Shown: piece after piece, positions 1 to 64,000 of the stretch | Layout of the letters: every line of letters starts with the position of its first letter | How positions within the stretch are numbered: position 1 is the stretch's first letter | Assembly (NCBI GenBank): GCA_030248225.1 | Contig: JASANE010028048.1 | Span: forward strand, 186,001-250,000 | Direction: 5' to 3' | DNA length: 64,000 nt | Source: Trileptium ribeirensis | Taxonomy: Eukaryota; Nematoda; Enoplea; Enoplida; Thoracostomopsidae | The notes under the pieces: generated by a model | What the model was told of the DNA's origin: nothing | The model's input: the letters and a program-made list of their open reading frames with translations, nothing else | Database searches by the model: none | Made by a program: the position numbers and the translations under genes

Positions 1-747
1 ACAACAGCACATTCGGGATCATACGTGTTGTAAAGTTCATTATAACTTAGGACTTCGTAAGTTATATACTTTTGTTAGTTACAAGATCACGTGCATGTAT
101 AACTTATATAGCGGAAGCACACAATTAACTTCTTCAATTTTCAGACTTTTATCAAAAAAGGGCGAATACTTGTTCTTGGGTCAAGGCAAGCTAATTGTTG
201 CTGTGGTAGCTGTATCTTTACAATAAACTAGTTAGCTTGGTTTATGGTTCAGCAAAAAACCTCACATACGCATTTTCGTCAGTCGTAGCATTTAAACTAA
301 TTATTATTTTAGCTATTTTAATTGGTTACTCGTTAAAAGGGATGTTTCTAAACCCAAAGGTCTAAGAGGAGCATCTAGTAGCTGCAAACATTACCAGTTG
401 TTTCGGGACAAAATTGTTACAAAAACGATTATGCGCAGTCTTATTCACGTCATGGTATTAACGACTATCTACTATTTCAAACGTATTTCATTTTTTATGT
501 TAAACATAGATATAGCAAAATTCGAAATGCTTATTAGTGGAGTCATGAGATATGCAATACGGTCTTAGTTTGTTGAAAATAGCTGCAAATATTTGCAATA
601 GAAATGAATATTTGCAAAAGCTGCGCAATAAAATTAATTTCTCTTAATTATTTGTTATGCGTTGTTCACAGAGAAATGTGTGCATTTACGCGCCATGGTC
701 AGCATATACACACGTGTGCGTGGAAACATTACATTCGATACTATGTA
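1..747. other. Unassigned AT-rich sequence
   Basis: I see no convincing coding sequence or RNA gene. The only short open frames lack codon structure and have no recognisable family features. It precedes the foldback element. Confidence 0.5.
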
Positions 748-1640
748 ACAATCTTCGTGAGTTGTTACCCAAAGCAAGTTCTGTGTAACAACTTTGGTGC
801 ATCGTTACGCAAAAGTGAACATTGCTGATATTTTTACGTCGAATGTTGTTACGTGAACTCGCAACTTTATACAACAATCGAATATTGTTACAAATAGTCT
901 TTACCATACATACTCAAGTCCGAAGTCTCAGTGGTGGGGGATGGTAGCCGAGCCACTGGGGCGGGAGATGGGCCTTCGGCCTTCTAGTGGTGGGGAGGGT
1001 GTTGCGGAGCTTCAGGCAGATCGGGCTGTCTCCGGTTGGTGGAGGTAATCCGCATCACCGCAGGGGAGTCCGAGCCTCATAAGGATAATCCCGCTCTTCG
1101 CCTATTTCCGCTAAAGGCATATCATGTGATCAGCATGTTATTTCGGCGTTGCATAAATTGCGACATTGACTCTTTGTTGCGCGCGTACGTACCATATGTG
1201 GGTCCTATTATACAGTATACGAGCGAGGCTCCGTCGCCCAGCCATATGTTGGAAATTGACAAAATTGAAACTATGCATGCTCTATAGTGCATATACAGTT
1301 TCAGATCCCTGGGGGAAATGCCGATAACTTCCTCCAATGGGCGGCAGCCCCATTTTCCTGAAGTTCCGCAACCCCTTCGGCATTCCGCTGACCCGCTTCG
1401 AGGCCAAAAACTGATCTCCCGCCCCGTGCCACGGATACCATCCTCCATTAAGTGAGACCTCGGACCTTGAGTATGTATGATTCGTAACGACATTCGATTG
1501 TTTTCTATAAAACTGCGAGTGCACGTAACAGCCTTCGACGGTAACAACATTAGCAATCTTTTTATATACAATAACTTATGCGTAACAACGCACCAAAATT
1601 GTTACGCACGACTGCTTGCGTAACAACTCACGAAGGTTAA
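748..1640. mobile_element. Foldback-type element with long inverted arms
   Basis: The left arm (about 748-1070) matches the reverse complement of the right arm (about 1302-1640) almost throughout. Shared landmarks include CTTCGTGAGTTGTTAC at both outer ends, the subterminal repeated GTTACG motifs, CATACATACTCAAG and GGGCGGGAGAT. The roughly 230-bp centre has no credible gene. This is the layout of a non-autonomous foldback or MITE-like DNA transposon. I cannot assign a superfamily, and I found no clear target duplication. Confidence 0.75.
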
Positions 1641-2289
1641 TGAAACGCCGCCAACCATCCTATTTTGTAATAACCGATGTCGAATCGCAAAACCTTGTAA
1701 AAGAAAAAATATCATTCGGTTTCTCGTTAGCCGATAATTGACAAAATTAAATCCAAGTGTCAGAAATTATGCCTTGCGCTTGAATATACTTTTGGCATTT
1801 TCAATTTGCAGAAATCTGCTTCCCTAATGCCTAATCATTTAAATACTGATTATTCAGTGTTCACGAACAAATTTAGTGCAAAACTTACGTCACAGCAAAT
1901 CGATCCTATAGTTAATCTCTTGGTGTTCTCGAATAAAACCGGTCTAACTCATATTCGACAAATTTTCTGTCTCAAAAATATGGGCGATTTTGCTAAAATT
2001 TTCGAGAACACAAAATGACTAGATTTCAATCGCGAGCAATGTGTTCTGTGCCAGATTTTGATTGACCAAAACACGTTCCGCACCAATTTTTATGCAAAGT
2101 TACAAAATAGGAAGGTTAGTGGGGTCACCTTAAGTTTACTCGCTCACGAGCATCCGAAGCTTGACAACTTCCTGCCTTAGAGTGTGGGACGAAATTTCGG
2201 CGGCGTCTGACAATTCGATCCTAGTTGTTTGATTTCGCACTGATCTGTGAGCTTTGCGGTAAGTTTTGATTAGCCTTCGATAAATTTGT
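1641..2289. other. Unassigned sequence
   Basis: No gene or repeat that I can support. It lies between the foldback element and the Gypsy remnant, and may include the 3' part of that element in a form too decayed to read. Confidence 0.4.
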
Positions 2290-4240
2290 GATAAATCTAC
2301 ACGGGCTGAGGAATCTTCACAGTTCGCTGATAGTTGTTGGTTACGGGAATCGATTGATACTCCAAAATTGCGCACGAGAGGGCGGATTCTTTCCGTGGTG
2401 AATACTTCGACACCGACAAATTAGACTGTCGGCTTGAAGAATTCGCATTTGGCTCGTCCGAGTTTGAGTCCATACTCGTCGGAACGTGCGAATGCGTGGC
2501 GGAGATGAGCGCGATGTTGGTCATTGGTAGCGCTCGCAGCGAGAATACCGTCGGTGCACATTTGACGAACGGCATATCGGGAAATGTGCGATCCATCAAG
2601 CGTTGAAGCATTTGTGAAGCGTTTGCAGGCTAAACGGCATGCGTCGGTAAAAAGTATGTAGAATGGTATTGCAATAGCCGTCTTTTCGATGTTTTCGGAT
2701 GATACGGGATCTGATGCAAGCTTTGACGCAATACAGTTTTGTGAATATGGACATCCGTATAATTAATTGGGGATGTCGCTAAAGTTTGGCATCGGATAAC
2801 GAGAACATTACGAATGTTGAGGTTATGTTAGTCTCCACGCGGTCGCAATCCACCATTAGATTTTTGACGACGTGAAATGGCATTGCTCAGGGCGGTTCTC
2901 CTCGTTGAACAATACCAGTAAGTTCGAGATTGGCGTATTCGTCTTTTGATGCCTGAAGGTTGTCGTCGAACGCTCTTTGTGGCCTTGCAAACCGCAGCCG
3001 TCCTTGAGTAACAATGTGATGCTGAATTGGATGCATAACGAGGCGTTGGTTGATGGCTACTGGAAAACGGCCTTGAATCGCACCAACAGTTCGGGTGCAA
3101 AAGTTCTGTGTCACCAATTTGACGGCACTATGCGCCAGAGATTTGGTTGCCAGGTCGTTGTTGTCTATGCTTGCGATTAACGGCTGATCGAATACTGTTG
3201 TCGAAGTAATTGATTGGCAGACTGCGCCCGCAAGAAATCATGGCCCAATATCAACTGAGCAACGTCGGCAAAGATGAATCTCCATTGATACCACTTGATG
3301 ACGCCATCGAACCGAATCGCAAAGTACGACAGCAGTACGTTTTATTCCATATATAGGCGAGATCAGGAGTCCCAGGGGGACAAGCGGGCGCGACGTGGGA
3401 CAGCTATGCCGTTTCTGTAGCCAATACAGTGGCGACTGCCGTAGCGTCAATATCGTTGCATTGACCTTTCGCGTGCATACAAGGCTTGGGCCATTGAGAA
3501 CAGCTTATTGAGACTTTTTCGAATTGTTCGGATTCATCGTCCCTGTCTACAGCTCGCATCCTAGATCCTCGATTGATCCATCATGACATCGGCGATGTGG
3601 GCCAGTTTATCGATTGACTGCTAGGAAAGAGAAATGAGGACCATCCGAACATTTTACAGAGGCATCACCAGGAATCGCAGCCGCACTGAACTCTCGTTGT
3701 TAGGTGCAAATCATTGCACGTGTCGCAATGCGACTGCTGGTCTGCGGTCGTACAGATAACGCTGCTTCCGTTCCTCACTTGCAGTGAGGAAATGAACTAT
3801 GTTTCGCTTAATGCATACGAATCGTTGATATTGACACCACTGTTAAGAATGACGTGAGTCGGCGATGCGCGATGGAAGCTGTTGAGTTTGACGGATTCCG
3901 AAGTGTCACCCAACATTCGTTCGATTTGCTCGAGCCAGACAGTGGCATCTTTTTCGACGAAATCGAATAGATTGATCGAATTAACGGCGAGAGTGAGCAG
4001 ACTGTTGCTTGTTGTAGGCTTGTGATCGATTGCGAGCAATTATGCGATTGCGTTCATAGTTTTCGAGTTCTCATCTTCGAGGAACGCGACCATGTCGGCT
4101 TTTTGCTTGGCGACTCGAACACTGGGTCTTCATTGTTGAGACGCTGTAGGACCTCGACCTTCTCGGCATTTGGCATTTTGTGCCAGTCTGTTATTGGTCC
4201 GGAATTCGATTCGACATCCCCGGATATGAGGTGCAATAAA
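2290..4240 (-). pseudogene. Decayed Ty3/Gypsy LTR retrotransposon (gag-protease-RT)
   Basis: Read leftward, pieces of a Gypsy polyprotein appear in the right order but in shifting frames with stops. At 4039-3797 is a gag-like stretch with FDFVEKDATVWLEQIERML, resembling the F-x-x-x-D-x-x-x-W-x-x-Q-x-E gag signature. At about 3300-3225 is the post-protease linker WRFIFADVAQLILGHDFL. At 3117-2880 is the approach to reverse transcriptase (ASKDEYANLELTGIVQRGEPP-like), followed by a PFHVV motif. At about 2690-2590 is a degraded RMPFGL-type palm segment read as RRMPFSLQTLHKCF. LTRs, the catalytic YxDD and an integrase were not found. It is clearly dead. Confidence 0.7.
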
Positions 4241-5859
4241 CAAAACGACGTTGCTTAGCGTTGGCAGTTGATCGATAACGACCAGCCGAATACGCCTCTT
4301 GATGGTTGATTTGGCCAAACGTTTTGACGTGTCAAAATCGGATGATGGCAGCATAGTTTCCATCACCAAACGAAAAACAATTGACTTCGTTCGATAGTTC
4401 CTGATCAAGATTGCCTCGTTGTGGCCGAAGAACCCAGATGACTATGACAAACCGGGTTGTTGGAAACCACTGTTGATTTCTCGTGCGAATGGAGTTCCGT
4501 GATTCTGCCGCCAGTTGTGCAGTTGCTAACCCCCCGGTCCCTAGGTTAGTTGCTTATTTATCCGCGCCAGACGCTAATAGTCAAGGAACTAGGGTGGCGA
4601 ATTAATTGTTATTGTCGCCAGCGCCGGACACGTTGTCTTGAAAATGAACTGGGTGTAATCGGATGTCCGCACAGGACTCATGGTTAACACCCAATGCCGT
4701 TTCGCGCCGGTTCAAAAGCCGGTGATTGCTTTGCGAATCGCATGCGCGTTGACACCATAGGCATATATATAATTTTCATTTGGTGAGTTCCAAGGTATGT
4801 TCGAGTTATTCTATTTAGTAGCGCTAAGCATCACAGGAATACTTTACTGCATAATTCAACTATGTTGAAAAATAAGTAAGGGGGACCCTTAGTGTTTTGG
4901 AAAATTCCAAAAATTCGCGGGGGTGCAGGGGAGAGAAGGTGAATGCCCCCTAAAAATACACCACTTGATGACACCGTTGTTTGACACCCATTGACTTGGT
5001 CCGCGAATTGTTTGAGCGTTGACATCGTTTTTAGCAACGATTGACTCGGTGTGTCGCCGTTGTTGTTCAAGAATAGCAACTAGCATTCCAGATGTAACAC
5101 CGTGCCTGGGATAATGACTGATGAGCCATAGACAGAGGTTTCTGCAATGGTTGTTTATTTGCCCACACCGGACGCTCTATTCCATAAACCACTGTATCGT
5201 TTCGGTTTATCGTTGATTCCCCTTTGTTTGACTTGCCTTGATTTTGAGCGCTTGAGCGTTGCACGTTGACCGACTGGTACTCGTTGATTCGATTGTCTTA
5301 TTCGCTTCGAGCAGCGGACGATCATGTTGGGTTCACCAATGTAACAACAGTTGGTCTTACTTCGTTTTAACAGAAACTCGTAACAAAATGTAAATACATA
5401 CGCATGAAAAATGCAATAAAACTTGTTTAATATCTCAACTTTACATAAATACATTTAAGGATGATACAAAAACAACTCCCTTAGAGCAGCGGCGGTTCCA
5501 AAAACTTCTTAGTGGGGACAGGGTGCCCGACTGCACTAGATGGATGTCGTGACTGACCGCCAACATATTATGACGGGGAGAGTCCTTGCTTCCCTCTGAA
5601 TCCGCGTATGATATGCGATTTAAAGAATCTTGGGGTCAAAATGTGCTGCAATGCCAGCCACGTGTGGAAATAAATGAGTCTATATCACAGATGTCCACGA
5701 CACAAACAAACATGACGAGTATTTGTGTGGCGTGTGAATCAAAATATACAGGGTACAATGTGTTATTGAACATCGGTGCAGTTCATAAAACTACTGTTGA
5801 TGGTATGCATTACAATGGAAACATTTCTTGCCGTAATTGCTTTTGAATCAATTACGGAA
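4241..5859. other. Unassigned sequence, possibly Gypsy leader or LTR
   Basis: No intact gene. Short phrases such as CACTTGATGACRCC recur here (about 4960) and inside the Gypsy body (about 3290), so part may be retrotransposon leader or LTR. I could not define paired LTRs. Confidence 0.3.
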
Positions 5860-6950
5860 GTTACTTGCCCAGGCGTCACTTTGTTTGGCTGGTGGAATCC
5901 AGCGGTTGAAATCGCAAAGCAGTATATATTGTCTAAGTAAGATTGCAAAGTAACGACCGCTGGTGGAATCCTTTGGTTGAAATCGCAAAGCAGTCCATAT
6001 TGTCTATATAAGACAGCAGAGTAGGGATCTTAACCGCTGGCGGAATTCCGCGGTTGAAATCGCAAAGCAGTCCATATTGTCTCAGTAAGATTGCGAAGTA
6101 ACGACCGCTGTTGGAATCCTTTGGTTGAAATCGCAAAGCAATCCATATTGTCTATACAAGACAGTAGGGTAGGGATCTTAACCGCTGGCGGAATTCTGCG
6201 GTTGAAATCGCAAAGCAGACCATATTGCCTAATTAAGACTGCAAAGTAGGGATATTAACGGCTGACGGTATCCAGCGGTTGAAATCGCAAAGCAGTGCAT
6301 ATTGTCTAAGTAAGACAGCAGATTAGGGACCTAGACCGGTGGCGGAGTCCAGCGGTTGAAATCGCAAAGCAGACCATATTGCCTAATTAAGACTGCAAAG
6401 TAGGGATATTAACGGCTGACGGTATCCAGCGGTTGAAATCGCAAAGCAGTGCATATTGTCTAAGTAAGACAGCAGATTAGGGACCTAGACCGGTGGCGGA
6501 GTCCAGCGGTTGAAATCGCAAAGCAGTCCATATTGATTAAGTAAAACTGCAAAAAGCGATATTAACCGCTAGTGGAATCCATCGATCGAAATCGCAAACC
6601 AGTCCTTATTGTCTAAGTAAGACAGCAGTGCAGGGATCTTAATAGCCGACTGAACCCAGCGGTTGAAATCGCCAAGCAGCCCATATTGTCTAAGTAAGAC
6701 TGCAAAGCAGGGATATTAGTTGCTAGTGGAATCCATCGACTGAATTCGCAAAGCAGTCCATATTATCTAAGTAAGACTGCAAAGTAGGGATATTAACTGA
6801 TGACGGCCTCCAGCGGTTGAAATGGCAAAGCAGTGCACATTGTCTAAGTAAGACAGCAGAGTAGGGACCTTAACCGCCGGCGGAATCCCGCGGTTGAAGC
6901 CGCAAAACAGTCCATATTGTGTAAGTAGGACTCCAGAATAGTAATATTCA
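5860..6950. repeat. 77-bp tandem repeat array
   Basis: About 14 head-to-tail units of roughly 77 bp. Each carries GCGGTTGAAATCGCAAAGCAG followed by CATATTGTCTAAGTAAGAC. The unit phase can be read from the GTTGAAATCGC positions 5905, 5976, 6053, 6124, 6201, 6278, 6355, 6432 and 6509, giving spacings of 71 or 77. A block of about 154 bp (two units) is repeated almost exactly at 6278-6509, indicating recent dimer amplification. It degenerates after about 6900. Confidence 0.9.
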
Positions 6951-7386
6951 CCTCATATGGCGCAGCTTGACATTCTAAGAAAACATTGATGTCAGAAAAC
7001 AACTAAGCCCGTTTGCTAAACTAACAATGAACAAATTTCAACACTACAATAAAGTAAGCACTAAACACAATACAACCTATAGTAAACCCTAGTGGCGGCA
7101 TAGTTTAATAGAACATTGATTGATAAACAATAATAATAATCAACCTTTGTAATGCAATATTGGATTTTGCTGCAACCTTTGGTAATTCAGCCTTTGCTAC
7201 TAGCAAATCTTAAAGCGTCGTTCTATAGCGCTTGTGGTTTCGAATTTTGATATAACAAATAAGAATGGTCAAACTTGAATCCCAACAGATATCCCAACAT
7301 AATTGTGCTCAAAATTATTTCAAGGAAGACTTCAATTCTCTCACCATGTTCCTAATATTTGCATAATATTTTCAGCTTATCAAACG

Positions 7387-8936
7387 CAAGGGCGGATCTA
7401 GGGGGGTCTGGGGGATCTGCAGACCCCCACCGAGACAAAATAAAATTTTAGAGCTTTCGACGAGAAGTAGTTCTCTGCAACCTTCAAGACGCAAGAATTA
7501 CCCGTCAAGACGCAAGAACTTTGCTATCTTCCTATATTTCCTATAAATCCAATATTATTATATTACCTCCTATGCACTAATATATTTTGGCCCTAACCCC
7601 TATATTTTCTATGTTTTTCAGATTCCAAAATTTTGTCAGGTGTAGCCAAGAGTGTATGATACAGTTTTGAACAAGAACTTTTCTTCAAAAGTGTATCATA
7701 CACACTTGTCTTTACGGCGCGTGTGCGGTAAACGTGACGGATAGCGAAGTTAAGCACGAAAAGCGATTCTGCCCTCCGTAAAGAACAGGATGAGAAAATG
7801 ACCCCGAAGTGGTACATGCAGTCCTATTGTATTACTTTTTTATTTCAGGCTGATTAATTATAATTTGGTGTTGAACACTTTCATGTTGTAGACTAGTTAA
7901 AGTGAATTTGTCATGGACCCCGCATCTCAGCTAAATCTGGTGACATTAGACGTTTTTTCAGCGATAATACAGGTTCTGCGCGGCCATCAACTGCAGCAGC
8001 TGAACAGTTAGAAATCCCGACAACTTCAGGTACTGCTGAAGAAGGGACAGCTGAAACTGAAGGAGGATTGACAGCGCAACCGGAAACCACGGCAGACATT
8101 CTACCTGCTGCAAATATGGAAACATCTGGGAAATATGTTGCCGTTGTAGGTTCGTTGTAGTTCGCGAGTATTGTGACTTCTAGTCACCTCACTAGTTATA
8201 GCATACCATAAGCTAGGGCTCAAACATATTTTCATCTGACCACAACGAATACAAAAATGGCATGTTGAAACGTATGCCAAGCTTGAGATTGTATGCGTAT
8301 AGCCTTCTCTGGGTTTATCACCGCTTTACAGTTATAGAGCAACCCATTTAACGACCCAATCAGAAGTGTTTATAGTATAGTTGTGCGTTAAGTTAAAGAG
8401 CAATCATTGTCGTTTAGCAGCCTTTAAAATTGCTGTTATGCTGACTATTTGTCCATGCACTGTATAGTCCACCGACATGTATTAAGAGCTTCCCAACTCT
8501 TACAGGTTTCGAAACATCAAGCCGCTCTTGCAAATTTTCTGCACATTGCCTGTAACAACGTGCACTGCGGAGCGCGCTTTCAGCGCAATGAAAATCCTAA
8601 AGAACTATCTACGCAACAAAACTACAGATGAACGTTTGACGGGCTTGGCGCTTATGTATCCAGAAATTCCAATTCCTGTCGATGAAGTGATCGGCAGATT
8701 TGCGCAGCAGAAGCATCGAAGATTGAACTTTGTTCTATAGATGGTGTAAAACAAGAGCAAAGGTTCCATATATAGACTTTCAATAGAATTAACGTTCCAT
8801 GTATACACACTTTCAAAAGAGTTATGTGCGAATATGAAGAACATATGGTAATTCTGCCAAAATATTTTAAGTATAGAGCAGTCATAAGCGCTACAGAACC
8901 TCCCTCCCCCACGAGAATTTTCTAGATCCGCGCCTG
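7387..8936 (+). mobile_element. hAT transposon remnant, 1.55 kb
   Basis: The left end CAAGGGCGGATCTAG (7387) and the reverse complement of the right end CTAGATCCGCGCCTG (8922-8936) form imperfect 15-bp TIRs. The flanking octamers are ATCAAACG (7379-7386) and GTCAAACG (8937-8944), an 8-bp target duplication differing at one base, as expected for hAT. Inside are an N-terminal-like segment (SAKSGDIRRFFSDN, about 7930) and a C-terminal dimerisation segment. The middle of the transposase is missing, so it is an internally deleted copy. Confidence 0.8.
8528..8740 (+). pseudogene. hAT transposase C-terminal dimerisation domain
   Basis: About 70 residues matching the end of hAT transposases: the landmark LPVTTCTAERAFSAMKILK corresponds to the family's P-x-x-x-A-x-x-E-R-x-F-S signature, followed by KNYLRNKTTDERLTGLALM and a C-terminal Arg-rich tail before the stop. 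It is the tail of the 7387-8936 element. No start codon of its own is expected, because the catalytic core upstream has been lost. Confidence 0.8.
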
Positions 8937-11442
8937 GTCAAACGTACATCATTTGGAAAGTTTAAATCGTTTAAGAAGTAAAGTAATTTCAGAATTAGAT
9001 GTCTAAAAACACTGAATACATTCAAATTGATATAACCGCATCCACTTTTAATCTGAAACTGTGTCAAGCGTAATATGCACGGTAAAACTACCATTATGAA
9101 ACAATAAATTGTGCTATATATTCAGTTCCCAATATAGGCAATAGGCGTTGACGAACTTGGTCGTAAAATCAGTCGTTATTTACTCAAATTTTGTCAATGT
9201 CGCACTAATCAAAGATTGGAAATAAAACTTTTTGTATAATTTAGCAAAAATGTGGTTTCGTTTTATTAGAAAAATATATATATTTACCGACATGAAATTG
9301 TTTTCGCAGAACCACAACTGGTCGGCGCTCGCTTTGTATCATTATTTGGTAATGCGTGTACTATATGGTGAGAATTTAGTTGTGTGATGGCAAAACGGTT
9401 TGTGCTTCAGACAACAAGCAACGTGCTGGTTCATGGAAGCATTTATATGTTTTGTTATTTTGAAACTTATAATATAGTATGTATTGGTCAAAAACTGTGT
9501 TTCGATGTTTTGTCTTAAATGAAACAATCGTTTAAACGAAAAAACTAGTTGCGAATGGATAATATTAATACTAAATATTAAGGCCTATATTCCGTAATAT
9601 TAAGGACTCAACTTCCTTAAAAACATGCGATGGGAAAATTTCTTAAATTAAGGATAAAGAAAAAATTTTACACTTGGTGCAAAATTCCTAAAGATTAAAG
9701 GAAACTCTTAGATATTAGGGAAAAATTCCTTTTCTCAGCAGTCCGATATTTTTGGGAAATGTTTTAGTTATACTAAATATTAAGGAATGTATTTCTTAAC
9801 GTTAAGAAAAATAGTATTCAGTATTACGGAAATTTTGTACTGAATACGTAGGAGTAGGTAAAATTATAACACTACAGAAGGGACTTAACACAGAAATGCA
9901 AACTACGTATTCATTATATTAGTCCACATATTCTTTAATTTGAATTTTCTCTATAAACTAGTTTTCTTTGAAAGTTTGTGGTCTAAAACTCCTTCAAAAA
10001 AGTCCACCCCATAACCCCTAATAATAATTTTTGCATTCTTTCCAATGAAAGAGGTTCCAGTGGACTATCTTCAACGAATAAATAATTAAAATGCAGCGTT
10101 TTGGATATTTGAATTACTAAAACTGACTGTGACCATCATATACAAAATAAGATCTAATGATTAGAATGACTGGCTGACATTACTGTTAACGTTTATACTG
10201 CTGACATATTTTACTTTGGACAGGTACACTAATCAGACTTCTGAGGTTGAGAACAGAAACTGAGTGAAATATCATTATCTAATGTGAATCTGTCGTGGTG
10301 CGAAAACTGGACGAGAATTTAGATGTTCTATTTCTGGTTTATACGGCTCTCCAAGCTCCACGAGCACGACTTATGCATAGATTCTATAAGAAATGTTCAA
10401 CAGAAAAGCATCTTGGTATAGATTCTACTTTTACATGTTATTTACAATTTTTGTGAACAAAATGATATTTCTGGTATATACCAGTTGGTATACATTCTTA
10501 ATTTCTGTGGTATAATTGCATTACGTGGTTACTAAAAAGGTGAAATATCAAACATTTCGCATTAAAACGCTGTTGAGAAAGCTGGTTTAAATTCATTTAT
10601 GTCGTCACATTTACTTCGAATTTGTTCGCGAACAGAGACAGATAGCAATTGAAAACTATGGTAATCGTCATGGAACTGTCATAGGTTGATTATATTTCAT
10701 TACTTTTGGATTAGCAGTGAATCGAATCCACTTTCTTACTTGTTCATTAACAACAGAATCGGACTCGACATCGCATTTTACGAAATACGATGGTGAGCGG
10801 GGCATGTTAAAGTTTAGTAGCCTAAAATCACATTTATAATTTCCATGATTGAAAAGTAGTAAATAATGTTTACGATAAAAGTAACATAATCTCTGTGTTT
10901 CTAAAAACAGTTTTCAGCATTAATGGTATTGTATGGAGTTAGAATAAGCCAAGTCAACTCTCTCGGCTTCGCCAATGTAATGCGCACCTTTCATACCTGA
11001 AATTATATCGGTATTTAAAAAGAAATATTTTTCTATATATTTGGGCAATTGTTCCTACTTAATTATAATTAGGAAATTATACCCTATTATCATAAGGATA
11101 ATTTCTTGGCATGCAGGTAATTTTTCCTAGCTAATAAAGTTAGGAAACTATGCCTATCATTGTCATAGGGAACAATTTCGCTCATATGTGATAACAAAAT
11201 CTTTAGGTAAAAATTTGTATGAATAGTGAGGAAGTTAGTATTGAACGTTCAGTACTAACGTTTTTAGGAAATATTTCACATAAATTTTAGCATTTATAGG
11301 GACGAGATAATTTCTTACACATAAAAGAATATTTTCCCCAATTCGTAAATTTCCTTAATTTTAAGGATAATATTCCTTTAGATTCAGTGCCAAAGTTTTA
11401 TATTGAATATCTACTTTAACATTATTCAATACCAAGAACAAC
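8937..11442. other. AT-rich non-coding, TTAAGGAA-rich repeats
   Basis: No gene. About 9560-9850 and about 10990-11420 are dense in TTAAGGA and TCCTTAA words and share GTACTGAA and TATTCARTA phrases in opposite orientation. The Polinton may therefore sit beside, or in, an older AT-rich foldback repeat. Exact ends could not be fixed. Confidence 0.35.
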
Positions 11443-12290
11443 AGTAGATGTAAAATGGGGGTTCTGCCCCCCCTCCCCCTCAATAAGGATATATATCCTT
11501 ATAAGGATATATATCCTTATGAGGATATATATCCTTACGGAGGGGGAGGTCTGTATGTAAATATATATAAGTATTATATGTGTGTAAGGATATATCCTTA
11601 TTGAAGGGTAAGGATATATATCCTTATATATATACTATATGTATTATATACGCGTAATGATATATCCTTATTGAGGGGTAAGGATATATATCCTTATATA
11701 TACTATATGTATTATATACGCGTAAGGATATATCCTTATTGAGGGGTAAGGATATATCCTTATATATATACTATATGTATTATATACGCGTAAGGATATA
11801 TCCTTATGGAGGGGTAAGGATATATTTTTGCCGAACACCGCAAGGTTTTGCATACGTGTTAGGATATAAGCTTATAAGGATATATATCCTTTGTATAAGC
11901 TTATAAGGATATATATCCTTACTGAGGGGTAAGGATATATATCCTTACTGAGGGGAAGGAAAGTCTGTATTAATATATAATATATATATATTGTAAGGAT
12001 ATATATCCTTATTGAGGGGTAAAGTATACCCCTACCACCACTAGGTGTTGCATACGTGTAAGGATATATATCCTTGCTGAAAAAGTATATAAAGTCGTGT
12101 TTCTTCAATTTTACCATCAGTTTGTGTTTTCTTTCATAGAGTTTGGTTGTTTTTCTGAGTTCGCTCGATTTCTTACAATCAGTTTGTATTTTTCTTTCGT
12201 AGTCTTCGTTCCTTCGGAGTTGGCTCGATTTTCACACCACCCTATGTGATGGTATCGACCACTGTAAAGGTAACCTTTGCCAAAATTTCC
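11443..12290 (+). repeat. Left Polinton terminal inverted repeat
   Basis: About 848 bp, matching the reverse complement of 33558-34639 from AGTAGATG inward to CCAAAATTTCC. The outer two thirds is an array of palindromes AAGGATATATATCCTT with spacers such as ATTGAGGGGTAAGG and TATTATATACGCG. The inner third is ordinary sequence containing a promoter. The two copies differ in palindrome copy number, which explains the length difference. Confidence 0.92.
12086..12121 (+). promoter_or_regulatory. Inward Pol II core promoter in left TIR
   Basis: TATATAAAG at 12086-12094 lies 33 bp upstream of the A of an initiator-like ATCAGTTTG (A at 12119), the normal TATA-to-start spacing. The leader that follows is duplicated in tandem: a second ATCAGTTTGT occurs at about 12179, about 60 bp downstream. 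The same arrangement occurs in the right TIR and, diverged, before the NADAR gene. It probably drives the first rightward gene through a leader intron ending TATATTTCAG at 12590. Confidence 0.65.
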
Positions 12291-12600
12291 GCAGTATACA
12301 GTTCTATTTCATATACATCTCATAGGTAGTCATTAGATATATATATATAAATATACAGGTCTGTACCATCTTGCTGAGACTAAGTGTCTTTTTGTAAACA
12401 CAAGTTGTTCACTAAACTTCCTTATCTGTTTTCTTTAGTATGACTGTGATTAGGTTCTCACCTAAATCACTGAGCATTTACTTCTTTTCACCGGTGGTAT
12501 AATAAGGGGTTATTAGCATAATGGTTATATCATTTGTTTGAATAAAGAGTTTTAATACATGCTTGTAATATTTTATACATTATATTTCAGATTAATAATA

Positions 12601-13086
12601 ATGGATTCTATTGAGGATACTATGGATATTGATTTTACGAAAGATGATGAATTAAATTATTGGGCTAATAAAATATATGATAATATAGATTTAACAAATT
12701 GTACTGATAGTGATTGCGTAATGGATGAACAATTCTGGGATGCGCTCAAACGATCAACTGGATTTGATGTTATGCGGCTCAAGAACAAAGTACATCAAAT
12801 GTGCAATGACGCTTTATCTTTTAAAGTTGCTAAACAACATTTGATGGATCAACAAGTTAAGACTATAATGTCAACATTGGGACAACATTATATTGATAAT
12901 TGTTATGCGTGCAAAGAAGATTTACCTGGTCAAGGTGGACATTTAATGGCAGGTGGATGCATGGATGACAGGTGCTATTGCGAACACGATGTAAAGATGA
13001 TGTGTGGAAAGCTTGATGTTGCATTTACTGACGAATTGTATACTAACATCAAATATAAACAGAACGTTGAGTATTATCGATTTTAA
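12601..13086 (+). CDS. Small Cys-rich Polinton protein (N-terminal gene)
   Basis: 161 residues. The start chosen is ATG 12601, because a splice-acceptor-like TATATTTCAG ends at 12590, 10 nt upstream, and the sequence before it is AT-rich and not coding-like. The N-terminus is acidic. The middle is helical. Residues about 112-135 hold a cluster of Cys and His (NCYACKEDLPGQGGH then GGCM and CYCEH). A C-x-x-C...Q-x-x-H...C-M arrangement of this kind precedes PolB in other metazoan Polintons, as far as I recall, and is probably a metal site. Function unknown. It is followed after 38 bp by PolB and lacks the TTCTTAAAAAGG motif, so it is probably transcribed from the TIR promoter. Confidence 0.75.
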   Translation: MDSIEDTMDIDFTKDDELNYWANKIYDNIDLTNCTDSDCVMDEQFWDALKRSTGFDVMRLKNKVHQMCNDALSFKVAKQHLMDQQVKTIMSTLGQHYIDNCYACKEDLPGQGGHLMAGGCMDDRCYCEHDVKMMCGKLDVAFTDELYTNIKYKQNVEYYRF

Positions 13087-13090
13087 TAAC

Positions 13091-13100
13091 TCTTAAAAGG
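13091..13100 (+). promoter_or_regulatory. TCTTAAAAGG motif before PolB
   Basis: Copy of the recurrent element motif (four-A form), 24 nt before the PolB ATG at 13125 and just after the stop of the preceding gene. Confidence 0.7.
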
Positions 13101-13124
13101 AACCAAATATTAACTTAAATAACA

Positions 13125-16100
13125 ATGGCTTTTATCTGTGACATTTGTAAACGCTTATTTACTCGTCATGATCACATGGTGCGTCATCAGCGGTCAGTAC
13201 ATCATACTACACCGTTTGGATGTCATCTTTGTGATCGACTATTTACTCGCAAAGATAACCTACAACGTCATTTGTCTACTCATTCAATTCAATCGATGGA
13301 TTTTGGTGCACTTAGCACCAAAAGTCATGTTATCGATTACGGTCAACCTATCAGCAAACAACACCAGCATCAACCTGTTAATGCTTCAACTCAATCGAGT
13401 GATTTCGGCGAGCCCGGCGCTAAGCGTCAACGTCGTATTATCGATTATGGTCAACAAATTGAGCAACAACAATCTCATCAACAAAAAGCTCATCGTCAGC
13501 TATTACCGCAATCGGATAGTGATGCATTGGATCAGCTTCATGCGATGGCGGAACAAATCAATCAGAGCGAGCGAAGTCGGCAATCAACAACTGTCGAAGA
13601 ACAACAAACAGTCAAACTGCTACAGTGGATGAAGGCGCTGAAAGGTTATGCTCGCAGTTACTACCTGGTACCACTCCAGGTAGTCAGCGACCTTTCGGTA
13701 TTTTTCAATCAATCTCGATCAATGCTGCAATCGTTGCTCAAGAAGGAGAAGAAACGCGGCATTAAATTATGGGTCAGCGTTCAATGTGTGCTGCAGAAGT
13801 TGGATCAAACACAGCTCACAGCGCATTTCAACAGCAAAGCTCGTATAATATTGCCTGGATCTGACATTGATGGGGAAATCACCGATTTGTTCGATGAATT
13901 AATCAGGAAGTTGGATGCGTTCGAAGCGAAGGGGTCTGGTTGGGTATTGCAGGATGTTCGACACGCAGATGTTCATTTAAGCATCTACAGACCTCTTCGT
14001 GGCAAGTCGTATAAGCAGTTACCTCAACATATTCGCGACAAGAAAGCGATACTGAACATTCAGAACAGTGATAACAAATGCTTCCTGTGGAGTGTGCTTG
14101 CATCAATTCATCCAATGGATCGCAAAGATCATGCTGAACGCGCTGGTAGTTATGAAGCGTTCGCTCATGAACTTAATATGGAGGGTATTGAATATCCTGT
14201 CAAGTTATCGGATATTTCCAGGTTCGAAAAACTTAATAATATTGCTGTCAACGTTTATGGTCTTGAAGACGACAGAGTAATATACCCTATATGCATTTCA
14301 AACGCTAGTTATGAACGCTATGTACATTTATTACTGTACAAATATCACTATTGCTTAATACGCCAACTTGACCGACTATTATATGATCAAAACAAGCATA
14401 AAACCGCAAAGTTTTTCTGTCCGAAATGTCTTATACCACTCTACTCAATGGAGGCACGCGATGAACATGTAACGAGATGTCGCAATGATCAGCCTACACG
14501 TATCGAAATGCCTGAACGAAGCTCAACACTACAATTTAACAACTTACATCGAATGCAGCGGGCACCTTATGTCATCTACGCAGACTTTGAATGCCTGCTT
14601 GAAAAAGTACAATCATGTCAACCTTCAACATCTGCGTCATTTACGAATGCGTATCAGCGACACACACCCTGCGGTTACGGATTGGTGGAATGTTTCGGTT
14701 GCTGCAACGACAAGGTGAAAATTCGCGATCCTGTTATTTATCGCGGAGATAATGTTATACAAACATTTTTACGTAATGTTGTTGAATTGTCTGAACGATA
14801 TCAACACCAATATATGAACAATCAGAAATCGATTATTATGACCAATGTTGATAAACTTAACTTTAAATACTCTACTCGTTGCTATTTATGTCAACAATTC
14901 ATGAGTAAAACTGACAAAGCGAAAGACCACTGTCACTTCTGTGGTCGATTTCGTGGACCTGCACACCTTAAGTGCAACATTGGATACCGGCTCAGTCGCG
15001 ACGTAACGGTTTTATTTCACAATTTACGTCGGTACGATGGACATCTTATTATGCAGGAACTTGGAACTGTATGCAAGGAAATGGGTCTGGAGGTTGAGTG
15101 TATTGCGAAAGGAATGGAGGACTACATGACGTTCTCTATTAAACGGCGGTCAAATAAACGAACTGATGACGATGAAAACGCGGATGGTATTGACTGTATA
15201 CATGCCTGTGATGACCGTGATACTATCGGATGGAAGATACGATTTATTGACACTATTCAATTTTTACCTTCATCTTTAGAATCACTGGTTAACAATTTAA
15301 AGAAGAACGGCAACGATGGATTCACAGCGATGAAACAAAACTTTGATAATTTGGACATGATGCTGCGTAAGGGTGTTTACCCTTACGAATATATGGATTG
15401 TGTGGATAAATTTGCAAAACAATCGTTACCTGATAAATCACAATTTTATTCAACTCTTACTGATTGTAATATATCTGACGAAGACTATGAGCAAGCGAAA
15501 ACTGTTTGGAACGCTATGAACATTAATAATCTTGGTGAATATCACGACTTATATTTAAAAACTGACGTGTTATTATTGTGCGATGTATTTGAAAACTTTC
15601 GCTTGTTTGCTATTGATAAATATGCTCTTGATCCTGTACATTATATTACGTTACCTAGTTTTGCATGGGATGCTTGCTTAAAGCGTACTGGTGTCAAATT
15701 AGATTTACTTTCTGACCCTGACATGTATGCCTTCTTTGAAGAAGGTATACGTGGAGGGGTCTCAGTAATTTCACATCGGTACGCTAAAGCAAACAACCCT
15801 TATGTTGATGGATATGATGATACGCTTGCTAAATTGTACATAATGTATTTGGACGCAAATAACTTGTATGGCTGGTCTATGATTCAAAAATTACCTATGA
15901 ATAACTTTCAGTGGTTATCACGTCACCAAATTGACAGTATCGACTGGTCAACAGTCACTACTGACGGCTATACAGGTTATGTGCTAGAGGTTGATTTGGA
16001 CTATCCTATTGAATTACATGATTTGCATAATGATTATCCTCTTGCACCGGAACGTTTGAATGTGACTAGTGATATATTATCTAATTATTGTGTTGATGTT

Positions 16101-17183
16101 AAACGTTCGTTGAATGTAACAAATGGTTCTGTTCAGAAACTTGTACCTAACTTGAAAAATAAACAAAAGTATAAGCTGCATATCAGAAATTTACAGTTAT
16201 ATCTTAAACTTGGGATGAAACTGAAATATGTACACAGAGTGATTTCGTTTCATCAAAGTGACTGGATGGAACCATATATTACGTTTAATACTGATATGCG
16301 TAAAAATGCCTCAAGTGACTTTGAAAAGGATTTATATAAACTGTTGAATAACGCTGTCTTCGGTAAAACGATGGAGAATGTACGTGGTTATGTTGATATA
16401 AAGTTGGTCACAAATGAAGAAAAGTATCTTAAACTTGTATCTAACCCTCGTTATAATATGTCTTGTATATTTAATGAACATTTAGTTGCTGTAAAAATGA
16501 ACAGGAAATCTGTTAAATTGTGTAAACCTATTTATGTTGGTTTTAGTGTTCTCGATCTATCGAAATGTTTGATGTATGACTTTCATTATAGCTATATGAA
16601 ACAACTGTATAATGATAAATGTAAATTACTATTCACTGATACTGATTCTTTGTGCTATGCTGTTGACACTAATGATATATATGAAGATATGCATGCAGAT
16701 CAACAAAACTTCGATACGAGTGAATACTCACCTACTCATTTTTTGTTTTCTTTGCAAAACAAAAAGGTTTTGGGGAAAATGAAAGATGAGACGGCGGGTA
16801 CACCTATCGAAGAATTTGTTGGTCTGCGTTCTAAAATGTACAGTATTAAATGTGGTGGTACTGAAAAGAAACGTGCTAAAGGTGTTAAGAAAAGTGTTGT
16901 GAAAAAACAACTAATGCATCAAAATTATTTGAATGCTTTATTTTCGAAAACAAGTTCTCGTCATATCATGAATCTTATTCGATCGAATAAACATATATTG
17001 CATACTGTTTCACTAAACAAAACAAGTCTATCTGCTTATGATGATAAAAGATATATTTTGGATGATGGCATTAGTTCTTATGCTTATGGACATTATTGTA
17101 TTGATGAATTTAGTGATGTTACTGATTCTATATCTATATCTGATGATCAATTTCTTGCATTACTTAATGACATGTGTGATTAA
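13125..17183 (+). CDS. polB: Protein-primed family B DNA polymerase
   Basis: 1352 residues, intact. It replicates the element from its termini. Two C2H2 fingers lie at residues 3-26 and 31-53 (CDICKRLFTRHDHMVRH and CHLCDRLFTRKDNLQRH). A Cys-His domain follows (C319 in NKCFLWSVL, H408 in YKYHY). Exonuclease motifs: DFE at 487-489, N633...YD638, and Y810...D814. A zinc-ribbon-like insert spans 586 to about 617 (CYLCQQF...KDHCHFCGRFRG). Polymerase motifs: A at D910 (DANNLYGWSM), B at about 1073-1080 (KLLNNAVFGKT) and C at D1172/D1174 (DTDS). All catalytic residues are present. The C2H2 head is an add-on also seen in this element's ATPase. AATAAA overlaps the stop codon. Confidence 0.97.
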   Translation: MAFICDICKRLFTRHDHMVRHQRSVHHTTPFGCHLCDRLFTRKDNLQRHLSTHSIQSMDFGALSTKSHVIDYGQPISKQHQHQPVNASTQSSDFGEPGAKRQRRIIDYGQQIEQQQSHQQKAHRQLLPQSDSDALDQLHAMAEQINQSERSRQSTTVEEQQTVKLLQWMKALKGYARSYYLVPLQVVSDLSVFFNQSRSMLQSLLKKEKKRGIKLWVSVQCVLQKLDQTQLTAHFNSKARIILPGSDIDGEITDLFDELIRKLDAFEAKGSGWVLQDVRHADVHLSIYRPLRGKSYKQLPQHIRDKKAILNIQNSDNKCFLWSVLASIHPMDRKDHAERAGSYEAFAHELNMEGIEYPVKLSDISRFEKLNNIAVNVYGLEDDRVIYPICISNASYERYVHLLLYKYHYCLIRQLDRLLYDQNKHKTAKFFCPKCLIPLYSMEARDEHVTRCRNDQPTRIEMPERSSTLQFNNLHRMQRAPYVIYADFECLLEKVQSCQPSTSASFTNAYQRHTPCGYGLVECFGCCNDKVKIRDPVIYRGDNVIQTFLRNVVELSERYQHQYMNNQKSIIMTNVDKLNFKYSTRCYLCQQFMSKTDKAKDHCHFCGRFRGPAHLKCNIGYRLSRDVTVLFHNLRRYDGHLIMQELGTVCKEMGLEVECIAKGMEDYMTFSIKRRSNKRTDDDENADGIDCIHACDDRDTIGWKIRFIDTIQFLPSSLESLVNNLKKNGNDGFTAMKQNFDNLDMMLRKGVYPYEYMDCVDKFAKQSLPDKSQFYSTLTDCNISDEDYEQAKTVWNAMNINNLGEYHDLYLKTDVLLLCDVFENFRLFAIDKYALDPVHYITLPSFAWDACLKRTGVKLDLLSDPDMYAFFEEGIRGGVSVISHRYAKANNPYVDGYDDTLAKLYIMYLDANNLYGWSMIQKLPMNNFQWLSRHQIDSIDWSTVTTDGYTGYVLEVDLDYPIELHDLHNDYPLAPERLNVTSDILSNYCVDVKRSLNVTNGSVQKLVPNLKNKQKYKLHIRNLQLYLKLGMKLKYVHRVISFHQSDWMEPYITFNTDMRKNASSDFEKDLYKLLNNAVFGKTMENVRGYVDIKLVTNEEKYLKLVSNPRYNMSCIFNEHLVAVKMNRKSVKLCKPIYVGFSVLDLSKCLMYDFHYSYMKQLYNDKCKLLFTDTDSLCYAVDTNDIYEDMHADQQNFDTSEYSPTHFLFSLQNKKVLGKMKDETAGTPIEEFVGLRSKMYSIKCGGTEKKRAKGVKKSVVKKQLMHQNYLNALFSKTSSRHIMNLIRSNKHILHTVSLNKTSLSAYDDKRYILDDGISSYAYGHYCIDEFSDVTDSISISDDQFLALLNDMCD

Positions 17184-17187
17184 TAAA
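17182..17187 (+). promoter_or_regulatory. AATAAA polyadenylation signal at PolB stop
   Basis: AATAAA begins inside the TAA stop codon of PolB, so the mRNA 3' end probably forms in the 100-bp gap before the integrase gene. Confidence 0.5.
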
Positions 17188-17250
17188 TGATTTATATGTG
17201 TTGTCTCAAGTTTTGAACATTTATCTGAACAAAAATTACTGAGCTGATAG

Positions 17251-17260
17251 TCTTAAAAGG
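17251..17260 (+). promoter_or_regulatory. TCTTAAAAGG motif before integrase
   Basis: Same ten bases as before PolB, ending 22 nt before the integrase ATG at 17283. Confidence 0.7.
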
Positions 17261-17282
17261 AATTATTTTTTAACTTGTAAAC

Positions 17283-18344
17283 ATGGAAAAACACTTGAAA
17301 GATATCTACTATGATGCAACTAATGTTGCAGGGTTTTCAACAGCTCCTAAGTTGCTTAAAGAAGCCCTGCAGCGTGAGGTACACGCTAGTTATAACGATG
17401 TGAAGGAATGGTTGAAAGGTCAAGAAACATATACATTGCACAAGCCGCGACGTCTTAAATTTAGACGACGTCGAACTGTTGTTAAAGGTATCGGTGATTT
17501 GTATCAGGCCGATTTAGCTGATATGTCAAATTTACCAAAATACAATGATGGCTATAAATATTTACTTGTAATTATAGACTGCTTTACAAAATTTGCTTGG
17601 GTGATCCCAACAAAAACAAAAACAGCTTCCACCATATTAGCTGCCCTAAAACAGGTCCTCGACAGTAATACCCCCCAGAACTTTCAAACTGATAAAGGTA
17701 AGGAATTTGTCAATAATTTGGTTTACAACTATTGTAAAACTAAAAATATTAACGTGTACACTGCTCAAAACAAAGAGACAAAAGCTTCTATTGCTGAAAG
17801 GTTTATACGGACTCTCAAGAGTAAAATCTATAAATACCTGACACACAAAAATTCATACAGATACATTGATGTTTTACCACAAATTCTTCATGCATACAAC
17901 AGTACCGAAAACAAATACGGTTTTACTCCTTCGAATGTTACTACAGAAAATGAAGATGATATACGGAAAAAATTATTTTCTGCTAAGAATTTTGAGGTTA
18001 GGTATAAATATAACATCGGTGATATCGTTAGAGTGTCGAAGGAGCGGTTGCCATTTGAACGGGGGTTTAACCAGCTTTGGTCACGCGAAATATTTACAAT
18101 AGATCAACAATTTCCTTATGATCCACCAGTTTATGAATTAATGGATGCCAGTAATGAAAAAATTTTGGGAAGATTTTATGCTGAAGAACTTCAAGATGTA
18201 AAAATTTTGGATGATACATACAAAATTGAGAAAATTCTAAGGAAACGCAAAACAAAAAGTGGAACTGAATATTTAGTAAAATGGCTTGGATATCCCAATT
18301 CAATGAATTCGTGGGTTCATGAACGTGATCTTAGACCCGTTTAG
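17283..18344 (+). CDS. int: Retroviral-type integrase with chromodomain
   Basis: 353 residues. It inserts the element into the host genome. A basic N-terminal region (to about 70) is followed by an rve core with the DDE triad D77 (LYQADLADM), D137 (FQTDKGKEF) and E172 (IAERFIRTLK). The last two acidic residues are 35 apart, as in the D,D35E family. After an SH3-like C-terminal segment comes a chromodomain (about 310-353: YKIEKILRKR, EYLVKWLGYP, WVHERDL), which in related elements can steer insertion to methylated histones. Intact; single start at 17283 after the motif at 17251. Confidence 0.96.
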   Translation: MEKHLKDIYYDATNVAGFSTAPKLLKEALQREVHASYNDVKEWLKGQETYTLHKPRRLKFRRRRTVVKGIGDLYQADLADMSNLPKYNDGYKYLLVIIDCFTKFAWVIPTKTKTASTILAALKQVLDSNTPQNFQTDKGKEFVNNLVYNYCKTKNINVYTAQNKETKASIAERFIRTLKSKIYKYLTHKNSYRYIDVLPQILHAYNSTENKYGFTPSNVTTENEDDIRKKLFSAKNFEVRYKYNIGDIVRVSKERLPFERGFNQLWSREIFTIDQQFPYDPPVYELMDASNEKILGRFYAEELQDVKILDDTYKIEKILRKRKTKSGTEYLVKWLGYPNSMNSWVHERDLRPV

Positions 18345-18365
18345 ACTTACAGAGATGTGAGTTGT

Positions 18366-19030
18366 ACAGTAGTACCAAAATGGAGTACCTCCAAGGATAC
18401 AAAATAGGGTTACATTTGTATCCGTTGGGGTACCTAATGACATAGAAATGTACGCATAGGGGTACAAAATATGGTACAAACGTACCCGTAGGGGTACAAA
18501 AAGGGGTACAAACGTACCAGTAGGGGTACAAAATAGGGTACAAACGTACCCGAAGGGGTACAAAGTAAGGATGCAAACGTAGCCGTGGGGGTACAAAGTA
18601 AGGGTACAAACGTAACCGTAGGGGTACAGATGTAACCGTAGGGGTACAAAATAGGGGTACAAACGTACCCGTAGGGGTACGGGTAAAAAATAGGGGTACA
18701 AACGTATATAGGGTACAACGTACCTAGGGGTACCGTGGGGGTACAAAGTAAGGGTACAAACGTACCCGTAGGGGTACAACGGGTACAACATATGGGTACA
18801 AACGTACTCGTAGAAGTACAAAGTAAGGATACAAACGTAGCCGTGGGGGTACAAAGTAAGGGTACAAACGTAACCGTAGGGGTACAAAATAGGGGTACAG
18901 ATGTAACCGTAGGGGTACAAAATAGGGGTACAAACGTATCCGTAGGGGTACAAAATAGGGGTACAGATGTAACCGTAGGGGTACAAAATAGGGGTACAGA
19001 TGTAACCGTAGGGGTACAAACGTAGCCATA
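18366..19030. repeat. 33-bp minisatellite
   Basis: Tandem units built on GTAGGGGTACAAA with a typical 33-bp period (GGGGTACAAAATAGGGGTAC, then variable CAGATGTAACC or CAAACGTACCC). It fills the gap between integrase and ATPase. Because 33 is a multiple of three, several frames stay open by chance on both strands and encode only repeats of the unit (for example LYPYGYVCT). These do not look like genes. The unit number probably varies between copies. Confidence 0.93.
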
Positions 19031-19085
19031 GCGCTATAATACAGGAATACAAACGTAGTCTGAGAGCACAAATGTAGCACTAATA

Positions 19086-19097
19086 TTCTTAAAAAGG
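19086..19097 (+). promoter_or_regulatory. TTCTTAAAAAGG motif before ATPase
   Basis: Full-length form of the motif, 24 nt before the ATPase ATG at 19122, placed directly after the minisatellite. Confidence 0.75.
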
Positions 19098-19121
19098 AAT
19101 AGGTTGCTACTTTGCTTAACT

Positions 19122-19871
19122 ATGGATTACAAGTGTGTCAATTGTAAACGTGGCTATACTTCTCGACAACATTTGCACAGACATAAGAAAAATTGTGAGC
19201 CACAACAAAATACTCCAGTTTGTCATCTTAGTGTACAAGGTTCAACCACGGTACAGTTACCTTTGGAATTACCCTTCACATGTGTTGTGAGTGGTCAAAC
19301 AGGTAGTGGAAAAACCCAATGGATATATCGATTGCTGAAACATGGTATTTTTGATCAATCGGTAAACAAAATTGTATACTGTTACAGTATTTATCAAGAT
19401 ATTTATACTCGCATGATTGCAGAAATACCTAATATGGAACTATGTGAAGGTTTACCTACAGAATTTCCTGTATCTTCAGGCGGGCACACACTCTGTGTTT
19501 TAGACGATTTAATGATTGAAGCTGCAAATGATAAAAAATTAGCGGCAGCGTTTTCAAAAATGCGACACAACAACCTCAGCACTATTTTTGTTACACAAAA
19601 TTTATATCATGAAGGAAAATATATGCGAACTATAACACGTAACGCACAGTATATGGTTTTATTTCCAAATTTTAGAGACCAATCAATGATTTATACATTA
19701 GGAAGGCAAATGTGGCCATCTAAACCAGGATTTCTACTAAGCGCATTTCAACAAGCTACTCAAAAGCCATATGGGTATCTGTTCTTAGATTTAAAATCAG
19801 CTACAGAAAATATTTTGAGAGTAAGAGAATGTATTTTTCCAGACGACGAAGAAATGTTTGTATATTCTTAA
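19122..19871 (+). CDS. FtsK/A32-type genome-packaging ATPase
   Basis: 249 residues from ATG 19122. An upstream TTG extension is rejected because the motif at 19086 and the conserved 24-nt spacing point to this ATG. Walker A is GQTGSGKT at 58-65; Walker B is LCVLDDLM with acidic residues at about 128-129; FVTQNLY follows as the sensor-like segment. This is the short packaging ATPase of Polintons, which drives DNA into the capsid. Unusually, the N-terminus carries a zinc finger (YKCVNCKRGYTSRQHLHRH...C, residues about 2-25) like those on PolB. The stop codon lies inside the next copy of the motif. Confidence 0.93.
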   Translation: MDYKCVNCKRGYTSRQHLHRHKKNCEPQQNTPVCHLSVQGSTTVQLPLELPFTCVVSGQTGSGKTQWIYRLLKHGIFDQSVNKIVYCYSIYQDIYTRMIAEIPNMELCEGLPTEFPVSSGGHTLCVLDDLMIEAANDKKLAAAFSKMRHNNLSTIFVTQNLYHEGKYMRTITRNAQYMVLFPNFRDQSMIYTLGRQMWPSKPGFLLSAFQQATQKPYGYLFLDLKSATENILRVRECIFPDDEEMFVYS

Positions 19872-19877
19872 AAAGGG
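19865..19877 (+). promoter_or_regulatory. TTCTTAAAAAGGG motif, overlaps ATPase stop
   Basis: The TAA of TCTTAA is the ATPase stop codon. The motif's GG ends 27 nt before the next ATG at 19904. Confidence 0.75.
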
Positions 19878-19903
19878 TTGAGTGTGTGTGTACTTTAGTA
19901 AAA

Positions 19904-20077
19904 ATGGCTGTTGATCAAAATGTTGCAGCGTTACATTTTCTCAACAACTCATCATCTCAAATGATATCTGCTGTTATTAAACTAGCAAATGTGTCACTAA
20001 TAAAAGCATTTGCTGAAATTGCGTACAACATAGATAAAAATAACAAAATTCTTAAAAGGATTGTAAACAAAAAATAA
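19904..20077 (+). CDS. Small conserved Polinton protein, possibly frameshifted
   Basis: 57 residues from ATG 19904. The helical body (AALHFLNN...SLIKAFAEIAYNI...KILKR) resembles a short protein that I recall from many metazoan Polintons, where it continues into a Lys-rich tail of about 100 residues in total. Here the frame stops at 20075-20077 after an A-run. In the -1 frame an uninterrupted Lys-rich stretch continues to a stop at 20158, overlapping the next gene. Either the gene lost its tail through an indel, or ribosomes slip at the A-run. Function unknown; a nucleic-acid-binding or core role is possible. Confidence 0.65.
   Translation: MAVDQNVAALHFLNNSSSQMISAVIKLANVSLIKAFAEIAYNIDKNNKILKRIVNKK
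20049..20059 (+). promoter_or_regulatory. TTCTTAAAAGG motif inside small gene
   Basis: Located within the coding sequence of the 57-residue protein (it encodes ILKR), 90 nt before the ATG at 20150. Its spacing is unlike the other copies, so it may be coincidence or serve a longer leader. Confidence 0.45.
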
Positions 20078-20149
20078 CGATTCATAAAAAGAAAAAGTTG
20101 CTTAAACCAAGTATAGTAAGACAACTGACGAAATATTTTGTTAAACATT

Positions 20150-20551
20150 ATGGCGCGTAAAATGGCAGTAGTTCCAGTTAGTTGGTTAGATGCAATGAGA
20201 CAAGTAACGGCTAAAGACGACATTAAACCTGTGAAAAACGACGTTGTTACTTATGAAAGTATAGAAAAACCAGATCTGTCACAAATGTTTCCGAAAAATT
20301 TAAGAAGCAAGGCCAAATTAATGCTAAACAGCATTAAAAACTTAAACTTAAACGATAACAATCAAATTATATATCCAGATGGTACTGTGGGTTCTAATAT
20401 AATTGATTTAGTGAAATATTTTGTATCTGATATCAACTTTTCACCCCCTCGCCCACTCGATTCAGATAAATTTCAAACACTATTAGCAGGAGTGCCAATA
20501 ACAGCATTTGGGAGGGGGAGAATGACGTCATCGTGGAAGAGATTATATTAG
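20150..20551 (+). CDS. Conserved Polinton structural-type protein
   Basis: 133 residues from ATG 20150; an upstream TTG is rejected. The start overlaps the end of the shifted Lys-rich frame of the preceding gene. The N-terminus (MARKMAVVPVSWLDAM) and a C-terminal module (FPKNLRSKAKLMLNSI, then GSNIIDLVKYF and LLAGVPI) follow a pattern that I recall as a conserved but unnamed protein near the ATPase in animal Polintons. Its role is not established; a minor virion component is my guess. Its last codons lie over the CRE and CCAAT boxes of the promoter for the next gene. Confidence 0.7.
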   Translation: MARKMAVVPVSWLDAMRQVTAKDDIKPVKNDVVTYESIEKPDLSQMFPKNLRSKAKLMLNSIKNLNLNDNNQIIYPDGTVGSNIIDLVKYFVSDINFSPPRPLDSDKFQTLLAGVPITAFGRGRMTSSWKRLY

Positions 20552-20621
20552 CCAATCAGCGTCGAGAACGCTTTACAAAAACTATAGTTAAGCCGTGTAT
20601 CTTCAATTTTATAATCAGTTT
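20523..20621 (+). promoter_or_regulatory. Stand-alone Pol II promoter of NADAR-TBP pair
   Basis: A perfect palindromic CRE TGACGTCA at 20523-20530; an NF-Y-type AGCCAATCAGC with CCAAT at 20552-20556; a TATA-like CTATAGTTAAG at 20582-20592; and an initiator ATCAGTTTA with its A at 20617. The CCAAT box is about 62-65 bp and the TATA-like box about 34 bp upstream of that A. From about 20592 to 20640 the sequence is a diverged copy of the TIR promoter and leader (shared CTTCAATTTTA and TTTTCTTTCATAGAG). The CRE and CCAAT boxes have no counterpart in the TIRs. Confidence 0.7.
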
Positions 20622-20670
20622 ATGTTTTCTTTCATAGAGTACATACGTTTTTTAATTATTCGCTCTCATT

Positions 20671-21183
20671 ATGGAACACACTAAATATTGTACAAGCACT
20701 AGTGGCAAAAAGCTTGTTTTATTTCGATCTGGATGGAGCGTATTCAGCAATTTCAATATTTCTCGTATTGTGGTCAACGGTGTCAAATACAACTGCGTCG
20801 AACAATATTATCAAAGCGAGAAAGCTCGATATTTCAACGATGAAGAAACGTATGCTGCAATCATGGCTGCTTTCAGACCTTCACATCAAAAGAAGCTGAG
20901 CTGGCAAATCAAAAACTTTGATCTACAACAATGGCTAGCTCATGGAAACGCTAACAAGGTCATGAAGCGAGGACTCAAGGCAAAGTATGAACAATCACCT
21001 AAAGTGCAGGCAGCTCTTCACGCTACTGGGGACGCTATAATTGCTGAAGCGTCTGAATGGGATCGGTACTGGGGTATTGGTATCAGTATTTTCGACGATG
21101 CGAATCGCGATATCGATCAATGGATTGGCTGTAACTATTTGGGACGTTTGTGGATGGAAGTTCGAGATGAAGCTGATAACTGA
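20671..21183 (+). CDS. NADAR (YbiA-like) domain protein
   Basis: 170 residues, a single full-length NADAR domain. Signatures: FSNF (about 27-30), CVEQYYQSEKA (about 43-53), the EASEWDRYWGIG segment (about 126-137) and the C-terminal WIGCNYLGRLWMEVR. NADAR proteins are glycosidases acting on ADP-ribose-type N-glycosidic bonds. Some bacterial and phage members remove ADP-ribose from DNA guanines and so undo a defence modification. I infer, without proof, a similar protective role here. It has its own promoter rather than the TTCTTAAAAAGG motif and is followed after 2 nt by the TBP-like gene, so the two are probably co-transcribed. Confidence 0.92.
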   Translation: MEHTKYCTSTSGKKLVLFRSGWSVFSNFNISRIVVNGVKYNCVEQYYQSEKARYFNDEETYAAIMAAFRPSHQKKLSWQIKNFDLQQWLAHGNANKVMKRGLKAKYEQSPKVQAALHATGDAIIAEASEWDRYWGIGISIFDDANRDIDQWIGCNYLGRLWMEVRDEADN

Positions 21184-21185
21184 AT

Positions 21186-21710
21186 ATGACAGTGGAGCAA
21201 ATAACTAATATGACAATAACTTTAAATTTGAAATGTAACATTGATTTATATTCTTTGTGTATTGATAATTTTGTATATAATGCTGCTCGTTTTAATGGTG
21301 GTGTATGGAAATTTAAACCTCGCGGTACAGTGTTGTTATTTCGCAATGGAAAAATTGTTTTAGTTGGTGTTAAGTCTAAATCGGACGCAGCTTCTATTTT
21401 ATCCATTGTCGCCAGCACTTTGAGAAAGCTAGGTTATAAATGTTCGAGTGAGTTACCGATTAATATTAAAAACGTTGCAGGTGTAATGCGTTTGAATATA
21501 AATTTCAGTTTGCTAGTGCTTTATGAGGAGTTGAGGAAGAAATATAAAGTAATGTATGAGCCTGAGTTACACAACAGCCTGCATCTGCGGATAGGAACCT
21601 GTACTGCACTTGTGTTTTGTAATGGAAATGTAATTGTAACTGGATGTAAAAGTATAACTAATTTCAATCAGTGTATAATAAAATTGTATAATATTCTTAA
21701 AAAGGATTAA
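21186..21710 (+). CDS. TATA-binding protein (TBP)-like protein
   Basis: 174 residues spanning both halves of the TBP saddle with almost no extra sequence. Repeat 1: RFNGGVWKF (about 35-43), TVLLFRNGKIVLVGVKS (about 48-64), LRKLGY (79-84). The linker INIKNVAGVMRL matches the K-I-x-N-x-V-G-S segment. Repeat 2: YEPELHNSLHLR (124-135), TALVFCNGNVIVTGCKS (140-156), LYNILKK. Of the four DNA-kinking phenylalanines of TBP, three are conserved (F36, F52, F144) and the one in ELFPG is replaced by H129. Its proposed role is binding a TATA-like element to direct the element's own transcription. Start ATG 21186 is 2 nt after the NADAR stop. Confidence 0.88.
   Translation: MTVEQITNMTITLNLKCNIDLYSLCIDNFVYNAARFNGGVWKFKPRGTVLLFRNGKIVLVGVKSKSDAASILSIVASTLRKLGYKCSSELPINIKNVAGVMRLNINFSLLVLYEELRKKYKVMYEPELHNSLHLRIGTCTALVFCNGNVIVTGCKSITNFNQCIIKLYNILKKD
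21694..21705 (+). promoter_or_regulatory. TTCTTAAAAAGG motif before penton gene
   Basis: Lies in the last codons of the TBP-like gene (encoding ILKK), 24 nt before ATG 21730. Confidence 0.75.
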
Positions 21711-21729
21711 TGTATGTATAAATACAACT

Positions 21730-22350
21730 ATGGAGGTTGTTGTAGTTTGCGATTTGAATGACTCAGTTGTGGAGTTTCCAACAGCGTTTTGTGCAACCCA
21801 AGTTAAAGTTTTGGATATTGAGTTGCCATCAAAGTACATAAACATTAGTAGCAGTCAAATTGAATACTTTAATAATAATTCATGGAAACGATTTACGGTT
21901 GAAGCTGGATATTATACAAGAGATAGTTTGCTGTCATTTTTCAATTCGTTTAGTACAAGTATACAGTTTACATATGATCATTGCTGTGATCGCGTTAGTG
22001 TATATTGTTTTGATAATGCTGAAATAAAGTTATCACCCGAAATTCAAAATATGTTTGGATTTCAGCAGGCACACTTGACAAATGGTAAACACCAAGGTTC
22101 GAAAACTTTTAATCTTTTTTCCAACAAACCTATGTTTATTCTCAGTTCCTTTGTTCGCAATCGTACAGTTAATGGTAAATTTAAACCCATACTGCATGTT
22201 CTGTCAAATTCTGGGGTTAAGAATACTGTTACTCTAGGTTTAAACAATTGTGTGTTTAAAGTTTTAGAATTTGAAATTGCAGATATAAATTTTAATCCTG
22301 TTAAGTTTTTTGAAAATGGCAAAATGGTTATACGAATGTGGTTCTCGTAG
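21730..22350 (+). CDS. Probable penton / minor capsid protein
   Basis: 206 residues, beta-rich, with no membrane segment. Motifs such as KVLDIELPSKYINI near 31-45 and FTVEAGYYTRDSLLSFFNS near 57-75 resemble the single-jelly-roll minor capsid protein of animal Polintons, which carries a GYYT-x-x-S-L phrase. The position fits too: directly before the core peptide and major capsid genes. Expected to fill capsid vertices. The family call rests on pattern and position. A structure prediction should show one jelly roll. Confidence 0.65.
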   Translation: MEVVVVCDLNDSVVEFPTAFCATQVKVLDIELPSKYINISSSQIEYFNNNSWKRFTVEAGYYTRDSLLSFFNSFSTSIQFTYDHCCDRVSVYCFDNAEIKLSPEIQNMFGFQQAHLTNGKHQGSKTFNLFSNKPMFILSSFVRNRTVNGKFKPILHVLSNSGVKNTVTLGLNNCVFKVLEFEIADINFNPVKFFENGKMVIRMWFS

Positions 22351-22354
22351 AAAA

Positions 22355-22366
22355 TCCTTAAAAAGG
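22355..22366 (+). promoter_or_regulatory. TCCTTAAAAAGG motif before core peptide gene
   Basis: Near-palindromic copy (ATCCTTAAAAAGGAT), 27 nt before ATG 22394. It is the only copy beginning TCC rather than TTC or TC. Confidence 0.7.
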
Positions 22367-22393
22367 ATTATTTCCTGAAAATAACATTTCATA

Positions 22394-22558
22394 ATGGCTG
22401 TACCGCTGTGTTTTGCTGGGCCAAAGCTGCCACGAGCTATGTCGGTGAAATCGGTATCTAAGAATACTAGACGTAAAAAGAGAGTTCTTAAAAAGAAGAA
22501 AGTTCTTAAAAAGGGTAAAGTTAAGAAAAAAACACGAAAATATCGCAAACGAAAATGA
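22394..22558 (+). CDS. Tiny Lys/Arg-rich core peptide (pX/mu-like)
   Basis: 54 residues. A short hydrophobic head (MAVPLCFAGPKLPRAM) is followed by a strongly basic tail in which more than half of residues 26-54 are Lys or Arg. This is the composition of DNA-condensing core peptides such as adenovirus mu (pX) and similar small genes beside Polinton capsid genes. It sits between penton and major capsid and overlaps the major capsid start by 4 nt (ATGA). Its Lys-rich tail is encoded by two copies of the transcription motif (22485 and 22503), so this DNA has a double job. Alternative: a nucleolar-localised regulatory peptide. Confidence 0.65.
   Translation: MAVPLCFAGPKLPRAMSVKSVSKNTRRKKRVLKKKKVLKKGKVKKKTRKYRKRK
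22485..22514 (+). promoter_or_regulatory. Two TTCTTAAAAAGR motifs inside core peptide gene
   Basis: TTCTTAAAAAGA at 22485-22496 and TTCTTAAAAAGG at 22503-22514. The second ends 40 nt before the major capsid ATG at 22555. Both are read in frame as VLKK. Confidence 0.6.
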
Positions 22559-23835
22559 ACGTGTGCGGAATCGAAAAGCTGGACTGGTCTGGAGGCCAGT
22601 ACCCTGCTCAACAGTCGATCGTGTCTACGCAACTAATCGAAATTTCTTGTGAAACAGCGCTGCCAAGCTCAGATTCAGATGATACATTACGGTTTAAAAT
22701 TAGTGAAAGTTCATTTGATGTAATTGATTTATCTCAAATATTTGCATATATTGATTTTCAAGTATTGAGGGGGGATGGAAAGGAAATAAAGGATTTGGCT
22801 AAAAAAATAGCACCCTGTAATATGTTTGGATATGCCCTGTTTTCCACGGTTGAAATGAAAATTAATGGAGAGCCAATAACATTTAATCAAAAGCATTACC
22901 CTTGGATGATATATGTGCTTAACATGTTGCACATGAGTGTAGAGCAACGGAACCAGTATTTGCAAGGAAGTATTTACAAACAAGATGAATATTATGCCTT
23001 CGACGATTTTGAGAGTGATGGATTCATTTACAGAAACGCATTGGTCATGGCATCTCAAAAATGTGAACTCTATTTTCCAATTATTACTGATGTTAATTTA
23101 ATACCACGATATCTACCACCGAAATGTAAGGTCGAGTTTGAGTTCACACGAAGTGTACCATCACTGATACTTCAGCATAATACAGAAGAAAAATATCTTG
23201 TTCGTATAAATGACTTTAAGTTGTATGTATCGAAATCAAAATTGAGCAAGCAAGCATTAGAACATCACAACAAACTTTTAAATGCTAAGTTTCCTGCTAT
23301 AAGGTATAAAGTTCAAACACTGTCTGTAAACAAAGGGTTGCAAAATATGGATTGGACAATTTTTGAAGGGACATTACCTAGACGTATATACATTTGGGGA
23401 ATAACACAGGAGGCCTATGCTGGTGCACCTAAACTAAATTTATTTAAGTTTAGTTTACCAGATATGGATAGTTTTACGTTGTTTATGAATGACGATCGGT
23501 ATCCATGTAACGTGCCTTTACCGTGTAAAACATCTAATGATATGAGATTATTCTACAATACGCTTTACGCGCTAAATTACAGGGCTGATAATCTAGGTTT
23601 GAGTGAAGTTGCGTTTAGGAAAAATGCAGGATATCAAATAATTTGTGTTGATCTAAGCAAGGATCACAGCAGTGATTGTAATTACCTTTCGAACCCAGTA
23701 GATGGTCAAATTCGGCTTTCTATTGATTTCACTAAAGTGTTGGAACAAGCTATAATAGTTTTCGCGATGGGTGAATTTACAGCGGAACTCAACATTAGTG
23801 CAAACAGGGAAGTGTTCTGGAACAAAATGTCTTAA
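22555..23835 (+). CDS. Major capsid protein, double jelly roll (hexon-like)
   Basis: 426 residues, intact. Recognisable Polinton/adintovirus capsid features: an N-terminal YPAQQSIV region, DLSQIFAYIDFQV, a Phe/Tyr-rich centre (EYYAFDDFESDGF), LPRRIYIWGITQEAYAG near 271-287, the strongly conserved-looking MDSFTLFMNDDRYP near 305-318, and a C-terminal LEQAIIVFAMGEFTAEL. The length is typical for a tandem double jelly roll that forms pseudo-hexameric capsomers. Its start is embedded in the preceding core peptide gene, and its stop lies inside the next motif copy. Presence of intact MCP, penton and ATPase implies virion-forming ancestry. Confidence 0.9.
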   Translation: MNVCGIEKLDWSGGQYPAQQSIVSTQLIEISCETALPSSDSDDTLRFKISESSFDVIDLSQIFAYIDFQVLRGDGKEIKDLAKKIAPCNMFGYALFSTVEMKINGEPITFNQKHYPWMIYVLNMLHMSVEQRNQYLQGSIYKQDEYYAFDDFESDGFIYRNALVMASQKCELYFPIITDVNLIPRYLPPKCKVEFEFTRSVPSLILQHNTEEKYLVRINDFKLYVSKSKLSKQALEHHNKLLNAKFPAIRYKVQTLSVNKGLQNMDWTIFEGTLPRRIYIWGITQEAYAGAPKLNLFKFSLPDMDSFTLFMNDDRYPCNVPLPCKTSNDMRLFYNTLYALNYRADNLGLSEVAFRKNAGYQIICVDLSKDHSSDCNYLSNPVDGQIRLSIDFTKVLEQAIIVFAMGEFTAELNISANREVFWNKMS

Positions 23836-23839
23836 AAGG
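23829..23839 (+). promoter_or_regulatory. GTCTTAAAAGG motif overlapping capsid stop
   Basis: TCTTAA contains the major capsid stop codon. The motif ends 24 nt before ATG 23864. Confidence 0.7.
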
Positions 23840-23863
23840 AGTAAAGGTATACTGAAATGAATC

Positions 23864-24340
23864 ATGGAAGATAAACGTATTATTGGATTATATGTTGTGC
23901 TATTTTTAGTTGTTATATGTGAAACTGTATTGCTAGTGTTAAATATAAATTGTACACATCAAAATAAACCTCTGTGTTTCGACGACTGGACGAACGGATC
24001 AACTGAAAAGTGGAACGCTGTAGAGGGTTACGACATAGATTGGCTAAATAAATCGTCGTCAAACCTGCACTTCAACATTCGCCTCAAACCACCTGATACT
24101 GCTTGGAGTTCGCGGATGGTTTATTTATTCGACGTGTTTGATCATTTGTTCAACAACTTATCGATACAATATCAGCACGGGCTTATACTGGTACGAGCAG
24201 TCGGAATTTATCGTGGATACACTTTCAGTAACTGTTATATGGGTGCACGTTTCATCAAGCACCTGTCAACGTACGACCTGGATAAAGTTTTGCGACAGCA
24301 GTATATTAGCATCAATATTGTTAAAGCGACATATGGGTAA
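23864..24340 (+). CDS. Single-pass membrane protein, unknown
   Basis: 158 residues. A strong hydrophobic segment at about 6-28 (IIGLYVVLFLVVICETVLLV) is a signal anchor. The rest is polar, with several potential N-glycosylation sites (for example NGS, NKS, NLS) and cysteines (about 33, 41 and 126), suggesting a luminal or external domain. I do not recognise the family. As the gene right after the major capsid, under the same motif, it may be a virion or virus-factory membrane component. It overlaps the next gene by 8 nt. Confidence 0.7.
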   Translation: MEDKRIIGLYVVLFLVVICETVLLVLNINCTHQNKPLCFDDWTNGSTEKWNAVEGYDIDWLNKSSSNLHFNIRLKPPDTAWSSRMVYLFDVFDHLFNNLSIQYQHGLILVRAVGIYRGYTFSNCYMGARFIKHLSTYDLDKVLRQQYISINIVKATYG

Positions 24341-24656
24341 TTCACGTTCGAATTTGGTGGACTATGCTCGCAATGTATATCTACAACGCGAAATTGCCTA
24401 CTGGCAATTCAAGGTGGACGAATTTCATCGGGAATGTGAAAGAACAGGCGACTATATCGATGGAAAATCGGAATATCAAGTAAAATTATCTCAACTGCTA
24501 CAACAACGTGCATCGGTGATCAAGGCGATGAAAACAATAACGAAGAAAATGAATGAAGGATATTCATTAGATCATGCTGTACATTACTTTGCATTTATAT
24601 ATCCTATTGAATTTGATTTGTATCGTAATGATATATTGTATTTGTGTAATTTGTAA
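24333..24656 (+). CDS. Small helical protein with N-myristoylation motif
   Basis: 107 residues from ATG 24333, inside the end of the membrane-protein gene. The frame is open further upstream, but ATG 24333 is preferred because it gives MGNSRSN, a good N-myristoylation signal (G2, S6), and because the paralogue starts at the matching place. The rest is helical and charged (LQREIAYWQFKVDEFHRE, a Gln/Leu heptad-like stretch, then LYRNDILYLCNL at the end). It is a paralogue of the leftward gene at 32425-32832. Function unknown; association with a membrane is inferred from the motif and from overlap with a membrane-protein gene. Confidence 0.7.
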   Translation: MGNSRSNLVDYARNVYLQREIAYWQFKVDEFHRECERTGDYIDGKSEYQVKLSQLLQQRASVIKAMKTITKKMNEGYSLDHAVHYFAFIYPIEFDLYRNDILYLCNL

Positions 24657-25459
24657 GTAAAGAAAAAACAAAAAACCCGTGGCTGATCTGCACAGCTATC
24701 GTGGAGCGGCCCCTACGGCGATGGGGTAGTCTGGCTTTACGCTGGGCTGGGGATTATCCCCCGTGGACCATTGCAAGAATGTATAAGAATTGCACCACAG
24801 CAGCATACAGCTGTGTTCACATAATCATGTAGTACCGTACCATGAGTGGTGCGTCTACAAATCTCAGAGTATATCTGAGTGCACATCATAACACTATAAA
24901 CCATAAACTTCTTCTTTGTAACCGTGCGCCCGTTTTGTACTAACTTAGCATACTGTTATCGTTTTGTTTATTAATTTGTGTCATATTCTATGTTACCCAA
25001 ACTATCAAATTTTTCCTTAGTCTTGTATGAGTTCAAACATAGCTATTAACATATCCCCTTATTCTGATAAAACTCTTGTCGTGTTCATGTTGATTGCATC
25101 TGAAATAATATGTACCTCACAATGTATCTAGTGCAGCTCTAGATGTATTAGTAGTGACATACGTGCGAACTTCTCTATGTAGTGTGTGCGCCGACAATTT
25201 TACCGTTGTGTAAACCAAAAAATATATCACATATTAAAGTGAAAATTATCTGCAACCGTATTTAGCGCAAATAAGCGTAATATTATATTCCACAGCTTAC
25301 ACTTCGGTGATCAATGATACACATTGAGGTCCTTGCATTAGCAGGATCAGGTGATTATACTTGAGTAGGTTCTGTCTTGAAATGTTGCATGGAATATGGT
25401 AACGCAGCCCGGATGCAGGCACTAGTTTGTATTTATATGATGTGAAAGCTTTAATCATT
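24657..25459. other. Non-coding stretch after the structural genes
   Basis: A GC-rich patch (about 24675-24770) is followed by AT-rich sequence. I see no coding sequence, and no TTCTTAAAAAGG motif. Confidence 0.4.
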
Positions 25460-25660
25460 TTGGTGTTGTAATGTCCTTATTGATGGGTAAAGCATATATA
25501 CTATATGTATAAAATACGTGTAAGGATATATAAACTTTTTGAGGTTTTATCATCATACAAGCAATGTATATATATATATATGCGTGTGGGGACATATATC
25601 CCTATGTAAATTTAAACATCCTTGATGAAGCGAAAGGATATAGCCTCATGTTATTGCAGA
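25460..25660. repeat. Degenerate internal copy of the outer TIR array
   Basis: CCTTATTGATGGGTAAAG, then ATATATACTATATGTAT, then AATACGTGTAAGGATATAT reproduce, in order, the spacer and palindrome words of the left TIR (about 11600-11790), but with substitutions. No second copy of the inner TIR is visible here. It could mark an older right end of the element or an internal TIR recombination scar. Confidence 0.65.
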
Positions 25661-26119
25661 GTTGCAGCCTGTATCACTGTTATTTTGCCCTGATTGTTGT
25701 TTAACCCCTGCTCTAGAACAGGGGTACGTGAACAGCAATGTGCCTAAAAACCTGCAGCTGATTAATCGAACCCAATAACAAAAAATTGGAGACTTGCGGA
25801 AGTTGCTGAATTATAGCTATTGCACAATAGTTGCGTAGTACACAATCATTGGTAGACAACAGGTGATCTAGCTTGCGGGGAAATAATATATTAAATAATA
25901 TTTATAATTGTTAAGAGCTAATTTTGTTAATTTCTGTTCCTACATAGGTAATCGCTAGTGAGTGAGTGATGGTCTGTGATTAATAGTTAATAACTACACA
26001 TTTATCGCATATGGCTTGCATTTAACCTACAGCAGAAAAAATGATCATAGCGGCTTACGGTGAATTAATGTGTGCTAGCACCAGGTATACCTCAACACTA
26101 ACTAACTTTATACCAAATT
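25661..26119. other. Non-coding, AT-rich
   Basis: No gene. The 3' part (about 26033-26100) resembles about 27620-27680 (shared GAATTAATGTRTGCTA), a trace of duplication. Confidence 0.35.
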
Positions 26120-28207
26120 TTAGTTAACATTCCCATACGCATCAAAATCTTTTTTATAGTAGTCCATAACGTCTTCAATGTTGTTGAAATTATTCATTTG
26201 ATTCTTTGAATTTGTTGCCAATTGGTTAACATAGTGATCAATTTTGCTATCAATGTCTTTAAAGTTGTTAGAGTCAGCACCATTGTATAGATAACCGTTT
26301 AGACTGATGTTATTATCATCTTCTTGGTAATATTTTAGTTCCATGACTGATCTATAACGCGGTTGACACGTTGTTCCTGATGTGATCTTGGCTGCATCGG
26401 TAACTGAAAACAAATATCATAAGTAGTATGGAATCAGTGTGCAAAAACATGTTTTACCTTACGGGTTTAGCGAAGGTTATAATTCTGTTCTAAGTATATA
26501 GTAACTGTGATTTAAGAGCATTACGTACTTATTTTTCGCTCATTGATTACATAGAGCTATAGAAGTGTTAAAAACACACTATCCATGGATACTTGAGCAG
26601 TGAAATTTAAGCCAAATGTGTAAATTCAATCGTAATTCGTACGTAGCAACGTCAAAGCTGACTGGGTTCAGAAATTTGCTGCCTGTTTAATGCAGGAGCA
26701 AACTTAAGGTGCGAGGCTTACCATCCTATTTTGACAATAGCGATTGGTGATCGCTTGTTCAATGAACAAAAGATTCTTTAAAGCGTAAATGAACAGAAAT
26801 TAGGAGTATTGGACAATGCACATAAAATGTTAAGGAACCAAAAACTGCCCAATCAGTAATTGGGTCGAAAGTGTTAACATAACGCACAACTGCCTGATTG
26901 CGATTTAGAGCGAAAAATCGTAATTTTGTTTCGGAAAGCAAAAACACCGTTTTTGCATATCGCATGTAATATTTCAATTATGTTAGCGAACAGTCAGATC
27001 TTAAAGTACAGGAACCGATTTGCGATCGCATTTTGTGTTCAGTGAACACAAAATAACAAATTTTCGGATCCATCAGCCTGCGTTCACTGAACGCAACCCC
27101 AAGCCTACAGTATTGAAACAGATCACTTAGCATTTGGTGCACAGCTGAAAAAGGGGTCATATTGATTTCATGCTGCTTAATGTCTGAATGCACTTAGGTA
27201 TAACCCAAATGTAAAAACACCCATTTTAGAGTTGGTATGTAATATTTGATGTGTGTTCGTAGACAGTCAGTGCTTAAGGTAAAGGTACAATTTATGATCA
27301 CATAATATGGTGTTAAGTGAACAGACTAGATGCTTCACAGATTGAACTTCTTGGGGTCATAAGCTTTCATTTGAGCCATCCTGTGCAGAGGTGCTCCATG
27401 GCAGTCAAAAGTTATGCTGAATGCAGCGAAAACAAACGGACATAAGCCAAATTTCGACCACAATAGGCTATTTGTAAAGGCAAAATAAGAAAAACGGTTC
27501 GTAAAAAACCTAAGATATGTGATACGAAAAGCGTAGGTTGCGTTCACTAGACCAAACTACAAAGTATCATTCTGGTAAGTATCAAAATTCGAAACCTTTT
27601 TGTGTTGAGAAATGTGTTTTGCCAACCTGCAGCAGAAGACGAATTAATGTATGCTACTACCTAGGGTATACACCCAGTGGTTAAAATTAGAGATTTCTAG
27701 TTGCATATATCTGCGTGCGTTGAAAGTAAATTGGATAAGGTAGCAAACAGGACTTATGCGTTAGCCTGCAAGATGAATTTACAGTCATCACATACTAATT
27801 GTTACAGTACTGAAAATTTCGTTTAATTAAAAAGAATTATGCATGAGCAAACTTAAGTCGGGCCACTTACCATGTCGTATAAACTGTTGCTTAGCATAAA
27901 TACTTTCTAAATTACGCTGCGAAAATGGTGCGTCGCGGCACTCATACTTGTGTTTTTTGCTTGTCACGCAATTTTCAATATCATCGTCTGATATATCTGA
28001 GTATTTATCCTCAATACTGCTAGCTTTGCAACGCTGTTGTTGATTCATGTGAGCTTTTAAATTATCTTTACGGTTATAGCAACGTCCGCAGCGGCTACAT
28101 TGATTCCGACTATTTTTGTGCAGAGAATGTATATGACGACTCAAATTTGATTGATATAAAAATATCTTACTACATTCACTACATCTATATTTGCGTTTAG
28201 AATACAT
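26120..28207 (-). CDS. Two-exon C2H2 zinc-finger protein
   Basis: Leftward gene. Exon 1 (28207-27871) starts at an ATG and encodes two zinc fingers (YRCSECSKIFLYQSNLSRH...H and QCSRCGRCYNRKDNLKAHM...C), then an acidic Ser/Asp stretch. It runs into a perfect donor GTAAGT (27870-27865). Exon 2 follows an acceptor TTTGTTTTCAG (ending 26404) and covers 26403-26120, with the frame kept across the junction (337 + 284 nt, 207 codons with stop). Exon 2 is Asn/Asp-rich and unrecognised. The intron is about 1.47 kb and could hide another exon. The second finger closely resembles finger 2 of PolB. Probable regulator, by fingers only. Confidence 0.6.
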
Positions 28208-28229
28208 AATTTGGCTGCGTGAATTATGA

Positions 28230-28595
28230 TTAAAGTTCTTGTATATTATAGTTATTTTTATACGTTTGTAGCTCTTCAGTGTTCTTCAATATAAAAGCTG
28301 TAATAACTGTTAGACCTTCCAGCACCACCACTGCTACATATCCATCATTTCCCCATCTATCCTTTCCAACCATACAGTTAAAAATCTTAATGCATTCAAT
28401 CCTGTTTTCCTTATTGTCAATTAACCTCTTTTTTGTATTATAATATCGCACTCCCTCAGCTATAGTTTCTCTTAACACACGTTTGAAGTTGTTGTTAAAC
28501 AAGCTCTTCCCACATTTTCTGTAAGTTCCAGTGTGAAGTCTTTCGAAATGCTCAGACAAAATGTAGGTACAATTTTTTACGACCAGATTTACCAT
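28230..28595 (-). CDS. Hypothetical protein, spliced 5' end likely
   Basis: 121 residues if read from the ATG at 28595, which is immediately preceded by a good acceptor TGTGTTTTACAG. The open frame reaches 28706 without it. A charged helical first half (FERLHTGTYRKCGKSLFNNNFKRVLRETIAEGV) is followed by a hydrophobic strand-like segment YVAVVVLEGLTVITAFIL. I recognise no family. It ends 22 bp upstream of the zinc-finger gene in the same direction, so the two may share a transcript. Confidence 0.5.
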   Translation of the reverse strand: MVNLVVKNCTYILSEHFERLHTGTYRKCGKSLFNNNFKRVLRETIAEGVRYYNTKKRLIDNKENRIECIKIFNCMVGKDRWGNDGYVAVVVLEGLTVITAFILKNTEELQTYKNNYNIQEL

Positions 28596-30489
28596 CTGTA
28601 AAACACACAAATATTTCCTATAATGTACATTACCACAAAAGAAATTAAATATTTTTGTGCTCACTGAACACAGAAGCACCTCTATCTGCGAGACCCTAAC
28701 CACCACACATTGCTGAACGATTCCTATAAAATTACTATTTTCTAGCTATGTTTTGTTAACTGTTTACCGGTTGTGGTGTTAACCAAAGGAAAAATGTTGA
28801 ACTTGTTACGAACACTATAAATCCTGCTGTTCACCTTCAACATGCAAGAGACTCGCATCAAAATTTTTAAAATTCCATTTTTGGGTGATGGTTTAAACCT
28901 TGACTTATTGGTCGAAAGCGATTGATCTGGTAAAAATTGAGTTTACAGTAAAGTGTTAGCGCTCGGTGAGAGTTGTCTACGACTGCGCGCCCATTCTAGC
29001 TACCTGTAAACTTGTAAATTAAAAATGGTGATATTTGACCAATTTCGAGTTCTAATAATGACCATTTCGAACCATTCTGAAACCTCTTAGAGTGTAACAA
29101 CGTACCGATTGTGGTTTTAAAACAAATTATCTAACACGTTCAACGGGTTAAATAACCCTATAACCTATTCACCGTCAACAACTAAGAAACTCCAATTATC
29201 CAAATTTTTTTATTTTTTATTTTTTTACTTTTTATTCACTTTTTATTAGGCATATTTTATACTTTGACTCATAGCTAGAAAACGATTTCTCTGAGAAAAA
29301 ATTGTAGTGTAGTAAATTTGTAGTTCTCGATGGTAGTATTCTGGTTGGTGGTCTACATTGTTTGATCCAACACCTCTGAAAAAAATTAGAGTTAAATGTT
29401 TTCGGGGAACATATGGTCAAAATCACGAAGTGGTACATAGGTGTGACTTTTTGTATTGTTGGTCAGAAAAAATGCTACTAACTAGGGCATTGATTTTAAC
29501 AATATAGAGAATTATGTAGCACAACAAAAAAGGCTTTCGAAAATTCGCCTATTCGGTAATGGGTTATAGATGTGATGGACAACCAAAAAAAAGATTTTTA
29601 CTTCGTTAATCCATTATTTGAGGAAATTGAAATGGCTCTATATGTCACTGATACAGTAAAAGTGGAATTTGACCAAATGGAACATGCAATCGAAAATTTC
29701 CTAAAATGACACTTTTTCAATATCAAATTTTCACTTTGGAAGGCAAAAAATTTGTTACCACCAGCAACAACAGCTCTGCGTGTCATACCGAATATTCGGA
29801 ATTAAATGTACTAGGGCCATATACTACTACGGTAGTTGGGAATGCCTGTACATCTGTAAACTTAAGGTGTGACCTTTACCATCCACTTTTATCAAAAAGC
29901 AATTGTTAAAAGGTTTTTAGATAACAAGCAATCCATTTTTCTATCAAAGAACAGAAATTACGTTACTTGTAAACTAATGCTAAACGTTATCACGCCACAA
30001 ATGGACAGGTAATAAAAACGGTAGCGAGCAGCTTACAGTCAATTCGGACTTCGACCGCAATTTTTCTTGTACTGAGGGAGGCAAATACGCCCGTTTGTAT
30101 TTTCCGTTTTATTTTATATTATGTTTTGGCCAATTGGTCCTTATAATAAAGCAGTCGATTGTTAATCGCTTTTTGTGTTGTAGAACAGAAAAATGTCGAA
30201 ATCATGTTTCTGCATTCCACGTCGCTGAACGTAACTGATTTGATTTATGAAATGGGCACTGTAAAAACGAACAGAATTTAGGTCTTTTTCGCGATCTGCC
30301 CACAATGTTTATGAACGAAAAACCTTGAATTTCTAAACTGGTACTGAAATTTGATTGTTGTTATCTAACAACATTGTGTACATGGTTTCAAAAGATGATA
30401 AAGGACGCATCTTAAGCTTAGTCAGGTATAATATACACTTACTCACATGCTTTGTAATGACTTACATTATGAACAATAAGCATAAACAT

Positions 30490-30759
30490 TTAATGTCCAC
30501 GTTTCGGTAACCGATAGCGTGTGATAGCAAGTCGCCATAGTAGTCGGTACCCTATAGGTACGAAACCCAACTCAACTAAAGCCCGTCTCACTTCCCCTTC
30601 AGTGAAAATACTGAAGTCTAAGCAAGGACTATCCTTTGTATGATGACCAATCCCGTTTCCATCATCTATGCAATCACCACAGTTGGATCGCCTTAGCTGC
30701 CAAATACATTTAATAATTTTGTTTACTAATTTTTGAGTGTTTGGGGACTGTAGATACAT
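30490..30759 (-). CDS. Hypothetical small Cys-containing protein
   Basis: 89 residues from the ATG at 30759, but the same frame continues upstream in coding-like fashion for about 25 codons without an ATG, so a 5' exon is likely. A helical Lys/Arg N-terminus is followed by a short Cys/Gly patch (SNCGDCIDDGNGIGHH) and a C-terminal helix ending in basic residues. Not recognised. It lies downstream of one copy of the duplicated promoter-like block, as does the 28230-28595 gene. Confidence 0.4.
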   Translation of the reverse strand: MYLQSPNTQKLVNKIIKCIWQLRRSNCGDCIDDGNGIGHHTKDSPCLDFSIFTEGEVRRALVELGFVPIGYRLLWRLAITRYRLPKRGH

Positions 30760-32424
30760 ATATTTTAGGATATCGATGTTGCGTGTTGCTTTTACATGAC
30801 ATCTCAGCTCAGCTTTCGAAATTATTTTTTGTTACACAAAATGCAGTTATCCATATTGAGTAAAATAAAGCCTAAACGCCACGTACATAAATCGAAGCCT
30901 CAAGTGGCGAAAAATCCCAACTACCGGACATTGCTGAGCTTTACTATAAAATTCACTGTTTTCTAGCTATGTTATCTTAAATGTGTCTCAAATGCGGTGT
31001 TAAAACAAGGGAACCGACAGGTTAACGTGTTAAATAAGACTGTCCTTCACCCTTAACAAACAAGAAACTCAAATTATCTAAATTATGAAAATGACACCTT
31101 TTATTGAACACAGTTTAAAGTTCGGCTTGTAACTAGAAAACGGCTGCTCAGAGAAAAAAGCGTCGTATAACAAAAGTTCTCGCTGAGGGGATCCCGTTAA
31201 TTTCCTACATTATCTGTGCCCACATTTTCCTACATTCTATGATTCGACGCCTCTGAGGAAACGTGTGATTCAAAATATTCTGAGGCCTCATATGCCTAAA
31301 ATCTTTCAATTATTTGGCGCCTTCAAGATTTTACACTGCCTTGAAACTCATGGCGCGTTACTTATACGCTTCCTCTCAGAACAACATATTATGCAACTCT
31401 CAGCGCTGAATCTAATGATCGCCGCGGAATTGCTCTGCAACTAATATTCATTTAGTTATTGCCGTTCAAATTTTAAAATATTTTGCGCCTCCGATTGCTC
31501 ACCTCGACATTTTACATACACTATAACATTAAGATAGAACATGCAATCGAAAAACTGCCAAAACTAAATTTTGTTAAGTATCTAATGTTCGCTTTGGTGT
31601 ATTTAAAAATTAATTACAGCCAGCACGAAAACCTGTGCGAGTAATACCAATTACTCAAATTTAAATCTACCTCTCCTTGCAGGAAAAATTCAATTGTTTC
31701 AACTGTTGCTCGATAACGGAGGAAGATACATTGAAATATTTATACATGTTTAGGTGCAATATTAGACACATCCGTTAATGCGTTTCAGAGTTATAAATTT
31801 TGCAATGAAATTTTGGTCTTTTATATGCTATATAATGTAAAATGGTCCTAAAATAGTCTTTTCAATACTAACGATATAGGGGTTGAATTTACAAATTTGA
31901 CGCTAACTAGAGGGCACTAGAGAACATCACTGACTTAAAGCGGACCAGGGGTTCGCGAGTTATAGTTCTCACCAAGTACTTATGTACTCTAGCCATGTGA
32001 TTAAATCCTTCAAGGCTCAGTACCTACGGTGTTGGGAATTCTTTACAATGACTGATATTAATATAGGTATATGCAAACAAATAAATACAGTAAATAAATC
32101 TGAGATTGAACTATCTTCTGGCACCAAAATGATCCAGAACGAGTGAAGTGTCGCTGAGTGATAATCAGAAGTGGAAAAACCGACCCTTTTACGCAAAAAA
32201 AAATAAAATAAACGATAATACAGGATCTGTCGAGCGTACGACCGGATTGACCCGACACACACATAACAACTGTGCAAAAACCCACAGAACATTGGTGTAT
32301 AAAAATAACGGATCTTAAAAACAGTTTGCAAAAATCCGTCGATAACACGCGAAGTTATGAAATCATAGACAAACATTCACTCTAGACGCTAGCAACCTAT
32401 TTGGAGAAACTCTCTTCGCTCGTT

Positions 32425-32832
32425 TTAAACAAGATCACACACTACATACCATACATCGTTCTGACAATATAGCGTATATAAATGTCGTATTTGAGGACCC
32501 ACAAATACATAGCTACGTGATTTTTCCACCTTCAGAATATCCAAACTCTCCAATATGGATTTTCCACTAGCAACGTGATTGTTCATATAAAGTAGTAGTT
32601 CCAGCATATCTTTCCGCTGACTTTGTAATAACTCAAGCATCTGTTCTGCATACTCAAATTCTTTTCTATGTTTCTTTGTTTCGAAACAGTGTAGATAGCA
32701 TAGATCCAAATTTGAAGTGAGAAACCGTATTTTAGCGTATAATTCGTCATATCTCATTCTCCAATATTTGATTTCACGAATTAAAAATTGATTTCCCAAA
32801 TATATTAAAAAATTTTTGTAAACAGCGTCCAT
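32425..32832 (-). CDS. Paralogue of the small helical protein
   Basis: 135 residues. It aligns with the 107-residue protein at 24333-24656: NQFLIREIKYWRMRYDELY against NVYLQREIAYWQFKVDEFH, an ELLQSQRKDM heptad region against QLLQQRASVI, and the same end (YTLYCQNDVWYVVCDLV against FDLYRNDILYLCNL). The N-terminus MDAVYKN lacks the Gly-2 myristoylation signal, and there is an insertion in the middle. The two genes lie near opposite ends of the right arm in opposite directions, so a duplicate moved and diverged. Function unknown. Confidence 0.65.
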   Translation of the reverse strand: MDAVYKNFLIYLGNQFLIREIKYWRMRYDELYAKIRFLTSNLDLCYLHCFETKKHRKEFEYAEQMLELLQSQRKDMLELLLYMNNHVASGKSILESLDILKVEKSRSYVFVGPQIRHLYTLYCQNDVWYVVCDLV

Positions 32833-33239
32833 TAATTTCTAAAAGAAGATCGCGAACAACTACGCGTCCGTTATCGCTGCCTCGGGAATGTTCAATTGGA
32901 AGAATGTCAAAATTTGACCAATTTTAGGTGCCAAAAATGACTATTTCGAACCCGCTGCAGCCTTCTACATACCCATTGGTCTTAAAACAAAACACAACAC
33001 TTTTAACGCGTTATATAACACTATAAAGCCGTAGGTCACCTTCAACAAGCAGGAAACTGACAATCAAAATTTCTTTTTTGGCTAGCCCCGACGCCGGTAG
33101 AATTCTAACCCCGGTGCAACAGTAGTAAAGATATGATTTAGGAGGTGGAAACATAAACCGAAGTGGAATTAGATCAGCAAGTTGTGTACTGAAAAAAATT
33201 AACTAGTATATTGGTAACTCCCAAACGAGAGATTTGTTC

Positions 33240-33557
33240 ACTGTGTTCACACACATTTATTTATGCACGACAATCATGAATCACTAAAATTTTTTACAAT
33301 GATCGAAAAAATATTCCTCTCATCGTTTTCAACGTAGTCGAAATCTAGTGCCACGAGTTTTTTCATCAAATCTCGAATTTTCGGGATTTTGCGCTTTGAC
33401 TTTAAAAGTTTTTTGAAATCGGTTCATTGGTTGCTGATATACAGCGGAGCGAACGAACCAACGAACGGACATTGACTTTTTGCCCACAACCAGAAAATAA
33501 TAACGCTTCGCGAGGTCACTTCGCAACTTCGCTGCGCTCAATAACAGATATTGAAAA
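33240..33557. repeat. Interspersed repeat beside the right TIR
   Basis: Contains AAATCGGTTCATTGGTTGCTG...CGAACGAACCAACGAACGGACAT...AATAACGCTTCGC, the same sequence (about 80 percent by eye) as at about 37210-37350 outside the element. It abuts the inner end of the right TIR, so it is probably a nested insertion. No gene. Confidence 0.6.
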
Positions 33558-34639
33558 GGAAATTTTGGCAAAGGTTACCTTTACAGTGGTCGATACCATC
33601 ACATAGGGTGGTGTGAAAATCGAGCCAACTCCGAAGGAACGAAGACTACGAAAGAAAAATACAAACTGATTGTAAGAAATCGAGCGAACTCAGAAAAACA
33701 ACCAAACTCTATGAAAGAAAACACAAACTGATGGTAAAATTGAAGAAACACGACTTTACATACTTTTTCAGCAAGGATATATATCCTTACACGTATGCAA
33801 AACCTAGCGGTGGTAGGGATATATGATTACCCCTCAATACACACATTATATAATATGTGAAGTATATAATATATATGTATTAAGGCTTTTCTCACCCATA
33901 AGGATATGTATCCTTATAAGGATATATACAGACCTACCCTCCGTAAGGATATATATCCTTACGTATATATAATACATATGTAAGGATATATATCCTTACC
34001 CCTCAATAAGGATATATCCTTATAAGCTTATATAACACGTATGCGAAACCTCGCGGTGGTAGGGGTATACTTTACCACTCAATAAGGATATATATCCTTA
34101 CAATATATATTATATATTAATACAGACTTTCCTTCCCCTCAGTAAGGATATATATCCTTACCCCTCAATAAGGATATATATCCTTATAAGCTTATACAAA
34201 GGATATATATCCTTATAAGCTTATATCCTAACACGTATGCAAAACCTTGCGGTGTTCGGCAAAAATATATCCTACCCCTCCATAAGGATATATCCTTACG
34301 CGTATATAATACATATAGTATATATAAGGATATATCCTTACCCCTCAATAAGGATATATCCTTACGCTTATATTATACATATAGTATATATATAAGGATA
34401 TATAGCCTTACCCCTCAATAAGGATATATCCTTACGCGTATATAATACATATAGTATATATATAAGGATATATATCCTTACCCTTCAATAAGGATATATC
34501 CTTACACACATATAATACATATATATATTACACACAGACCTCCCCCTCCGTAAGGATATATATCCTTACAAGGATATATATCCTTATAAGGATATATATC
34601 CTTATTGAGGGGGGGCAGAACCCCCATTTTACATCTACT
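33558..34639 (-). repeat. Right Polinton terminal inverted repeat
   Basis: About 1082 bp, inverted relative to 11443-12290. The inner 200 bp (CCAAAATTTCC to the promoter) is near-identical to the left. The outer part has more copies of the palindrome AAGGATATATATCCTT. The outermost bases CATCTACT mirror AGTAGATG. Confidence 0.92.
33729..33762 (-). promoter_or_regulatory. Inward (leftward) promoter in right TIR
   Basis: On the minus strand TATGTAAAG (33762-33754) is 33 bp upstream of the A of ATCAGTTTG (33729), mirroring the left TIR. The TATA box differs by one base (TATGTAAAG against TATATAAAG). It would serve the leftward genes of the right arm. Confidence 0.6.
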
Positions 34640-35009
34640 ATCGTACTTTTGAGCCGCCTTTTTTGGCGTGAGCGGATACACCCGAGAACCGCCGTCGTGG
34701 CGGCGACTCTAGGTTTGAATCTGGTCTACTAGTTCAGAGGCCACCCCAGAAAAATTGAACTCGAACGCACCCACTCATGGGGGGTCAACGCGAGAATCTT
34801 GATGCATTTGTAAGCCAGGGGAGGCACCAACAACACACTGGAGGTGGGCACACGACCCACAGTGCCAATAGTGGTTACGCCACTGTGCTAGTTTCTATTA
34901 ATCATCGCTGCGTATAAATATGCTGTAGATCTTAGCGCGAAATTCGTGACACTGGGGTGGGGCAATATAGTGCTATTTATTTAAAACCAAACACTATAAT
35001 AACTATAGT
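34640..35009. other. Unassigned flank of the Polinton
   Basis: No gene. About 34700-34745 has a GGTTTGAATCTGG word resembling a Pol III B box, but no tRNA fold could be supported. Confidence 0.35.
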
Positions 35010-36045
35010 GAAACCATTGCACAAATCATGGAATGGAAAGATCTTATTAAGTCACCTACTGCCGTCCCTCTTAGAAAAAGTGAAAGACCGACATTAGAGA
35101 AACCTTTTTAAAAATCACTAAGTGAAGATGGCACAACCACTTCAGGAGGCAGAATGCTTCAAATATGTGACTCTATAAGAAAAAATGACTGATTTATCCT
35201 TACTGGACGAATATTTATTATATATCGATGCCCCCTTATACCTAAATTAGGTCCAAACTCGAAAAACTCGAAATTTCAATTTTATGAATAATTTTACGCA
35301 GACAAATCAAATCATGATACATTCTTCTCAATTCGAACGAATCCAATTTTAAATCTTTCTGTATAAGGGAGTCTTGCATTACCAGTATTTTCTTTGTAAA
35401 AGTTCTTAGCCAGATTACACCAAATCAATGTATTCGATAAGGGCGCCACAGTACAGCATTATATTCCAGTATAGGACGAACAGACACAACAAGCATTTTT
35501 AACAAATACTATGGATTTCTACTGTTAAAGAGACTAAATATGCTCGCCGATATGGCTCTTCATTTATTAACCACAGAAATAATGAATACACAAAAATCTA
35601 AATTTGAAGTCATTATAATTCCCAGATTTTTGTGTTCTGTGACAACCTCTAATCTTACATTATCAATACAATAACAGGGTACATATTCAGAATAGAAACA
35701 CTGAACTTAACATTTATGCAAGTTGTTAACGAAAACAAGTGTAAGCATCACCAAAAATAGACAAAGACATTTTCTCAAATTAAGCGGGATGTCAAATCAT
35801 TTATATGAAATAAAGAAGAGGCCATACAACAGAACTTTGCGATACTCCGCTCTTAACGACCGTTTCCGTGAAAGTGAATTACCAACTTTCATACATTGGT
35901 TCCTGTCAAACAAAGACGCCTTAATCCATGCTAGTAACTTACCGGATATTCCATAAGCTGCCAGTTTATGCACTAGTTTTACATGTAATAAGCTGTCAAG
36001 GGCATTTTAGAAGTCCAAATATATGACATGACCTGAATATAGTAT
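35010..36045 (-). pseudogene. CR1-like LINE reverse transcriptase remnant
   Basis: Leftward reading, with stops and frameshifts, gives RT signatures in order: VIYLDF...ALDSLLHVKL then AYGISGKLLAWIK (about 36040-35930), YINDLTS (about 35800), a NLGIIMTSNLDF segment (about 35600), VRPILEYNAVLWRPY (about 35480-35430), FTKKILV and SFELRRMYHDLICL (about 35400-35300). The order and wording fit the C-terminal half of CR1/L2-type LINE ORF2. Many in-frame stops show that it is dead. Confidence 0.75.
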
Positions 36046-36229
36046 AAAATACAGTGCCCCTCATGGGTCGGCGCTAGGATATGAGGCCCCGACTTATAAT
36101 GTGAGAGACCCACCGTCGGGAGTATGTTCCTAACGCATAACGCCGGCACTGAATACGCCCGTTCTGTCCATAATATAACTATCATAATCGTACTCAGCAC
36201 ACGATATACGAAAGCTTAGCAATTTCCTA

Positions 36230-36560
36230 TGGGGGACAGATAGAGTACATTCACCGGGGAAAATAACTCCCAGGTAAAAAATATTACCTGCAGGTAGACT
36301 AAAACTACAAACAGGAAGAGCAAAATTACTCGTAGGTAAGGCAAAATTACCCGCGCGTAGTAGAAAATCACCCGCAGGTAAAAATTACTAGCGGGTAAAA
36401 TATGCCTACCCAGGAGTAAATGTTTTTAAAAAATTACCCCCGGGTAATTCTAGCTCCTATCCCAACTCGAATTTAAGAATGCAAAATAAGTTGAGGGTAA
36501 GCGTAGGGTAAATATTACTGGAAGATAAAACTACCTGAAGGTAATTTTAGGAATAAGGGC
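36230..36560. repeat. Short palindromic GGTAATTTTACC-type repeats
   Basis: The word GGTAAAATTACC and variants (CAGGTAAAAAATATTACCTG, CGGGTAAAAATTAC, GGGTAATT) recurs about ten times in 330 bp in both orientations. Ends unclear; it looks like the terminus of an unknown repeat element. Confidence 0.5.
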
Positions 36561-39500
36561 GGAGATAGCATCATTCCAGATTTTAATACCTGAAGAATTT
36601 TCTTTCTCCAGATCGGCCATGGTGTTCCGACTCGATTTGTCACAAGATCAAGAACATCGGATGTGGCCATTTTAAACAAAATATCAAAGAGGCTACTCCA
36701 ATACTATTGGTCCGCCGCTGATATTATAGTGCTAATGTAATCAAAGACATCAACTTTGCGCTAAGAAGTGTAGCGATTCGAGAAACGAAAAGACAAAAAC
36801 GTTGACTTGAACGGAGCCAAACCTAAAATCCTATTCAACGAAACTACTTTCCTATATTGGAATATCGGATCTGAGCAATATGACTGCGTAACAACTAGCC
36901 GGTAGTGGAACTACATTTGTGAGCGGAGCTTGGGCTGTGGCATTACGAATGTACTCAATTTTATGTTCTTCAAATAACTACATTGCGTAGGGCATTATCA
37001 TTGGTAAAATATTATATTTGAATTCTTCGACCCAAAAAACCCTATAATGGTTTGATGGCAACGATTCTATTTCAATAAATAACACAAATATTGCAAAATT
37101 CTCTATTTTAGCTGCATAAGCTTAACTAATTAGCTAATTACTAATTAACCACTCAAAATTTTTTAATCCCAAACATCAGGTGCACACTCTGACATAATAG
37201 GCTTTCAAACAAAAAAGGTTTTTAAAATCGGTTCAGTGGTTCTTGAGATCCGTCGGACCGAACGAACGAACTAACGAACGGACGGACATCGACTTTTTTG
37301 GTCACAGACAGAAAATAAAAACGCTTCGCTCGGCTTCGCTCAATAAGTGGGAAACATGTAATAGAAAGAATCAAGTGGCCGAAATCATCCGACTTCTTAA
37401 TTAAAGGTCATTTTAGGAGAAATGACCTGATGATTAAATGTGTAAAACATAAGTTAAATGTGGAAACGGTGGTGTTGATCGGTTCCTGAGCTCAACTTAA
37501 CGGTGGCAAGCTGTCAAAAAATATCTTGATCGTGGCTAAAACGAACAGCCTTACATCTGGGGTAAACCTTTCGAACCACTGATATAGGTTGGAATGTGAA
37601 CATAACTTAATTGCACAAATTATGTGTAGCTATATATGATGTTTATCTTTGTTCGGTGTGCAATTATTAGAAAGAAACTTACTGCATACTCTGAAATCAG
37701 TTATTATTCTGTTGGCTTCCTGCAACTTTTGAAGTTTGTGAATGGAATGTTTTAACTGGATTCATATTCGCATGGATATGTTTTATGATCGCTGCTGATT
37801 AAAGCTGAGAAATATGTTCAGCTAATAAGGACAAATAACAAATAATCGGTGAAATCGAACAAAATGAGTCATTAATTATGACATTGTTCAAATCCGAGAC
37901 AAATGCTAAATAAAAACTGTATTTCAATCAATTTCATTAAAAGGCTCATATTTCACAGCCTTTCCATTGGGTGGTAGAAAAAATACCAACGTTTAATGAC
38001 GCTATATATATTTAATAACCTAAAAATTACGATTGCAATTTTTACTTTAATCTCGCAAAATCAGAGACAGAAAACAGCACTGAACAAGCCTTGAGTGTAG
38101 TTTTCAGTAGGCTTAATTTAATAAAGCAAATTAAATTTTGAAACAATTATGGATGAGTCGTGAATTGACTAACCATACGTAATTCTGACTCAAATGCTAT
38201 GGGATAGCTCGAGCCATTATCTCCATCTCGGCCGCTATTTTCATTCCTACAAAATGTTATATTCATTTATTTGATATAATGTGAAAAACTTTAAATCGCG
38301 TATGCTAAATATTTCAAACTGGAAGTATGAAGGCCTAAGAAGCGGTGATCTTCTTGCATACTAAAATTTCACAAAATATTTCACTAAAAACACAAAAATA
38401 TCCATTTAGCACTTAGTTATTTGCACATGTTTGGACCCTTGACATTTATAACGCTTTTCAAAAATATCTATGCTACAGTATTCGTTAACTAAGCAATTTA
38501 AATTTGCTACGTAAAAGTTTTGGTCACAACTGTCTTGAGATACGAGTTATAGTTCAGTTATAAAAAATTATGTAATCACAAACTGCAATAGGAAACCTTT
38601 GGCTAATATTTTGCAAAATCCCATTTAGTTTTACCTTAAAGTCGTTTTTTGCAAAAATTGTGCGCTAGTGGAAGAAGCTCCCCCAGGTTGACCTTATTCA
38701 ATTTACCTGCTTGAACTTCAAGAAAGCTTGAATTTGGCACAAAGAATAAATAAATTGGATTACTTTTACACTAATATGTAGCGTAGGCATAGATTTTCTG
38801 ACTGGCGAAAGTTACTTAAAAACTAATGTATGTCATGGTTCCGCTTTTATGTAGTAAGGTTTGCGTTGTCTTTTACGTCCCTGCGGGAGTAACTAGCTCA
38901 CAACACTATTTTCACCGTGCTCATAGTCATTAGTTGTTTCTTGGTGTAGCAAAACATCATTTCACATACATTGATTCATCTACAGTAATAATTCTAAGAC
39001 ACATTTACGTACACTAATATCTAAAAAACTATTTCATGAGATATTAGGAATTTTAAACTGGTCTCTCAATCGACAGAAAAATTGTACTGACAGCTTGCAC
39101 TAAAGGCGCCGAACACGGGATAAAACAGTAGTAATATTAAATAGCTTTATATCATCGAACGTTTTCACCGTGATTTTGACAGTCTTCAATTCTACGAACA
39201 ACAGTATAAGGACAAGCGGCGAAAATGTTGTAAATACACAAGCGTCAAACTGAAGCCTCGATTATGTGCGGCGAAATTCATTATCCAAAATTCACCCGTT
39301 CACATAGCCCATAAATTTCCAGAACCTTTGAAATAAATGCCCTAATTTTGTATTATCAAGAATTTAACTTGAAACGGCGCCCACTTTTTGGACGAAAACG
39401 CAGCCCTAGTTCCAGAATGTAATATACGTAATCAGGAATTCCTGTTCAAAAATATCTAACGAAAAAAAATCGCACTCCTGTAGAAACAAAACAGTGGCTT

Positions 39501-39981
39501 ATTAATATTTAACACTCGAGTTAACTTCTTTAGTAAACAAACGCCAAAGCCTAGAAATATCCAGAACACTTACACTTCAACAGACAATACGCGCTGACAT
39601 TTACCATTTGACGCTTTCATATCTAAAATCATTAAAAATTTTATTTAATTGACGAAACATGAATGATAAATTACGCCAACCGCTAAACTAAAGGCAATAA
39701 AAGCATACAAATTTCGAACGCCTTGCACTAATACCGCAACACCGATCATTAAATAAAAATACCTATACAACCTGGCATCAATGTGGATCCGACGATTTGC
39801 AACTCCCTTCGACACCAAGAACATGGCCTAGCTGCAGTCCCATACTAGTGGGATTATACATGTGATATTTTTCGTAAACCAACCATCGATTTAATGTCTT
39901 CAAGCAATAGCAACTATACGTGTTGCTAAAGCGTCCGAATGCCCCAGGAACAATATTTCGACCAAACCGTAATAACAGCTG
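36561..39981. other. Unassigned; one interspersed repeat at about 37160-37350
   Basis: No coding sequence seen. About 37160-37350 is a second copy of the repeat found at 33240-33557, ending in CGAACGAACGAACTAACG-type runs. The rest is AT-rich, without recognisable motifs. Confidence 0.4.
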
Positions 39982-41111
39982 CAGGGAGTAACCGGAATTC
40001 CGGGTTCCGGCGAAAATCGTGTTCCGTATGCGGTTCCGACAAAGGGTAAAAACCATACCGGAGTCGGAATTCCGGTTTAAAAATTTTGTTTGAAATTTTC
40101 CACGTTTTTTGCTTCATCCTGCAATCCAAACATATGTAATATATATATTACACAATGATCAAGCTCCAATAGAACCAAGCAAAAGAAAAGATTAACTAAT
40201 CAATTTGCCGTGTGAAACGTTAGTGCATATAAATTGAGCAGGAATTTTTCATAATAACCTGCAGGAGTTTGTTAGACCATGTCGATGCTTGTAGCAGCTA
40301 TTTTACACATCCAAAAATCTGTGGGATACGTTTGAATTAAACCGGTCCAACTCGGTAACAGAGTATGGCTTACGCAGAAGTACTTAGGGTATGCTTGGCT
40401 AACATAAATTGCGTCAAGCACGCACCAGTGCGCTTGTAAACTCGGTAAATCAGTCTAAATTGAAGTAAACTAACGTTATCTGCAACGCAGCTACAAATTG
40501 CTTTCTTGGCAATGAAATGTATTTATTGAAACTGTGCGAGCAGCATCACAGTGTGTCTCATTTATAGCATTCTGATTAGAAAGTTATCATCATTATGATC
40601 TAACTGACGGGCACTGTTTGTCCTACGCTAGCCTAAACAGTGTCTCTGACCACTGATCAGAAAATTACCTTCTATCTATTATTTTATCTTAGAATCATAT
40701 AAACCAATAATGTTAAGTTTCCTACAGAAGAACATGCAACAAACGTATTTGTAGTAAAGGGAGGCGACTGGAGACAGAGCGAAAGTGTGTATTCTACGCT
40801 CCAAGCTTTGTAAGCACATTCGATTTGACGCATTGGTGTATAGTGGAAGACATTTTTTGCTCTGAATGTCCAAAAACCGACATATTTGATCGATAAATAA
40901 ACATTACTAGCTTCCTCAGTCTCTTTAAAGTTTCAGAAAGAAATATTACAATAACAATACATTAAGTTTAATGTAAAAGTTATTTTTATTCCATTTTAAA
41001 TCCACTATACCGTCATTTCTTCCATCATCTGTTTTACTATATATATAAATTTCGAAGACCAGGTTCCGGTTTAAATGGACGGTTCCGGTTGCTGCTTCCG
41101 GTTATTCCCTG
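39982..41111 (+). mobile_element. CAGGGARTAACCGGAA repeat, copy A
   Basis: A 1.13-kb repeat with ends CAGGGAGTAACCGGAA (39982) and, inverted, CAGGGAATAACCGGAA (41111). The body shares long near-identical stretches with copies at 47324, 48488 (inverted) and 43850 (inverted). No internal gene; a hAT-like MITE by its CAGGG ends. No target duplication: AACAGCTG against ATATATAT. Confidence 0.75.
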
Positions 41112-41199
41112 ATATATATATAGCAAAATCGTACATGAATGAGCCCTGGATGTTGAATAGGAGACTACGGAGGCAACGGGCGTCTAATTCGTTTCCATG

Positions 41200-43495
41200 G
41201 ACATGTTGCTCCATGGCCGTAGCCTGGCGAATCTGTTGCTTCAGTCCCTCATGAGCCTTTGCACTTTGGCGATGCGACTGTCGATGATAGATTCCTGAGC
41301 GCGAACATCGGCTTTTAGCACTGCCTTTGCGGCCTTTAGCTCGTCCAACTGAGCTTTTGCCCGTTTGCGAAGACTCGCTTTGGCCGATTCGTCCTTATCT
41401 TCTTGTTCCCGTTTGCAATCAAGGTCCTGCCAATATCGAAGCCGAGCGCGTCGGAAACATCGTATAATATCCCGGTCGATGGAAATTTTTGCCGCATCTC
41501 CAGCATCCCGTATGGCATCGTTTGACGCGCAGTCGGACTGCGATTGTTCCCCAAGTTTTCGTTTAACCTACTTTGATTCACTGAAATTCCTCCTTCAACT
41601 CTAGCGTTTCCGTGAGAAAACACCAGGATCAGCTTTATAATACGATTGAGGTCCTTAGCACATCTTCCATTGCATACCTGAGAAAACAATGTGTCCAAAC
41701 GACCAGTAGACGGATCGAACGACTTCAGCTCACCAGCCATAGCTGGATCGCTGATGAGCGCCGAGTACTATTGTTTCGCTATGTCGGCGACATCGGGATC
41801 AATCCTGTTAGCAGTAACTAGATGCTTGAGAGCAAGCTCCATTCTTTTACTGCACAGGCTAGGTTTTGCAGCAATCCGCTGTGGAGACAGGGCGCTGGCT
41901 GCTCGTACGAAGGAGTATTTAAGTGGAGACCGTTCCAAAATTTTCGCAACTCTCCTGCTGCAGAATTTCCGGCACTGAATGTAGAAAGCCATCGTGTTCA
42001 GCTGGAACGCATCTGAACGATCCAAGGCAGTGCTAGCTGCGAACCCAATGTCGAACTTAGCTTTCAAATTACCCTCCTTCAATACATCCAGGTCCAACAT
42101 CTTTTTTGTGGAATCAGCAGAACGAAAAACCGACTCCTTTACGAACCTCTGCATGAGTAAGGTGACGACCTGCAGCAGATCTTCGTGCAACAGCGGGAAC
42201 ACTGGTTTATCCGTCTGTTACCGAGTGAGGAACGGCCCTAAAATTCCAGCGAATGACTTGAAGAATGCCAATTTTACAGGCAATAGTTTATCGGAAAGAG
42301 AAGATTTCAGCTCCTCATAGACCTGCGTTTTCACGCGATATGCTTGTGTAGAAACGGCAGCATTTCCACCGCGCGCGCAGCCACACTAACCTTTTCCACC
42401 CATCGGACGACACAAAATTTGCGTGGCCACAGCTGCGATCCGGTCACTTCGCTGTAGCTCCTCGCCGTGATGGACTATCTTTGAAGAAATAGTAGAGATT
42501 CCGCAGGAAACCACTGATGTTACCGGCCTGAAACGCGCCAATCACAACGTGAGGTCCACAGCTTCCACAGTTTACCAGTTGCGGATCATCGGGCGATAAC
42601 TCGAGTTCAGCATTTATGTCGCCATAAAGCTTGCAATTAACTGCTGTGCTTTCCATCGACACTTGAACCACCTTTTTCAGCTGCTGGTTTACCGACTCGA
42701 GAGCAGACCAGAGCGAGGAACTAAGCTTCACAGCGGTACCGCTGTTGAGAAATACAGATGTTAGGTATCGCGTTACCACCCTATTGTCAGTTTCCCTCCA
42801 AAAACGAACCAAAATGTCCATCTGCGTACGTTGGGAGTCTTTGTTCAAAGCTTCATCGAAGCAAATAGCAAAAGCGTCACCCTATGAGGTAAGCTCAGAA
42901 GATAATTTGCTTTCGAAAAATGGTGCCAGTCCAAAAATCACTGAGTACCTTGCTTTATCCCTGCCTATAGCGAAATCCACTGCTATGGCGCTGTCTGCAA
43001 ACATTTGACGAAAGGTTTTCCCCAAACCCTCGGCAGAGCGATAAGACAAATGACCGCTTACCATCTCCATAACCCAGATGATCTCTGCCTTCGTCGTACC
43101 CTCCCGAATTTTGTAGTTTAGCACAGATGTGGAACCACCAGTTGGCGCAGCAACACTAATTCCTCTGTTTGATTGTCTAGTGGCTTCTGCAACACTTGTG
43201 AAGCTGTATCATTTGCGTCTGATGCTGCTGGTGCTTTCGGGCAAGATTCCTGCAGCATTTGCCTAATTCCGGGCTGTCGTTCCAGAACAGCAACCGATTT
43301 AACATGACCAGCAGATTTTTGATGAATCTTCACCGCTTGCACACCCATCCGAACAAGCGAAAAATCCTTCCGACATAGCGAACAATGGGCGCTGTTTTCT
43401 TTTCCTGAAACACGCCGCAGCCCAGTGAACTCTGGGTACAGAGTTTGGTTAGTCCATTTAGCAATGAATTTTGACAAAGGTTTAGAAATAAACAT
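41200..43495 (-). pseudogene. hAT-like transposase, broken
   Basis: Leftward, in pieces. 43495-43118 has a BED/TTF-like finger (HCSLCRKDF...VKIHQKSAGH). 43124-42882 is a KAEIIWVMEMVSGHLSYRS and KARYSVIFGLAPFFES block. Around 42850-42444 is an RNase-H-like start (FDEALNKDSQ, QMDILVRFW). 42202-41768 is an RFVKES...IDPDVADIAKQ helical domain. 41740-41336 contains a C-terminal SHGNARVEGGISVNQ dimerisation-type motif. Frame changes between blocks show that it is a pseudogene. It matches the second copy at the window end block for block. It sits between repeat copies A and D, and its 5' end may be the GGTTGCCGCGACC terminus near 43845. Confidence 0.7.
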
Positions 43496-43554
43496 GAGTA
43501 GCTAACAAGCTTTGAAGTAAGAGATAATAAGCAACAGAAATGCTGACACATATA

Positions 43555-43690
43555 TAAAACAGTGTGCACTCGGGCTGCCACTATTGTAAGGGCGGCTACG
43601 TGCGGGTTATTTGCTATTAATGCTAACATATATATAACAGTGTGCACTCGGGCTGTCACTATCGTAAGGGCGGCTACGTGCAAAATTTAA
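43555..43690. repeat. Tandem duplication of about 77 bp
   Basis: CAGTGTGCACTCGGGCTG...TAAGGGCGGCTACGTGC occurs twice, at about 43560 and 43635, upstream of the transposase pseudogene, possibly a leader duplication. Confidence 0.7.
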
Positions 43691-43849
43691 AACAAACTTA
43701 TACAATACAACCGCTTTGAATTTCAAAGTTCTTCAGTGCGCTTTTCAAGGTTTTTTGCAGTTTTAGTACAGCGTGTTGCCAAATTCAAGGTTTTTCAATG
43801 TTGAATTCGAAATTCAAGGCTTTTCAAGGTCGCGGCAACCCAGTATACA

Positions 43850-44682
43850 CCAATGCAAATATTGTGTCAAACAGAGGTGGCATAGAGCGTTGAATAAACA
43901 CTTTCGCTCTATCTCCAGTCGCCTCCCTTTACTACATATACTTTTGTTACATGTTATTATGCAAAAAACTTGAAATTATTGGTTTATATGATTCTAAGAG
44001 AAAATAATAGATAGAAGGTAATTTTCTGATCAGTGGTCAGAGACACTGTTTAGGCTGGCGTTGGTCAACCAGTAACCGTCAGTTAGATGATAATGACGAT
44101 AACTTTTTAATCAGAATGCTATAATGAGACAAACTATGATATTGTGATACTGTTTCAATACAGTTCATTGCCAAGAACGCAGTTTCTGGCTGCGTTGCAC
44201 ATAACGTTACTTTATTTCAATGTAGACTGATTTATAAAGTTTATGGCTGACGCAAATTATGCTGGCCAAGCTTACGCTAAGTATTTCTACGTTATCCATA
44301 TTCTGTTACCGAGTTGGACCGGATTAATTCGAACATACCCGCAGACCTCTGAATGTGTAAAAAAGCTTCTACGAGCATCGACCTGACTTTGTTTTGTTAA
44401 AAAATTCCTGCAGCTTAAGTTGAAAAATTCCTGGTGAAATTATGTGCCCTACTTAAATTTCACACGGCAAATTGCTGAATTAATATTTTGTTTTGCTTGG
44501 TTGTATTGGAACTTGATCATTGTATATATATTACACATGGACCACAGCTGGAGCAAAAATGTGGAAAATTTCTAACAAAATTTTTTAAACCGTAATTCCG
44601 GTTCCGATATGGGTTTTCCCCTTTGCCGGAACCGCAACCGAAACACGATTTTCGCCGGAACCGAAATTACGGTTACTTCCTG
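43850..44682 (-). mobile_element. CAGGGARTAACCGGAA repeat, copy D (inverted, truncated)
   Basis: Reverse complement of copy A from its outer end (CAGGAAGTAACCGTAA at 44682) inward to TGGTGTATACTGG, where it is cut off by the transposase element's terminus. More diverged than copies A and B. Confidence 0.65.
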
Positions 44683-47323
44683 TTGAAAAGATATACCATA
44701 TTATGCCCACAATATGCAAGTGCACACGACACATTACTCTACAATCTGGGACCAAAACATCCTCATAGCTCATGTGGTTGCGGGTAGGTTTTGCAGGTGA
44801 GTTCAATAACAACGCACCGCACATAATTTATGCAGAGCTTTGCTTAACGGCGGCCTAGTCGTTAACGAGAAGTGATCAGTTTAGTGTCTTCGGGATCCCA
44901 AGAACCCATTTAAAAACCAATCGTGATGCAACAATGCTTACCAGGTGAGTCAATAGCAACGCACCGCTTATAGCTATTTAGAGCTTTGATTTCTTAACAA
45001 AATGACTCCAACCGCAGCCGAATCGCTCCAGTGGTCAGGATTCCCGCGGGATTCGGGTACCATTTTCCCTGCCTCCAGGGCACAAAATCCCAGTTTCAAA
45101 CTGAAATTAAATCGGGAGTTGCGACTACGAGGAACAACAAGAAACACTCGGTACGCCAGAGGTACTGAATTCTTGAGCATTATGTAACAAGTCTCAATAT
45201 ACGGTTAATTTTACAACGAATAAATCGCGACAAACAATAAAACTCAATAATTTGCTATCAAAAGCGGAATAAAGTAAAAACTCCATAGCCTGTAGATTAA
45301 CGGTCACAAATGGAAATGTAAGAAGGGCTCAGCGGAAGTCGGTTTACACATATGTAACTCGTAACCTACACAACACAGTAAATATGTCCTAAATATTTTT
45401 GTTCCAAAGTTTCGTGTCTTTAACAGAATATTTTGTTTCAACCATTGATTTTCAGAATCCTAAATTTACAAAAATTCCGCGCGAAATAAAGAATATAAGC
45501 GTTTAACCATATAATCTTGAAGTTATTTAATTAATATCAACATCTTGATGTTCGGAGATGCAAGAGCCTAAATGATAAAACTGGTTCAAACGATAAATTT
45601 GACCTAAAATAAAAAAAATGAAACGGAGTCAGACCGTGAATTTCTCCCAAAAAGGGTAGTTAAATTTCATTTTACAATTCAAAACTTTAAACTGTTGCAA
45701 AATGACAAAATTCCCTGTTTTTCCATGTGAAAATAGCAGATTTCACTGTTTCCCCTGTTGCGCGAGAACCTTGAGTGGTTGAAGAAATTTAACCAATCTG
45801 GTCTGGGCTTTCTATTCGGTGAAAATTTTGCCAAGGGGGCATCAACCAGGGAACGCTCGATTTCGCCAGGAGAAAAACTGTTAAAAATCGCATCAGAAAC
45901 ACTGTCGAAACGCTTTTGACGGAGAGAAAAGCGATTTTGAAAAAATTTGCGAAATTTTTGGCTTCAGAGCGGAATTTTAGTATAAAATTTGATCAAATTT
46001 AATGTACTTTATACCAGTTGGAAACAAAAAAATTTTTCAAGAGGTTGTGAACCGGAGGGAGCCCAAAAATGTTGCCAGGGGGCATGAACCGGGGGGCATC
46101 TGTTCTGGACATAGCATTATAGAGCTTAACTTTCCAAACATTATGAGCCCAACTACGGCCAGATCCAACAGTGATTATCGACACATGGGTTATAACGTGT
46201 TTTCAAGGTACCCCAGGGTGCTACCCGGACCATTTCTGACCACCTTTGAGGGGTAAGGAGTGAGAAACGCTTTTTGCGTCCAACTAAAGGGCACAAATAG
46301 ATATTTCAAGCTTTCGAACGAGCTATCACGCGACTTGATCTGCCAATCAGAAGTTGAGTTATGCGTGTGAGTTGGTGTCACTCCAAAAACCCACAGACGC
46401 CGCCAAATGTCACAGTACTTACCAATGAGAATTCTTCATAAAACACTAAGAATTCAATAACTCAGAAACGAATATATTCCCTTAGAATCTTTTGCATTGA
46501 CAACCAATAATACGGCAAATAATCAGGATCCATATATGAAGTAGTCTTAATCATATCTTTTATAATAATGGGCAGATCAGCTTTAAGGATGGTACCAACC
46601 AGGATTTTTTCAAAATGCATGCTGTGCTTGTGTGGTTTTTTGAAGTTTAGGTGTGTTTTTTGAAATTTACCTATGTTTTTATTAACTAGCAAATACCCAA
46701 ATACCCTGTTTTAGCGTTACAGAAACGTCAACCACAGTTATAAAATGATCTGTTTATAAGCATTCAGCTAAAAAATTTTTTTGTAGTTTTTTTAATTGAA
46801 CACTTCAGGTGTGCTAAATTTTGTGTTTTTGGAATTTCACTGTGTTTTTGCACTGACAAAAACACAAAAAACCCTGGTACCTACTCAAGTTTTATCACCT
46901 AGAGACAACCTGTTTAAAGTAATGTATTCAAGCGCAAGTTTCGTACTGAAAAATGTTTTTATGTTCATGTCAGGGAGATGATCTACAATATCGCGCATTT
47001 TCGTGGGTAAAAAGATATGAACAACACTGTGATCCACCAATAACTGGCTCCGTTGAAAAAAATTTGCAGTCGGAAAAAATTTACACGCCCCTTTGCTACA
47101 ATTATAGCAGTGGATGCTTAAAACTGTTAATTTCAAGCTAAGTGTCGACTTCAATACTAATGTTTTAAAACTTCACAAGAATATGAAAACTTTAAATTAT
47201 ATGCGTGCATTCTTATTCACTTTATACTCCAAGGGATTCGTATACTGCAGCACAAAACATTGTCAAGCACTCGGAGACTGTATTTTACATAACACATATG
47301 CAACAATAATATATAATATATAT
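44683..47323. other. Unassigned, some short repeats
   Basis: No gene. The phrase GCCARGGGGCATSAACC occurs twice (about 45830 and 46073), and the AGGTGAGTTCAATARCAACGCACCG phrase occurs twice (about 44790 and 44943), hinting at duplicated unknown repeats. Confidence 0.35.
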
Positions 47324-48424
47324 CGGAGTAACCGGAATTCCGGTTCCGGCGAAAATCGTGTTCCGGCAAAGGGCAAAAACCATACCGGAACCGGAATTCC
47401 GGTTTAAAAATTTTGTTTGAAATTTTCCACGTTTTTTGCTTCATCCTGTAATCCAAACATGTGTAATATATAATTATACAATAATCAAGCTCCAATGCAA
47501 CCAAGCAAAAGAAAAGATTAACTAACCAGTTTGCCGTGTGAAACGTAAATAGGGCACATAATTTGAGCAGGAATTTTTCATAATAACCTGCAGGAGTTTG
47601 TTAAATCAAAGCCAGGACGATGCTTGTAGCAGCTATTTTACACATTCAAAAGTCCGTGGGATATGTTTGAATTAAAGCGGTCCAACTCGGTAACAGAGTA
47701 TGACTTACGCAGAAGTACTTAGGGTATGCTTGGCTAACATAAATTGCGTCAAGTACCCGCCAGTGCCCTTGTAAAGTTGGTAAATCAGTTGAAATTGAAG
47801 TAAACTAACATTATCTGCAACGCAGCTAGAAACCGCTTTCTTGGCAATGAACTGTATTTATGGGAACTGTTTGCATCACTGTTTGTCTCATTTATGGCAT
47901 TCTGATTAGAAAGTTATCATCATTATGATCTAACTGACGGGCACTGTTTGTCCTACGCTAGCCTAAACAGTGTCTCTGACCACTGATCTGAAAATTACCT
48001 TCTATCTATTATTTTCTCTTAGAATCATATAAACCAATAATTTTAATTTTCCTACAGAAGAACATGCAACAAACGTATGTGTAGTAAAGGGAGGCGACTG
48101 GAGACAGAGCAAAAGTGTGTATTCTTCGCTCCAAGCTTTGTAAGCACATTCGATTTGACGCAGTATACGCAATGGTGTATAGTGGAAGACATTTTTTAAT
48201 CTAAATGTCCAAAAACCGACATATTTGATCGATAAACACTATTAGCTTCCTCAGTCTCTTTAAAGTTTCAGAAAGGCAATAATGACATCGCAATACATTA
48301 AGTTTAAAGTAAAAGTTATTTTTAATGCATTTTAAATCCACTATACCTTCATTTCTTCCATCATCTGTTTTACTATATATAAATTTCGAAGACCAGGTTC
48401 CGGTTCCGGTTTAAATAGACGTTT
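47324..48424 (+). mobile_element. CAGGGARTAACCGGAA repeat, copy B
   Basis: Direct-orientation copy, very close to copy A over its whole length (shared GGTTCCGGCGAAAATCGTGTT start and GACCAGGTTCCGG end). The right terminus is degraded. Confidence 0.75.
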
Positions 48425-48487
48425 CCTGGTATATATAAATATATAGATCTATATAATATCTATATGTAATAGATTATATATAAGTAG

Positions 48488-49407
48488 ATAACCGGAAGCA
48501 GAACCGTCCATTTAAACCGGATCCGGAACCTGGTCCGGAACTTCGAAACCTATATATAGTAACACAGATTAAAAAAGAAATGAAGGCACACTGGACTTAA
48601 AATGTATTAAAAATAACTTTTACATTAAACCTAATGTATTGCTATGGTAGTATTGCCTTTCTGAAACATTAAAGAAACTGAGGAAGCTAATAATGTTTAT
48701 TTATTTCTCAATGTCGGTTTTAGGACACCCTGAGCAAAAAATTGCCTTCCACTATACACAATTGATACAAACTGCGTCAAACTGAATGTTCTTACAACGT
48801 ATGAAGTGTGGAATAAACTTTGGCTCTGTCTCCAGTCGACTAACTTTACTACACATACGTTTGTTGTATGTTTTTCTGTAAGAAACTTGAAATTATTGGA
48901 TTATATGGTTGTAAGAGAAAATAATAGAAAGTAATTTTCTGATCGGTCAAATCAGAATGCTATAAATGAGACAAACTGGGTTACTGCTCGCATACTTTAA
49001 ATATTTGCAGTTCACTGCCAAGAACAGTTTCTAGCTGCGTTACAGATAACGTTACTTTACTTCAATGTAGACTGACTTACAAAGATTACAAGCGCTGTGG
49101 CTGTTGCTTGACGTAATTTGTTAGCCAAGCTTACGCTAAGTACTTCTACGTAATCCATACTCTGATACCGAGTTGGACCGGTTTAATTCGAACATACCCC
49201 CATACTTCTGAACGTGCAAAATAACTGCTACAAGCATCGACCTGGCTTTGTTTTGTTAACAAACTCGTGTAGGTAAAAATGAAAGATTTCTACTGAAATT
49301 ACGCGCCTTACTAACGTTTTGTAACGCCTTACTAACATAAATTTTGCTGAGTTATTTCCGGCAATGTGCAAAAACCATACCGGAACTGGAATTCCGGTTA
49401 CTCCCTG
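48488..49407 (-). mobile_element. CAGGGARTAACCGGAA repeat, copy C (inverted)
   Basis: Inverted copy facing copy B across about 60 bp of AT palindrome, so B and C make a large hairpin-forming inverted repeat. Ends ATAACCGGAAGCAG (48488) and GGTTACTCCCTG (49407). Confidence 0.75.
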
Positions 49408-49849
49408 ATCGGCATTTATCATTTTGCTATGAAATACAACCAACTAGAGAAAAATCGAAAGTTATGATAAAAATAACCTTGCTTCCGTGAAGAGTGCTTC
49501 GGTAAAAACCTCATTTTTACCTCTGACATCGAACCATGGGGCGTCATACCCCCGCACCCATGGAATTATGGGTCACAGAGCAAAGCCAGCACTGGCAATG
49601 AGTTTCACATACCCGAAACACCACAGCTGAAACCTATCAGCCGCCCAAGATGTCAGAACAAATTTTCAAATTTTGGGTCGAAGAACCATTGGAGCGCCGT
49701 CCCCCCCTACCTCAAACCCCATAAATCCAGAACCGGAGCATTAATCGAAAAACAAAAGAGATATCCGCATTTATCATTTTACTATGAAATAAAACAATAG
49801 CGGTGCTGCAACTTCTGTAATAACACCGACACGAGTTCAGACAAACCGA

Positions 49850-50900
49850 ACACAGTGACTTTTGTTGATTTTAAAACAGCATTTGATTTTGTGGACATAA
49901 GCAGTCTTTACAACATCGTTGAATGCCAAGCCAACTGCTTGACATAACAAAACAGTTTTACGCGCAATCTAGCAGTGTCCTCAGAATCCAAAATGTCCAA
50001 TCTTCGCCATTCGAAATTAAAACATGCGTGCGGCAAGGATCAGTAATGTCACCGGTGTTGTTCAGTTGCACTGTTGACTTGGTGCTGAATACAACTATCC
50101 AGGAGCCGCCGGCTGGCGTCACCCTTATAGCATAGTCGAACCCAGTCGTACTAATTGATCTTAACTAAGCGGATGACATCGTGTTATTACCAGACTCGGA
50201 CACTGAAATGCAAGCTACTATTGATTTCCTATAGGAACATTGCAGTCCTGTGGATCTAAATTTAAACACACCAAAAACAAATGTGCTGTCGTTCTACTGT
50301 CCATCTACTTCCATATCTTTGTGGACGGTGATACCCAAAGGTTCTAGTACCGTAACTCCGCATCTACGCTCCACCGTAAATGTTGGTCCGACAAGGACGT
50401 TTTAAACAGAATTGCGGCCACTGCACATTTTTTGCTAACCTAAAGAAATTGTTACGAAATAATCTAATCAGCGCAATAACAAAGTTATTCGTTAGGTTCG
50501 TGTGTCCTACCTGTTCTACTATACGGTCTGAGACTTGGATCGCTCAGTGTTCAACATACCGCATATTAAAAGTTTTCGAACGCAATTGCATGCGTAAGGT
50601 ACTAGCGGTCCCGTGGTCAGTCACACTTCAAAATGCGCTTTGGCTTGGGTAAGCGAATGTCCAGCATAGCATAAACAATGCATCTACTAATTGGCTGAGT
50701 GATATGAGGATGGCTGATGCCAGTTACCAAAAGATCGCCGTTACGTACTATTAATTACGCTAGGAAGGGGCAACTGGAACATTTACAACTTGTAGGTGGC
50801 AGTGCTGCGGGAAAACCAGTCCCTATCCATATTTACATGGAGATGCTGATGATGAATCAATGCAGGCTCATGGTACAGCACGCAAGGGATTATTATTGAA
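49850..50900 (+). pseudogene. LINE reverse transcriptase remnant
   Basis: Rightward signatures: TFVDFKTAFDFVD (about 49862), then TKQFYAQSSSVLR and VRQGSVMSPVLFS (about 50030-50070), then ADDIVLLPDSDTEMQATIDFL (about 50170-50230), and a C-terminal LFVRFVCPTCSTIRSETW region. This is a non-LTR reverse transcriptase with the YADD-type centre changed to an in-frame stop followed by ADD. Stops and frameshifts make it dead. Confidence 0.75.
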
Positions 50901-52344
50901 TAGAGATTGCTAATAGAGAAATTCTGTATATTACATAAGTGGGTAACAGGTGAACACATGTGATTGGTAAACCGATTGCTATCGTATTCTTTAATTTATA
51001 GTGAACTGCTAACGAATTCACATAGTTATAAAGTTCCTCAATATACTCTTTACTAGTTTACGAATGTAGTTGAAAACAAGTAATTTATTCAACGCCTTTT
51101 TACCATGGACATTTACGTATTTTTGAATAGGTTATTCTATCACCACGAACCCCATTCACTAAACAAACAAATTTTACTTAAAGAGCTACAGTTTGCATTT
51201 TATAAAGAACCGTAATTGCATACCGTTCGGGGCGCAAAGTTAGCACACACAGTTTTGCGATTACTAGGCTGAATATTGTTATCTTTGCATTGTTCAATTT
51301 ATATTTATCTGATTCAATATAAACCGAGCCATCATAATTTGTGAGAGTCCAATAATACCTGACCTTTCATCACAATTCTTCCGTTTATCTATGTGAATAT
51401 CGATGCAGTTAACTAGTATAAAGATACTCGTGAAGTGAAAGCGATTCATAACGTTGCTAACTTAGTGCAATGCCTGCATATACACTCAATACTATAATTT
51501 CTTGTGATCTTGCTGTTTTGCTTTAGTCAGAAAAAAACTAAAAAATACCGATAATTTTTTGCATTTTTAAACTACTCCATCCACATACCACTATGTCGTT
51601 CCATCAACGGGCAACTCATAGCTTCTTATAACACTGTTTTCAACTTAGCCATACAAAAGAACCCTTTACAAATTATAACATTTCCACCATCACTATTACC
51701 GAGTCTGTAAAAAAACTGGTAAAAATAATGACATTATTATTTGATGTGCTTTATGTTATCCGCCACTGACGCGGGCTTTTTGCCCTAGCCCACCAAGGAC
51801 AACATTGGTATCACTAAGGTTTTTAGAAGATTCCTGCTGTCAGGTCGCCAATATGCAAAAAGATTAGAAGAGCAGTAGCAATCACTGATGGATCTTAGTA
51901 TTGATGTGGCCATGCCATTAGTAAGAGTCTCATATCCTGTACCCCCAAAGAAACCGCGAACGGGTCCGATAACCCACCAAAGTACTTTGGAGTAAACTTC
52001 ATCAATTTTTGGAGGTAGGCCAAATAACGACTACATTATCGGGCAAAACAAGACACGTGCATGAGTATGACCGAGTGTTGTACTCAAGCACAAATTCTTA
52101 TCATGAACCCTTGCTGCGGCGGCTTCGCACAAAATATACACCGTAACGAAATTGAAATCTCATTTCCGTACCACATATTAATTCGGCAATAAATTCGCCG
52201 TTCTAAACATGGAGCTAATATTAATCTCAAAAAAGAATATAATACAAGGTACATAATACATTCTACAGAATCATCTCTTTATACCCTCAGTAAACATAAT
52301 TTTTATGTTAACATATGTGTTTGGAATAGCAGAAAATGTCGACA
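50901..52344. other. Unassigned
   Basis: AT-rich with no coding sequence or repeat I can support. Confidence 0.4.
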
Positions 52345-52408
52345 AAGGTGGTATTCCATCCCTAGAACTTAGGATTTACGAGCCTCTAACCACTGAGCTA
52401 TCCAGCCG
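52345..52408 (-). tRNA. tRNA-like sequence (tRNA pseudogene or SINE head)
   Basis: On the minus strand GGCTGGATAGCTCAGTGG, then TTAGAGGCTCG, gives an acceptor-like start and a canonical D-arm/A box. The downstream part (GTTCTAGGGATGGAATACC) resembles a B box only loosely, and the anticodon stem does not fold well. More likely a tRNA-derived SINE fragment than a working tRNA. Confidence 0.4.
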
Positions 52409-52959
52409 GACAAATTTTTCCGTTCCATGCTATGTTATAATATAAAGCGTATAATTAGGTTGTGACATATCATCGCGCTAGAGATATCTCTCGTAGCACG
52501 CGTATAATAATGCCTTTAGGCATAATAATATAATAATAACACGCGTATAATAATTTTTAAGCTAACACGATAGTTTGGAATATCAATTTCTTCCCAGTTT
52601 CGGTATTAATTTAAGTCGATTTGGAAAATGTCAGAATTCTGACTTTAGTTTTCCTAGAAATATCTGCATTAGCAGAAAAAATTATCCACATGCCGAGGAT
52701 GCGTTGTATTTTAATAATATACTTACTAAAAATCAAATTAAATTACTCTGCAATGCATCAATTTTTGAACATAACGGACGCAAAAAAAGAACAAATGAGG
52801 CTTTTTGCAACAAAGTGAAAAAACAAGAAGTCAAACATACAAGCTAGAAACCTTATAAAAATATAAACCGTAACTAAAACTATAATTAAAACATAAAACT
52901 ACCATATATGTCGTTCTGTTGTGAGGCTTCTGTTTCAGAATCATAGTTATTGACAAATC

Positions 52960-53095
52960 TTCTGCAATAAGAAACAGTGGGCCAATTAGGCATGATACCA
53001 TCAATTTCAAAAGCATTACTGGAATTCGAACGTTCAGAAACGCAGAAAAAAGCTATTACTGACTTCTTCAACTTGGACAGAGGGGAGAATAGGAA
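52960..53095 (+). pseudogene. Possible pogo/Tigger-like transposase tail
   Basis: The plus strand encodes ISKALLEFERSETQKKAITDFF followed by a short tail. K-x-x-I-T-D-F-F motifs end many pogo/Tigger transposases. There is a stop upstream and no catalytic domain seen, so this is tentative. Confidence 0.25.
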
Positions 53096-53169
53096 TTTTG
53101 CGGCACATTTGGATCCGCTGACATTAAACGTTTGCCACTTGGTACCTGTCTTCTAGGAAATTCTGTTGT

Positions 53170-55860
53170 AAGATTACGCTAAAACTATTTTTAAAATGGG
53201 TCCATGAGAATCGAAATATAAATCTCAATCAACGAATGGAACGAAAACTGTCATATCTCTATAACCAATTAAAATATATCCGGTATAATTTGTGCTTAGT
53301 TTGTACAGCGACTGAAGCTTTATTAGTGGTATATGACGCGTTATTACGTTAGTAATTATTGTTGTTGGATATGGTAAAACGTTTTAAAATGGGACCATGA
53401 GACCCAAAAACACACAAGCACGACTATATCTCCATAAACAATAAAAGTCAGTATGAGTAATACTAGGCTCATTTTGTTGAGCGAAAAACTATAATAGCGA
53501 GCATGTACTCTAATACGATATTACTGCAGTTGTTAACCATATTGTACGTAACGTAAAAAGAACATACGTTATCCGAAAAGCAGGAAAACGGCCATATCTC
53601 AGTAACAAATGAAAAAATTTTCAATTTCGTTTTAAATTTTTCACAATGGGAAAACATGCTTTATATATATATAATGCAAGAAGCTCCATTCAGGATGTAA
53701 GAATAGACAGACTCATTAGCGGCTATTTAGCGTTGTTTTGTTAAATTCTCCTAAATTTTAACTCTAATTAATATATATATTGAAATATATACTCTGGCTA
53801 GTCTAAAGGGGGCAGGAATTTTGGGCTGCCCCTTGCAAAACGGAGGTACCCCCGTCTCAAAGCCCCTGCTGAGAAAAATAAACGTCTAAACACGACAAAA
53901 TCCGGCAGAAAAATTGGACCTCCGGTAAAATCCGGCATCCCCGGTAGGTGAGCCGGAAAACACAAGGCTATAATTTCCGAGGTTTGGACTAGCCAGATAT
54001 ATATACTGAGTAGTCCCTTTTCACTTCAGGAAAAGTAGACTTGATGGTAAGGTAGTATGAACATGCACAGCCCCGACGATGTGCTTAATAAGACTCAAGT
54101 TCCGAATAAGGTACAAAGGGGCCAAGTTTGTTGAATCAATATATTAATATTCTGTAACGCACAAACAGACCGAATGCCGGTGTTACATGGTTCTTTACGT
54201 TAGCTAACTAGCTTGAGAAAAATTAATGTAATCCGTTGCATAAAAAACTTTTTATTCAATTTTTTCCAATTTTAACAGTTGTTCGTCTAATCCATTTTAA
54301 ATCTCAAACGATTTTCCGCACTTATCCTAAGCTAATTTCAGCATAAGACCGTTAAATAATAGTTACAAACCACTTTTATTATAGATTGACAACGTGTTCC
54401 TTCCTAGTAACACAAATAAACCAAGTGTCATGGACACATGTTGACTTTTGTCCATTGTACAATAATTTAAATAAAGTAACATTAGCAAAAGAGATAAAAA
54501 TTTCCAGGCTTGAGTTACCAATTACATATAAGTAATAAGTCACACCATAACTTTATTACAAAAGCAACATCTAGCAATACCAATAGAACTACATATTTCA
54601 CATGCGCAAACACATACTTAACCTGTGTCGTTTCAGCAAAGCTTACTCTTTTCTTCGCCCTGAACCGAGTCGTCTCCTAAAAACTATGTAATTCAGCAAT
54701 AAAATCGTCGCCATGTTAACTTGTCTTAACAGGGTATGCTAAAAATACCTAAATTCCACATTTATTTTTTCGGATTTACCGTTTTAAACGTCGGCTGATT
54801 GGCAAATTGAAAGAGTTGACAAAATAAACTCTCAGTAATAGGAGTTACAGAATGAAGTAAGGTAAGAATTTTGTGACTAAAAACAAAAACGACGATATAT
54901 ACCCCACCACCAATGTCAAGAATAATGAATAGCATGAATTTTGATGAAGTGTCCGAATGTCGACACGGGAGGAGTAGCAAGGGAATGGGGTGCAACTAGA
55001 CAAAACACCAATGTCTTCATTAAAAGCAGCAAGATCTGCGAGGCAAAAAGGTAATTTTTCCTTATGAAGCTCAAAACTTCTTGAATTTTTACTTTGAAGC
55101 TATGGATCCGTAACACTGTTATATCGGTAATCAGGGTTCGCTATACAGTATACTTTATTGAAGTTTCATTGTTAACGAAGAATTGTGAGTTTTCATGTGA
55201 TGAAATTATCGACTGTCATTTTGTGGATACTTTGTAGTAGCATATATAACCTGAAAGTCCGATCGTTTCGTGCGATAGCTCAAACGAAAGCTTAAAATCT
55301 AGAGCCGAAAACGGCCAACTCCTTTTCCCATAAAAGAGTGCCCAAAAGGCTCCGGTATCGTAAAATGGTGTCTGACAAAACAAGCTTTTGGCTGTATATC
55401 GGCAACGGGTGCGAATATTTTGCCAAATCAGTTTAGTTTTGTAGAGAAATTAAAGGTCCACCATAAACGTATATATGAAAATTTTGCACAAGTTTACTCT
55501 TGCATCACGGATTGTGGTCCAAAGGGTTTTTAAAAGGGCTCATGAAACCCAAAATAAAAGAAAATAACCATATTCGCATAACCACTGAAAATATAATTAT
55601 GGGTCTTCTTGAAATCATTTTGTAGAGTGAGAGAAACTCTATGTATAGCTGCAATAACGCGTTGTGGGTGGCAGTGGCACCTATGCCAGCGAATTGAATA
55701 AAAATAAGTTTTAAAAGGGGGCTCAGAGACCCGAAATACACGAAAAATCTCATATCGCGATAACAATAAAATATTTGAGTATTCAGGGGTTCATTTTATT
55801 GAGTGATAAAACCCTCTGCAACTGCACGTGATGCATATTGCGGCTGCTACTTATGTTGTA
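53170..55860. repeat. Old ~200-bp repeat units
   Basis: A loose unit recurs at about 53190, 53385, 55530 and 55710: TTTTAAAATGGG-C-ATGAGACCC, then ATATCTC-ATAACNA, then TCATTTTGTTGAG-GA. Pairs are spaced by about 180-200 bp. The 53661-55519 interval between the pairs has no gene that I see. Confidence 0.45.
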
Positions 55861-58800
55861 GAATTATAAAAAAATAACTGTGAATCAAATATTCATAGCA
55901 GTTCCGTGTTTTTCAGTTCCCCCAGTCTGAGGTAAAATGAAGCATGGAGCCGAGAACTTGAAAGTTTTTGATAAAAGCAGAATTAACATACCTAAGCCAC
56001 CCGGACGTATAAATTTTGAATACTTGAGGTGTTCATTGTGAATATCAGAAGGCACTCGGAGAACAATTAGTCTTTTCGACGCTCATCGAGCCCCAAAAGT
56101 GCAGAATCATGGTATTTTGAGGTCTGCTGAGGACACGAGCAAATGCTAAACAGAGACGGCAGCCAAACTATTGTCAAGACAGCATGGCTTGACTGCGCGA
56201 ACTATAACCGAGATACATTCAAATTACAAGTTTGAATAAAAAATCAGTTTCAAATATACAAATCGGCCCAAAAGTTTCGAGGCAAACGGGCCGTCGAAAA
56301 ATAAATGATTTTGAAATTTGTATGGTGATAAGTGCTATTGTGCAAAATCGGTCACCTGATGCAAGAACAATAATTTTAGACCATTCTGTTCGTCGAATAT
56401 CATATACTACGGCAGGATTCCTCGCTGGGTGTTTTTGAAATTATGAACAATTGCCGTGAAATATATACCCACCATGCTAAGTGATTATTTCAAGGTTTCC
56501 AACGAAACTTCCTAAGCTCGGTAACTCACTTCCAAAGAACGAGAAACGCAAAAAGACTCTATCCATACATCTAAACCACGCTGCGGCAATTTGAACACCA
56601 TAGAGCCCACCAGTTCTCCCTCGTGTGGGCAAAAAGAAATTTTTGTAGTTTATCAATCACAGCTTTCAAATAAAATTATAATTGGATGCACCATTTTCCA
56701 CATTATAGACCCCAGATTTTGTTAAATTGGATGCATAACATACAGATTGCAACGGCGTTCATCGGATTCAGTAACCTTAGGAAAATCACAGCTCAGGGAA
56801 ACGTTTTAAATCGTTGCGTTTGGCTCAGGCTAATTTTATGAGAAAAATAAGGCTTGTAATGAGCTGCTGAACGTAGTGTCTAGCTTGGATTTGACCATTG
56901 AATAGGTTAATTTGCAAAACTAGCAGTATTAATTAGTTTTTATTTATTTTTTCCATTAAAATTTACGAACCATGTTTTACCAACACACAAACAATCCGAA
57001 CTGTGACGACATATTAATTCGGTCCAAAGGCATTCAGAATCGGCCGATGTAAAACATTTACACGAGCAAGCCGATTTAAATCGACTCGTTTTAAAATTGA
57101 ATAATGTTAATCTTGCTGGGTTCCGACACCTCAAATCAAAACGACTTTTCATTTTAGCTATCTTCGTTGGCATATCTTCCAGTAGTTCACGCATCATCAT
57201 TAAACAATTGCCACTAAAGATTACACAAAAACCAGCCAGAAACACCGTAAAACACTGGAGATTTAAGAACACGGGATTTGACATTCGTTTATGAAAAACG
57301 TCAGCATGTATCACCAGGTAAATCTCACCGAACCGGTACACATTACCTAATGGCAATATATACCAGACGTATGTGTGCGCGTTGCGTGGCTAAGCAATAA
57401 GATGCCGAACATTGCACGGTATCGCTAGTACTTAGCTCACGAGCTATATTTCTAGTTTTGTAGATTACAGACGAAAAATCCTTACGTATATAAGAATAAG
57501 TAGTCACATACAAAAGTACAAATGCGGATGGATGAAATCGCGTCTGGACGCCTCCGTAAGACACCCATACAAAAAAAGTAATTGTAAAATGTAAATTTTC
57601 CATCAGAATTTAAAAATTAGCGTGAAACCCGTCGCGGTAGTTCCGCACACACTGGCATTCAGTGAGCGCGAGCCTCCACTCCTCCTGCTAAGCCGCAACT
57701 AAGGTTGTTGAGTTATGCCGTTCTCAGACGTTTGATCGCCGTTTTCCCAAAAAGTAAAAACATACCCTTGGGTAACACAACTTATGAGATACTCAACAAA
57801 AAATAACCAAAAGTCATTCAAGGTTTCAAAAGTTATGACCCAATAACCAACAAAAATTAATACATATGATTCTATGACACGACAGCAGCATGAGGAGCAG
57901 ACAATTTCTTAAGTGTATTGATTTATCATGTTTTGTAGATGGCCAGTATTTCTGACGTTATGAAACTGCACTAATATCTGATCAATTTACAGTAGTGTCC
58001 ACGTAGAAAGATTAGCGTCATGTGATAACTGAAAAAATTCAAATTGTAATTTAACTGGTGTCTTCACAGAGAAGGGATGGGAAGCCCACAGGATTTCGGC
58101 TTTGCTCCAAGCCATGCCCCGGGTATTTCCAGGTAACACCAAAAATGGTTGTGCTAACAAAAAATGGCTATATCAACACTCAATACTACTGCTTATATTT
58201 TGGCCATTTATGACAAAGTCCTAAGTAAAATAAAGCGCGGTATGCAAATATATGAATTTTAGCAGAAAAAATATGCAACAAAACTATATGCATACTGTAA
58301 AAGCATGAAAATGCGAGAATTTGCAAGAATAGGACCCCTGACTGACATCGAAGACACAACTTACCCCTTCTACGGCTATCCTGGGGATTCCAAGCATTTC
58401 CAGCACCCTCGGGTTGAAGCTGGGGGCCCTCAACTCAAAGCTCCGAGGTAAAATTTTGATCTTGTGGAAAGGCCAGTTTAAGCACAACCTATGCCGCATT
58501 TTTATAACGTAACTAAATAATCATGAAGTCGCCGTAGTCCAGATTTCCAGATTAAGCAGTGCTTACTTTTCTTTATATGGTAAATATGTGACAAACAATC
58601 TAAGCCAAAGTCGACGAGTAAAGCATCCTTGAAGTCATTCAATACTATCAATGTCGAATTGCAAAATATGTATACAAACAGAGCTAGTATATACCAAAAT
58701 TAGCTCGTAAGTTTTAAATGTACAGAGCAATGCTTGTCCGTCATAAGCTAGAAAACGTCGAAATAAGATATTATTGATTTTGTAAAATCAATACAACGTT

Positions 58801-61800
58801 CTTTTGGCTCAGAATTGATTAAATCCTAATAACATACATTTTAACGGTGTATTTCCTATGTAATAAGTATATATTATATATTTATTTTGGTTACCGAGCC
58901 GTATATATGCACATTTTTCAACTGATATCGTATTTTATTTGCTATAAATATGATTAAGGGCTCCTTGTAAAGCAAACTTGACCTAACTTAAATTACAATT
59001 TTAAATTGAGCAAATCGCTTTCTGAATTTTCACTGCTCACGCTGCATTATACACTTTCGCACAAATAACCTCTGAATCCAAAAAGGATCGGTGAAGAATT
59101 GCTTTTTAGAGGAGGTCGGCAATAAGGGTCACATTCGATCAAATAGGTATAGTAACCACTTACCCATATTCTAGAAGCCCAGCAATAGTTTTGGGAAGCG
59201 TTATTCTAGAAATAGACTCACCGTGTCATCTTCATAATTCTGTGTCACCAAAATCTACAACGAAAAACAAAGATTATATATTGAGGTAAATATATGCAGG
59301 TATTGAGCTAATAACTCGAACACTGATGGGAAATATTAGAGCTCACTCAGTCTACATTCAATACGGACAATTTAAATTCAGTTAGATCATGCAATGAACA
59401 TGCATAAAAAGGGATGGCGTTTTTATGGTACTGCTGGTATTGTTATCTGCATTATATAACACCAAAAACGTCGAAACTTTTTAGCCTTCCGAACTGTCGT
59501 TAAGTTAAACCACAATTAGTATCTCGTGTGGCTAGTTCCCACACTATGACTAATCTAAACTTTTTCAATTTTTAAGAATGTGACCACTACTTTCATTATA
59601 TTCAAAACCCTCAGAACTGTATATTACTTACTCTAGAGATCAAAAAGGCAGAAAGGTTCACAACTTTTAAAAAACATCAGTGGCGTCATATTTCGCGTTT
59701 AAGTCCATAGTTATTGATGTATTAAATTCATACCACGCAAACTAGATTAGGTTTCGTACTTGGCCATTCATCCTGCAGCATCCCGAAGGTGTGTAGCGAC
59801 AAGTAGCGCCGTAAGGGACTATAAACTCTGTGACACATCAGTTTTAATGCTGTGTTTCAAATCATTAAACAAACTTTGCGTTTGCTAACATATATAGCAG
59901 GGTTATATAACGCCTGCGCGACAGAACCGTATCAGGATTTTCAAAATTGGAGGCGGGGAGGTTTCAAATGCTCATTTCTATTCCCAGTTCCATGTACAGG
60001 CTATATAGAACGCTAAATAAAATGGTTTGGTTATCCATGGTCCAACACGAATCATTCATACCATTACACAGATTCTCGACGGATTTGGTAATTCATTTTG
60101 CTTGTTCGAATGCGTCAACCTTTTTAACCGGAGCGAGCGGATTTTCCTCAAATAGCATTTAAGTGAGGAAATTGTTTTTTCAGTCTTTTCGACGCATAAA
60201 TTATTACCAGATTGATAGATTTTCCCAATTTTTTTTATTCAACCCGTCAGGAAAAGAGGTGATGTACCTAGCTTTGCGTTTGCACTGCTTCCATGATTCT
60301 CTACCTAAACTTTCACAAAACCGACACGAATAGGAAATTTCTTGATTTTGGTCATTTGCTATCAGCCAAGATTTTAGGTTATAACTTTTGCTAGAGGCAC
60401 GAATCGAAAACCACGAAATGAAATACAGTCGGGCAAAAAAGCTTTGCGTTTGCAATGGTGCGTGATTTTATTAAATTTTCACAATACCAACACGAATTGG
60501 AGATTTTTGTTTTTGGCTGTTTGGTGTAATGCACAAGTTTTCAAGTATATACGTAACTTTTCCAAGTGACACAGATCGAAAAATACGGGTACCAGTGCTT
60601 CGGGCAGCACATCTCGCGATATTGGCTTAGCATCGAAAAGGCGAAACCACTCATCGAGAGCTACACATTTTCTGTTATACAATTTTATCACAGCAGCCGG
60701 TGTCGACCAATGAGTTTAAAAATACCCCAAAAAGTTAAAAGCTCGATTTTTTGTGTGGTGTGGGCAGAACGATGGCATTAACCCATTAAACAAGTTGGTT
60801 TAATTATTCTAACCTCACGTGTATTGTGTTATTAACCGCAAAATTTTGGCACCAAAGATTCTCCAATTTTGCAATACAAATGTAATATAGCCATTGGAAT
60901 GTGTCTAAATATTTTCGTTGTTGCTAAATAAGAAAAACAATTGTATTTGCGCGGTATGGTATCAAATAAGACAATTGTTGGAGGCCTACAACATGAAAAA
61001 AAACATTTCAAATTATAACTTTTCCTGAAATTTGTAATTTATAAATTTCAGGTTATTGGCGTATTGGTCACCGGGGAAGAAATAGAGTTCACGGTGCTGC
61101 TATGTGATTAAAATGCCCGTAATGTTACCATTAAGGTATTCACGGTGTATAATTACGCTCGTAGGACTTTAAAGCGGCCCTGAAAGCTGAATCTAAAACG
61201 GCGAAATGGTCAATAAGCGTCGAGTAGCCACACTCGGTCCGCTTCTCCTCGCTTTGCCAATTGCTAGTTATGTGGTGGTGAAATATCGAGTTCACGCAGC
61301 AAATCTAGCCATTCTGTTTGTACCAGTGGATAGGATGTAAATATTAGAGAACATAAATTATAAAACTGCAGCACGCGCCTAAACTGACTGTCGCATTTTG
61401 AGCGAGCTATTGGCTCGTACAAAGTTGTGACACTAAATTATATAATAAACAATTCTATTTTCAGAACTATTCAGAATTTATTTCGAGCGAGTCGCGAACG
61501 AACGAAAGCCATTCTTGGCGAGTACTGTACATATCATATAACAAAAGCAAAAAACGTAAAAAAACCGCACGGAATATCTTCACGAGAAAAGTAGCATACA
61601 TAATCACAGCGAACTTACAGATGATCGCCTTTTATCGTTCATAGTAAATGTGACAAAAGCGGTATATATTTCTTAAATAATAAATTTGGGTTAGTTTAAC
61701 AATCCTAGACAAGATTATGTAGCTTATAATTGCGAATAGAAATAGAAACAGTCTTGAACAAACTGTTCGCAGCTGTTCACGAACTACAGCAGGGAACTGC

Positions 61801-62512
61801 AATTATTTCTGTACGTAGCTGTAATCATCAAACACATCGGAACGAAGGCTTGCAGTAAATCTTAGAACACAGTAACAGTGTGTGTTAGACCAAGGGTAAA
61901 ATATGCGTACGCTTTGATTAACACAATCAAAACTACAAAGCATAGTATAGGTAACCCGTCAAAAAGACCACTTTTACAGGAAGTCTGGGAATCTCAACGT
62001 CTAAGCTAGGTTGACTGAAGCTGATAAGGGTGTAGAGTGTACGGGAGGCTAAATTGTCGAGATGTGCAAAAACATGTTTGCATCTGGCACACCATACGGA
62101 AATTATTTACCAAGAAATATGGTCTTTTTGACACCAAAATTTTAAAAAAGACCACCCCTGTCAAAAATAATATAACTATTTTTGCCACAGTTGCAATAGT
62201 GCGCTGAATTTTGATGATTTAAAGTTCTATTAAGCTATATTAAAGACAGTTAAATGAGAATACATGCATTCTTTAAAAAAACAGGTCGTGAATACTTTTC
62301 CCACATTGCCTTTGGATCGGATGCTGGACCGCATTGTTATAACTCCTCGCAAATTAAAACTGCTTTGGGTAGCGCGATTAGTACTTATAAACTGGCGTGG
62401 ATATTGTAGTTGCCGTTTAGAGTGTTATTGCAATACTATTGCTGCTGCTGCCGCCGGCAACTACGTATATATATATATACCGTTGATACAACCGTAGCGT
62501 TCCTGGCTGTTA
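55861..62512. other. Long unassigned stretch
   Basis: No gene, RNA gene or clear repeat could be supported across this 6.6 kb. Short open frames lack codon structure. The region looks like old intergenic or deep intronic sequence. Confidence 0.4.
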
Positions 62513-64000
62513 TCAGGAAAAAATTTCCCTGATTTCCGTGATTACACAAAAATTCCCTGATGGGAGAATGCAACTATACCACCACGCCAAAACTATACAT
62601 TCCAGAAATGTGATAAGCTTATATCCGCACAAAAAAATTCAATAAGCAATGTAAACTCTCTGCTATTTCTTCTGAAGCTTTCTTAACTCGTTGATATTCT
62701 GATCAATAGATCTGCATGCCAAACTTAGCGTGTATCTTGGCCTTCTTCTTTTGTATCTCCAAGTCTTCCAGCTGTTTCTGAACTCGCTTTGCACGCTACT
62801 CCTGGTTCTCTCGCTCAACAGCACTGTGTGCCCTCTGCTGCTCGAGAGCCTACTGTAGCGACGGTTGGATCCACGGGAAAACCTCATCATGTCAGTCACG
62901 ATCTCCATTACATCGGCACCACCCGCAACCTTAATCATGTCGTTAATCCATTGAACCACCAATGTCTGTTCCTGAAGATTCTCGATGAGATCTTTATTCA
63001 AGGAAAATCTTTCACAAACTGCGTTTCCTGGAGATAAAAGCAAAACGACCTTAACTACCTCCAATAAGTCTTTTTTGTCGCCGTCCTCGGACAACAGGCT
63101 GAAGTATAAATGATCAAGACGGGCTGAGCTGGAACCAAAAGTTTTAGCCACATCGACGACCCGTTGGGACTGAGTGGCGGTGCTGCATCACTGAGTTGTC
63201 AGCCACGGTGCTTGTGATGCGATCACTGTTCAAAAGTTCTTCCGAACACGCCTTTATGCGACATGTCGCCAGCTGTGGGGACGAGAAATTTTCGGGATTC
63301 AAGGTGGCCGCAGAACGAACCAATCGGTAGCGAAGCGGAGAGTGCTCGATCAACTTTGACACTAAACCAAAACGGAGCTTCAGTGCCCCAACTCGAAAAG
63401 CCAGTTTATCGGCGTCAGACGCCTTCGAATTGTCCAAAGCTCGCTTAGTACCGAAGCCGATGTCAATATGCTTCGCCACCTTGACAGAATCGCTGCCATA
63501 ATAGCAATCTACGGCCAACAATTTAGAAGCGGTGTCCGCGGCAGACAACCTATCGCTTTTCACAAAGCGCTCCATCAATGATCGCATCAGAGTATGCAAT
63601 GCATCGAACACAAACGGAACCAAGGGACCTGGCGACCTGAGCACTAAAAACGGCTGCATCAAATTTGCAACAAATCTGAAAAACTCTAACTTCGCAACCG
63701 TCTGTTTATCCTTGCAGACCAATCCAACGGCTGAAAACGTATCAATATTCGGTATTGGATTCAACTCGGCAACGTATTTTGTGATGCAACGAAATGTATC
63801 GATAGCCGATACGCAAGGCCGTTTTCCACCAATCGCACAGCGGAAAATTTTTTAGGAAATCCAGAACTCCCGGAAATTCTGATGTAATCGAGACTGACTT
63901 TCTTTAAACGCGCCGGACTCTTTAAACAGCGTATATATAACGCTGCGAGAACAGTTTATCTGCCAGCCGGACGACCTGTTTCGCGCCTGAAAGGCTCCAT
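62513..64000 (-). pseudogene. Second hAT-like transposase copy, runs off window end
   Basis: Leftward. The block at 63764-63144 (LMRSLMERFVKSDRLSAADT, IDIGFGTKRAL, LIEHSPLRYRLVRSAATL) matches 42202-41768 of the first copy. 63151-62663 matches its C-terminus (VVKVVLLLSPGNAVCERFSLNKDLIENL). The first piece is open for 206 codons, better preserved than the other copy, but a frame change joins the two blocks. The 3' end is probably the TTCCCTGATTTCC-type terminus at 62513-62570. The N-terminal part lies beyond the window. Confidence 0.65.

Follow-up and report, generated by a model that had tools for sequence, protein, structure and literature searches.

What reads the short motif that recurs ahead of the genes of this Polinton, and where would transcription begin from it? 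The original prediction was that a fixed motif stands at near-constant distance before eight to nine of the element's genes and that, if TATA-like, it would place the start of transcription almost at the start codon. At a probability of roughly 65%, we take the motif to be the late core-promoter box of a Polinton lineage that encodes its own TATA-binding protein (TBP); the binding of TBP and the sites of RNA initiation are what we infer from sequence.

The element has the features of a Polinton/Maverick of the adintovirus-like kind, namely long terminal inverted repeats (TIRs), a PolB of Polinton/adintovirus type, an rve integrase with a chromodomain and an A32-type ATPase (Table 1). TIRs, integrase and ATPase are likewise found in adintovirus/Polinton elements, and the homologues of its PolB include adintovirus PolB, that of the Corynactis coral adintovirus being 47% identical over the searched region. 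The candidate capsid and penton proteins gave no Pfam match, and the capsid profile gave no PDB match at E<0.1.

Table 1. Boxes, genes and terminal repeats of the element. Positions are those of the window, the whole 64-kb stretch of DNA that was analysed.
Feature	Position	Strand	Basis or remark
Left TIR	11434..12290		pairs with ~33558-34648; main blocks 93-98% complementary
Canonical TATA box TATATAAAG in left TIR, putative early promoter	12086..12094	+	sequence; right TIR has TATGTAAAG
Box TCTTAAAAGG before PolB	13091..13100	+	TTAAAA to ATG 32 nt
Second, box-like CTTAAATAACA abutting PolB ATG	13114..13124	+	10 nt; where most other distinct copies have their PolB box
PolB, 1352 aa	13125..17183	+	YLDANNLYGW and FTDTDS in translation; 7929/8000 scored candidates E<=0.001
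Box TCTTAAAAGG before integrase	17251..17260	+	30 nt to ATG
Integrase, rve and chromodomain	17283..18344	+	Pfam PF00665, PF00385
Box TCTTAAAAAGG before ATPase	19087..19097	+	33 nt to ATG
A32-like packaging ATPase	19122..19871	+	Pfam PF04665 (Pox_A32), E=4.7e-7
Box before 57-aa gene, across ATPase stop codon	19866..19876	+	36 nt to ATG
Box inside 57-aa gene, upstream of 20150 gene	20050..20059	+	98 nt to ATG
Host-type elements before NADAR-TBP: TGACGTCA at 20523, CCAAT at 20552	20523..20556	+	sequence
NADAR-domain gene, without late box in window copy	20671..21183	+	Pfam PF08719, E=1.2e-36
Element TBP, two TBP repeats, 174 aa, without late box	21186..21710	+	Pfam PF00352, E=3.4e-30; solved TBPs to E=3.1e-16
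Box before penton-like gene, within TBP C-terminal codons	21695..21705	+	33 nt to ATG
Candidate penton-like gene	21730..22350	+	conserved ORF in related copies; name from earlier note
Box CCTTAAAAAGG before core peptide	22356..22366	+	36 nt to ATG
Box before major capsid protein (MCP) gene, within core-peptide codons	22504..22514	+	49 nt to ATG in window copy
Candidate major-capsid-like gene	22555..23835	+	98 scored genome copies, 69-100% identity; name from earlier note
Box before membrane-protein gene, across MCP stop codon	23830..23839	+	32 nt to ATG
Right TIR	33558..34648		inverted-repeat comparison

The motif is genuine. The core common to its copies, CTTAAAA(A)GG, is found nine times on the + (gene) strand of the 64 kb, with starts at 13092, 17252, 19088, 19867, 20051, 21696, 22357, 22505 and 23831, and a scan of the whole 64 kb found it neither on the - strand nor elsewhere; in 500 dinucleotide shuffles of 12291-24700 the mean was 0.084 and the maximum 1 on the + strand. 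The box is A/T-rich and directional, as expected of a TBP-dependent TATA promoter. The spelling first proposed for it was too long: the core is constant but the TTC letters vary, TTCTTAAAA(A)GG being complete in five of the nine boxes and the remainder starting CTC, GTC (two) or TCC. Comparison with shuffled sequence upholds the core but not TTCTTAAAA alone, which occurs 7 times in the whole window against 2.8 expected, a number reached in 2 of 100 shuffles. The strength of the signal comes from the GG and from placement; over the window TTCTTAAAA by itself is unimpressive.

From the end of the box to the ATG the gaps are, in order, 24, 22, 24, 27, 90, 24, 27, 40 and 24 nt, as first noted (22-27 nt for seven genes, 40 nt for the MCP and 90 nt for the 20150 gene), and TTAAAA lies 30-36 nt from the ATG in seven of nine copies. 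Eight of the nine boxes fall inside the -50 to -29 windows of 13 genes, which make up 286 of 12410 positions (P ~7e-13, for a window picked post hoc). Within the window, again as first noted, no box stands ahead of NADAR, of TBP or of any leftward gene. Three boxes lie within coding sequence (57-aa gene, TBP tail and core peptide); two run across the stop codon that ends the upstream gene (ATPase and MCP). A simple coding explanation of the boxes in ORFs is rejected on codon usage: of nine distinct TBP tails, eight encode the Leu by CTT (the ninth codes Phe), a codon that makes up 19% of those for Leu in a sample of 14 ORFs. Nor does the box behave as a 3'-end signal of the preceding gene, because it lies anywhere between -53 and +744 nt from that gene's stop codon, yet 30-36 nt from the next ATG in 7/9 copies.

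Many Polintons related to this one are found in the 687-Mb host assembly, and in them the box again precedes the same genes. Every copy compared is from this single host genome, and many of them are closely related; near-identical upstream regions (<=5 differences in 45 nt) were collapsed, and counts were made by the hexamer CTTAAA. Copies whose match started >15 residues from the gene start, or which had no ATG, were dropped (three for the integrase and one each for the 57-aa gene, the membrane protein and PolB), as were 12 integrase copies with <70 nt upstream, and alignment A4 excludes L019, which has a stop in frame. Of 63 distinct copies of six genes, 56 have CTTAAA 30-43 nt upstream of the ATG and none has it at <30 nt; 50 of these 56 sites read CTTAAAA(A)G, and seven of the 63 copies have no box at 28-60 nt. 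The distance does not fall below 30 nt, a sharp lower bound, and peaks at 32 nt. By gene, the box precedes the integrase in 17 of 21 distinct related copies (CTTAAA at 31-39 nt, 14 of them CTTAAAA(A)G), the ATPase in 13/13, the 57-aa gene in 8/9, the penton-like gene in 6/7, the core peptide in 5/5 and the membrane-protein gene in 6/7, although only three of the last have CTTAAAA(A)G. For the MCP it is found at 31-39 nt in five of nine distinct copies, and ahead of the 20150 gene CTTAAAA(A)G was seen by eye in the same place in L042-L045.

Strand bias recurs in these relatives. Five pieces of other copies (9.3-9.9 kb) contain 6, 7, 9, 9 and 7 CTTAAAA(A)G on the gene strand against 0, 0, 1, 0 and 0 on the opposite strand, with means of 0.20-0.53 and a maximum of 3 in their shuffles. 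Genome-wide, with kin copies not collapsed, the five-A box in the pattern TCTTAAAAAGG-N-ATGG was found 11 times at gaps of 12-18 nt, 277 at 19-25, 161 at 26-32 and 12 at 40-46, the reversed-pattern controls giving 37, 20, 13 and 18 for the same gaps.

As a gene predictor, the box was followed through 12 unassigned occurrences in related copies. Boxes in L028 and L029 lie 41 and 44 nt before related ORFs of 106 and 107 aa, one in L037 lies 33 nt ahead of a cut-short penton start, and one in L044 lies 71 nt ahead of NADAR. In six kin copies the box is inside the penton gene, where the sole ATG is internal, in frame and at 26 nt, and the boxes in L043 and L046 have no ATG within 130 nt downstream. 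Boxes without a gene start at 30-43 nt count against the late-promoter reading.

We read the 30-nt edge as the mark of a start site, because a TATA box would put the first transcribed base there; in mouse the TATA-to-start spacing is described as centred on 30-31 and rarely <29 (PMC1779604). That the box is TATA-like with a start near the ATG is supported for the integrase, ATPase, 57-aa, penton, core and membrane genes, and for the MCP in 5/9 copies, by this sharp limit, the genome-wide spacing, the undepleted upstream ATGs and the element's own TBP. It fails for PolB: of 18 distinct related copies, 13 have the box 7-13 nt before the ATG, abutting the start codon, two have a box at both the near and the far place, one at the far place only and two at neither. 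The near placement is enriched genome-wide (172 vs 34). A TATA role cannot explain this near box, and the 30-nt rule is not uniform. The idea that the PolB box serves an overlapping ORF was discarded: nothing comparable in location and size to the window's 154-aa ORF is present in L042-L045.

The PolB boxes bear directly on whether the motif is an initiator. Transcription begins in the motif in the late TAAAT promoters of poxviruses, and a start within TTAAAA would here give leaders of ~25-33 nt for most genes and a very short one for PolB. This is the sole simple model that accommodates boxes 7-13 nt from an ATG, and some minimum leader length could also produce the ~30-nt limit. The A at -3, retained in 27/28 short-gap and 28/35 longer-gap copies, suits a transcribed leader too, and it counts against strictly leaderless mRNA because such mRNA would not need it. 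We nevertheless consider an initiator unlikely. ATGs between box and start codon, several of which looked out of frame on visual inspection, are not depleted (23 vs 24.2 expected, with the MCP left out because its leader is core-peptide coding sequence); poxvirus-type initiators are served by viral RNA polymerases, and no such polymerase was found among the 10 proteins, a subset of the ORFs, given to Pfam; and the element TBP would be left without a site. A signal acting at the RNA level, in translation or processing of the leader, would also lie on the gene strand at a fixed place relative to the ATG and might abut it at PolB. It is highly improbable in view of the sharp 30-nt limit at the other genes and the upstream ATGs tolerated behind the box, and we know of no eukaryotic RNA-level signal of such form.

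The TBP gene had been named in an earlier note on this DNA, without connection to the box. Judged by its residues, the element protein is a divergent TBP, altered in a conserved manner at positions that contact DNA. The tally covers 25 near-complete ORFs, which represent 23 distinct places and 16 clusters at ~95% (L018/L042 and L022/L043 are the same places counted twice, and L022/L043 looks damaged mid-region). V71T, T124V, F190H/Q and I194K/Q/H are each present in all 25; N69, F99, L114, F116, L205 and T215 are unchanged in 25/25, and YExEL, with the glutamates that contact TFIIB, is retained in 25/25. Position 203 is V in 10, I in 8, T in 6 and S in 1, and V203T was dropped as a mark of altered specificity, T being found in just 6/25. 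The host has an ordinary TBP of its own, with a canonical C-terminal lobe.

Protein searches with the TBP and with the MCP returned nothing at E<=0.001, and viral contig scans with the single MCP and TBP proteins and with MCP and TBP alignments found no relative. A viral contig scan with the PolB alignment picked up two distant Polinton-like contigs (L001 and L002), which serve as a control of n=2; they have no detectable TBP among nine ORFs given to Pfam and all six-frame segments >=40 aa compared with the TBP profile, and no box enrichment in the parts examined. The PolB-alignment scan of bacterial and archaeal genomes gave nine short contigs, used for motif counts only.

The NADAR-TBP unit carries, to judge from its upstream motifs, a host-type promoter instead of the late box in most distinct copies. 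CCAAT is found upstream in 16/18, TATAWA in 16/18 and both in 14/18, the window copy being without TATAWA; the corresponding counts for CCAAT and TATAWA are 1/22 and 5/22 before the ATPase, and 0/5 and 1/5 before the integrase. Because most copies use a textbook TATA (with CCAAT) for NADAR-TBP, the change of box before the late genes looks deliberate. This makes it doubtful, and rather more so than an initiator, that the box is no more than a weak TATA variant for host TBP, with the element TBP acting otherwise, for example as a decoy or in repression. TTAAAA is close to tolerated TATA variants and the host possesses the ordinary protein that could use it, but the contact changes conserved in 25 copies of the element TBP also speak against this.

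On the late-promoter reading, host TBP would act early on the TATATAAAG promoters (TIR and NADAR-TBP); element TBP would then build up, bind TCTTAAAA(A)GG and bring in the host's TFIIB and RNA polymerase II. The integrase, ATPase, capsid and membrane genes would then be transcribed from ~30 nt past the box, at the start codon or a few nt upstream of it, and the late mRNAs would be near-leaderless. We give an even chance to the wider proposal that an animal Polinton lineage took a cellular TBP, altered its DNA-contact surface and paired it with a TATA-like box private to the lineage. An element of 23 kb would then run RNA polymerase II transcription in two stages, early and late, with late mRNAs almost devoid of leaders, a herpesvirus-like solution reached independently. 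If so, the promoter code could be read from sequence and late genes, including unannotated ones, predicted; a natural TBP-TATA pair would have changed together beside an ordinary host TBP in one nucleus; and both TBP specificity and short-leader translation would be directly testable.

In the Polinton literature, mostly at the level of summaries, we noticed no Polinton TBP or cognate late box. The element TBP and its box are best read as analogous to the viral-TBP/TATT system of beta/gamma-herpesviruses (KSHV ORF24, EBV BcRF1 and HCMV UL87, with the TATTWAA box), which also encode a TBP-fold protein and whose late promoters are similarly minimal, with ~30 nt between a single altered TATA box and the start. 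KSHV late boxes such as TATTAAAGG, described at 30-32 nt, resemble the Polinton box TCTTAAAAGG (PMC6541308). ORF24 is described as a remote TBP mimic in a six-protein complex, without the acidic TFIIB-contact residues (PMC12529657), whereas the Polinton protein is plainly homologous to TBP and retains YExEL. The boxes differ as well, that of the Polinton being TCTTAAAA(A)GG and not TATTWAA. African swine fever virus reportedly brings its own transcription machinery, and none was seen among the 10 Polinton proteins tested with Pfam. Its pB263R, described as a predicted TBP-like protein of a DNA virus, is a likeness to the Polinton TBP (PMC5825884). The RNA polymerase II TATA box of the adenovirus major late type shares with the Polinton box an A-run followed by GG at ~-30, but the Polinton 5' half is CTT, not TAT, and the start codon stands at the expected start site. 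Compared with CTTAAAAGG, adenovirus TATAAAAGG differs at two positions.

The core CTTAAAA(A)GG occurs nine times in the 64-kb window, always on the forward strand between 13092 and 23831, with no further copy on that strand or the other; in 500 shuffles of this region it never appeared more than once (mean 0.084). This bears out the original prediction that a motif precedes eight to nine Polinton genes, and the box-to-ATG gaps that it listed are correct; its description of the motif as fixed holds for the core, which is present in all nine copies, and not for the full TTCTTAAAA(A)GG, which is found in only five of them. Eight of the nine boxes fall 29–50 nt upstream of one of 13 genes tested, a range chosen after the data had been seen. 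The distance from the preceding stop codon to the box varies from −53 to +744 nt, whereas the next ATG lies 30–36 nt downstream of seven of the nine boxes, and we therefore assign each box to the gene that follows it. The best explanation is that it is a late core-promoter box read by the TBP that the element encodes.

Features in the window
Feature	Position	Strand	Remarks
CTTAAAA(A)GG, nine copies	13092-23831	+	proposed late box
GTATATAAAGTC	12085-12096		left terminal inverted repeat (TIR)
GTATGTAAAGTC			right TIR counterpart of GTATATAAAGTC
TIR part	12089-12142, 33706-33759		resembles 20587-20640
54-nt stretch	20587-20640		downstream of NADAR promoter
Minisatellite, GGGGTACAAA-like units	18380-19050		between integrase and ATPase
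57-aa gene	19904-20150		gene with the sequence beyond its stop
Small protein	24333-24656	+	similar start and REIxYW stretch, by eye
Small protein	32425-32832	-	as preceding

The element is flanked by TIRs and carries genes for PolB, an integrase of the rve-chromodomain type, an ATPase of the A32 type, a NADAR protein and a TBP with two repeats (Pfam E 3.4e-30). The names penton, core and capsid are those of the original prediction; the penton and capsid proteins have no Pfam match, and a capsid profile found nothing better than E 0.12 in the PDB. For the capsid gene the 687-Mb host assembly yields at least 98 scored matches (69–100% identity), for the ATPase at least 150 and for the TBP family at least 150, in which two repeats of one gene may be counted separately. 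The TBP-family matches lie in open frames of several lengths (about 176, 180, 196, 272 and 334 aa) and, to judge from the few that were read, perhaps fall into several classes; the best-scoring one listed is taken as the host's own TBP.

Related loci have the box upstream of these genes as well, including loci in which TBP identity drops to about 50%.

Box upstream of the ATG in distinct copies, near-identical upstream regions having been collapsed
Gene	CTTAAA at 28-60 nt	CTTAAAA(A)G
Integrase	17/21	14
ATPase	13/13	13
57-aa gene	8/9	8
Penton	6/7	6
Core	5/5	5
Major capsid	8/9	8
Membrane	6/7	only 3

In five pieces of other copies, each of 9.3–9.9 kb, the counts of CTTAAAA(A)G are 6, 7, 9, 9 and 7 for the gene strand and 0, 0, 1, 0 and 0 for the opposite strand. 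Parts of two distant Polinton-like contigs carry 1 and 2 copies on the PolB strand and 2 and 0 opposite it, close to shuffle means of 0.6–0.8, and no TBP was found in these parts (best E 0.83); two contigs are too few to judge co-occurrence of box and TBP. Where the box overlaps the tail of TBP it is written in codons free to vary: Leu is encoded by CTT in 8/9 distinct tails against a 19% usage of this codon. A change from five to four A's there shifts the reading frame, and by eye the box is nonetheless retained.

For six genes (integrase, that of the window included, ATPase, 57-aa, penton, core and membrane), distances to the ATG were measured from the first T of TTAAA; they are 30–43 nt in 56 of 63 distinct copies, and 32 nt is the commonest value. 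Within 80 nt of the ATG no CTTAAA of these genes is nearer than 30 nt, and none is nearer than 28 nt when the major capsid gene is included. Genome-wide, TCTTAAAAAGG followed by ATGG was counted 11, 277, 161 and 12 times at gaps of 12–18, 19–25, 26–32 and 40–46 nt (five-A form only, each kin copy counted), compared with 37, 20, 13 and 18 for reversed-pattern controls. Mouse TATA-to-start spacing centres on 30 or 31 nt and is rarely below 29 (PMC1779604). A start site set 30 nt downstream by the box would account for the absence of closer ATGs, and their pile-up at this limit points to very short leaders, of roughly 0–13 nt. Between box and start codon 23 ATGs are seen against 24.2 expected, as if this stretch lay outside the mRNA, although with such small counts a weak depletion would escape. 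In copies with a distance of 30–32 nt, the bases at offsets 28 and 29 from that T are A in 19/20 and 18/20 cases respectively, which could reflect the start site or translation context.

PolB is placed differently, its box being 7–13 nt upstream of the ATG in 13 of 18 distinct copies; two, from the window's family, have both near and far boxes, one the far box only, and two neither. Near placement is also enriched genome-wide, at 172 versus 34 (four-A form, every such match counted, PolB or other). Transcription beginning inside the box, as at an initiator, would accommodate these PolB boxes but suits the other genes less well, and we regard it as unlikely. It gains slightly, at the expense of the promoter-box explanation, from extra boxes that have no gene start: those of two related loci, L043 and L046, have no ATG within 130 nt, and six kin boxes are situated inside the penton gene. 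Further misfits are a box 71 nt upstream of NADAR in locus L044, the 7 of the 63 distinct copies that have no box in range, and an A at −3 that is kept in 27/28 short-gap and 28/35 longer-gap copies. TTTCAG sites resembling splice acceptors are frequent by eye 10–80 nt upstream of the PolB ATG (related loci L044 and L083–L096), from which PolB mRNA may be spliced from a TIR transcript; our guess is that the abutting box shuts off this transcript once element TBP arrives.

The promoter-box explanation assigns recognition to the element TBP, whose residues we tallied over 25 copies, which come from 23 distinct places and form 16 clusters at about 95%; numbering and roles are those of yeast TBP. 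In all 25, the residue aligned with V71 is T, that with T124 is V, that with F190 is H or Q, and that with I194 is K, Q or H; N69, F99, L114, F116, L205, T215 and a YExEL sequence are kept throughout, N159 in 23/25 and F207 in 21/25, and V161 and V203 are variable. The host TBP has the usual residues in its C-terminal lobe, the lobe examined. Of the four constant changes, F190 and I194 belong to the lobe contacting the 5′ half of a TATA box, which is also the half in which the late box departs from the usual form; V71 and T124 are on the N-terminal lobe.

Box and TBP would act like the viral-TBP/TATT-box system of beta- and gammaherpesviruses, as PMC6541308 and PMC12529657 describe it, in which late boxes such as TATTAAAGG lie 30–32 nt from the start (PMC6541308). 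The Polinton system is not a member of that system, because its box differs, its protein is clearly homologous to TBP, and the TFIIB-contact residues are kept. No report of a Polinton, Maverick or adintovirus TBP with a promoter box was found in the literature searched, to which most subscription journals are external. TATA-binding proteins are mentioned in PMC10675990 for green-alga elements ascribed to mirusviruses.

The 220 nt before NADAR-TBP contain CCAAT in 16/18 distinct copies, TATAWA in 16/18 and both in 14/18, compared with 1/22 and 5/22 before the ATPase and 0/5 and 1/5 before the integrase (CCAAT and TATAWA respectively). These counts suggest that an ordinary TATA box drives the TBP-making unit in most elements read; the window copy retains CCAAT and TGACGTCA and has no TATAWA. 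Host TBP would thus act at the ordinary TATA box of the NADAR-TBP unit, element TBP would be made, and this in turn would switch on the late genes, an order that we infer. Downstream of the left-TIR GTATATAAAGTC is a stretch resembling that before NADAR, and the 54-nt stretch is 89% like the TIR part; this likeness may mean that a copy of the early promoter passed between the TIR and the NADAR gene.

By eye, the 57-aa gene appears shorter than its relatives in four related loci (L042–L045), and sequence like theirs runs on beyond the stop codon as far as the 20150 gene. Minisatellite-like units are also seen by eye upstream of the ATPase box in other copies. Judged by sequence, the two small proteins are perhaps paralogues at the two element ends. 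Extra late boxes in two related loci (L028:3705 and L029:3700, capsid-gene orientation) are followed 41 and 44 nt downstream by ORFs of 106 and 107 aa that are related to each other, which suggests that some copies contain a late gene not yet annotated. Polinton-like PolB genes also occur on contigs filed as bacterial (L003–L011; Spirochaetes, Legionella and others), which are probably eukaryotic contamination.
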